Positions 1-35,169 are shown, counted from the stretch's first letter. The stretch: DNA of 35,169 bases from an uncultured bacterium (GCA_937911525.1 CALDQK010000828.1:1-35169); one strand, 5' to 3'. The notes: generated from the letters alone by a model not told the origin. Program-made: numbers and translations.

Positions 1-143
1 CTGCCCCGGTCGGAATGACCTCAGGGCGAGGCGGCAAATCAGGGCGATCCCCTCGGCACCAGGCGCGCCACTCCGCCACGGTCCTGAGCCCGAGGGAGCG
101 CACGAGGACCGTGCCTCGGCGAATTCGCGAAACTCGCGATCCC
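1..143 (-). pseudogene. Relic copy 1 of an EAR-FVRSLG / EWRAWC repeat protein
   Basis: Read on the minus strand, this stretch encodes REFREFAEAR, then after a one-base slip LVRSLGLRTVAEWRAWCRG, then DRPDLPPRPEVIPTGA. This is the repeat pattern (EAR.FVRSLGL..EW.AWC.G..PDLPP.P..IP) that I recall from planctomycete, phage and algal-virus proteins sometimes called integrase repeat units. A single base is missing near position 113 compared with copy 2 at 1801-1943, so the frame is broken. The site where copy 2 is broken, near 51-54, is intact here. The relic runs off the left edge of the window. I see the decay directly; the family name is from memory. Confidence 0.6.
1..143. repeat. 143-bp direct repeat, copy 1 (partner 1801-1943)
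   Basis: My hand alignment against 1801-1943 shows about five substitutions and two compensating single-base indels, so both copies are 143 bp and start exactly 1800 bp apart. Similarity stops abruptly after the GATCCC at 138-143. The left limit is not visible because copy 1 begins at the window edge. Two intact genes lie between the copies. Confidence 0.85.
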
Positions 144-370
144 TGTGGCTATCTATGGTCACGTAACCCTCGAGAGCTTGAGCTTCCGGGTGTAGCGACG
201 CGCTTCGGCGCAGGGGAGGAACTCAGGTCACGATCCCAGAACCTGGTCAGGGTCGGACAGCCGGAATCGCTTGTCTTGTTCGAGGTTCGAGGATCGAGCG
301 GGCCAGTTGGTAAAGTGCTTGGCTGTTGATTCGGCTGAGTCAATCCGGCGCAATGCAGAAGGGTCCCCAC

Positions 371-1324
371 ATGAGTTGCTCTAGCCGTCTTTCCCTCGCG
401 TGTCTGGTCGGCTTGGCTCTCCTCCCCGGCTGCACGAGCGTCAACCTATACAGGACGCCGCTGGCAGAGCTAAGGGAGGCCACGGCCAACACGAGGGTCG
501 GAATCACCACGCTAGCCTCAGAGGCCAACGAAGTAAAAGTTCGTAATCTGGCGGTCCGAAAGGCAGTCCTCGCTCAGCGGTTCGGAGATAACGACCTCGC
601 ACCTCTTGTCGCACCTGAGTTCATCGCAGCGCGCTCCCAAGCGCTCTACCTCATTGAGGAATTCGCAAAGCGTCTGCTCGAAGTAGTTGACCTCAAGGCC
701 GGTGAAGAAGCAGCTACCCAAGTTTCGGAAGTGGGGGAGAAAGCTGCCAAGTTTGCCAAGCAGATTGACCCTGAGGGTCCAGTTGCACAATACGCCGGTC
801 CTGTTGGGTCGCTAGCGGCCACAACGCTGAAACTCTATGACGAGCACGCTCGAGTCAAAATACTCGAAGAAGGTGTGACCGCAGGCTTGCCTTTGGCGCA
901 GAAGGTATTGGCGCTCATTCGGGAGGACTTCAAAGAGGGTTCAGCCACAGATACCCACGAAACGTTGCTGGAGGAGCTGAACAGCCTGAAGACTGAGAAA
1001 ATCAGCGCCTATGACCAGCTTCTGCGTCAGCACTTGGAGCTTCCCGAGGCTGACCGAACTAAGCCTCGGCTTGTTGCCGAGAGGGCTGCTGCTATTGCAG
1101 AGATCGTGGAAGTTCAAAGGTCAATTCGCGCGGTTCAGAAGAACCCAGTGATCGATCTGCTGGATGCGCTTGAAAAGGCCTTGGACAAGCTCGGAGCAAT
1201 TCAGAGATTCGGAGACTCTCCCAAATCCTTCGCCGAGTTTGCGAGCGCCGTGAGCGAGTTCTCGCAGAAGTCAGTCTTGATGATCAACGCAATTCGTGAC
1301 CTTCGGGAGGCTACGCGTGACTGA
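371..1324 (+). CDS. Putative helical lipoprotein, function unknown
   Basis: The product is about 317 residues. Its first 25 or so residues form a lipoprotein signal peptide: basic start MSCSSR, hydrophobic core, then lipobox LLPGC, so it is probably lipidated and anchored in a membrane. The rest is charged, mostly alpha-helical in character (many E, K, A, L) and has no motif I recognise. I chose ATG 371 because the signal peptide starts there and a GAAGGG stretch lies just upstream; in-frame codons back to 326 would add a non-signal extension. The last 8 bases overlap the next gene, so the two are probably translated together. GC content is visibly lower than in the right third of the window, which suggests acquisition. 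It sits between the two copies of the 143-bp repeat. Confidence 0.75.
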   Translation: MSCSSRLSLACLVGLALLPGCTSVNLYRTPLAELREATANTRVGITTLASEANEVKVRNLAVRKAVLAQRFGDNDLAPLVAPEFIAARSQALYLIEEFAKRLLEVVDLKAGEEAATQVSEVGEKAAKFAKQIDPEGPVAQYAGPVGSLAATTLKLYDEHARVKILEEGVTAGLPLAQKVLALIREDFKEGSATDTHETLLEELNSLKTEKISAYDQLLRQHLELPEADRTKPRLVAERAAAIAEIVEVQRSIRAVQKNPVIDLLDALEKALDKLGAIQRFGDSPKSFAEFASAVSEFSQKSVLMINAIRDLREATRD

Positions 1325-1700
1325 TGCTGCAGCAGAATCTGACGACACTGAGGAAGGTGAGCATGATCGCGAGGAACTCTTAGAGCGCACCAAGCGGGCT
1401 CTCCAGACTATGCAAGCGATCCACAATGACTCACGCACGCCGCTTGAGGACGCTATAGCCCTTATGCCTCACATTCGAAAGCTGACTGATTTGCGCCGAG
1501 CATTAAGGCGGGAGGCGTATCAGACAGCGGCTGCGTCTGAGAAATTCCAAGGAGCGATTCTCGCTCTGACTAAAGTCAACCTGGCAATCAAGGCCGACGT
1601 GATTCGGCACAAGAGGTTCATGGAGTTCATCTCTAACGCCGCGACTGCGACGAGTGCTGTTCTTGACTTCGCGATAGCCGTAGGAGCCGCAGCGAAGTAG
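1317..1700 (+). CDS. Hypothetical protein coupled to the upstream lipoprotein
   Basis: The product is about 127 residues. The N-terminus is very acidic (many D and E in the first 20 residues), the middle is helical and charged, and the last 25 residues are alanine-rich and hydrophobic (ISNAATATSAVLDF), possibly a membrane-contacting helix. I chose GTG 1317 because GGGAGG lies six bases upstream at 1305-1310; an in-frame GTG at 1296 has no comparable site. The 8-bp overlap with the lipoprotein gene argues that the two proteins act together. I do not recognise the family, and no catalytic motif is visible. Confidence 0.65.
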   Translation: MTDAAAESDDTEEGEHDREELLERTKRALQTMQAIHNDSRTPLEDAIALMPHIRKLTDLRRALRREAYQTAAASEKFQGAILALTKVNLAIKADVIRHKRFMEFISNAATATSAVLDFAIAVGAAAK

Positions 1701-1708
1701 CGCTTGAA

Positions 1709-2124
1709 CTAGGGTAGGCGGATTTCACTATCTGCGCGCGCTCGACGTGGCTCCCTCAGCCAGTCGCGGAAGCCCTGCCACTCGTCGCGGTAGTGGTTCG
1801 CTGCCCCGGCCGGCATGACCTCAGGGCGAGGCGGCAGGTCAGGGCGATCCCTCGGCACCAGGCGCGCCACTCCGCCACGGTCCTGAACCCGAGGGAGCGC
1901 ACGAGAGACCGTGCCTCGGCGAATTCGCGAAACTCGCGATCCCGAGGACGGAGAGCACCGGTCCCCACGAAGTCGCCCCAGCCTTGCCACTCCTCCGCGT
2001 AGTAGCGGTTCGGTTCGCCGCCACGTCCTGTGGTCGTGTGGGCAGCCCATCCACCTCGCCCCTGCACCAGGGCTTGAACTAAATCAAGCCGGTGTGGTTC
2101 AGGCCCACGCTTCCGTGCGCGCAT
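1709..2124 (-). pseudogene. Relic copy 2 of the repeat protein, frameshifted
   Basis: From right to left, one minus-strand frame encodes EPNRYYAEEWQGWGDFVGTG, then REFREFAEARSLVRSLGF and AEWRAWCRG. After a one-base deletion near 1850 the match continues in another frame as DRPDLPPRPEVMPAGA, HYRDEWQGFRDWLREP. So it holds one complete repeat unit and the start of a second, split by a frameshift. Copy 1 keeps the base missing here. The EEWQGWGDFVGTG and DEWQGFRDW cores are the hallmark of the repeat. Upstream sequence towards 2124 (MRARKR...) has no recognisable domain. It is probably a non-functional remnant of a longer repeat protein. Confidence 0.6.
1801..1943. repeat. 143-bp direct repeat, copy 2 (partner 1-143)
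   Basis: This is the same sequence as 1-143 apart from roughly five substitutions, a missing C near 1850 and an extra base near 1913. It lies inside the second repeat-protein relic. Its spacing from copy 1 is exactly 1800 bp, and the pair flanks the lipoprotein gene pair at 371-1700. Confidence 0.85.
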
Positions 2125-2273
2125 GAAGTTCCGGACCTTCTTGAACGCGATCGTCCTCGTGCCAGCTCAGGTGCTCCGCAATTCCGTGGCGGCAGTGCCC
2201 GCTTCTGGGGTGCTGTAAGGAGTAGTCATCCAGTTTGACGCGTGAGAGACTGCGGTTTCTTAGGAGACCCCAA

Positions 2274-2879
2274 ATGCCGCAATTTGATTTCGTCGAGAAG
2301 GAAGCTTCGAGTCAGGAGGTGCTCGCCCAGGAAGGGGACACCTGGGAAACGCTCAGAGACCCCGAGAAATGCGTCAGGTGGGCTTACAAGGTCGACTTCC
2401 TGGATTCGTCGTTGGTGATGTGGGTGATTGAGCTCTTCTCGCCGCACGTGATCACGCAGTGCTGGGAATACCGGAGTAGCAACGATGCTACGGCTACCGG
2501 TGGAAATGGGTTCCAGTACTTCGAGGCGGTCCGCGAGTTCGCACTCGGAAGCGAAAGCAGCGAAGAAGTGCCTGAAGGAGTGACGGAGTCTCTTAGCTGG
2601 GATCGGGAGTGCTTTCTGCTTGGGCCGCTGATTACCGAGAACCTTAGCTTCCGCGGTGCGATGAGCCAGTCACACCAACAGCGCTCGAATTACCGCACCA
2701 GAAAGCTCAAGGCTGCTTCACAGCTTGGGAAGCAGTTGATGCCAGCGAACCGCGAGAGATTCCTCAGGGCACTAGCTGAGCAGTATGGGCCGTTCAAGGC
2801 GCCTCTCGACATCTCGGTATCGTTGATCTACGACGCGACGGGGAAACCGACGACCAACCTGCCGCCCTGTAAGAGCTAA
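2274..2879 (+). CDS. Hypothetical soluble protein
   Basis: The product is about 201 residues with no signal peptide or clear membrane segment. It is aromatic-rich around VMWVIELFSPHVITQCWEYR. Its C-terminal half is basic and helical (SNYRTRKLKAASQLGKQL) and it ends TTNLPPCKS. I chose ATG 2274 because TAGGAG at 2261-2266 sits seven bases upstream; an in-frame TTG at 2235 would add a basic 13-residue leader. GC content is lower than in core genes. It lies alone between two repeat-protein relics that read on the other strand. I do not recognise the family and give no function. Confidence 0.65.
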   Translation: MPQFDFVEKEASSQEVLAQEGDTWETLRDPEKCVRWAYKVDFLDSSLVMWVIELFSPHVITQCWEYRSSNDATATGGNGFQYFEAVREFALGSESSEEVPEGVTESLSWDRECFLLGPLITENLSFRGAMSQSHQQRSNYRTRKLKAASQLGKQLMPANRERFLRALAEQYGPFKAPLDISVSLIYDATGKPTTNLPPCKS

Positions 2880-2939
2880 CAACCCAAGCTCACCGAGGCC
2901 CCGAGGCCACCACGGCCCTCGACGCCCGCGCAGCAAACC

Positions 2940-3321
2940 ACTTCGACCTCGCCGCTGGAGGCGACGACCAGACCAGACCCTCCACGCCCGCTCGCTCTGG
3001 AGCCCGAGCGAGCGCGCGAAGGCGCGGGCCTCAGCTAAGGGCAGCCAGCGAAGCAGCCTGCGCAGCCGTTGGACGAGCTGGTGGCGTCGTCCGTCCGCGT
3101 TGCTGTCGAGCCGCTCGCAGGCCTCGGCCAGCTCGCGCTTGGAGAGAACCTCGAGCACGTCGGCCACGCCGACGTGCTCGGCAGCGGCAAGGTGCTCGAG
3201 CAGCACGGGCCTTGGAGAGGTTGTCAGTGGGCGTCTCGACGTGGAGGGCCCGAAGCAGGCGGATTAGGGTCGGCCGTCTCAGTGCAGCGAGCAGTCGGGA
3301 GAGCGTGTTCGGATCCGCCAC
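2940..3321 (-). pseudogene. Frameshifted relic: SAP-like module plus repeat unit
   Basis: Translation begins at GTG 3321 (VADPNTLSRLLAALRRPTLI) and runs to DNLSKAR. One base is missing near 3210, after which the text continues in the next frame as VLLEHLAAAEHVGVADVLEV, LSKRELAEACERL, then DGRRHQLVQRLRRLL. The LSKRELAEACERL..DGRRHQLVQRL part resembles the short SAP-like helical modules found in helicases and restriction proteins. It is followed by AEARAFARSLGLQSERAWRVW, which is the same repeat family as at 1-143 and 1709-2124. After about 2990 no frame keeps a recognisable sequence. The remnant shows that the repeat was once fused to a nucleic-acid-binding module. Between 3322 and 3434 I see nothing. 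Confidence 0.5.
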
Positions 3322-3434
3322 GCGGCGATGGTAGCGAATTGCGCCAACCGCCCTCGCGGAGACTCTCGAAACTGCTAGCCAGCGCCCCGACGGCAGTTCT
3401 CCCTCAAACGGACCAGTTCGTCATTCAACGACGG

Positions 3435-3454
3435 AAGTGGCCATATACGGCAGT
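3435..3454 (+). repeat. 20-bp direct repeat upstream of the LpxR-like gene
   Basis: The sequence AAGTGGCCATATACGGCAGT occurs here and again, identical, at 4424-4443. It lies 47 bases before the GTG start of the LpxR-like gene. Its centre, GCCATATACGGC (3440-3451), is a palindrome with one mismatch, as expected for a dimeric regulator site. It could equally contain the -10 part of a shared promoter. Confidence 0.8.
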
Positions 3455-3484
3455 CGCGGAGGCCTCCACAGCTGGCTGCCTAGC

Positions 3485-3509
3485 GTGCGCACGAGACCCC
3501 CGTGCGCAC
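3485..3509 (+). promoter_or_regulatory. Hairpin that includes the LpxR-like start codon
   Basis: The self-complementary octamer GTGCGCAC occurs at 3485-3492 and 3502-3509 with nine bases between, so the transcript can form an 8-bp stem whose right arm begins with the GTG start codon at 3502. No Shine-Dalgarno sequence is visible. The structure would hide the start and may control translation. The pairing is visible; the role is inference. Confidence 0.4.
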
Positions 3510-4425
3510 CTTCTTCCTCGCCAGCCTGCTCTCCCTCCTCACCGCGTCGGCGGCGTCGGCCGACGACTGGGCGCCCACGAGCCTCTCGGCGACCTGGGAG
3601 AACGACCTCTTTGGAGGGTCCGATCGCCACTACACCAACGGCGCTGAGCTGGCGCTCACGGGCCGCGTGCCCAAGGGTGCCCTCTCCTTCTTCTTGGGCG
3701 AGGACGGTGGGGAGTGGCGCCTCAGCCTCGCGCAGAGCATCTACACCCCTGAGCGCCTGGACGCGCGAAATCTCGTGCTCGATGACCGCCCCTACGCAGG
3801 CTGGCTCCGCCTTGGGCTCTCGCTGTCGCACCGCAGCACACGTTGGCCGATCGCGAGTCGCGTCGGGCTCGAGCTGGGCGTGCTCGGCCCTCCGTCTGGC
3901 GCGGAGGCTGCCCAGCGGCTGTTCCACGGCTCGCTGACAGGCTCCTCGCCCCCGCAGGGCTGGGGGCACCAGATTCCCACGGAGGTAGGCCTGCGCTTCC
4001 ACTACGAGCTCTCGTACCGAGCCTGGCGCGAGGTGATCCTCGGCGCGGACTGGGAGCTCGAGCCCCGTTTTGCGTGCTCGTTCGGGAACGTGACGATCGA
4101 CGCGAGCCTCGGCGCCCGCCTGAGGGTTGGCCGGTTGCCGGACGCCTTCGCCACGGCCGAGCCTCCTCGCTGGAGCGCCTTCGTGACCTTGGGCGGCCGG
4201 GTGCGCTTTGTCGGCCACGACGTGTTCCTGAACGGAAGCCTGCTCCGGCCTGGTGGACATCGGGTGCGGCGCCGACACCTCGTGGTCGATCTCGAAGCCG
4301 GGTTCACGATCGAAGTGCTGGGCGCCCTCGCCCTCACCTACTCCCACACCCTCAGAGCGCCGGAGTTCGTCGGGCAGGACGGCTGGGATCAGTTCGGCTC
4401 CCTGAGCCTGACCTGGTCCTGGTAA
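3502..4425 (+). CDS. LpxR-family (DUF2219) outer-membrane lipid A deacylase
   Basis: The product is 307 residues, the usual length for LpxR/DUF2219 outer-membrane beta-barrels. Salmonella LpxR removes the 3'-acyloxyacyl chain from lipid A. A signal peptide (MRTFFLASLLSLLTASAASA) is followed at about residue 32 by the family signature WENDLFGGSDRHYTNG, which carries the Asn-Asp pair of the active site. DDRPYAGWL lies near residue 94. Near residues 130-160 come LGVLGPP, then QRLFHGSL with the expected His, then PQGWGHQIPTEVGL. The chain ends in alternating hydrophobic strands and a terminal aromatic (SLTWSW). GTG 3502 is the only possible start, because an in-frame TAG lies at 3481. The gene shares a 20-bp upstream repeat with the porin gene that follows. 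Deacylase activity is inferred from the family. Confidence 0.85.
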   Translation: MRTFFLASLLSLLTASAASADDWAPTSLSATWENDLFGGSDRHYTNGAELALTGRVPKGALSFFLGEDGGEWRLSLAQSIYTPERLDARNLVLDDRPYAGWLRLGLSLSHRSTRWPIASRVGLELGVLGPPSGAEAAQRLFHGSLTGSSPPQGWGHQIPTEVGLRFHYELSYRAWREVILGADWELEPRFACSFGNVTIDASLGARLRVGRLPDAFATAEPPRWSAFVTLGGRVRFVGHDVFLNGSLLRPGGHRVRRRHLVVDLEAGFTIEVLGALALTYSHTLRAPEFVGQDGWDQFGSLSLTWSW

Positions 4426-4443
4426 GTGGCCATATACGGCAGT
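4424..4443 (+). repeat. 20-bp direct repeat upstream of the porin gene
   Basis: This is an identical copy of AAGTGGCCATATACGGCAGT at 3435-3454. It begins inside the TAA stop of the LpxR-like gene (4423-4425) and lies 61 bases before the porin start. The palindromic core is at 4429-4440. Two identical 20-mers, each just upstream of an outer-membrane gene, suggest a common control site. Confidence 0.8.
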
Positions 4444-4453
4444 TCCCAGGAGC

Positions 4454-4502
4454 GCACCTCCTCCGCGCCTACGTTTCGCGCGGAACGCCAACAAGGAGGT
4501 GC
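4454..4502 (+). promoter_or_regulatory. Leader hairpin sequestering the porin ribosome-binding site
   Basis: GCACCTCCT at 4454-4462 is perfectly complementary to AGGAGGTGC at 4494-4502, which is the porin Shine-Dalgarno sequence itself. Between them, CGTTTC (4472-4477) and GGAACG (4482-4487) form a second stem with a GCGC loop and one T-G wobble. In the folded leader the strong AAGGAGGT would be fully paired, which is the layout expected of an RNA thermometer or another translational switch. The pairing is visible; regulation is inferred. Confidence 0.5.
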
Positions 4503-4504
4503 AC

Positions 4505-5764
4505 ATGTTTCGGAATGCGATGTCGCTGGCCCTGATCTTCGCGCTGTGCGGCGCGGCGGCTGGCCAGGAAGCGGTCCCCAACTCGGACGAGCAGGAGCTG
4601 GAGGACCGGATCAAGAAGCTCGAGCGGCAGCTCGAGGAGGTCACGGTCACCGCGCAGCGTGCGCGGGAGAGCCTGGAGGAGACGCCGATCCTCGACGCGC
4701 TGCGGAGCGTGGAGGTCTATGGCTTCGTGGACGCGGCCTACAGCTTCAATCTGCGCGACCCCAGCGGACGCCGAGGGCGAAACCGGCTGCGGCTGAACGA
4801 CCCGGACCACAACAGCTTCGGAATCCCCTACGCCAAGCTCGGGCTCATGCGACGGGTCAGCGGCCTCAACGAGCTGGACGCCGGCTTCCGCTTCGAGATC
4901 GGCGCCGGGCGACTCGCGGAGGAGGCCTTCAACCAGAGCGGGGACGTGCTGGGCTCGGGGTCGCTTGCGATCCCTCAGGCCCACATCGACCTCCAGATCC
5001 CCACGCCCTTCAACCCGCTGCTGCTGCGCGTCGGGCGGACCTACGGCTGGTTCGGGATCGAGAGCCTCGATCTGCCCGCCAACCCCAACTACTCCCTCTC
5101 GCACTTCGCGCAGTTCGGCCCCAAGACAACCACCGGGCTGAGCCTAGGCATGGACCTTGGCGCTGGCCTCCGCTACACGCAGTACGTCGTCAACGGCTGG
5201 GATCGCGTGCTCGACAACAACGATGCCAAGACCCTGGGCGGTCAGCTGGCGTGGGAGCTCGACGACCCCTTGGTCAGCCTGGCGCTGAACTGGATCTACG
5301 GCGCCGAGCGCGACGACAACGCCGGAGACCAGCGCTGGATGGTCGAACTCGCCGCTGCCTGGCAGCCCACCGAGAGCCTCGACCTGCGCGCGGCCTTCCG
5401 CTACGGCCAGGAGGAGATCTCGGGGCAGCACTACAGCGATCCGGACGAGACGGCGAACTTCGGTGGGTTCCTGCTGATGGCCAAGCAGTCGTTCTTCAAG
5501 GTGGAGGGCGCGGACTACTACCGCCTGGCCCTCGGCGTGCGCGGCGGTCTGTTCCGTGACGAAGGTGGGTCGCGCTCCGGCGCCGACCAGACCCTGGGTG
5601 AGCTGACCGGCACCCTGACCTTCAACCTGCTCGAGAACGCGGCCTTCCGCGTGGAGTACCGACGCGACTTCTCCAGCCGCGGAGACGCCTTCGTCGGCCA
5701 TCGCGGCACGAGCAGCCGGAGCGGGCAGGACACGCTCTCGTTCGATCTCAGCTATTCGTTCTAG
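4505..5764 (+). CDS. Outer-membrane beta-barrel porin, BBP2-like
   Basis: The product is 419 residues. A signal peptide (FRNAMSLALIFALCGAAAGQ) is followed by a short coiled coil (ELEDRIKKLERQLEEVTVTA, about residues 29-50) and then a long run of amphipathic strands from VEVYGFVDAAYSFNL to the C-terminal DTLSFDLSYSF. The final Phe is the usual outer-membrane insertion signal. Motifs such as GFVDAAYSF near the start, GIPYAKLGL, VGRTYGWFGIESLDLPANPN and WDRVLDNNDAKTLGG resemble the putative beta-barrel porin-2 family. I chose ATG 4505 because AAGGAGGT ends four bases upstream; GTG 4499 lies inside that site. The transcript leader can fold over the ribosome-binding site. A strong hairpin follows the stop. 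The substrate is unknown. Confidence 0.8.
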   Translation: MFRNAMSLALIFALCGAAAGQEAVPNSDEQELEDRIKKLERQLEEVTVTAQRARESLEETPILDALRSVEVYGFVDAAYSFNLRDPSGRRGRNRLRLNDPDHNSFGIPYAKLGLMRRVSGLNELDAGFRFEIGAGRLAEEAFNQSGDVLGSGSLAIPQAHIDLQIPTPFNPLLLRVGRTYGWFGIESLDLPANPNYSLSHFAQFGPKTTTGLSLGMDLGAGLRYTQYVVNGWDRVLDNNDAKTLGGQLAWELDDPLVSLALNWIYGAERDDNAGDQRWMVELAAAWQPTESLDLRAAFRYGQEEISGQHYSDPDETANFGGFLLMAKQSFFKVEGADYYRLALGVRGGLFRDEGGSRSGADQTLGELTGTLTFNLLENAAFRVEYRRDFSSRGDAFVGHRGTSSRSGQDTLSFDLSYSF

Positions 5765-5790
5765 GAAGGGGGTGATCCAGCAGAGTCCCA

Positions 5791-5822
5791 GCGGCGCCGG
5801 GCCTGATCAGGCTCGGCGCCGC
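5791..5822 (+). terminator. Strong hairpin after the porin gene
   Basis: The 32 bases at 5791-5822 form an almost perfect palindrome: GCGGCGCCG, one G-T wobble, GCCTGA/TCAGGC, then CGGCGCCGC. AGGAAGG (5763-5769) and CCTTCCT (5823-5829) can extend the outer stem. There is no T-run, so it is a terminator-like or mRNA-stabilising structure rather than a textbook intrinsic terminator. Confidence 0.65.
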
Positions 5823-5893
5823 CTTCCTTGGTTGGGCTCGCCCCACGTCTATCCAGCGGCGTAAGCTGAACTGAGGTCCTGAGCAGGAGAGAC

Positions 5894-6808
5894 GTGGCCG
5901 ACCGTCAGCGACGAGAGCTCGAGCGCGCTGCCAGCGAGGGCGACCCCGTGGCCCAGCGCCGGCTCACGGCAGATCGCGTCCGCCTGGGTGAGCTGTCGCT
6001 GCTGCGCCCAGCGGAGAACGCGGAGGCCTGGGTCCAAGAGCTCATGCAACACGGTGTCTTGGCCGGGAACGCGGTTGTCCGGTTGATTCCGCACGAGAGC
6101 AAGCGACCAGGCCCGTGGGACGGGAGGTCCTGGTGGTGGATCCGGCTCTTCGTCGGGGACGCGAGGCGCGGTTGGAAGGTCGAGCTGGTCCGCCTCTCTC
6201 AGCGGGGGCTGAGGCCGCTCGCCACGTCGGACACGACGAGCCGCTCTCGCAACTTCTACGCGCCGAGCCTGCCGAACCCGCTGGGCTTCCCCCGCGATCA
6301 TGTGGACGCTGCGGCCTGGTTCGCCAAGAACCTACTGGAGATCCGACTCGACCCGCTCAGCAGGCAAGAAGCTGCGGCGCGTGATCGGCGCCACTCAGAG
6401 GGGCTGGCTGACCGACGCTCTGGCCCGCGCGGCTGGGAACCGCGAGACCTGCTCGACGAGTACGCCTCGTTCCCGGAGTGGCATGAGCGACTCTCCGTCT
6501 ATGCGACGCACCTCAACCAGGGGAGAGACCTAGAGCGTGTTCTCGTCGCCCGAAAGGGCCGCCGAGGCGTGTGGCACGTCGTCGACCAAGTCCAGTTGAA
6601 GGGAGTCGTCCCCGAATGCGCGAAGAGCGCTCGCGACGACTCGTTCCAGGGCGAGGTCCGGTGGGGCGAACCCACGTGCCTTCGCTGTCGCAGGAGCGCG
6701 CAGTGGGACTCGCCCACCATGGGGCCTGGACGACGGAGCGAGCGACGAACTCGGCAGAAGGGATACCTCGAGTGGGCCATGCGCGCGCTCGAGGACGATT
6801 CGAGATAA
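5894..6808 (+). CDS. Hypothetical basic protein with RELERAA-GDP-A start
   Basis: The product is 304 residues, basic and Arg-rich. It opens ADRQRRELERAASEGDPVAQ RRL, a short helical leader I have seen in many uncharacterised proteins of high-GC bacteria. The middle has WDGRSWWWIRLFVGD, and the C-terminal part has VPECAKSA and EPTCLRCRRSAQW, so two or three cysteines might form a small metal site (C-x2-C at CLRC). There is no signal peptide or membrane segment. GTG 5894 is supported by AGGAGAG just upstream. It is followed by 231 bases without a convincing gene and then the SMC-like ATPase operon. I do not recognise the function. Confidence 0.65.
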   Translation: MADRQRRELERAASEGDPVAQRRLTADRVRLGELSLLRPAENAEAWVQELMQHGVLAGNAVVRLIPHESKRPGPWDGRSWWWIRLFVGDARRGWKVELVRLSQRGLRPLATSDTTSRSRNFYAPSLPNPLGFPRDHVDAAAWFAKNLLEIRLDPLSRQEAAARDRRHSEGLADRRSGPRGWEPRDLLDEYASFPEWHERLSVYATHLNQGRDLERVLVARKGRRGVWHVVDQVQLKGVVPECAKSARDDSFQGEVRWGEPTCLRCRRSAQWDSPTMGPGRRSERRTRQKGYLEWAMRALEDDSR

Positions 6809-7039
6809 ATCTGCGTCGTCTGCTCCGGCATGAAACGTGCCAAGCAGTGTCTCGAAACGGACCGGCCGACGGTCAGAAAACGACTTCCGGCGTACCAGAT
6901 CGGACGACCCCAGCCAGGCGGGTAGGTCGGCACCAAGCTCAAGAGTGACGGGCGCTCCGCGATGTCGGAGGGGCGATGCAGACTATCGGGATTCGCCTGC
7001 GCGGATGCCGAACATAGCACTAACGCCCTCGGGAGTAGC

Positions 7040-8926
7040 ATGAGCAGACCTGTCCCCCACTTCCACAAGATCAAGAGGCTCGAAATCAGCGGAGGAGGCT
7101 TCCTCGGTGACGTCTCGGTCGACCTCGCCGACGGGCTGAACTGCCTGATCGGCGGCCGCGGCGCCGGAAAGACGACGGCCCTCGAGTTCCTGCGCTACGC
7201 CCTGGCGCAAATGCCAGACCCGCGCCGCCACCGCGCACGGCGCGAGGTCCTCGAGAACCTGGTCGAAGGCAACCTCGGCGCTGGGCAGGTGGCGGTCGAG
7301 ATCGAGACGCGCGACGGCGTCAGCTATCGGGTCGAGCGAGTGGGCGGGGAGGAGCCGGTCGTGCTCGACGACACCGGCCAGCCGACCTCGCTCTCCGTGG
7401 CAGGGCTGTTCGGTGCTGAGGTCTACAGCCAGAACGAGATCGAGCGGATCGCCACCAGCCCGAGCTTCCAGCTCGACCTGATCGACAAGTTCCGCGAGGA
7501 GGAGCTGGGCGAGATCCAGCGCAAGCTCCTCCTCCTCGACGGAGTGTTGGGCAACAACGCCAGCGAGATCCTCTCCTTGGAGGCGCAGGTGGAGGAGCTC
7601 GAGAGCCAGCTGACCGAGCTGCCTCTCGTGACCGAGCGACTCGAGAAGGGCTTTCAGGTCCGCGCGGCCGGCGAAGGCTCCGAGTTCGAGCGGGAGGTTC
7701 GCCACAAGGGCTTGCGCGAGCGTGAGCGGCGCCGAGTCCAGACCGGCTTCGAGCACCTCAACGCGATTCGCGATTCCCTCGAGGCGACAACGACGCTCTG
7801 CCGACGAGCCGTCCAGCGCCGTGAGTCCGCCGAACTCGAGCGCGGCCCCAATCAAGGAGTGTTGTCCCAGCTCGACACCACCTACCTGAACGTCTGCGAG
7901 GACGTACGCAGCCTCCTCGACCAGGCGCTCGATCGCCTCGGACAAGGCGCGGGCGACGTGGAGACGCTCGCCGCCGAGCTGCAGGACGCTCATCGGAGCC
8001 AGGAGCGCAGCTACAACGGCCTGCTCCAGCAGCACAACGAAGAGCAGGACCAGGCGCGGGAGCGGGTCAAGCTGCAGAAGCGCAGCGCGGACCTCCTGGA
8101 GAAGCAGCGCGACCTCGAGGCTCGGCAGCAAGAGCTGGAGGCCAAGCGGCGGAAGCGCCGCGAGCTCGTTCACGGATTGAAGGAGCTCTGGCAGCACCGG
8201 ACCCGCCTCCGCGAGGACGTCGTCCGCTTCCTCAATGGCCGCCTCGCGCCGGAGATCCGCGTCTCCCTCGATCCTGCGAGCGAGCGCTCTCGCTACAAGC
8301 AGCTGCTCTGCGAGACCTTCCAGGGTGTCGGCCGCCCCTACAAAGCGCCGGCCGAGAAGGTCGCCAAGAAGCTCCGCCCGGACGCGCTGGCCGAGATCGT
8401 GGAGGCGGAGGATCCGCTGCAGCTCGTCGAGCGCTGCGGCGTGAGCGCCAGCCAGGCCCGCTGGATTGTCAGCCGCCTCCAGACTAGCCGGGCGCGCCTC
8501 GAGCTCGAGACCGTGGAGCTCGGCGACGTGCCCAAGATCGAGCTCAGGGACGGTGACTACAAGGCCGCTCCCAAGCTGAGCACAGGCCAGAAGTGCACCA
8601 CGATCCTGCCGATTCTCCTGCTCGACAGCGAGAAGCCCCTCCTGATCGACGAGCCCGAGGGCAACCTCGACAACGCGTTCGTCTACCACACGGTGGTCAA
8701 GAAGATCCGTGAAGCCAAGCAGACGCGGCAGCTCGTATTCGTGACCCACAACCCCAACATCCCCGTCCTCGGCGAAGCCGACCGGGTGGTGGTTCTCTGC
8801 TCTAACGGCGCCCGAGCGCGAGTGGCCGCCTGCGGCTCCGTGGACGAGGTTAAGGAGGAGATCGAGACCATCCTCGAAGGCGGCCGCGAGGCCTTCGAAG
8901 AGCGGAGGCGTCGCTATGGTCGCTAG
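7040..8926 (+). CDS. SMC/TrlF-like ABC-type ATPase
   Basis: The product is 628 residues with the head-coil-head layout of SMC, RecN and TrlF-like ATPases. Walker A GGRGAGKTT is at residues 38-46 and a Q-loop-like SQNEIERIA at about 135. A long charged coiled coil occupies about residues 155-430. ABC signature LSTGQK is at 513-518, Walker B LLIDEPEGNLDN has its Asp-Glu at 537-538, and an H-loop VTHNPNIPVLG follows. The C-terminal half closely resembles the ATPase half of the anti-phage protein TrlF, but no PHP nuclease domain is present. ATG 7040 has GGGAG four bases upstream; an in-frame ATG at 6962 lacks one. Its end overlaps the kinase gene by 11 bases. It probably binds or remodels DNA or senses nucleic acids; partners are likely the two downstream regulators. 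Confidence 0.85.
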   Translation: MSRPVPHFHKIKRLEISGGGFLGDVSVDLADGLNCLIGGRGAGKTTALEFLRYALAQMPDPRRHRARREVLENLVEGNLGAGQVAVEIETRDGVSYRVERVGGEEPVVLDDTGQPTSLSVAGLFGAEVYSQNEIERIATSPSFQLDLIDKFREEELGEIQRKLLLLDGVLGNNASEILSLEAQVEELESQLTELPLVTERLEKGFQVRAAGEGSEFEREVRHKGLRERERRRVQTGFEHLNAIRDSLEATTTLCRRAVQRRESAELERGPNQGVLSQLDTTYLNVCEDVRSLLDQALDRLGQGAGDVETLAAELQDAHRSQERSYNGLLQQHNEEQDQARERVKLQKRSADLLEKQRDLEARQQELEAKRRKRRELVHGLKELWQHRTRLREDVVRFLNGRLAPEIRVSLDPASERSRYKQLLCETFQGVGRPYKAPAEKVAKKLRPDALAEIVEAEDPLQLVERCGVSASQARWIVSRLQTSRARLELETVELGDVPKIELRDGDYKAAPKLSTGQKCTTILPILLLDSEKPLLIDEPEGNLDNAFVYHTVVKKIREAKQTRQLVFVTHNPNIPVLGEADRVVVLCSNGARARVAACGSVDEVKEEIETILEGGREAFEERRRRYGR

Positions 8927-10076
8927 CGCTCCGCCCGCCGATCACCTGCCCGCCGACCTCGAGGCTGCGTTATCCAGCGACGACTGGCAGACTCGCTGCC
9001 AGGCGGTCTCCCGAGCCACCGGCTTGCTCAAGGGCAAGCCTGGGCCCGACCCCGTGCACTCCCTCCTCGCGCATCTCCAGCGGCTCGCCAACGACACCGA
9101 GTGGCAGGTCCGGCAAGAGGTCGCGACGGCGCTGCAGTTCAGCCCCAACGAGGACGCAGACCAGCTCCTGGCTCGCCTGGCGACGGACCCCACGAGCTGG
9201 GTGTCGCAGGCAGCCGAGGAAGCGCTCAGGCAGCGCCGGCGGCTGGCCCGTAAGGAACAGCGCGAAGGCAAGCGTGTGGCGAGCGCGCTGAAGCGGGTTC
9301 ACCGGCTTCAGGAGCGTTGCTCGCCAGAGCTCGCCCGAGAGATCGAAGAGGTGGGCATGGCCTACTTCCAGGCCGTCGCCTTCGGCTGCTCGCACGACGT
9401 GCTGACCCTGGCCACCTCGGTGCAGTACTCGATCCGCCAACTTGGGCGAGAGCTCGCCCGGCGGAAGGTCCCCAAGAAGGCCTGGGAGGACAGCGTCGAG
9501 GCAGCAGCCCGGCGTTGTCAGATCGTGAAGGGGATCGCCAAGAACATGCGCGCACTCGCGCGGCAGGCGATCCCTCCCGTTCGCCGAATCAGCCTGCGGC
9601 GCGCCGTGGACGAGGCGCTGGGGATCGTCGGCGACTGCTTCGCCGTCAAGCCGGGCGCCCCGCAAGTGACGACCGAGGTGAAGGTTCCTCGGCACCTCAA
9701 GGTCGAGGTCCCACGCGAGCGTCTCGTCCAGGCGCTCGTCAATCTGCTCCAGAACGCTTTCGAGGCGATCCAGGAGACGGGCACGGTGCGACTCACCGCC
9801 AAGGCCAAGGACGATTTGGTCGTGCTCGACATCACGGACACAGGCTGTGGGATTCACGCCGAGGAGCAGCAGGTGATCTTCTTCCCCGGCAAATCCACCA
9901 AGAAGGGTCGCCTCGGGACCGAGCACAACACCGGCTGGGGCCTGTCGCTGGCCCGGAAGTTCGTGGAGGAAGACTGCCAGGGCCGGATCTCGCTACGCAG
10001 CGAGCGAGGAGTGGGGACGACGATCACGCTCGTGCTCCCCATGGAACGAAGCGAGGATGACGACGATGTCCAGTAG
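8916..10076 (+). CDS. HEAT-repeat sensor histidine kinase (GHKL ATPase)
   Basis: The product is 386 residues with no membrane segment, so it is cytoplasmic. Residues of about 15-105 form two or three HEAT-like helical repeats (WQTRCQAVSRATGLL, EWQVRQEVATALQFS, SWVSQAAEEALRQRRR). Residues of about 140-215 resemble a dimerisation helix pair with a plausible phospho-acceptor His160 in GCSHDVLTLATSV. The GHKL ATPase follows with N-box LVNLLQNAFEAI (Asn276), G1 DTGCGI (Asp308) and G2 GWGLSLARKF. The start overlaps the ATPase gene by 11 bases and the end overlaps the response-regulator gene. The HEAT domain takes the place of a usual sensor domain, so the input may be a protein partner, perhaps the ATPase. 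Confidence 0.85.
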   Translation: MVASAPPADHLPADLEAALSSDDWQTRCQAVSRATGLLKGKPGPDPVHSLLAHLQRLANDTEWQVRQEVATALQFSPNEDADQLLARLATDPTSWVSQAAEEALRQRRRLARKEQREGKRVASALKRVHRLQERCSPELAREIEEVGMAYFQAVAFGCSHDVLTLATSVQYSIRQLGRELARRKVPKKAWEDSVEAAARRCQIVKGIAKNMRALARQAIPPVRRISLRRAVDEALGIVGDCFAVKPGAPQVTTEVKVPRHLKVEVPRERLVQALVNLLQNAFEAIQETGTVRLTAKAKDDLVVLDITDTGCGIHAEEQQVIFFPGKSTKKGRLGTEHNTGWGLSLARKFVEEDCQGRISLRSERGVGTTITLVLPMERSEDDDDVQ

Positions 10077-10935
10077 GCACAAGGCCCTGATCGTGGATGA
10101 CCAGCGCGGGATCATGGAGATCCTGGGCGCGATCCTCTCCTCCCTCGATCACGACTACGACTACGCCCGCACCCAGCGAGAAGCGCGAGAGCTGCTCAAG
10201 GCCAACCGCTACTGCTACATCCTGCTCGACCTTGAGTTCCCAGCGGACGATGGCGTCACCGCTCGCATCCAGACCGGCTTCAACTGTCTGGCGGAGATCC
10301 GTCAGCGCTTTCACCGGGACGATCTTCCGGTGATCGTCATGACCGCGCATGAGAAGGGCACCGAATACCCGATCCGGGCGCTGCAGCTCGGCGCCAACGA
10401 TTTCGCGCAGAAGGACTTCGAGGAGGACCTCGAGCCCCTCGACGTGAAGATCCGGCGCGTGCTCGCCCAGGCGTGTGATGTCACGGGCGACTGCCGGAGG
10501 AAGCCCAGCCGGCGAGCGCGGGGCTCAGGCGAGGGCGCCGAGGCTGGGCACACGTTCCACTTCCACGGGGAGAGCCGTAGACGCCGCTACCGCATGGAGA
10601 TCAACGGCAGCCCGTGCTGGGTCTGCCTCTCGACCTTCACGATACTCTGGAAGCTAGCCAGCGCGGCGTCCCAAAGCCATGGGGGCTGGGTCGAAGGCCG
10701 GGAGCTCAACAGCGGCAACTACCACAACGCCATCGCGCGAATGAAGAAAGACCTCGAGCAGGTTGCCCACCTGGACGGGCGTTTCGTCGAGAACGATGGC
10801 CAGGGTCGGTTTCGGGTCAATCTCCCCACGGGCACCTTCTCTTTCGACGCTCAGGCCATGAGAGTGCACCACCCGCGTCTGGTCGAAAGGTATCCGCATT
10901 GCCAAGGGAAGGCCACAGTAGGGGCAGGTCGGTAG
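10066..10935 (+). CDS. OmpR-type response regulator
   Basis: The product is about 289 residues. A receiver domain fills the first 125 or so, with the acidic pair in ALIVDDQRG, the phospho-acceptor Asp in ILLDLEFPADDG, the switch Thr in VIVMTAHEKG and the conserved Lys in DFAQKDF. An Arg- and Gly-rich linker (about 145-165) leads to a winged-helix-like domain: CLSTFTILWKLASAASQ, then NYHNAIARMKKDLEQ as a possible recognition helix, then a GRFRVNLP wing. I chose ATG 10066 because GAGG lies nine bases upstream; at ATG 10057 the GAGG abuts the start codon. It overlaps the kinase gene, making a cognate pair very likely. Its target promoters are unknown. It ends 22 bases before the stop of the convergent helicase gene. 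Confidence 0.85.
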   Translation: MSSRHKALIVDDQRGIMEILGAILSSLDHDYDYARTQREARELLKANRYCYILLDLEFPADDGVTARIQTGFNCLAEIRQRFHRDDLPVIVMTAHEKGTEYPIRALQLGANDFAQKDFEEDLEPLDVKIRRVLAQACDVTGDCRRKPSRRARGSGEGAEAGHTFHFHGESRRRRYRMEINGSPCWVCLSTFTILWKLASAASQSHGGWVEGRELNSGNYHNAIARMKKDLEQVAHLDGRFVENDGQGRFRVNLPTGTFSFDAQAMRVHHPRLVERYPHCQGKATVGAGR

Positions 10936-10957
10936 TCTCGTCCGCGCCGAGCCCTCG

Positions 10958-13900
10958 CTAGGGACTCACGACTACCTGCATCCTCATTTCGAAAGTCTCG
11001 GCCAAGTAGGCGGCAGTAGCGCCAAAGAGTCGAAGGGTCTGGTTCGCGCGGTCCGACCCGGACACTAGCTTCTTCCGCGATATCCCTGGCTGCACCAGGA
11101 CGACCTCAAATCGGGTTCGCTTCTGTCGAGCGAGAGCACGGACCTTGGGCAAATCTCCGAGCCCACCCTTGTCGAACCGGGAAGGAGAACCCGCAGTGAG
11201 ACGACGCGTCTCTCGGCGACGGATGTGCTGCAGGAGGCGCTCGACCGACTCACCCCACTTGACCGACTTCTGGGCCTGCCCGCACAGTTCGTAGATGTCC
11301 AGAACTCTCAGGCCGGGAGACTCCTCCTTCGAGTACTTGCAGTGGATGAGCCGGACCAGGAGTTCGTCGGCTTCGTCATAGATGGCCACGATGTCGGCCA
11401 CCTCCCCAGCTCCGTCGTCATCGAAGAGCAAGAGAGGTCCCTTGCTCGATTCCTCAACGATCATCGCCCGCTGGATTGAGTCAGCGATGCGCGTCTCCCC
11501 CTGACTCTCCACCTTGATGTTGGTATTAGCCCAGCTCCGACTCCGGACCTGAGCGATGTCGTAGATCGCCTTGCTCTTGGCGCTCTGCGCGCGAACGAGA
11601 AGACAGCCTTCGACCAGTACCGAGGTGTCGTCGAGCCAAAGATACGGTGGGTTCTTTGAGAAAAACTCCACTCCCGAAGCCTCCTGCTTGCGAACACGAA
11701 CAAGCAGGTCGTCCTCGGAGGTGCATGCCACCCGATAACCTTCGGTTTCCTCATCCGTGAGCGTGAGTCGGTAGGCAGTCCGGTGCCCGCCATGCAGAAC
11801 GCTGAAATCGACGCTACTGCGAGTGGAAGCGTCGACCTGCAGCCCACAGTCTTCCAGGTCGACTGTTGAGCCTTCGCGCACCACTACTGTCCGGTCGAAG
11901 ACCTGCTCAAAGACGTAGTCCGCCCAGTCGGCGACGACTACGGTCCGCCCCTCTGGGATCTCAGCTACGACTTCGGGGAAGAGAGCGCTCTGGAGGATCT
12001 CCTCGAGTTCAACCGATTCGTCCACGATCTTGGAGCCAACGTGCCTACACCAATGGGTCCACTCCAGGAGGGAGCCGGCGGCGCGAGACCAGACCTTTCC
12101 CTTCTGCGAAGCCCCAACGCTCGCCTTATCACCAGCCTCATAGCCAGCTCCGAAGAGCATGGCGATGTAGGCATTCTCAGCGACTCGCTCCTTGAGTCCC
12201 TGGCCCACGTCCAAGCCCATGAACTGGCGGTAGCGAATCGGACCGACTAGCCGCTTCTTCAGGCCGACGTTGGTAAGCAACAGGCGGTTGATCCCATGAA
12301 GCACTCGGTGCACGCGCTTGTCAGCGATCCGCAGGCCACCGGGTGAGACGATCTTGACGAAGTTATCCGGAAGATCCTTGCGGCTCGTGAACACGAACAA
12401 GAGGTTCTGGCCTTCGTCATGGAAGAGCGCGGTGCAGTGGAAATTCTCGTTCTCGAGTTCCTTGATGCGCCCCCACTCCACAGCGCGGCGTTCGCGCTCG
12501 ACGACAACAGCGACTCGGCTAATGGTGTTGATGGCGAGGCGTGAGACGACCCCGTCGTTGTACCGAGACTTCAGGCCCTCGAAATCTACCTTCGGCCCAG
12601 CCTGGTAAACAAAAGCGCTGAACTTGGGATGCACAGAGCGGAGGGAGAAACCTCGAATCCCATCGAAAACGAACCCGCGCACGAAATCCTGGAATTCACG
12701 TTCGTGACCGACCGAACTCTCGTAGCTTCCCTCGATCAACTGATCCCAGTCGGCGTCTTGGCTATACAGCCTGGAAATCTCGGTCTGCACGCTCTCGTCC
12801 GCGAGGTTGGCTACCACCGTTGCGTCCCCGAGCGGGACTGAGCCCGCCCGGGTGAACCGCCCGACGAACTGCAGAGTGACCGGGAGGGACTTGTGCGCGT
12901 CATGGACTGCCGCGATCTTCAGGGGCGGAAAGTCGAACCCCTCGCCGAGCATGTCGACGCACACGATCACCTTGCTCTGACCACCCAAGAGCCTCGCCCG
13001 TGCTGCCTCCTTGAGCTCTTGGCGTAGTCCGCTGTGTAGAAGGACAGGAGAGAGGTCAGGGCACTCCTTCTCGTAGAGCGGAAGGACCTTGCTCGCGCGA
13101 GCCCTGGAGGAGCAGCGAGCCATGAGTGCGTGCTGGAGCCCGGCCTTCAGGTCGCTTCGGAGCTGACCCACGGCCGCTTTACATATTGCTGCGTCAGATC
13201 GAGCTCGTAGGTGCTCAACTACGGGGCGGAAGTGAATCTGACAGAAATACTCCTGGTCGCGGCAGCGGGCCAGTGGATAGCTGTAGATGATCTCTCCACC
13301 AATGTGCCTCCCGTCATTGCGAAAGGGAGTGGCGGTGAACTGCAGGATCCGCTTGCCCTCAAAGGAGGTCAGGACTTTCTTCCAGGTCCTGGCGCCGAGG
13401 TGGTGTGCTTCGTCGACTGCGATCAGGTCGCAGTGATCGACAACCTTGGCCAGCTGAGCCTCGGGCATCTTCGCCAGGATGGGCATGGTCGTAACAAGGA
13501 TGTTCACACCCTTGAGAAGGCGGTTCAGGTCAGCCACGTTCTTGAGGCCTCGCCGGAGCATCCCGACAAGCGGATACGACGAGGTCGGTGCGAGCACCCC
13601 GATGTCCACGAGTTTGCCCCACTTGCTGGCCTTCTCATGGAATTGGGCCCGCAGCGCATCAGTGGGAACGATGACCAAGGTGCAGCGGGGCGCCGAGGTC
13701 GCAATGACGGCAAGAAGCGTCTCAGTTTTCCCGGTTCCCGTTGGAAGCACGACTGTCGCGGGGGCGACGCTTCGAGTCCAGTGAGCGAAGATTGAGAGGA
13801 GCGCTCCTCGCTGGGCTTCGCGGAGGGACGAATCGGTACTCTGGACAGGGACTTGGGGAGCCCAGGTGCTGGCCACTTGGCCAGGCCCCGCGTCCCCAGC

Positions 13901-14149
13901 GTCATGCAGTGGTGACTTCGTGCAGCGCCACCTGGTGCCGTTCCCGACGAAGACCGTGGTATCTGATGCTCGGTCTGCGGTGCGCTTGGTTCTTGCCAAG
14001 AGCGCTTGAGCGCCCGTCTCGCTTGTAACGCGCTGGACTTTTGCGCGGCCGACCCGATCCTCGACCTGGTCGCACACCGTCAAGTCGACCGCAAAGGTGT
14101 GGGTGAGTGGATTCCCACCGATCTTCAGGTCAACGTCGCGAAGCTGCAT
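10958..14149 (-). CDS. Superfamily 2 helicase with C-terminal nuclease-like domain
   Basis: The product is 1063 residues. Motif I PTGTGKTE lies near residue 138, motif II DEAHH near 245, motif III TATPFRND near 280, and LGEGFDFPPLK with QFVGRFTRAG (motifs V and VI) near 430-460. This is a DEAD/DEAH-type helicase core like those in type III restriction and several anti-phage systems. A long middle region has no motif I can name. Near residues 915-960, ADIVAIYDEADELLVRLIHC is followed by KYSKEE and a conserved-looking DIYELCGQAQKSV. The D...HCK arrangement resembles a variant PD-(D/E)XK nuclease, and I recall this block at the end of other defence helicases. GC content is lower than in its neighbours. 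It runs convergently to the regulator operon and divergently from the kinase-Thg1 genes. Confidence 0.8.
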   Translation of the reverse strand: MQLRDVDLKIGGNPLTHTFAVDLTVCDQVEDRVGRAKVQRVTSETGAQALLARTKRTADRASDTTVFVGNGTRWRCTKSPLHDAGDAGPGQVASTWAPQVPVQSTDSSLREAQRGALLSIFAHWTRSVAPATVVLPTGTGKTETLLAVIATSAPRCTLVIVPTDALRAQFHEKASKWGKLVDIGVLAPTSSYPLVGMLRRGLKNVADLNRLLKGVNILVTTMPILAKMPEAQLAKVVDHCDLIAVDEAHHLGARTWKKVLTSFEGKRILQFTATPFRNDGRHIGGEIIYSYPLARCRDQEYFCQIHFRPVVEHLRARSDAAICKAAVGQLRSDLKAGLQHALMARCSSRARASKVLPLYEKECPDLSPVLLHSGLRQELKEAARARLLGGQSKVIVCVDMLGEGFDFPPLKIAAVHDAHKSLPVTLQFVGRFTRAGSVPLGDATVVANLADESVQTEISRLYSQDADWDQLIEGSYESSVGHEREFQDFVRGFVFDGIRGFSLRSVHPKFSAFVYQAGPKVDFEGLKSRYNDGVVSRLAINTISRVAVVVERERRAVEWGRIKELENENFHCTALFHDEGQNLLFVFTSRKDLPDNFVKIVSPGGLRIADKRVHRVLHGINRLLLTNVGLKKRLVGPIRYRQFMGLDVGQGLKERVAENAYIAMLFGAGYEAGDKASVGASQKGKVWSRAAGSLLEWTHWCRHVGSKIVDESVELEEILQSALFPEVVAEIPEGRTVVVADWADYVFEQVFDRTVVVREGSTVDLEDCGLQVDASTRSSVDFSVLHGGHRTAYRLTLTDEETEGYRVACTSEDDLLVRVRKQEASGVEFFSKNPPYLWLDDTSVLVEGCLLVRAQSAKSKAIYDIAQVRSRSWANTNIKVESQGETRIADSIQRAMIVEESSKGPLLLFDDDGAGEVADIVAIYDEADELLVRLIHCKYSKEESPGLRVLDIYELCGQAQKSVKWGESVERLLQHIRRRETRRLTAGSPSRFDKGGLGDLPKVRALARQKRTRFEVVLVQPGISRKKLVSGSDRANQTLRLFGATAAYLAETFEMRMQVVVSP

Positions 14150-14287
14150 AGGCAGATCCCAACGGACTGGGAGTCCTAAACTTACAGGCTATCCCCATGG
14201 TCTGACGTGTTCCGGGCGGTTGTGCCGAACCAAAGGACTTGCGACAGGTACGGCGCTCCACCCCGTCTGAGGATGGCGAGGTGGAGC

Positions 14288-14767
14288 ATGGACCTGGTCA
14301 TGTTCATAGGGCTGCAGGGAGCCGGGAAGACGAGCTTCTTCCGAGCGCGGTTCGCCCTCACCCACGTTCATGTGAGCAAGGACCTCTACCCGAGGAGCGC
14401 GCGCAACAAAGGCGAGCGCCAGGCCCGCGAGATCGAGGCGGCTTTGGCCGAGGGCCGATCCGTGGTGGTCGATAACACCAACCCCACCCGGGTTGAGCGG
14501 GCCGAGCTCGTGGCCCTGGCCCACCGGTACGGGGCTCGGAGGGTGGGCTACTACTTCCAGTCCGTCCTCGCCGACTGCCTCGAACGGAACGAGCAGCGCG
14601 CAGGCCGAGCCCGGATCCCTGACGTGGGCCTCTACTCGACCAGCAAGCTGCTGGAGCTGCCCTCCTTCGCGGAGGGCTTCGACGAACTGTTCTACGTCCA
14701 GCTCGGTGAGAGGCAGGAGTTCCACGTGAGTCCATGGAGGGAGACCGATGAAGCACGCGACGCTTGA
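14288..14767 (+). CDS. T4-PNK-like polynucleotide kinase (P-loop)
   Basis: The product is about 159 residues, a single P-loop kinase domain of the AAA_33 / T4 polynucleotide-kinase type. Walker A IGLQGAGKTSF starts at residue 7. SKDLYPRS lies near residue 36, DNTNPTRVER near 72 is the typical second motif with its Asp, and a lid with several Arg (ERNEQRAGRARIP) follows. Such kinases phosphorylate 5'-OH RNA or DNA ends. I chose ATG 14288 because GAGGTGGAG lies just upstream; ATG 14273 is a close alternative. It overlaps the Thg1-like gene by 20 bases, and a phosphatase remnant follows, so the trio looks like an RNA-end repair set. The RNA substrate is inference. Confidence 0.8.
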   Translation: MDLVMFIGLQGAGKTSFFRARFALTHVHVSKDLYPRSARNKGERQAREIEAALAEGRSVVVDNTNPTRVERAELVALAHRYGARRVGYYFQSVLADCLERNEQRAGRARIPDVGLYSTSKLLELPSFAEGFDELFYVQLGERQEFHVSPWRETDEARDA

Positions 14768-15509
14768 GAAGCGCATGCGCGACTTGGAGTATTTCGGCGA
14801 CACCCGGGTGCTGACCGAGACCTGGTCGGTGGTCCGGGTCGACGGGCGCTCCTTCTCTCGGTTGACCGAGGCCAACTTCGAGAAGCCCTTCGACGCGCGC
14901 TTCCACGAGGCGATGGTCGCCGTGAGCCGGGCCCTGCTTCAAGAATTGAGCGGGATCTACGCCTACACCGAAAGCGACGAGATCTCCGTCCTACTGCCAC
15001 GCGAGTGGCGCATGTTCGGGGGCCGCGTCGAGAAGATTGTGTCGGTTGCCTCAGGCCTGGCCAGCTCAGTCTTCACGCACCACGGCGGGGTCCCAGCCCA
15101 CTTCGACGCAAGGGTCTGGCTCGGCCCGACGGACACCTCGGTCGTCGACTACTTCCGCTGGCGACAAGGGGACGCGCTCCGCTGCTCCCTGAACGGCTGG
15201 TGCTACTGGACCCTGCGCAAGGCAGGCCAGACCAAGCGTGAGGCCACCGCAGCCCTAGAGGGCCGCTCCTTCGAGGACAAACGGACGCTCCTCGCCGAGC
15301 ACGGGGTCACGCTGGCCGACCTCCCCGGCTGGCAGCGCCAGGGGGTGGGGATCTACGAAGAGACCTACAAGAAGACGGGATTCAACCCAAGGCTCCAGCG
15401 GGAGGTCTGGGTTGTGAGGCGGCGTCTTCGGGTCGAGCCAGAGCTACCATTGGGGGAGGAGTACGCCCGGTTCCTGCGGCGACTCCTGGCGGGAAAGGTC
15501 CAGTCGTGA
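14748..15509 (+). CDS. Thg1-family 3'-5' RNA polymerase (Thg1-like protein)
   Basis: The product is 253 residues, the usual size. Thg1 adds G at the 5' end of tRNA-His, while bacterial Thg1-like proteins repair 5'-truncated tRNAs by 3'-5' templated addition. The metal-binding motif VVRVDGRSFSRLT has Asp32, and YAYTESDEISVLL near residue 75 carries the second acidic pair. RCSLNGWCYWTLR and YEETYKKTGF complete the family pattern. A good GGAGGGAGA ribosome site precedes ATG 14748. The gene overlaps the kinase gene at its start and the phosphatase remnant at its end (GTGA). Acting after a kinase and phosphatase that clean RNA ends would suit tRNA repair. That pathway is inferred; the family call is firm. 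Confidence 0.88.
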   Translation: MKHATLEKRMRDLEYFGDTRVLTETWSVVRVDGRSFSRLTEANFEKPFDARFHEAMVAVSRALLQELSGIYAYTESDEISVLLPREWRMFGGRVEKIVSVASGLASSVFTHHGGVPAHFDARVWLGPTDTSVVDYFRWRQGDALRCSLNGWCYWTLRKAGQTKREATAALEGRSFEDKRTLLAEHGVTLADLPGWQRQGVGIYEETYKKTGFNPRLQREVWVVRRRLRVEPELPLGEEYARFLRRLLAGKVQS

Positions 15510-15664
15510 GGGTCTTGGTAGGCGACATCCACGGCTGCACCCGCAAGTTCGACGCAATCCTGAGCGCCGTCGATTTCCAGTTCAGCGACACGCTGTTGAC
15601 CTGCACGGGCTACGTCGACTGCGGGCCCCGACAGCACCCGATTACCTGTGGAGTAGGCCGTTGA
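15506..15664 (+). pseudogene. Decayed calcineurin-type phosphatase remnant
   Basis: The open frame gives only 52 residues: VRVLVGDIHGCTRKFDAILS, then AVDFQFSDTLL, then TCTGYVDCGPRQHP. It is the N-terminus of a metallophosphatase of the Pnkp/PrpE/ApaH type, whose normal second motif is GDYVDRGPDS. Here the Asp codon of GDY is missing (GYVD), the Arg is Cys, and an extra C shifts the frame so that GPDS is readable only in the next frame. The remaining two-thirds of the domain are absent, and the sequence switches straight into the next gene. GTG 15506 overlaps the Thg1-like stop. A functional enzyme is not expected. It marks a former third member of the kinase-Thg1 cluster. Confidence 0.7.
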
Positions 15665-17517
15665 AGTCAGCGCTGTACAGCAACATGATGCGCGCGACGG
15701 AAGAGTTAAAGAGCATCGTCTCCTCACTGAGCACTCGCACCTTGGTTTCCAGGTGCGCCGCCTACATCACCTTCGACGAGCGCAAGAAGACCAGCCAAGT
15801 CCAGTTGAGCTCCCCCTTCAAGGAGATCTACTTCCTCCTTGAGATCATGCTGGCGACCGAGGAACCGTCTCCCGAGGCGGAGGTCGAGCTCACAGAAGGC
15901 ACGTGGCAGAGGCTCGCTTCTCTGTTGGAAGAGGTGATTCAGCAGTACGGCCTGATGTATTGGGACGCCCCCGACACCCAACCGGACGCCATTGAGGACT
16001 GGGAGCGAATCACCTCTGTCGCAATGCCGGTCTTCTTGGACTACCACAACACGCCAACGCTGGCGTCTGCGCAGCAGCTTCGGGAGAAGGCCATAGGTCT
16101 TCTCGCTCCCTTCGACGACGCCATAGAGGAAGGGCATGGCCTAACGGCAAGCCAGGCGGTGGCCGCCGTCGACACCCTTCAAGCAGTTCTTCAGGAAAAC
16201 CTCGACTCCCTTGTCGCAACTACGGGGGACATGCTTGCTCTCCAGAAACATGCTTGTCGGCCTCCATTCGACGTAAAGAGAATTCAGGAGGAGGCCAAGT
16301 CTCCCGAGAACGTCGCCCTAGCCACGAAGTACTTTCGGCTTCTCAACGATGCATTCGTCGTCCGCCGAGATCAGATCGCAGCAGCCTTCGACTCGGAGGT
16401 AGCGAACGCGTTCTGGAAGCTGTTCTCCTCCCGCAGGCAAGAGGTTGCTGACCCCAAGCTCTACTTCACTGATTTCTACAGATCGGAGAAGGCGCCGCTC
16501 TTCGAGATCGAGGACGGGGTGGCATGCTGTCCCTCGATCAACGCTGTATATGCAGCAGTGCTCGATCGATTGACCTGTTCCATGCTCTCGAACGGTGAAC
16601 GTGTAGAGGCGTTCTTACGCCACCGCGGTCGCTATCTGGAAGAGCAAACGGCCGATGCCCTAGCCCGAGTTATCGGACCGGGCGCCACGGTTTGGCCCGG
16701 GCTCTATGAGACCAGAGACCTTCACCACGAGCACGACCTGGTCGTCGTGGTTGGTCGCACCGTGCTCGTTGTGGAGTGCAAGTCGACTCCACTTCGGGAA
16801 CCGCTTCGAGACCAGGGTCGGGCGTTTCCCAGGCTCAAGCGCGACTTCGAGAAGACGATCCAGGAAGGTTCTGACCAAGCCTGGAGGATACGAACGGCGC
16901 TCTTTCATGAACGACGAGAGTTCCCGTTGTTCGACAAGACCCGTGACCTAGTTCTGACGCTAAGACCTGACGACGTTGACGAGGTCTTCGAGATCGTCGT
17001 AACAGCCGATCGGTATGGCGCCCTCGCTACTGACCTGACGATGCTCTTGGAGAGGTCAGAGAATCACCCTTCACCATGGGCCGTCAATCTCTGGGACCTC
17101 GACGAACTCACGAGACGTTGGCGGCCGTTGGGCCAATCCCCTGAGTCCTTCTTCGAGTATCTGCGGACGCGTCGGGAGGTCCACGGCTTGGTCTTCAGCG
17201 AGGATGAGTTCTGCTTTGCAGGCTATTTCATCCACCACGGTCCGTGGCAGCCGGGGCTTGCAGGCCAGGCGGACAGGGTGTTCCTGAACCCGTCCTATGG
17301 GTCGATCTTTGATGACGCCTATCAAGCGGAGATGCGCGGGGAACAACTGCCGATTCCGAAACGTCAGCCCCCTGTAATGATGGATCCACGAACAGACGAG
17401 TTCGTGCACATGGGACCTGCCACGCCTCAGGTCAGGCGGAAGGGAAGAAAGACCGGGCGGAACGCTCCCTGTCCCTGTGGGTCTGGAAAGAAGTACAAGC
17501 GCTGTTGCCTAGGCTAG
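15661..17517 (+). CDS. PD-(D/E)XK nuclease-like protein with SEC-C tail
   Basis: The product is 618 residues. The first 330 residues or so are helical and not recognised. A nuclease-like core follows: HEHDLVVVVG with Asp359, then TVLVVECKST with Glu372-Cys-Lys374, the D-x(12)-E-C-K spacing of the PD-(D/E)XK fold. The C-terminus is a SEC-C zinc-binding motif, APCPCGSGKKYKRCC, which is common at the ends of SecA and of many nucleic-acid or defence proteins. TTG 15661 has GGAG eight bases upstream and overlaps the stop of the phosphatase remnant (TTGA); ATG 15685 is the alternative. GC content is lower than in the phage-like module to the right. A DNA- or RNA-cleaving defence role is plausible but not shown. 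Confidence 0.75.
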   Translation: MKSALYSNMMRATEELKSIVSSLSTRTLVSRCAAYITFDERKKTSQVQLSSPFKEIYFLLEIMLATEEPSPEAEVELTEGTWQRLASLLEEVIQQYGLMYWDAPDTQPDAIEDWERITSVAMPVFLDYHNTPTLASAQQLREKAIGLLAPFDDAIEEGHGLTASQAVAAVDTLQAVLQENLDSLVATTGDMLALQKHACRPPFDVKRIQEEAKSPENVALATKYFRLLNDAFVVRRDQIAAAFDSEVANAFWKLFSSRRQEVADPKLYFTDFYRSEKAPLFEIEDGVACCPSINAVYAAVLDRLTCSMLSNGERVEAFLRHRGRYLEEQTADALARVIGPGATVWPGLYETRDLHHEHDLVVVVGRTVLVVECKSTPLREPLRDQGRAFPRLKRDFEKTIQEGSDQAWRIRTALFHERREFPLFDKTRDLVLTLRPDDVDEVFEIVVTADRYGALATDLTMLLERSENHPSPWAVNLWDLDELTRRWRPLGQSPESFFEYLRTRREVHGLVFSEDEFCFAGYFIHHGPWQPGLAGQADRVFLNPSYGSIFDDAYQAEMRGEQLPIPKRQPPVMMDPRTDEFVHMGPATPQVRRKGRKTGRNAPCPCGSGKKYKRCCLG

Positions 17518-18174
17518 CGACTCCTGTCGCTGCCTGGTTCGACCACACACGTGGCCGCAATCTGCCGGGGACGGCTTAGCCGACGATTCGCTGCCGCGGC
17601 TCGTTCCATCCGCTCGCCCTCCGACAGGCGACTGGCTCCGGTCGACTTTGCAGTCGTAGCCCTCGCTGTCTCCTCAGCGATGTTGCACCAGGAGTGTCGA
17701 CGCCAACGGCCTCGCAGTCTTAACCGCAGCGAGCCCTAGGCCGATCGGGAGCCGGGGAGATCACTCTCGAAGCCACGTCCGCCATGCCATGCGTAGGGCG
17801 GCCCGGGCATACCTATCACACCCGTCGCCAAGGCTGTCGCCGAGGTTGGACCGGGCCCTCGCCCCGCCAAGCAAGAGCTCTAGGGGGTGGACACGGCCGA
17901 GAGCGTGAGGATTCAGAGACTGCGGTCGCTTGGCGGGAGGTGGTGCGAGCCGGCTCTCCCAAGTTCACCACCCTCTGGGGGAGTACTACCTCGAAACTCC
18001 CTTGATCCGGGTCGCCAGCAAGACTCGCCAACGAGTTCTGGCCCCGCGTTTCGTTCGCCCGAACGTCGAGAAGCTACCTCGACCACGCTCGTCGAAGTAT
18101 CGAGTGCCGGGATTCACTGCTACAGGGGCGCCTTCCTACTGTGATCAACGTCAAGCACGAAGCCGAGGTTGATC
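17518..18174. other. Non-coding gap between island and phage-like module
   Basis: No frame in these 650 or so bases has a convincing start, codon pattern or recognisable domain; short open frames here look random. It separates the SEC-C nuclease gene from the tightly packed module that begins at 18175, so it probably holds that module's promoter and possibly an old junction. GATCAAC (18143-18149) and GTTGATC (18168-18174) form a 7-bp inverted repeat just before the GTG start at 18175 and could be an operator. Confidence 0.5.
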
Positions 18175-18411
18175 GTGAAGCAAAGCGTCACCAACACTAC
18201 GAACGATGCCTTTGAGGAGGTCGACGAGGCAGTCCAACATCTCTACGACCTCGTTCATCGCCGGTGGCACCCGAGGAGTGAGGAGCAGGAGAAGGTCCTC
18301 GAAGGGACCCCGAAGGACGTCTGCGACGCGCTCGAGGACCTGCGCGAGATCACCCTCGAGCTGAAGGGACTCTGGGACTACCTCGGCGCGAAGCTGGAGC
18401 GGGCGGCATGA
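18175..18411 (+). CDS. Small acidic helical protein opening the phage-like operon
   Basis: The product is about 78 residues, acidic and helical: NDAFEEVDEAVQHLYDLVHR, then a central segment, then EDLREITLELKGLWDYLGAK. It has no Cys and no motif I know. I chose GTG 18175 because GAGG at 18164-18167 lies seven bases upstream; TTG 18169 is too close to that site. Its TGA overlaps the ATG of the Cas4-like nuclease gene (ATGA), so it is the first gene of the long overlapping operon and may assist the nuclease. Function is unknown. Confidence 0.6.
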   Translation: MKQSVTNTTNDAFEEVDEAVQHLYDLVHRRWHPRSEEQEKVLEGTPKDVCDALEDLREITLELKGLWDYLGAKLERAA

Positions 18412-19493
18412 GCGCGTCGGTCGCTTCGAGCCCCCACCACCAGAGCGGGCTTGTTCTTTGGCAGCGCTGCCCGCGACAGTACTGGTTTCAGCAAGTCGCC
18501 AAGCTGCTCCCGGACTACGCCACAACGGGCTACGCCGGACCGCTGGGGGTGGCCGGGCACGTCGGCTGCCAAGTCGTCCTGCGGGACCACGCCGCGAGCA
18601 GGGCGCGTGTCCTCGACGCGATGCTGGAGGCCTTCGAGGCGGAGCTCGCCAAGGGCCAGGAGCAGGGGCGCACCTACGACCCGGACCAGACCGGCCGCGC
18701 GCTCGAGCGGCTCGAGCAGGAGCACCTCGAGTTGGTCCTACGACTGGCCCAGGACCGCCGGGTCCACGCGATCGAGTGGGCCCACACGGAGCTGCCCTTC
18801 GAGTGGCAGGACCAGCACGGGCGCGTGTTTCGCGGGACGGTGGACGCGCTCGGTCGCGCGACCGATTACGTCGAGGGCTTCTCGGTCTTTGGGCGCGAGC
18901 CCCTCGACCTGGAGCCGGGCGACTGGGTCATCGTCGATTGGAAGTTCGGGCGGGAGCTCGAGCTGAGCCGCGTCGGGCTCTCGCTCAACGTGCAGCTCGC
19001 CTTCTACAGCGTGGCCGCGTCCAAGCGCTTCCCCGGCCGGCGATTCCGCGCCTGCCTTGGGGTCCTGCGTGAACTGGCCAGCAGCCAGCGGCCCACCGAC
19101 GCCGACGGGCAGCCGATCCCCAAGACGCTGGAGGAGCTGAATCCGGCCTACGTGGAGGCATTCGCTGGCGGACAGCCGATCACCAACGAGCTGCGCGCTC
19201 GGGCGGAGAAGAGTCGGCGGCGGTTTCGCCGGGACAACGCGAACGTCCCCAAGCGGATCAAGCGAACGAACCCGGTCTGGGAGGCGGCGCGAGACGCACC
19301 GAAGGGGCCGCTGTTCCACGAGGCCCGGATCGCTTGGGACGTCGTGGCCCCCACGCTGCGCCAGACGATCCACGAGATCGAGATCGCGCGGCGAGACGGC
19401 GGCGAGGGGGCCTTCCCAGCTCGTGGGCCCGTGACCGGCGCCTGCCGCCTCTGCCCCTACCACCGCCAGTGCGTGGCCCGCCCTGCCGAGTAG
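18408..19493 (+). CDS. Cas4/RecB-like PD-(D/E)XK exonuclease with Fe-S cluster
   Basis: The product is 361 residues. Nuclease motifs are FRGTVDALGR with Asp146, VIVDWKFG with Asp177 and Lys179, and NVQLAFYS. One Cys near residue 21 (LWQRCPRQYW) and a C-terminal C-x2-C-x5-C (CRLCPYHRQC) give the four cysteines that hold an iron-sulfur cluster in Cas4 and AddB-type nucleases. Such enzymes resect DNA ends during recombination or phage replication. No CRISPR array or cas1/cas2 is in the window, so this is a phage-type recombination nuclease rather than a CRISPR protein. It starts with an ATGA overlap and is followed 29 bases later by the zinc-cluster protein gene. Confidence 0.85.
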   Translation: MSASVASSPHHQSGLVLWQRCPRQYWFQQVAKLLPDYATTGYAGPLGVAGHVGCQVVLRDHAASRARVLDAMLEAFEAELAKGQEQGRTYDPDQTGRALERLEQEHLELVLRLAQDRRVHAIEWAHTELPFEWQDQHGRVFRGTVDALGRATDYVEGFSVFGREPLDLEPGDWVIVDWKFGRELELSRVGLSLNVQLAFYSVAASKRFPGRRFRACLGVLRELASSQRPTDADGQPIPKTLEELNPAYVEAFAGGQPITNELRARAEKSRRRFRRDNANVPKRIKRTNPVWEAARDAPKGPLFHEARIAWDVVAPTLRQTIHEIEIARRDGGEGAFPARGPVTGACRLCPYHRQCVARPAE

Positions 19494-19522
19494 CCCGAAC
19501 ACCCCCAACGAAAGGACATGTG

Positions 19523-20500
19523 ATGACCCCCAACCAGCAAGAGCTCGTCGCCGACTGGATCCTCGAGAACCCCGGCTCGACGCCACAGCAAGCGATCGCC
19601 GCCCTCCGGGAGACCGGCCAGTGGCCGCAGGAGAGCGCCGCGGGCGCGATCCCGGCCCTGGACGTGGGCCCGCCCCGCGAGATCGTGCCCGAGGGAGCTG
19701 CGCTCGCGCCGGAATCCTCCCAGGCCACCGGAATGGCCCAGCACCTGCCCCTGGCGACGCCGGAGCCCGAGGCCGACGCCATGGCGGTCGGGGCAGGCCT
19801 CGAGGAGTTCGGGGCCGACGACGTGCGGATCCCCCAGCTCAAGATCCGACAGGCCCAGACCAAGAACGCCGACGACGTCCCTGAGGGGACCTGGTTCCTG
19901 ACCTCCGACCTGGAGGGCGCCTCGACCACCCGTGAGGTGGTGTTCCTGGAGATGCGCAAGGAGCGCAGCCTCCTCCTGCCCTACGGCGGCGGCGACGCGG
20001 CGGACGCGGCGATCCACCGGATCCACCAGCAGACCGGCGTCGAGGTGCCCCAGGGCTGGGAAGGGCCGGTGTGCTTCTCGCGCGATCGCGTTCAGCCCGT
20101 TCAGCAGGAGGGGATCGAGGTCCTGGCGAGCGACTGCAAGCGCTGCCCCATGTCGCGCTGGCGCTCGGTCCGCGGGCGACGGATCCAGGACTGCGGGGAG
20201 TCTTACCGGATCTTGTTCTACGACCTCGAAGCGCAGATCCCGGCCGTGTTCTACGCACGGGGGTCGGCGATCCGCCCGACTCGGGACCTGCTCACCAACC
20301 TCCAGGTGGCCTGCCGCCGACGGAAGCTGCCCGCCTACGGCTTCAGCTTCGTGATCTCGACCAAGAAGCGGGACACGAACGACGGCACCTACCACGTGCC
20401 GGTCTTCGGCCGACCGATCCAGATCGAGGACGCCGACGAGATCACCCAGTTCGGCGGGATCCGCGCGGCCTGCGCCGCGGTGCAGGTCGAGGAGGACTGA
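19523..20500 (+). CDS. Phage-type zinc-cluster protein, function unknown
   Basis: The product is 325 residues. The N-terminus NQQELVADWILENPGSTPQQ looks like a small three-helix module. A proline- and alanine-rich linker follows to about residue 95. The main domain starts VRIPQLKIRQAQTKNADDVP and contains SDCKRCPMSRW and RIQDCGESYRILFYDL, so Cys residues near 210 and 235 may bind zinc. I recall similar proteins next to RecB/Cas4-like nucleases in phages and mobile elements, where a single-strand DNA-binding role is suspected. ATG 19523 has AAAGGA six bases upstream. The stop overlaps the next start (TGATG). I do not assign a function beyond replication or recombination accessory. Confidence 0.6.
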   Translation: MTPNQQELVADWILENPGSTPQQAIAALRETGQWPQESAAGAIPALDVGPPREIVPEGAALAPESSQATGMAQHLPLATPEPEADAMAVGAGLEEFGADDVRIPQLKIRQAQTKNADDVPEGTWFLTSDLEGASTTREVVFLEMRKERSLLLPYGGGDAADAAIHRIHQQTGVEVPQGWEGPVCFSRDRVQPVQQEGIEVLASDCKRCPMSRWRSVRGRRIQDCGESYRILFYDLEAQIPAVFYARGSAIRPTRDLLTNLQVACRRRKLPAYGFSFVISTKKRDTNDGTYHVPVFGRPIQIEDADEITQFGGIRAACAAVQVEED

Positions 20501-21489
20501 TGTCGCGCGCCGTCCTCAGCGCCGGGCCGTCCGGCAACGGCCAGCTCCCCGCCGACGTGGTCTCGCTCCAGGGCACCCTGCTCCGTCACCGAACGACGCG
20601 AAGCACCTGGGGGATCGCCCAGTTCCATGTGGAGCAGGGACCCGAGGAGATCAACGTCGGCGCCGAGTTGACCGTCGTCGGGGCCACGGTCGGGGCGGTC
20701 GCGCCCGGGGCGTCGCTCAAGCTGGAGGGGCGCCTCGAGCGGCACCCCCGCTGGGGGCTGCAGCTCAAGGTCGAGCGGTTGGAGAACCAGGGCGTTCGCA
20801 GCGGGTGGGCAGCGGCGAACTGGCTGCTCCGCCTCGACGGGGTCGGACGCGTCCTGGCTGACCGACTGGTGTGCACCTTCCCCGGCGACCAGCTCCTCGA
20901 GGTCCTGAACAGCACCCCCGGTGAGGAGTCGGACCCGCTCCTCGAAGTCCAGGGGATCAGCGCCCACAAGGCGCGCACGATCCGCGAGTCGTGGGCCACC
21001 GTCGGCCAGACCTTCAATCCCGATGACTTGCGCTACCTCGAGGGCGACTGCGGGCTGACCCGTTGGGAGACCCAGTCGGTGCTCAGCCTCGCCAAGAAGC
21101 AGGGCGTCGAGCCGCGGGCGCTGCTCGAGCAGGACCCCTACAGCCTGACAGAGCTCAAGGGCTGGGGCTTCCCGCGGGCGGATCGCGTCGCGCTCAAGGC
21201 GGGCATGGAGCGTGAGGCGCCGGCGCGGCTCGAGGCGGCTGCGCTCTACGTCCTGCGGAAAGTCTGCAGCGACGAAGGACACACGGCGCTGACCCGCAAG
21301 CAGCTGATCCGACACACCGTCGAGTTGCTCGCCGTGAGCGGCGAGAAGGTCTTCGGCGCGCTGGCCTCGCTGGTCCAGAAGACCCTTGTGATGGTCAGCG
21401 AGGAGGACGGGCGCCTGCTCGTCTGCGACCCCGACCTCTACTTGGCTGAGCGCCAGATCCTGCGCGGGGTGCGACGTGGCGCCCGCTAA
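20500..21489 (+). CDS. RecD2-like N-terminal half (OB and HhH domains)
   Basis: The product is 329 residues and matches only the non-motor half of RecD2-type helicases. SLQGTLLRHRTTRSTWGIAQ FHV and ASLKLEGRLERHPRWGLQLK correspond to the N-terminal OB-like domain. Helix-hairpin-helix segments follow: LDGVGRVLADRLV, VQGISAHKARTIRESW and LTELKGWGFPRADRVALKAG, as in RecD2. There is no Walker motif; the ATPase half is encoded separately at 21996-23195. Together they total 728 residues, close to a normal RecD2. Start ATG 20500 has GGAGGA upstream and overlaps the previous stop; its own end overlaps the next start. Probably the two chains assemble into one 5'-3' helicase. Confidence 0.75.
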   Translation: MSRAVLSAGPSGNGQLPADVVSLQGTLLRHRTTRSTWGIAQFHVEQGPEEINVGAELTVVGATVGAVAPGASLKLEGRLERHPRWGLQLKVERLENQGVRSGWAAANWLLRLDGVGRVLADRLVCTFPGDQLLEVLNSTPGEESDPLLEVQGISAHKARTIRESWATVGQTFNPDDLRYLEGDCGLTRWETQSVLSLAKKQGVEPRALLEQDPYSLTELKGWGFPRADRVALKAGMEREAPARLEAAALYVLRKVCSDEGHTALTRKQLIRHTVELLAVSGEKVFGALASLVQKTLVMVSEEDGRLLVCDPDLYLAERQILRGVRRGAR

Positions 21490-21697
21490 GGCCGCAGACG
21501 CCTGCCTGCACCGCGTGCAGCTCGTCCACGCCAAGGCGGTCGTGGGCGACCTCTGCAAGCTCAAGACGATCTGCACCGCGTGTCAGCGGTGGTTCACGCA
21601 CCGATTCACTGGAACCGAAGCCGAGGAGGCCGCGCGGGCCTGGTACTACGTGCCGCCCGGGCTGCCTCCTCGGCGGAAAGGAGGACGTAGACGATGA
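21476..21697 (+). CDS. Small basic protein with CTAC metal-site motif
   Basis: The product is 73 residues. It has a Cys pair in KTICTACQRWF plus earlier Cys residues (ADACLHRV and GDLCKLK), which could form a small zinc site, and a very basic tail, PPRRKGGRRR. GTG 21476 overlaps the end of the RecD2 N-half gene by 14 bases, and the TGA overlaps the next ATG. The position between the two RecD2 halves suggests that it was inserted into, or arose within, a split helicase gene. Function is unknown; nucleic-acid binding is only suggested by charge. Confidence 0.55.
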   Translation: MAPAKAADACLHRVQLVHAKAVVGDLCKLKTICTACQRWFTHRFTGTEAEEAARAWYYVPPGLPPRRKGGRRR

Positions 21698-21999
21698 GGA
21701 CGTTGTGTCAGGAGGCCCACGAGCTGCTCATGGCTCGCGAGGGCGCCTACGGCGAGATGCTCGCCAGCTGGAAGAGGATCGCGGGGGCAGTCAGTCGTCG
21801 CACCGGGACCTACATGTGCCCCGAGACGGCTCTGTGGGTGCTGATCGAGATGAAGCTCGAGCGGGACCGCCACAGCCCCGAAAACCCCGATCACCTGCGG
21901 GACGCGATCGGCTACCTGGGGATCCTGGGCCAGGTGCGAGCCGAGCAGGCCAGCGTCCGCAGCTCGGACACGCAGGTCCTCGCGCTGGAGCGACTGTGA
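21694..21999 (+). CDS. DUF6378-like phage protein
   Basis: The product is 101 residues. The pattern REGAYGEMLASWKRIAGAVS, then PETALWVLIEMKLERDRHS, then NPDHLRDAIGYLGILGQV matches the small phage family DUF6378 as I remember it (an all-helical MazG-like fold in appearance, with acidic residues along the helices). Its role in phages is not established; a nucleotide-processing function has been an obvious guess. ATG 21694 overlaps the upstream stop (ATGA), and the stop overlaps the helicase start (GTGA). It is good evidence that the operon is of phage or mobile-element origin. Confidence 0.6.
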   Translation: MRTLCQEAHELLMAREGAYGEMLASWKRIAGAVSRRTGTYMCPETALWVLIEMKLERDRHSPENPDHLRDAIGYLGILGQVRAEQASVRSSDTQVLALERL

Positions 22000-23195
22000 C
22001 GGGCGCGGTCGCGAGCCTGCAGCTCACGCCCGACCAGGAGCGCGCCGTCGAGCTGGCGACGCGCGAGTTCCCGCCGGTGATGGTGATCACCGGCGGGCCG
22101 GGGACGGGCAAGTCCACGGTCCTGCGCTCGATCCTGGATGACTACCGCGCGCAAGGCCTGCGCACGGTCCTGATGGCCCCCAGCGGGAAAGCCGCGGTGC
22201 GAATGCGCGAGGCGACCGGGCGGTCGGCCTACACGATCCACAGCGCTCTAGGCCTGTTCAACGGCGGCCTCTACAAGGCCGGCGGCGTCGAGCTGGCCGA
22301 CGCCGCGATCGTGGACGAGAGCTCGATGGTGGACAGCCGCGTGATGGCCGCGGTCTTCGAGAACACGCAGCATGTGCGGACGTTGATCCTGGTGGGCGAC
22401 GCGGACCAGCTCCCGCCCGTCCAGGAGGGCTGCCCCTTCCTCGATCTGGTGCGATCGGGCCTCGTCCCCACGGTCCGGCTAACCCACGTGCACCGGCAAG
22501 CCGCGGAGAGCGGGATCATTCGGGCCGCTCACCAGATCAACCGCGGGCGCTCGCCTGAGTGGTCGGACGACTTCGCGTTCGTGGCCTGCGAGGAAGCCGA
22601 CGAGGTCCCCGCGACCGTAGCGCGGGTGATCCGCGAGCGGCAGCTGCGGCCTGAAGCCTTCCAGGTCCTCAGTCCACAGAAGACCCGCGCGGCGGGCGTC
22701 AACAACCTGAACGCCTTCCTGGAGAGCCAGCGGGGGACCAAGGCGCCGCTCCTGCGCGAGCGCTTCCGGGCCGGAACGCGAGTGATCCAGACCACGAACG
22801 ACTATGAGCTCGGCGTCATGAACGGCGAGCAGGGCTTCGTGGTCCGGGTCGAGGCGGGGCAGCGACCCGCGCAGGACCAGCTCTGGGTGCGCTTCGACCA
22901 GGGGGCAGAGCACCACTACCAGGGCGGCAAGATCCGTTCGCTCCAGCCGGCCTGGGCCGTGACGTGCCACAAGTCGCAGGGCAGCCAGTGGGACACCGTG
23001 ATCTTCGTGGCCCACAAGAGCGTGGGCTTCCTGCTCAGTCGGTCGCTGCTCTACGTGGCGGTCACGCGAGCCGAGCGGCAGGTCGTGGTCGTCGGTCAGC
23101 AGGCCGCCGTGGACATGGCCGTGCGCAAAGTCCGCGACGTCCGCCGCCGGACCCTGCTGGGGCTCTGGCTCGCCCGAGAGCGAGGTGCGGCGTGA
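21996..23195 (+). CDS. recD2: RecD2-like helicase motor half
   Basis: The product is 399 residues and starts directly at the motor: LTPDQERAVELATREFP, Walker A GGPGTGKST near residue 34, then DESSMVD (motif II), GDADQLPPVQ (III), HRQAAESGI (IV), AVTCHKSQGSQWDTVIF (V) and YVAVTRAERQVVVVG (VI). These are the superfamily 1B motifs of RecD/RecD2/TraA, which unwind DNA 5'-3' using ATP. The N-terminal OB/HhH part normally present in RecD2 is missing here but is encoded by 20500-21489. GTG 21996 overlaps the previous stop. It is part of the same overlapping operon as the Cas4-like nuclease and RuvC-like resolvase, so a recombination or end-processing role is likely. Confidence 0.85.
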   Translation: MTGAVASLQLTPDQERAVELATREFPPVMVITGGPGTGKSTVLRSILDDYRAQGLRTVLMAPSGKAAVRMREATGRSAYTIHSALGLFNGGLYKAGGVELADAAIVDESSMVDSRVMAAVFENTQHVRTLILVGDADQLPPVQEGCPFLDLVRSGLVPTVRLTHVHRQAAESGIIRAAHQINRGRSPEWSDDFAFVACEEADEVPATVARVIRERQLRPEAFQVLSPQKTRAAGVNNLNAFLESQRGTKAPLLRERFRAGTRVIQTTNDYELGVMNGEQGFVVRVEAGQRPAQDQLWVRFDQGAEHHYQGGKIRSLQPAWAVTCHKSQGSQWDTVIFVAHKSVGFLLSRSLLYVAVTRAERQVVVVGQQAAVDMAVRKVRDVRRRTLLGLWLARERGAA

Positions 23196-23728
23196 TTGCG
23201 CAGGTCGACCTGGTCGAGCCCGGGGTCACGCTCGGGACCGCTGTGGGGCAGGTGACGCCGATCCTGGCACTGGACCTGGCCACCGCCACGGGCTGGGCCT
23301 TGCGGGACGGCTACGGCGTCGTCACCAGCGGCGTCATGACCTTCTCGCTTCGGCGCGGGGAGAGCAGCGGCATGCGGCTGCTTCGCTTTCGCCGCTGGCT
23401 GCGCGAGATGCTCGGCGACGGGGAGGTGACGCTCGTCGCCTACGAGCAGCCCGTGATCCACCGCAAGCGGCGTCAGCTCAACGCCAGCGTGGCTCACAAC
23501 CTCGAGGGTGTGCTCCTGCCCGAGCTCGAGGGGCGGATCGACTACGTCTCGCCCACGCCCGCGGAGATCAAGAAGCACGCCACGGGGAAGGGCAACGCCA
23601 GCAAGGCCCTGATGGTCGAGGCCGCCTGCGAGCGCTGGGGGATCGAGGTCAGCGACGACAACGAGGCCGACGCCCTGTGCGTGCTGGCCTGGACCCTGGA
23701 CGAGATCGGGGAGGGGCCAAGGGCGTGA
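23192..23728 (+). CDS. RuvC-like Holliday-junction resolvase, phage type
   Basis: The product is 178 residues. The RNase-H fold acidic residues are visible: Asp in ILALDLATATGWAL, Glu in VAYEQPVIHRK, and Asp-Asn-Glu-Ala-Asp in SDDNEADALCVLAW near the C-terminus. The middle PTPAEIKKHATGKGNASKAL is the typical substrate-binding stretch of phage and bacterial RuvC proteins. It would cut four-way junctions made during replication or recombination. GTG 23192 overlaps the RecD2 motor stop (GTGA), and the gene ends with a GTGA overlap to the primase gene. Catalytic residues look complete. Confidence 0.82.
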   Translation: MIAQVDLVEPGVTLGTAVGQVTPILALDLATATGWALRDGYGVVTSGVMTFSLRRGESSGMRLLRFRRWLREMLGDGEVTLVAYEQPVIHRKRRQLNASVAHNLEGVLLPELEGRIDYVSPTPAEIKKHATGKGNASKALMVEAACERWGIEVSDDNEADALCVLAWTLDEIGEGPRA

Positions 23729-26700
23729 GTCGTCGCAGCGGCAACCTCGTCTCCTTCCTCGAGGAGGAGGTCCTGCCCCGCTTGTTCGAGCGGTTGGACA
23801 TGGCCTTTCCCGAGTTCGGCTGGGAGCCGACCCAGGAGGGCTGGGTCGCCACCTGTCGAGAGGCGACGAAGCGGCTGCTGGACGCGCGACCGGAGCGGGT
23901 GATCTGCAACCGGCCCTTCGGCTACTACGCTCACGGCGGTGAGTCGCGGACCTGGCTGGCCCACGTCAACGGGGGACACCCGCCCCGCGGAGAGGCCTTC
24001 GTTGGCGCCGTGAAGCAGCTCTGCGAGCTGGCAGGCGTTTCTGCGCTGGAGGGCCAGGTCTCGCCCAAGGAGCAGCGGGCCTTTCAGCAGGCCGAGGCTC
24101 GCCGACGGGTCTTGGAGGTCGTGACGCGGATCACTCAGCGGGCGTATCAGGGCGCCGCCGGCGCGGTAGCGCGGAGCTACGTGTCGGGCCGGGGACTCGA
24201 CGAGGCCGCGACGCAGCGCCTGGGCGTCGGCTTCTACACAACCCCCGCCGAGGTCCGCCAAGCGCTGGAACCCGAGCTGCACGCCGCCGCCAAAGACGCG
24301 GGGCTGTTCTGGGACCAACTCGCCGGCTACGTCGTGTTCCCCTGGCTCGACGACTGGGGTCGTCCGCTCACGCTCTACTTCCGCTGGCCAGGCAAGCAGC
24401 CTCCCGAGGGCCGTCCCAAGACTCTGGCGTTGCCGGGAGTTGGCACGAAGCGGTCGCCGCTCTACTTCGACCGGGCGCGGGCCGCTGGCGAGCGGGATCT
24501 CGTCCTCGTCGAGGGTGTGCTGGACGCCGCCGTCCTCCAGGCGCGGGGTGAAGCGCGAGTCGTGGCCTGCGTCGCAGCGCAGCTCTCCAAGGCCCAGGTG
24601 ACGACGCTGCGTCGTCACAAGGTGACCTCAGTCACGATCTGCCTGGACCCGGACGGAGCAGGCGAAAAGGGGACGCTCTCCTGCGTCCGCGCGCTGGACG
24701 CGGCGGGGATCGCCGCCTACGTGGCGCCGACCCTGCCCGACCGCCTCGACCCCGACGAACTCGTCCTCCGGGACGGGATCGAGGGCTGGCGGAGCCACGT
24801 CGCCCAGGCGGTCGGAGGAGCTCGCTACCGGGCGGAGCGTGCGCTCGCCGGCGTCGCACCCGCGAGCCCAGACCCAGAGAAGGACCGGGCGGTGCGCGAG
24901 GTCGGCGCCGTCGTGGCCGGCTTGCGCGGTCCCAGCGCCGTGCGGGAGCGCAGCCAGATCGCGAAGCTCTTGTCCAAGGCCACGGGCTACACCGTGAAGG
25001 CGTTGAAGAGCGAGCTGCCGCAGGCCGGCTCGGCGCCGGTGCCGTCTGCGTCCAAGCCCAAGCAGGACGAGCGAGGCCCCAAGGTCACGGTCTGGCCTTA
25101 CCGGGAAGAGCCGGGCGGCCTGGTGTGGGTGAAGGAGCACTTCGACTCGAGCGGGCAGCCCGCCTACGAGGACGTGCCGCTGGCCAACTTCACGGCCCGG
25201 ATCTCGGCCGAGGTGGCTGAAGACGACGGGGCGGAGGAGCGGCGCTTCTTCGAGATCACGGCCAAGCTCGCCCAGGGCGCGACTCGGGTCGTGCAGATCC
25301 CCTCCTCTCAGTTCGGCGGGATGGGGTGGGTGCTCGAGCACCTGGGAGCGGGTGCCGTCGTCGAGCCTGGCCGGATCGTGCAGGAGCGAACTCGCCACGG
25401 AATCCAGATCCTGTCGGGGAGTCCGCCCCAGCGACGTGTGTTCACCCACCTGGGCTGGCGCAAGGTCGAGGACCGCTGGGTCTACCTGCACGCAGGAGGA
25501 GCGCTTGGCGCAGAGGGGGCGGTCGAGGACGTTCAGGTCCGGCTGGACGACCCGCTCGATCGCTTCGCCCTCCCTGAACCACCCAAGGGCGACGAGCTCG
25601 CTGAGGCGGTTTGGGCCTGCCTGCGCTTTCTGGAGCTGGCGCCCAAGCGGCTCACGATCCCGCTGCTGGCGCTCCCCTACCGGGCGGTCCAGGGCGAGGT
25701 GGATCTAACGGCCTTCCTCTACGGCGGCTCCGGCTTCCACAAGAGCTGCCTGGCTGCGCTCTCCCAGCAGCACTTCGGCAGCGACCTCCATTTCCAGAAC
25801 CTCCCCGGATCGTGGATGAGCAGCGCCAACGCCCTGGAGGGCACGCTTTTCCTGGCCAAGAACGCGCTGTTCGTGATCGACGACTTCATTCCAACGGGCA
25901 GTGCCCACGACCGGGCTCGGAGCCACCGCGACGTGGACCGCGTCGTCCGGGGACAGGGGAACCGGGCTGGGCGTCAGCGAATGCGTCCCGACTCGACCTT
26001 GCGGCCGGTCAAGCGCTCGCGGGCGCTGGTGCTCTGCACGGGTGAGGAGCTGCCGCGCGGGGAGTCGCTCACTGCCCGCATGATCGTCCTCCCGGTCGGG
26101 CCCGGCGACGTGAACCGAGAGCTGCTCTCGACCTGCCAGGCGGACGCCGACGCGGGCCTCTACGCCAAGGCGCTGGCGGCGTTCCTCCAGTGGCTGGGCG
26201 CCGAACTACGGCCGAGTCGAGGCCAACCTGCGCAAGGAGGTGGGCCAGATCCGTGGCGAGTTCGCGCGGAGCGACGCCCACGGGCGGCTCGCCGACGTGG
26301 GAGCCAACCTCTACCTGGGCTTACGGGCCTTCGTCCGCTTCGTGCAGGAGTCAGGGCTCTACTCGCCGTCGGCAGCCGAGGCCTTCCTGGACGTGGCGCG
26401 CGGGGCGCTCGAGGAAGCGCTGGGGCTGCAGGTCGAGAACCAGCAGGACACCGACCCGATCGCGCGCTTCTTCGAGCTGCTGGCCTCAACCCTTGCCAGC
26501 GGCCGTGCCCACGTGGCGGGGCCCGACGGGAAGGTCCCCGCGGACAACCCGCTGGCTTGGGGCTGGCGGCTGGCCGGCGAAGGGAAGCCGGCGCGCGAGT
26601 CGTGGAAGCCCGGCGGCGAGGACGAGGAGCCCTACTGGAACGCGGTCGGGGAGCGGATCGGCTGGGTGAGCGGCGACGACCTCTACCTCGAGCCGAGCGC

Positions 26701-26938
26701 GATCCAGGTCCTGGTGCAACGCGCCGCGGGCGAGGAAGGCTTCCCGCTCTCGCCTCGGAGCCTGCGCCGGCGGCTCAAGGAGGGCGGCCACCTCAAGCGG
26801 AGCAGCTCCTGCCGCGAGACGGCCTGCACCCGTGTGACCTTGGCCGGTGCCCGGCGCTCCGTGCTCCATCTGAGCGCCGAGCGCCTGGTGGGCAGCGTCG
26901 GGGCCGAGTCTCAGGAGCTCTTCGCCGATGCCCACTGA
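23725..26938 (+). CDS. TOPRIM primase-helicase, frameshifted as sequenced
   Basis: With one base corrected the product would be about 1070 residues. Residues of about 40-110 resemble a worn CHC2-like primase zinc domain (GWVATC, CNRPFGYYAHGGESRTW). TOPRIM follows near 258-350: LVLVEGVLDAAVL, then ICLDPDGAGEKG and LPDRLDPDE. A helicase-like domain lies near 660-830: Walker A LYGGSGFHKS and Walker B LFVIDDF, similar to DUF927-type replication proteins. The frame then shifts: at 26196-26198 a GGG appears to carry one G too many. Reading TGGCTGGCGCCGAACTACGG restores APNYGRVEANL and continues in the second frame to TGA 26938. Without correction the frame stays open into the recombinase. GTG 23725 overlaps the RuvC stop. 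It may be a true mutation or an assembly error. Confidence 0.72.
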
Positions 26939-27143
26939 GCGTCAAAGCCGACGAGAGGTCGTCGAAGAGCCCGAGACCGACGAAATGGCCGCGTTGGTGG
27001 AGGTCTGGACGGTCCCAGGCCACGAGGGCCGGGCACGCAAGGCTCTGGCCGAGTTCCTCGTGTCTGCCTGGCTGCGTCGCCGAGGCGGAGGTAACGTCGG
27101 ACGAGATGAGTCTGAGGCGGCGGAGCGGCGTGAAACGAGTTGA
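26928..27143 (+). CDS. Small acidic hypothetical protein between primase and recombinase
   Basis: The product is 71 residues with an acidic N-terminal half (RREVVEEPETDEMAALVEVW), a central amphipathic helix (RARKALAEFLVSAWLRRR) and a hydrophilic tail. ATG 26928 overlaps the end of the primase frame by 11 bases, and the 3' part overlaps the start region of the serine recombinase gene. The arrangement fits the operon's habit of overlapping genes, and it could be an excisionase-like partner by position only. No helix-turn-helix is evident. Confidence 0.5.
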   Translation: MPTERQSRREVVEEPETDEMAALVEVWTVPGHEGRARKALAEFLVSAWLRRRGGGNVGRDESEAAERRETS

Positions 27144-29070
27144 CGGGGACGAGCGCAAGGTCGCCGTCGGACTGGTCCGCTGCTCGACCGACATGCAGGA
27201 GCACTCGATCGAGGACCAGGAGGCGGAGATCCGCGCCTGGGCCGAGGAGACGGACCACAAGCTCCTGCAGATCTTCCGCGACGAGGGCGTCTCGGGGAGC
27301 GAGCTCGACCGCCCTGGGATCCGCGCGCTCCTGGCCTTCATGGAGTCCTGGCCCGAGTCCGGCGTCCTCGTGGCGTGGAAGCGGAACCGGCTGGCGCGGC
27401 CGGACGACCCCCGCGAGGGGATCGCCCTCGAGCTGAAGATCGAGCAGCTCGGCTGGCGGCTGCACTTCCTCCAGGGCAGCGGGAGCTCCGGCAACCCGTT
27501 GGTCGACTCGATCCTGAGCCTCCTCGAACACCACGAGGGCGGGCAATACCTCAGGAACCTGGCCACCGACACGCTGCGCGGGCAGGTCCGCCGAATCCTC
27601 GACGGCGAAGTGCACGGCGGAAAGATCCCCTACGGCTACGCCAAGGTGATCATCGGGGAGGACGGGGAAGAGCGCCGGATCGCTCGGAAGCAGAAGCATC
27701 GCAAGCTGCGGGAGGAGCGGACGAAGTGGGTGCTGGGAGACCCCGGTGAGATCCGCGTGGTCCGCTGGATCTTCGAGCGCTACACCACGGGCCTCCTCGG
27801 CTTCGCGCAGCTCGCGAAAGAGCTCAACGAGCAGAAGGTGCTGTCTCCCAGCGGACGCAAATGGTGCGGCGGGACGATCCGCGACATGCTCCTCAACCCG
27901 GTCTACGCCGGGGAGATGATCTGGAACCGCGAGACCAGCTCGAAGTTCTGTCGGCTGCTCGGCGGCAAGCCCACCAAGCAGAAGAAGGCTCGCCTCAGCG
28001 GAGTCCGCACGCCGCACGAGGCCAGACGCAAGACGACCTACGAGCGGAACGACCCCAGCGAGTGGATCCGCATCGAGAACCATCACGAGCCCATCGTCGA
28101 ACACGCGGTCTTCGCGCGAGCCGGCGAGATCATCCGCGAGCGCGGAAAGAAGCAGGGGAAGAACAAGACGGTCCGCGTCGCCTATCCGCTCTCGGGCTTC
28201 GTCGTGTGCGCCGGCTGCGGGCGGAACATGACTGGGCGGAAGGGTTACCGCGCGACCAGCGGCTACCAGTGCCGGCGCTACTACTGCACCAGCCAGAACA
28301 TGAACCGGAGCTGCGCGCCCAACGCCGTGGACGCTGACCGGCTCGAGCAGGTGGTCCTGCGGAAGCTCAAGGAGATCTACGCGCCCCAGGGCGGCGTGGA
28401 CACCGAGCTCCGCGAGGACATCGTCGCCGTCCTCTGCCGCCGACTGGCGGACGAGAACCCGCTGATCGACCACGACGCCCTCCGCCGAGAGCGGAAGGAG
28501 CTGGCCGGCCAGATCCAGACCGGGATCGACAACCTGGGGCGCGTCGGGCCGGACATCGCGCCCATGCTCGCGGAGCAGATCCGCGGCTGGCAGACGCGCC
28601 AGGAGGAGATCGCGCGCGAGCTCGGTCGCGAGGAGGGCCGCAAGGCGAAGGTGGTCGAGATCGAGAAGGCCGCCGACGAGGTCCTGGGCCTCCTGAACCA
28701 GCTCGACCGGGTCGGCGCCGACTCGAGCCACGAGGAGCTGCGCCAGCTCTTCGACGGGACCATCGAGGCCATCGAGATGCGCTTCAAGACCTACCCGCCC
28801 CTCCCCGGGCGGAAGCGTCCGCGCCACGTGTTCCAGGGCGCCACGCTCTACGTGTGCGGGATCCTCGAGGCCGCTCGCGAGGCCATGCGCCCCGACGAGG
28901 CGCCTCCGGGCGAGCTACGCCAGGCGCCGCCGCGCTGGCGTAAACCCCGTACAAGCAATCAGCCCCGACCAAAGGTCGGGGCTGAAGCCCAGGTCTGCAC
29001 CTGGGAAAGCTCCTCGGGCTGGATTCGAACCAGCAGCCAAGTGGTTAACAGCCACCTACTCTACCATTGA
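27106..29070 (+). CDS. Large serine recombinase (integrase) ending inside tRNA-Asn
   Basis: The product is up to 654 residues. The resolvase domain is N-terminal: the catalytic Ser lies in VGLVRCSTDMQEHSIEDQ, followed by DEGVSGSELDRPG and VAWKRNRLARP, where the usual DRL is NRL. The recombinase domain spans about residues 150-330 (GKIPYGYAKV, then WCGGTIRDMLLNPVYAGEM). A zinc ribbon follows (CAGCGRNM and the Cys pair in YYCTSQNMNRSC), then a coiled coil with EIEKAADEVLGLLNQ. ATG 27106 is chosen; GTG 27130 with GGAG four bases upstream is equally possible. The last 40 or so residues read through two terminator hairpins and the antisense of tRNA-Asn, so the natural C-terminus may have been replaced at the integration junction. 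Confidence 0.85.
   Translation: MSLRRRSGVKRVDGDERKVAVGLVRCSTDMQEHSIEDQEAEIRAWAEETDHKLLQIFRDEGVSGSELDRPGIRALLAFMESWPESGVLVAWKRNRLARPDDPREGIALELKIEQLGWRLHFLQGSGSSGNPLVDSILSLLEHHEGGQYLRNLATDTLRGQVRRILDGEVHGGKIPYGYAKVIIGEDGEERRIARKQKHRKLREERTKWVLGDPGEIRVVRWIFERYTTGLLGFAQLAKELNEQKVLSPSGRKWCGGTIRDMLLNPVYAGEMIWNRETSSKFCRLLGGKPTKQKKARLSGVRTPHEARRKTTYERNDPSEWIRIENHHEPIVEHAVFARAGEIIRERGKKQGKNKTVRVAYPLSGFVVCAGCGRNMTGRKGYRATSGYQCRRYYCTSQNMNRSCAPNAVDADRLEQVVLRKLKEIYAPQGGVDTELREDIVAVLCRRLADENPLIDHDALRRERKELAGQIQTGIDNLGRVGPDIAPMLAEQIRGWQTRQEEIARELGREEGRKAKVVEIEKAADEVLGLLNQLDRVGADSSHEELRQLFDGTIEAIEMRFKTYPPLPGRKRPRHVFQGATLYVCGILEAAREAMRPDEAPPGELRQAPPRWRKPRTSNQPRPKVGAEAQVCTWESSSGWIRTSSQVVNSHLLYH
28960..28984 (-). 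terminator. Terminator-like hairpin downstream of tRNA-Asn
   Basis: CAGCCCCGACC (28960-28970) pairs perfectly with GGTCGGGGCTG (28974-28984) around an AAA loop. Read on the minus strand it comes 25 bases after the tRNA-Asn 3' end and is followed by ATTGCTTG, a weak T-rich tail. On the plus strand it lies inside the recombinase reading frame. Confidence 0.65.
28988..29005 (-). terminator. Second small hairpin next to the tRNA 3' end
   Basis: CCCAGGT (28988-28994) pairs with ACCTGGG (28999-29005) around a CTGC loop. It sits between the tRNA-Asn 3' end and the larger hairpin at 28960-28984, making a tandem pair that probably ends tRNA transcription or helps its 3' processing. Confidence 0.45.
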
Positions 29071-29081
29071 GCTACCGAGGA
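29010..29081 (-). tRNA. tRNA-Asn (anticodon GTT)
   Basis: Read on the minus strand from 29081, acceptor arm TCCTCGG pairs with CCGAGGA. The D-arm is GCTCAATGGTAGAGT. The anticodon stem GGTGG/CCACT carries loop CTGTTAA with anticodon GTT, and the T-arm is GCTGG-TTCGAAT-CCAGC. The discriminator is G at 29010, and no CCA is encoded. The recombinase reading frame on the plus strand ends within this gene, at 29070, which marks the tRNA as the likely integration site of the element to its left. The small basic protein gene lies just upstream on the same strand. Confidence 0.93.
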
Positions 29082-29127
29082 AAGTGTTTTGTTCGGCTGA
29101 AGGCCGAGCAGAACAGGAGGGCTAGGG

Positions 29128-29349
29128 CTACTTCTTCTTCTTGCCCTTCTCCTCTTCCTTCTCTTCCTTCTTCTTCTTCTTCTTCGCCACGACGGCCACG
29201 CGGGTGCCGACCTTGGGGAGACCGTAGATGGACTGGTCGTCCGTCCAGCGGCCCTGCTCCTTCAGCTTGAGAAGGCGCTCGTAGCGAGTGAAGACGTTGC
29301 GGGTGCGGTTCATGCCGCTGCCCGTCTTGAGGCTCTTGTGGATGGACAC
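29128..29349 (-). CDS. PVC-group small basic protein with Lys/Glu tail
   Basis: The product is 73 residues. VSIHKSLKTGSGMNRTRNVF, then TRYERLLKLKEQGRW, then DDQSIYGLPKVGTRV match the small basic protein family I know from Planctomycetes, Verrucomicrobia and Chlamydiae (TIGR04137-type), where a ribosome link has been suggested. It ends in a low-complexity tail of Lys and Glu (about 18 residues) not typical of the family as I remember it. GTG 29349 is preceded by GGAGGA five bases upstream. A clear promoter lies at 29372-29399. The gene is the best taxonomic marker in the window. Its weak 3' hairpin and the tRNA follow closely on the same strand. Confidence 0.82.
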   Translation of the reverse strand: MSIHKSLKTGSGMNRTRNVFTRYERLLKLKEQGRWTDDQSIYGLPKVGTRVAVVAKKKKKKEEKEEEKGKKKK

Positions 29350-29371
29350 GGTTTTCCTCCGCAGGGGGAAG

Positions 29372-29399
29372 AGAATACTTGTGGGCTGGCAGCGTTCAA
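29372..29399 (-). promoter_or_regulatory. Sigma-70-like promoter for the small basic protein
   Basis: On the minus strand, TTGAAC (29399-29394) and TATTCT (29377-29372) are separated by 16 bases, a good -35/-10 pair, and lie just upstream of the GGAGGA ribosome site and GTG start at 29349. The tRNA-Asn gene downstream may share this transcript. Confidence 0.6.
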
Positions 29400-29450
29400 G
29401 ACTCGCGTTGGTGTGCTGGGTCCCTTGGCTGCGCTGGGGTGGGCAAGTCC

Positions 29451-30575
29451 CTACTCTCCAGAGACTTCGGACTCGGTGCCGAGGGAGGGAGGGCGGTGGA
29501 GGAGGACCAGGTCGCCGGACTGGACGCCCAGGGCGTCGGCCACGGGGGGGCACTTGGCGCGCAGGAGGTGGATCACCGCGCGGTCCTCCACGTCGTCCAT
29601 GGTCTCGTAGTAGGCAGAACCCTTCGCGATCACCAGGTCTGCCTCCTCGAGGGCCTGGCCAAGGTCGCTCTTGCGGCTCGGGGTCGGCCAGCCGAGCTCG
29701 CCGGCGCGCTGGGAGAGCACACCTGCGATCGGGAGGCGGGTCGGGCCCGTAGGCTCCTCGGGCTCGGTCTCGCTCGAGGAGGGCTCGCTGGCGGGCTCGG
29801 AGGACTCCGCGGGGGGGGCAGCGTCGTCGGAGGGGGCCGCTTCGGCGGGCTCGGGGGCGCTCGCGTCGGCCTCGGGCGCTTCGGGGGCCTCGGGGGCCGG
29901 GTCGGGTTCGCTGCCCTCGGCGGCGGCGGCGGGCTCCGGCTCGGGGGGCGGCGGGCGAGTGAAGCCTGCGACCTCCGCGTCGGCGGCGGTGGCGTCGTGG
30001 AGCAGGCCCTCGCCTCGGGTGACGACCGTCACCGTCTTGCCGGCTTGGATCAGCTGCTCGACCAGCAGGGCGTCGAAGTGGGCCTCTCCCGCGTTGTCCA
30101 GCAGGTAGAGCACCCGCTCGGCGGGCTCGAGGGCCCGGCGGAACTCGTCCACGCTCCCCCGGGCGAAGCCCTCCTCGACGGCCGAGGCGAGCTCCTTGGC
30201 CACGTCGAGGTTGCGGAAGCGAGGGAACACCAGCTCGTCGGCCAGGTTGGCCGCGGTGGCGTGGAGCAAGGCCACGCCGAGGGGGTCCTCGGCCTCGGCC
30301 AGGGTCGGCCGCAGCTCGGCCGCCAGCTGGGCGAAGAGGAGCGCGCCCTTGGCCCGGAGGGCGGCGAAGGGGTCGCCGCCCTTGAGGGCCTCGCTGGCGT
30401 CGCGCAGGACCAGCTGGAGCAGGTCTGCCGGGCTGTGGCCCCAGTCCGTCTCCTGCAGGGAGCGGAGGACCACGCCCAGCAGCTTGCGCACGCTGAAGTC
30501 GTCCTCGCTCTGCGCGCGGGCGAACTGCAGCGCCTGGTGCAACACACAGGGCAAGCAATCGGGGCGAAGCTTCAA
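29451..30575 (-). CDS. DUF89/ARMT1-type metal-dependent phosphatase with acidic insert
   Basis: The product is 374 residues. Family features are the N-terminal C-x2-C in KLRPDCLPCVLHQAL, YLLDNAGEAHFDALLVEQLI with the catalytic Asp-Asn and second Asp, VTRGEGLLHDATAADAEVAGF, and DLVIAKGSAYYETMDD with the conserved Lys. DUF89 enzymes are damage-control phosphatases acting on sugar phosphates and related metabolites. Between about residues 205 and 280 a proline-, glutamate- and alanine-rich low-complexity stretch is inserted, ending EEPTGPTRLPIAG; it is absent from the families I know. I chose TTG 30575 because it yields the usual KLRPDC start with GGAGG ten bases upstream; the ATG at 30668 would add a leader overlapping the upstream terminator. 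Confidence 0.82.
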   Translation of the reverse strand: MKLRPDCLPCVLHQALQFARAQSEDDFSVRKLLGVVLRSLQETDWGHSPADLLQLVLRDASEALKGGDPFAALRAKGALLFAQLAAELRPTLAEAEDPLGVALLHATAANLADELVFPRFRNLDVAKELASAVEEGFARGSVDEFRRALEPAERVLYLLDNAGEAHFDALLVEQLIQAGKTVTVVTRGEGLLHDATAADAEVAGFTRPPPPEPEPAAAAEGSEPDPAPEAPEAPEADASAPEPAEAAPSDDAAPPAESSEPASEPSSSETEPEEPTGPTRLPIAGVLSQRAGELGWPTPSRKSDLGQALEEADLVIAKGSAYYETMDDVEDRAVIHLLRAKCPPVADALGVQSGDLVLLHRPPSLGTESEVSGE

Positions 30576-30601
30576 GGGCAGCAGGCCTCCAAAAATCGCG
30601 C

Positions 30602-30627
30602 GCGGCGGGGGAAGGATCCCCCGCCGC
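30602..30627 (-). terminator. Intrinsic terminator after the membrane-protein gene
   Basis: GCGGCGGGGG (30602-30611) pairs with CCCCCGCCGC (30618-30627) around a six-base loop. On the minus strand it is followed by GCGCGATTTTT, so it has both the stem and the T-run of an intrinsic terminator. It separates the gene at 30686-31660 from the DUF89 gene. Confidence 0.8.
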
Positions 30628-30685
30628 TCGGCGTCGCACGTTCTAGGCCCTCTCGGAGCGCTCTTCAAGCACCCCGGGAGCGAAT

Positions 30686-31660
30686 CTATCCCTTCCGAAA
30701 GAAGGCGTCGTGGAAGGTCCCCGAGCCGCCCAGGGGATCGTGGGTCCCCTGAACCTGGCGGAGCACCTTCTGGTCACGCTCCTGGAAGCCCCGGATCCGC
30801 ACCGAACCGCCCCGCGCGAAGGGCTCCAGATCGCCCCGGCCGAAGATCGGCGAGGTCGCGTTGGTCTGCAGCCACTTCACCAGCGCCTGGGCGCTGTCAG
30901 GCGTCGTGTTGCAGACCACCAGGATGTACTTGCCCTGCTTGGGGGCCGAGGCGGGCAGCGCCGCGCTGGCCTGGCTGCGGTTCAGGCCCGCCGGGACCGC
31001 GCCCGACGCCTGCTGCTGCTGGGCCGCGGCCGGGAGCGAGGGCTGGGGAGCCGGCTCGGCCTGGATCGGCGTCTCGACCACGGGGCTGGCCGGCTGGATC
31101 ACCTGCTCGAGCGGGTCCTCGCTCGCCTGCTGCGCCTGGGGATCCGCGTCGGCGGTCTGGGTCGGCGCGGCCGAGGTGCGCCCGTAGAGGAAGGAGGCAA
31201 TCACCAGGCCCGCCATGACCAGGGTCCCGACCACCATGGAGTCGAGGCGCACCGGGAAGGTCCGGCCGGGCCCCTCCTCGGGCATCTCCCAGCCGTCCTC
31301 GACCACGATCACCGCCTCGCCGTCCACCATGACCACCTCGTCCTCGAGAGCCGGCTTGCTGCGCCCGAAGAGCGCCGTCCGGCCCAGGCCGCCGCTGATC
31401 AAGCGGCCGAAGGTGCCCGACACGCCGCCGCGCACCGGGAGCGCCGCGCTCTCAGGGCCCGGGCGACCGAAGCCGGCGCTGGGGTCCGTGCGCCGGGGAC
31501 CGAAGCCGCTCGTCGGGGCGGGGCGCGGCGCGGGGGGCCGCGGCGAAGGCGCGCGCGAAGTCCGCGGACGCAGGCGGTGCGTGCTCCCCGTCCGGGGCGC
31601 GTTTGGGGCCGGTTGGCCCATGAGCTCGAAGAGCTCGTCGTTCTTGCGGAACAGACCCAT
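30686..31660 (-). CDS. Single-pass membrane protein with C-terminal soluble domain
   Basis: The product is 324 residues. The N-terminal 130 or so residues are cytoplasmic in character, with a proline/arginine-rich disordered stretch (about 20-75) and a short acidic patch. One transmembrane segment, MVVGTLVMAGLVIASFLYG, lies at about residues 146-164. An Ala/Gln/Pro-rich linker leads to a C-terminal domain starting GKYILVVCNTTPDSAQALVK, followed by IRGFQERDQKVLRQVQGTHD. That domain has the size and strand-helix feel of a SPOR-like or nucleotide-binding fold, but no diagnostic residues. ATG 31660 follows a GGAGGAGGAAG ribosome site. It lies downstream of pdxA on the same strand and ends at a strong terminator. 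Function is unknown. Confidence 0.7.
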   Translation of the reverse strand: MGLFRKNDELFELMGQPAPNAPRTGSTHRLRPRTSRAPSPRPPAPRPAPTSGFGPRRTDPSAGFGRPGPESAALPVRGGVSGTFGRLISGGLGRTALFGRSKPALEDEVVMVDGEAVIVVEDGWEMPEEGPGRTFPVRLDSMVVGTLVMAGLVIASFLYGRTSAAPTQTADADPQAQQASEDPLEQVIQPASPVVETPIQAEPAPQPSLPAAAQQQQASGAVPAGLNRSQASAALPASAPKQGKYILVVCNTTPDSAQALVKWLQTNATSPIFGRGDLEPFARGGSVRIRGFQERDQKVLRQVQGTHDPLGGSGTFHDAFFRKG

Positions 31661-31723
31661 GGCTTCCTCCTCCGCCCAGTTCAGGGGCTTTCCCGACCTA
31701 TCGGCAGGGAGGAGGGCTTGGCT

Positions 31724-32662
31724 TCAGTCCCTTTGTCGGGCCAATTCTCGCGCCACGTCCAACGCCACCAGGAAGGACTCGGGGCTCGCCTTCCCCTGGC
31801 CCACGATGTCGAAGGCCGTCCCGTGGTCCGGGCTCGTGCGCACGATCGGCAGCCCCAGGGTCACGTTGGTCGCCTGGCCGAAGGAGGCCAGCTTGACCGG
31901 GATCAGCCCCTGGTCGTGATAGAGCGCCACCACCGCGTCGAAGCGGCTCTCGGGTCGCGCCGCCTGGGCGAAGAGCGTGTCCGCCGGGAAGGGGCCCTCG
32001 ACCTCGACCCCCGCCAGGCGCGCCTGCGCCACGGCCGGCTTGAGGAGCCGCGTCTCCTCGTTGCCGAAGCGGCCGCCGTCGCTGGCGTGAGGGTTCAGCG
32101 CCGCCAGCGCCAGCCTGGGGCGCGCGATCCCGAGCCCGCGCAGCCCCGCCGCCGCCGAGACGCAGGTCTCGCGGATCCCCTCGACCGTGAGCAGCCGGGG
32201 GACCTCGCGCAGGGCCACGTGGGTCGTGACCAGCACCACCCGCAGCCCACCTCCCTGGAGCATCATGCGCGTGCCCGGCGCGTCGAAGTGCTCCGCCAGG
32301 AGCTCCGTGTGCCCCGGGTGGCGCTCGCCCGCCAGGGCGAGGGACTCCTTGTTCAGGGGCGCCGTGACCAAGGCCGCGGCCTGGCCGCTCGCGACCAGGT
32401 CGGCCGCGACCCGCACCGCGGCGGCCGCCGAGCGGCCGCCCTCGGCGCTGGTGCGACCCGCGAAGAGCAGCTCGGGCGGGACCTCGACCTCGGCGGGGGA
32501 GAGGACCTCGGCCGGCGCCGGCAAGCGCAGCCGCTCGGCGGCCTCCTTCAGGCGGGCCGCGTCCCCGACCACTACCGCCTCGCAGGGCTTCGCCGCCAGC
32601 GCTCGCAGCAGGACCTCGGGGCCGATCCCGGCCGGGTCGCCCCAGGAGATCGCGAGCTTCAC
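31724..32662 (-). CDS. pdxA: 4-hydroxythreonine-4-phosphate dehydrogenase PdxA
   Basis: The product is 312 residues, a normal length. PdxA oxidises 4-phosphooxy-L-threonine with NAD in the DXP-dependent pathway of pyridoxal phosphate synthesis. Family motifs are SWGDPAGIGPEVLLRAL at the start, VTAPLNKESL, PGHTELLAEHF with the metal-binding His, LVTTHVALREVP, LNPHASDGGRFGNEE, ALYHDQGLIPVKL and RTSPDHGTAFDI with the other metal ligands. GTG 32662 overlaps the stop of the upstream lipoprotein gene (GTGA), so the two are translationally coupled. All key residues appear intact. Confidence 0.95.
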   Translation of the reverse strand: MKLAISWGDPAGIGPEVLLRALAAKPCEAVVVGDAARLKEAAERLRLPAPAEVLSPAEVEVPPELLFAGRTSAEGGRSAAAAVRVAADLVASGQAAALVTAPLNKESLALAGERHPGHTELLAEHFDAPGTRMMLQGGGLRVVLVTTHVALREVPRLLTVEGIRETCVSAAAGLRGLGIARPRLALAALNPHASDGGRFGNEETRLLKPAVAQARLAGVEVEGPFPADTLFAQAARPESRFDAVVALYHDQGLIPVKLASFGQATNVTLGLPIVRTSPDHGTAFDIVGQGKASPESFLVALDVARELARQRD

Positions 32663-33387
32663 GGGCCCTTGGGCGCCGGCTCGGCCAGCTTGCTGCGCGT
32701 CGCCAGGTCGCGCTCGACCTCGGCCGCGATCGAGTGCCCGATCCGGCGGCCCCAGGCCGCGATCGCCTGCGAGCGGTTGACCCGGCCGCGGTAGCCCAGC
32801 GCCTGGCCGTCGTAGACCGAGGTGATCACCCCCACCACCAGGGGCGAGGCGGTCGCCGGCAGGAAGGCCAAGCCCAGGAAGCCCAGGTTGCAGCCGATCG
32901 AGTAGCCCGCGTCGGTGAAGGCCAGCTCGAAGGCGTCGAAGCGCTCGAGCTCGGCGACCGCCGCCGCCCGCGGGCGTAGGAGGCGGATCCGGGTCGTGAC
33001 GTCGTAGTCCCAGCGCAGCTTGCCCCACCAGGGCGCCAGGATCACGAAGCCCGGGAAGCAGGTCACGAAGTTGATCAGCTTGGCGTTGGTCTCGACCACG
33101 TAGTCCAGCTCGACCACGTAGTCGAGGCGCCCCTCCTGCTCGGCGATCGCCGTCTGGCGGACCACCTCGAAGTTGGGGCTCCGCCGCAGCTGCTCGACCA
33201 GGACCACGTGCAGGCCCGAGGCGCCCGAGCTGTTGAGGCGCACCCCCAGCCGGACCGGCAGCGGGAGCTCGACGGGCTCGGCGGCCGGCGTCGAGTCCTC
33301 GGCCTCCCAGGTCACCCCGTTGTGGCCCACCGCGCAGCCCGAGGCGGCGAGCAGGCAGAGCAGCAAGAGAGCGTGGAGCGAGCGCAT
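32659..33387 (-). CDS. Putative lipoprotein coupled to pdxA
   Basis: The product is 242 residues. A lipoprotein signal peptide (MRSLHALLLLCLLAASGC) ends in lipobox AASGC. The body has LPVRLGVRLNSSGASGLHVV, LRRSPNFEVVRQ and DYVVELDYVVETNAKLINF, then a hydrophobic stretch CFPGFVILAPWWGKL and later GCNLGFLGLAFLPATASPLV. It resembles uncharacterised outer-membrane lipoproteins that assemble beta-rich domains, but I cannot name the family. ATG 33387 is preceded by GAGG. The stop overlaps the pdxA start. A divergent gene begins 64 bases upstream, so that gap holds both promoters. Confidence 0.7.
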   Translation of the reverse strand: MRSLHALLLLCLLAASGCAVGHNGVTWEAEDSTPAAEPVELPLPVRLGVRLNSSGASGLHVVLVEQLRRSPNFEVVRQTAIAEQEGRLDYVVELDYVVETNAKLINFVTCFPGFVILAPWWGKLRWDYDVTTRIRLLRPRAAAVAELERFDAFELAFTDAGYSIGCNLGFLGLAFLPATASPLVVGVITSVYDGQALGYRGRVNRSQAIAAWGRRIGHSIAAEVERDLATRSKLAEPAPKGP

Positions 33388-33451
33388 GCCCTCGTCCTAG
33401 TCCCTCACGCGCGCCCGGTCAATCCTCCACTCGCCAGCTATCCTGGCGCCC

Positions 33452-34141
33452 ATGGAGAGCCCCCAGCAGGACGAGCCACCCAGCTTCGAGATCGTGGGCG
33501 GCGCCGGCCCCGACGCGGGCGCGCCCTACCCGCTGCAGGTGCTGCGCTACCTGCGCGACGACGCGCGTGACTGGTGCCGCGACCGCTCCTGGGAGGTCCG
33601 GCTCCCCGTGCTGATCTTCTTCGTCTACGTGCTCGCGCGCTCCCTGACCGAGCTCGAATACGGCAGCTTCATTTTCAACGGGATCAACCTCGGCTTCCAC
33701 GAAATGGGCCACATCGTGTTCCGCCCCTTCGGCGAGTTCATGACGATCGCCGGCGGGACGATCCTGCAGTGCCTCGTGCCCCTGATCGCGGCCGTCGGGT
33801 TCTGGAAGGCCCAGCGGGACTACTTCGCCGTCGCCTTCTCGCTGGGCTGGTTCTCGACCAACTGCTTCAACGCCGCGATCTACGCCGCCGACGCGCGGGG
33901 CCAGCTCAACCTGCCCCTCGTCTCGCCCTGGGGCCAGGGCTTCGGCGCCGACGGCATGGGCGACTGGACGCGAATGCTCGGCCGCCTGCACCTGCTCGAG
34001 TGGGACGGCACGATCTCCTTCCTGTGGCAGGTCCTCGGCACCGCCTCGATGCTCGCCGGCCTCGCGCTCGGCGCCTGGCTGCTCGTCGAGATGCACCACA
34101 GCCGCAAGCTGCCGCCGCCGCCCCCGCCCTCCTGGGCCTAG
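33452..34141 (+). CDS. Multi-pass membrane protein with HExxH motif
   Basis: The product is 229 residues with about four to five transmembrane segments: VRLPVLIFFVYVLARSL, the stretch after NGINLGFHEMGHIVFRP, ILQCLVPLIAAVGFW, YFAVAFSLGWFSTN and SMLAGLALGAWLLVEM. FHEMGHIVF is a zinc-binding HExxH inside a membrane region, as in site-2-protease-like (M50) enzymes, but a clear third-ligand NPDG motif is not seen. It could therefore be a membrane metalloprotease relative or an inactive homologue. The C-terminus is a proline run (PPPPPPSWA). ATG 33452 begins 64 bases from the divergent lipoprotein start. A hairpin at 34143-34160 follows. Confidence 0.65.
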   Translation: MESPQQDEPPSFEIVGGAGPDAGAPYPLQVLRYLRDDARDWCRDRSWEVRLPVLIFFVYVLARSLTELEYGSFIFNGINLGFHEMGHIVFRPFGEFMTIAGGTILQCLVPLIAAVGFWKAQRDYFAVAFSLGWFSTNCFNAAIYAADARGQLNLPLVSPWGQGFGADGMGDWTRMLGRLHLLEWDGTISFLWQVLGTASMLAGLALGAWLLVEMHHSRKLPPPPPPSWA

Positions 34142-34142
34142 C

Positions 34143-34160
34143 GCGCTGACGCCTCAGCGC
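34143..34160. terminator. Short hairpin between convergent genes
   Basis: GCGCTGA (34143-34149) pairs with TCAGCGC (34154-34160) around a CGCC loop, in the 59-base gap between the HExxH membrane protein gene and the convergent gene at 34201. There is no T-run on either strand, so this is a modest bidirectional terminator candidate. Confidence 0.4.
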
Positions 34161-34200
34161 CCGAAGAAGGCCGCGTTGCGGGCCGCGGCCTCGGCGTGCA

Positions 34201-35169
34201 TCAGCCGAGGCGGGCGAGGTGCTGGCGGGCGATCGCGGCGGCCTTGGAGTCGCCGAGCGCGATCACCTCGCGGTAGCAGTCGCGGGCCACGACCAGGTCA
34301 CCGAGCTCCTCGGCGTGGAGGCCGCGCTGGAGCAGGTCGGCCTGGTGCGCCGCACGGGTGATCCGGGGGTCCACGTGGAGGCGGACCTCGCTCCAGTCGA
34401 AGCGGAGCGTGGTCAGCGCCTGCAGGTCGCGCTCGACCAGCTTGAGCCGGTCCTGCTTGCGGAAGCCGCCCGCGATCTGCCGCTGGAAGTCGGTCATCTT
34501 CGGGCTGGCGGTGGTCTGGTCGAAGCGGATTCGGCCGTGCTCGCGGATCTCGGTCAGCATCTTGCGGAAGCGCTTGAGCACGTAGAGCGCGGCCAGGCTG
34601 TCGGGATACTCGCGCAGGACCGGCTCGTTGCTGATCAGGAAGCTCGACGAGGGGTCCTGGGCGCCAGCGGGGTAGGCGGTCGCCTTGTTCGGGGTGGCCT
34701 TCGGGCGCGGGCGGGGACGGCTGAGCGCGGGCGGCTTGAGCAGCCGGAACGCAGCCAGCTGGTGGCCGGCCTCGCGCGCGACGCCCTGGGCCTGGGGGTT
34801 CGTCTGGGCCCGGGCGAAGACGGCCTGGTAGTGGGCCTGAGCCGAGGCGAGCGCGCTGGGCTCCATGCTGGTCTTGGGCTGCACGTTCCGCGCGACCTTC
34901 TCCGCCTCCTCGACCTCGCGCTCGAGGCTGGCCAGGTCGGCGGTCGGCGCGTCCGGCTGATTGGGCAGGCTGTGGTAGCCGGCGAGGCCGATCATGCCCG
35001 CGACCAGGATCGCGGCCGCCGCGCGGATCAGGGTCGCGCGGAAGGAGAAGCTGATCAGCTGGCCCGCGGGGCGGCGCTCCTCGGCCGGCGCCGTGATCGC
35101 GGCGGGCCGGGCGGGGACCTCGACCAGGTCGAGGGCGACCGGGAGCGTCTGGTGGGCAAGATCCAGGAA
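34201..35169 (-). CDS. Membrane-anchored TPR-like protein, 5' end outside window
   Basis: The reading frame is open from the right edge to TGA at 34201, giving at least 322 residues and no start codon in the window that must be used. It has a charged N-terminal part, one transmembrane segment (TLIRAAAAILVAGMIGLAG, about 42-60 residues from the edge), then a helical region (LEREVEEAEKVARNV, AHYQAVFARAQ), a proline-rich linker (PPALSRPRPRPKATP) and a long helical part. The C-terminus, QADLLQRGLHAEELGDLVVA then CYREVIALGD, looks like a TPR pair. The missing N-terminus may hold a zinc ribbon or another cytoplasmic domain, so ATG 34995 is probably internal. Function is unknown. Confidence 0.65.
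   Translation of the reverse strand, partial: FLDLAHQTLPVALDLVEVPARPAAITAPAEERRPAGQLISFSFRATLIRAAAAILVAGMIGLAGYHSLPNQPDAPTADLASLEREVEEAEKVARNVQPKTSMEPSALASAQAHYQAVFARAQTNPQAQGVAREAGHQLAAFRLLKPPALSRPRPRPKATPNKATAYPAGAQDPSSSFLISNEPVLREYPDSLAALYVLKRFRKMLTEIREHGRIRFDQTTASPKMTDFQRQIAGGFRKQDRLKLVERDLQALTTLRFDWSEVRLHVDPRITRAAHQADLLQRGLHAEELGDLVVARDCYREVIALGDSKAAAIARQHLARLG

What the first reader, a model, noticed from the sequence alone, without database searches (positions are those of the whole stretch)
7040..10935. SMC-like ATPase fused by operon to a HEAT-repeat kinase and response regulator
Three genes overlap (11 and about 11 bases) and so are almost certainly one functional unit: an SMC/TrlF-like ABC ATPase, a cytoplasmic histidine kinase whose sensor is a HEAT-like helical domain, and an OmpR-type regulator. 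Two-component pairs are normally signal systems and SMC-like ATPases normally act on DNA, often in defence. Joining them suggests DNA or phage sensing that reports to transcription through phospho-transfer. I know of no described system with this composition; that is memory, not a search.
Basis: partly seen in the sequence, partly recalled or inferred. Interest (0 to 1): 0.78.

Follow-up and report, generated by a model that had tools for sequence, protein, structure and literature searches.

The report
Phage-borne ATPase–histidine kinase–regulator cassette
Three overlapping genes encode a DNA-type ATPase, a soluble histidine kinase and a DNA-binding response regulator that almost always travel together, often inside bacterial viruses where a life-cycle switch would sit, which would make this a so far undescribed kind of viral signalling circuit.

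Summary
A (7040-8926), B (8916-10076) and C (10066-10935) overlap by 11 and 11 bases. A is a TrlF-type ABC/SMC-like ATPase that lacks TrlF's N-terminal ~290-residue (PHP) region. B is a soluble HEAT-repeat histidine kinase with an intact H-box. C is an OmpR/PhoB-class response regulator. The trio is a real unit: 92 of 93 testable relatives of A from seven phyla and from viral contigs have B and C directly downstream. The three trees co-vary (Mantel r 0.86-0.92), and PHP-bearing relatives never carry B or C. No PADLOC, NCBIfam or Pfam model and no held paper names the trio.

The defence reading is only partly supported. About 30 IMG/VR contigs carry the trio, and 11 of 18 tested have a large terminase. 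In temperate tailed phages it sits between the integrase module and the early replication operon. In alphaproteobacterial prophages a LexA (SOS) box overlaps its promoter; in verrucomicrobial ones repeated palindromic operators lie beside it. Some cellular copies lie instead near R-M/BREX genes. The window's copy lies upstream of nuclease, RecD2, RuvC, primase and serine-recombinase genes. Best reading: a phage developmental switch using phosphotransfer (inferred, about 0.55). Main rival: defence cargo.

The parts
7040..8926 (+). A: ABC/SMC-like ATPase, TrlF family without the N-terminal PHP region (628 aa). Walker A 7151-7177, LSTGQK signature 8576-8593, Walker B/D-loop LLIDEPEGNLD 8639-8671, coiled-coil-like middle
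   Evidence: tree
8916..10076 (+). B: soluble histidine kinase (386 aa). HEAT repeats 8958-9230, phosphoacceptor candidate H160 at 9393-9395, HATPase_c 9717-10046
10066..10935 (+). C: response regulator (289 aa). Receiver about 10087-10428 with phospho-acceptor D55 at 10228-10230; OmpR/PhoB-type winged helix about 10555-10845
6963..7002 (+). Conserved 40-bp non-coding element upstream of A, present once in each of window, L034, L066 and L067; candidate promoter/operator of the trio
18549..19493 (+). PD-(D/E)XK (RecB/Cas4-like) nuclease, first recognised gene of the downstream phage-like DNA module; follows the trio directly in L066
20500..23195 (+). Split RecD2/exonuclease V-like helicase (20500-21489 and 21996-23195) with DUF6378 gene 21703-21999 between
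23192..23728 (+). RuvC-like Holliday junction resolvase (phrog_159)
23725..29070 (+). Long frame with Toprim (primase-like) domain and large serine recombinase (Resolvase + Recombinase + zinc ribbon); its 3' end overlaps tRNA-Asn 29009-29081

Best explanation
The trio is a three-protein signalling cassette used mainly by temperate tailed phages and related serine-recombinase elements as a developmental (induction or early-to-late) switch. Shown from sequence: a PHP-less TrlF-type ATPase, a soluble HEAT histidine kinase and an OmpR/PhoB-class regulator form an obligate unit; it sits at the control region between the integration and early replication modules; in alphaproteobacterial prophages its promoter carries a LexA box. 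Inferred: A reads the state of DNA (ends, damage, replication intermediates) or a nucleoprotein in an ATP-dependent way. It contacts the HEAT domain of B and sets B's kinase/phosphatase balance. B passes phosphate from H160 to D55 of C, and C~P turns promoters of the element on or off. In the alphaproteobacterial cases host LexA keeps the cassette silent until the SOS response, so it acts during induction. The window copy belongs to such an element or its remnant.
For: Obligate unit: 92/93 loci; B start and C start at or within a few tens of bases of the preceding stop, Mantel r 0.924/0.864/0.868 over 94 trios. Single supported clade of all PHP-less ATPases apart from PHP-type TrlF (97/91). 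Intact catalytic residues in all three proteins. Phage location: viral contigs L146-L178. The 61-kb record G397 has integrase + DUF2924, then A-B-C, HTH_17, Sak4, DUF669, helicase, primase, ParB-MTase, terminase, portal, protease, major head and tape measure. Terminase in 10 of 18 trio-bearing viral records by phrog_15 plus one by phrog_2; none but the divergent G412 has a CI/LexA-type S24 repressor. Cellular copies share core genes with these phages (35/74 vs 1/20, p=4e-4); terminase next to the trio in the window's own genome (L035) and family (L067). SOS box: TTGACTC plus GAACN7GAAC at a near-fixed distance upstream of A in 11 alphaproteobacterial loci; 1.4 expected by chance over 111 loci. 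The Caulobacter SOS box is GTTCN7GTTC (PMC9578287). Verrucomicrobial control regions hold clustered TGATACCGGTATCA operators between trio and early operon (five half-sites in ~80 bp in L093). Window: downstream nuclease, RecD2, RuvC, Toprim and serine recombinase.
Against: No experiment. No regulon of C was found, and the 40-bp element occurs once per locus. About half of the cellular loci show no similarity to the phage core, and some lie among R-M, BREX or WYL-regulator genes, which a pure phage-switch model does not predict. The SOS box is shown only in alphaproteobacterial loci, and several of those are close relatives. No cultured phage in INPHARED carries a trio-type A. The window has no structural phage genes, no att repeat was found, and no close viral contig exists. 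What A binds is unknown.
Confidence: 0.55

Rival explanations
1. Anti-phage defence or superinfection-exclusion cargo: the ATPase senses an invading phage, like its relatives TrlF/Ppl, but instead of a fused PHP effector it signals through B to C, which switches on neighbouring defence or suicide genes. Prophages carry it as one of their immunity genes.
For: Kinship with TrlF/Ppl/AriA-type ATPases. Non-phage loci enriched in PADLOC-type neighbours: type III R-M, BrxL and others (vs 65). Type III R-M and an OLD-like ATPase beside L055; HsdR, MORC-like and WYL regulator beside L100; WYL regulators directly upstream in 7 loci.
Against: No conserved effector gene travels with it; the only conserved partners are B and C. 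SOS-controlled promoter shared with phage replication genes, whereas prophage immunity genes are usually on in lysogeny (general knowledge). Sits at the switch position in phages rather than at a cargo hotspot. PADLOC comparison used 75 sampled proteins per set.
Confidence: 0.27
2. General accessory signalling module: a DNA-damage or replication-stress two-component system, captured repeatedly by mobile elements, that regulates whatever genes lie nearby (replication genes in phages, restriction genes in islands).
For: Explains both contexts with one biochemistry; different C-terminal DNA-binding parts of C (one or two HTH domains, or TCAD9 in the L182 variant).
Against: No stable chromosomal context is known apart from three myxobacterial loci. 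Position at the phage control region is too regular for random capture.
Confidence: 0.13
3. Ordinary two-component pair beside an unrelated ATPase; adjacency is coincidental.
For: None found.
Against: 92/93 adjacency, overlaps and co-varying trees.
Confidence: 0.01

Closest known systems
TrlF family AAA-like ATPase (NCBIfam NF045780; Photorhabdus temperature-restricted locus, PMC7554251)
   Same: A aligns over the whole ATPase part, profile 287-944, 320 bits
   Different: The N-terminal ~290 residues (PHP region) are missing, the curated cut-off of 350 bits is not reached, and an HK-RR pair follows; PHP-bearing relatives lack that pair
Ppl anti-phage protein (NF042955, PADLOC Ppl)
   Same: C-terminal ATPase half related
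   Different: 118 bits against a cut-off of 1000; no PHP domain; extra signalling genes
Canonical NtrB/ZraS-type histidine kinase with OmpR/PhoB-class regulator
   Same: DHp + CA with aligned phosphoacceptor His; receiver D/D/T/K set; OmpR-like fold
   Different: Soluble, HEAT-repeat input with no transmembrane sensor, and obligate ATPase partner
HEF_HK / Response_reg_2 two-component-like pair with R-M genes (PMC8011034)
   Same: Soluble HK-like plus RR-like pair, sometimes near R-M genes
   Different: Different Pfam families (PF19191/PF19192), neither hit here; no TrlF ATPase
Detocs defensive two-component system (from memory)
   Same: Two-component logic in a mobile gene set
   Different: No phosphorylase-type effector; C ends in a DNA-binding domain
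LexA-controlled temperate phages such as GIL01 (PMC4551915)
   Same: Host LexA acts on the prophage's lytic promoter
   Different: Here the LexA-controlled operon starts with an ATPase-HK-RR cassette

Membership tests
TrlF (NF045780) | ABC ATPase part homologous along its length | tested here: met
   residues 34-653 match profile 287-944, E 5e-95
TrlF (NF045780) | N-terminal PHP region; curated whole-protein cut-off of 350 bits | tested here: not met
   protein starts at the ATPase; 320 bits
Two-component system | Kinase with phosphoacceptor His plus N/G boxes of the catalytic domain | tested here: met
   H160 invariant and aligned on the ZraS/HK853 His; N276/N280/G310/G312/G340/G342 conserved
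Two-component system | Receiver with acidic pocket, Asp, Thr, Lys | tested here: met
   D12, D55, T93, K116 invariant in 21 sequences
Two-component system | Phosphotransfer from B to C | not testable with these tools
   Needs purified proteins
OmpR/PhoB-class response regulator | Beta platform plus winged helix C-terminal domain | tested here: met
   AF2 model pLDDT 84.5; Foldseek to KdpE, VanR, MtrA, RpaA over ~267 columns, E ~1e-9. Pfam Trans_reg_C itself not hit
Named anti-phage defence system (PADLOC 2.0) | Specific model match for the genes of one system | tested here: not met
   partial Ppl and weak mad3 for A, none specific for B or C
Temperate-phage switch cassette | Located between integrase and early replication genes in phage genomes | tested here: met
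   G397, G405, G410 and L079/L083/L095/L096; divergent variant in G401/G406 and L093/L115/L143
Temperate-phage switch cassette | Controls lysogeny, induction or late genes | not testable with these tools
   Only promoter evidence: LexA boxes and operator clusters
HEF_HK / Response_reg_2 pair (PMC8011034) | PF19191 and PF19192 domains | tested here: not met
   not hit at E 0.1
Detocs (defining feature from memory) | Third gene is a receiver fused to a nucleoside-phosphorylase or other effector | tested here: not met
   C is a receiver plus winged helix

The most novel reading that the evidence does not exclude
A new class of phage developmental switch: an SMC/TrlF-like ATPase monitors DNA state during prophage induction and, through a dedicated His-Asp phosphorelay (HEAT kinase to OmpR-type regulator) under host LexA control, decides or times lytic gene expression. 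It evolved once from a nuclease-bearing TrlF defence ATPase that lost its PHP effector and gained a two-component output.
Probability: 0.35. Interest if true: 0.9.

Novelty: new variant of a known kind. Interest (0 to 1): 0.75.

Why it matters
Phage switches described so far rest on repressor/anti-repressor circuits, peptide signals or direct LexA control (general knowledge). A phosphorelay fed by a DNA-type ATPase would be a further way for a virus to read the cell. It would also show how one sensor ATPase family can be wired either to a nuclease (PHP-type TrlF) or to transcription. Isolates that carry it exist (Aquamicrobium aerolatum DSM 21857, Chthoniobacter flavus Ellin428, Terriglobus albidus, Plesiocystis pacifica), so the question can be tested directly.

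Tried and rejected
ATPase-HK fusion: L025/L056 looked like one, but it lacks A's C-terminal half and B's HEAT part, so it reads as a deletion on a short contig, not a designed fusion. Plasmid carriage: only PHP-type TrlF at ~29% in the listed PLSDB hits. Cultured phages: only partial, distant hits. Operators for C in the window: the 40-bp element occurs once per locus, so no regulon could be drawn. The L066 GAACN7GAAC match is probably chance. Attachment site: tRNA-Asn abuts the recombinase, but no direct repeat of it was found in the window or convincingly elsewhere. Empty-site search in the genus gave only fragments. No close viral relative of the window copy. Portal model PF04860 was uninformative for these phages; PHROGs portal and terminase worked. 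Literature: searches on TrlF with histidine kinase, phage-encoded two-component systems, TCAD and Detocs found no description. An ABC-ATPase classification paper I wanted to check was not held, so prior mention there cannot be excluded.

Full report
OBSERVATION. The three frames are real and overlap as stated. A is 7040-8926 (628 aa; the upstream ATG at 6962 falls in a conserved non-coding block). B is 8916-10076, and C is 10066-10935 with an alternative ATG at 10057. Pfam, NCBIfam and PDB profile searches give an ABC/SMC-like ATPase of the TrlF family, a HEAT plus HATPase_c kinase, and a receiver protein. A matches TrlF only from profile position 287 onward, so the N-terminal PHP region is absent. 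B has no Pfam HisKA hit, but its invariant H160 falls on the phosphoacceptor His of ZraS and HK853. C keeps the complete receiver pocket in 21 sequences, and its AlphaFold2 model (pLDDT 84.5) matches full-length OmpR/PhoB-class regulators (KdpE, VanR, MtrA, RpaA). B's model (pLDDT 82.8) has a match of the same length and architecture among viral protein models, A0A1B1IUJ1 (TM 0.75/0.77).

THE TRIO IS AN OBLIGATE UNIT. A survey of 392 genomes of the host phylum found PHP-less relatives of A only with B and C behind them, while PHP-bearing relatives of ~900 aa had neither. A scan of the GTDB genome contigs returned 80 best loci, from Planctomycetota, Pseudomonadota (Rhodospirillales, Aquamicrobium, Magnetococcales), Verrucomicrobiota, Lentisphaerota, Myxococcota, Acidobacteriota and a Neomarinimicrobiota MAG. 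Of 93 PHP-less loci with enough downstream sequence, cellular and viral together, 92 have B and C. Pairwise distances of A, B and C co-vary (Mantel r 0.924, 0.864, 0.868; best of 500 permutations 0.09). In a 64-row tree all PHP-less ATPases form one supported group (97/91), including a divergent variant (L180/L182). One PHP-type row, L183, was mislabelled 'trio' by my script in that run; it is 986 aa and has no B or C. So the PHP region was lost, or never gained, once, and a two-component output is tied to that event.

WHERE IT LIVES. Neighbour clustering over 87 cellular loci gave, as most frequent partners, large serine recombinases (20 loci), Sak4-like AAA proteins, DUF2924, DEAD-type helicases, DUF669, DUF3489-like genes and WYL regulators (identities). 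A scan of IMG/VR then found about 33 contigs with a full or near-full trio ATPase (L146-L178), nearly all with B and C. The 61-kb record G397 reads: serine recombinase and DUF2924, A-B-C, HTH_17 protein, Sak4, DUF669, helicase, primase, RuvC-like gene, ParB-methyltransferase, terminase (1e-139), portal (2.5e-99), maturation protease, major head protein and tape measure. A terminase is found in 11 of 18 trio-bearing viral records; the others are mostly short fragments. CI/LexA-like S24 proteins are absent from 17 of 18. In cellular trio loci, 35 of 74 carry genes shared by these phages, against 1 of 20 random windows from the same genomes (p = 4e-4).

CONTROL SIGNALS. In alphaproteobacterial loci and phages the A start is preceded, at 118-139 bases, by TTGACTC and a perfect GAACN7GAAC (consensus GAACAAA[AT]ATAGAAC). 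This is the Caulobacter-type SOS box GTTCN7GTTC on the other strand (PMC9578287). Ten such loci plus one chance-like hit were seen in 111, where 1.4 were expected. L138 and L238 show the same box, but L238 is 95-97% identical to L079/L096 and other rows are also close kin, so the number of independent lineages is about six. In verrucomicrobial prophage-type loci the trio is divergent from the replication operon, and the space between holds repeated TGATACCGGTATCA operators: five half-sites within about 80 bases in L093, with similar sites in L115, L114 and L137. Both patterns are what a switch region looks like. The protein that binds the palindromes is not known.

THE WINDOW. Its clade (window, L034, L066, L067) shares a 40-bp element upstream of A. 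Downstream, after a block of four extra genes (10958-17517), come a PD-DExK nuclease, a split RecD2-like helicase, a RuvC-like resolvase and a long frame with Toprim and serine-recombinase domains that ends at tRNA-Asn. In L066, of the same genus, the same genes follow the trio directly. L067 and the window genome's own L035 have terminase genes beside the trio; L036 carries a homologue in the same gene cluster. The window itself holds no structural genes and no detectable attachment repeat, so 'prophage-like element or remnant' is as far as this goes. In L066 the B and C frames are interrupted, so that copy may be decaying or mis-sequenced.

SECOND CONTEXT. Loci without phage similarity often lie among restriction and other defence genes. 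For 75 sampled neighbours of 30 such loci, 79 PADLOC models were matched at 1e-15, against 4 for 75 control proteins; many models overlap, so the number of genes is smaller (three type III methylases, two type III nucleases, two BrxL, and others). L055 and L100 are clear cases. This keeps a defence role open and may mean that the same sensor-relay is reused.

HOW IT PROBABLY WORKS. Shown from sequence: intact ATPase, kinase and receiver motifs; obligate linkage; control-region position; LexA boxes in one host class. Inferred: A senses DNA or a nucleoprotein; the HEAT domain of B is the docking site for A; phosphate moves from B to C; C acts on promoters of the element. The strongest discriminator between 'phage switch' and 'defence cargo' is the SOS-controlled promoter shared with replication genes, which points to action during induction. 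I put 0.55 on the switch, 0.27 on defence and 0.13 on a general module.

NOVELTY. No PADLOC, NCBIfam or Pfam entry describes the trio, and the open-access library has no paper on it. Subscription papers, including a classification of ABC ATPases, could not be read. Each part belongs to a known family; the assembly and its phage setting are what is new.

Noticed in passing
window 3502-4425 and 4499-5764; L034, L066, L067, L035: LpxR-like outer-membrane lipid A enzyme gene (window, L034, L066) and a BBP2-type porin gene recur near the trio or near phage terminase genes (porin also in L067, L035); they could be lysogenic-conversion or receptor-altering cargo.
   Followed up: partly
window 14207-15509: An AAA_33 (polynucleotide-kinase-like) gene overlaps a Thg1-family tRNA-His guanylyltransferase gene; looks like an RNA-repair pair inserted between the trio and the early phage-like genes.
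   Followed up: no
window 10958-14149: 1063-aa ResIII/DEAD-type helicase convergent with the trio, weakly like Dnd restriction and PbeA proteins; possible separate defence gene.
   Followed up: no
window 23725-29070: A single 1781-aa frame joins a Toprim (primase-like) region and a large serine recombinase; either a true fusion or two genes read through in one frame.
   Followed up: no
L182 9992-14120 (also L180): Divergent variant trio in a prophage of an isolate genome: B lacks a detectable HEAT part, and C is a receiver fused to TCAD9, a domain with kinase-like hits, instead of a winged helix.
   Followed up: partly
window genome contigs C149, C390, C938 (L034-L036): The same genome holds four copies of the trio (83% and about 36% identity to A), two of them in a gene cluster with a terminase gene.
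   Followed up: partly
L080, L081, L091, L100, L104, L123, L134: WYL-domain regulator genes lie beside the trio in several loci (at the position next to A in 7), as WYL repressors do beside other defence operons.
   Followed up: no
L066/L037, B at residue ~279 and C at ~145: In the congeneric genome G164, B carries an in-frame stop and C a frame change; decay or assembly error.
   Followed up: no
window 29009-29081: tRNA-Asn at the 3' end of the serine recombinase frame suggests integration at a tRNA, but no att repeat was found.
   Followed up: yes
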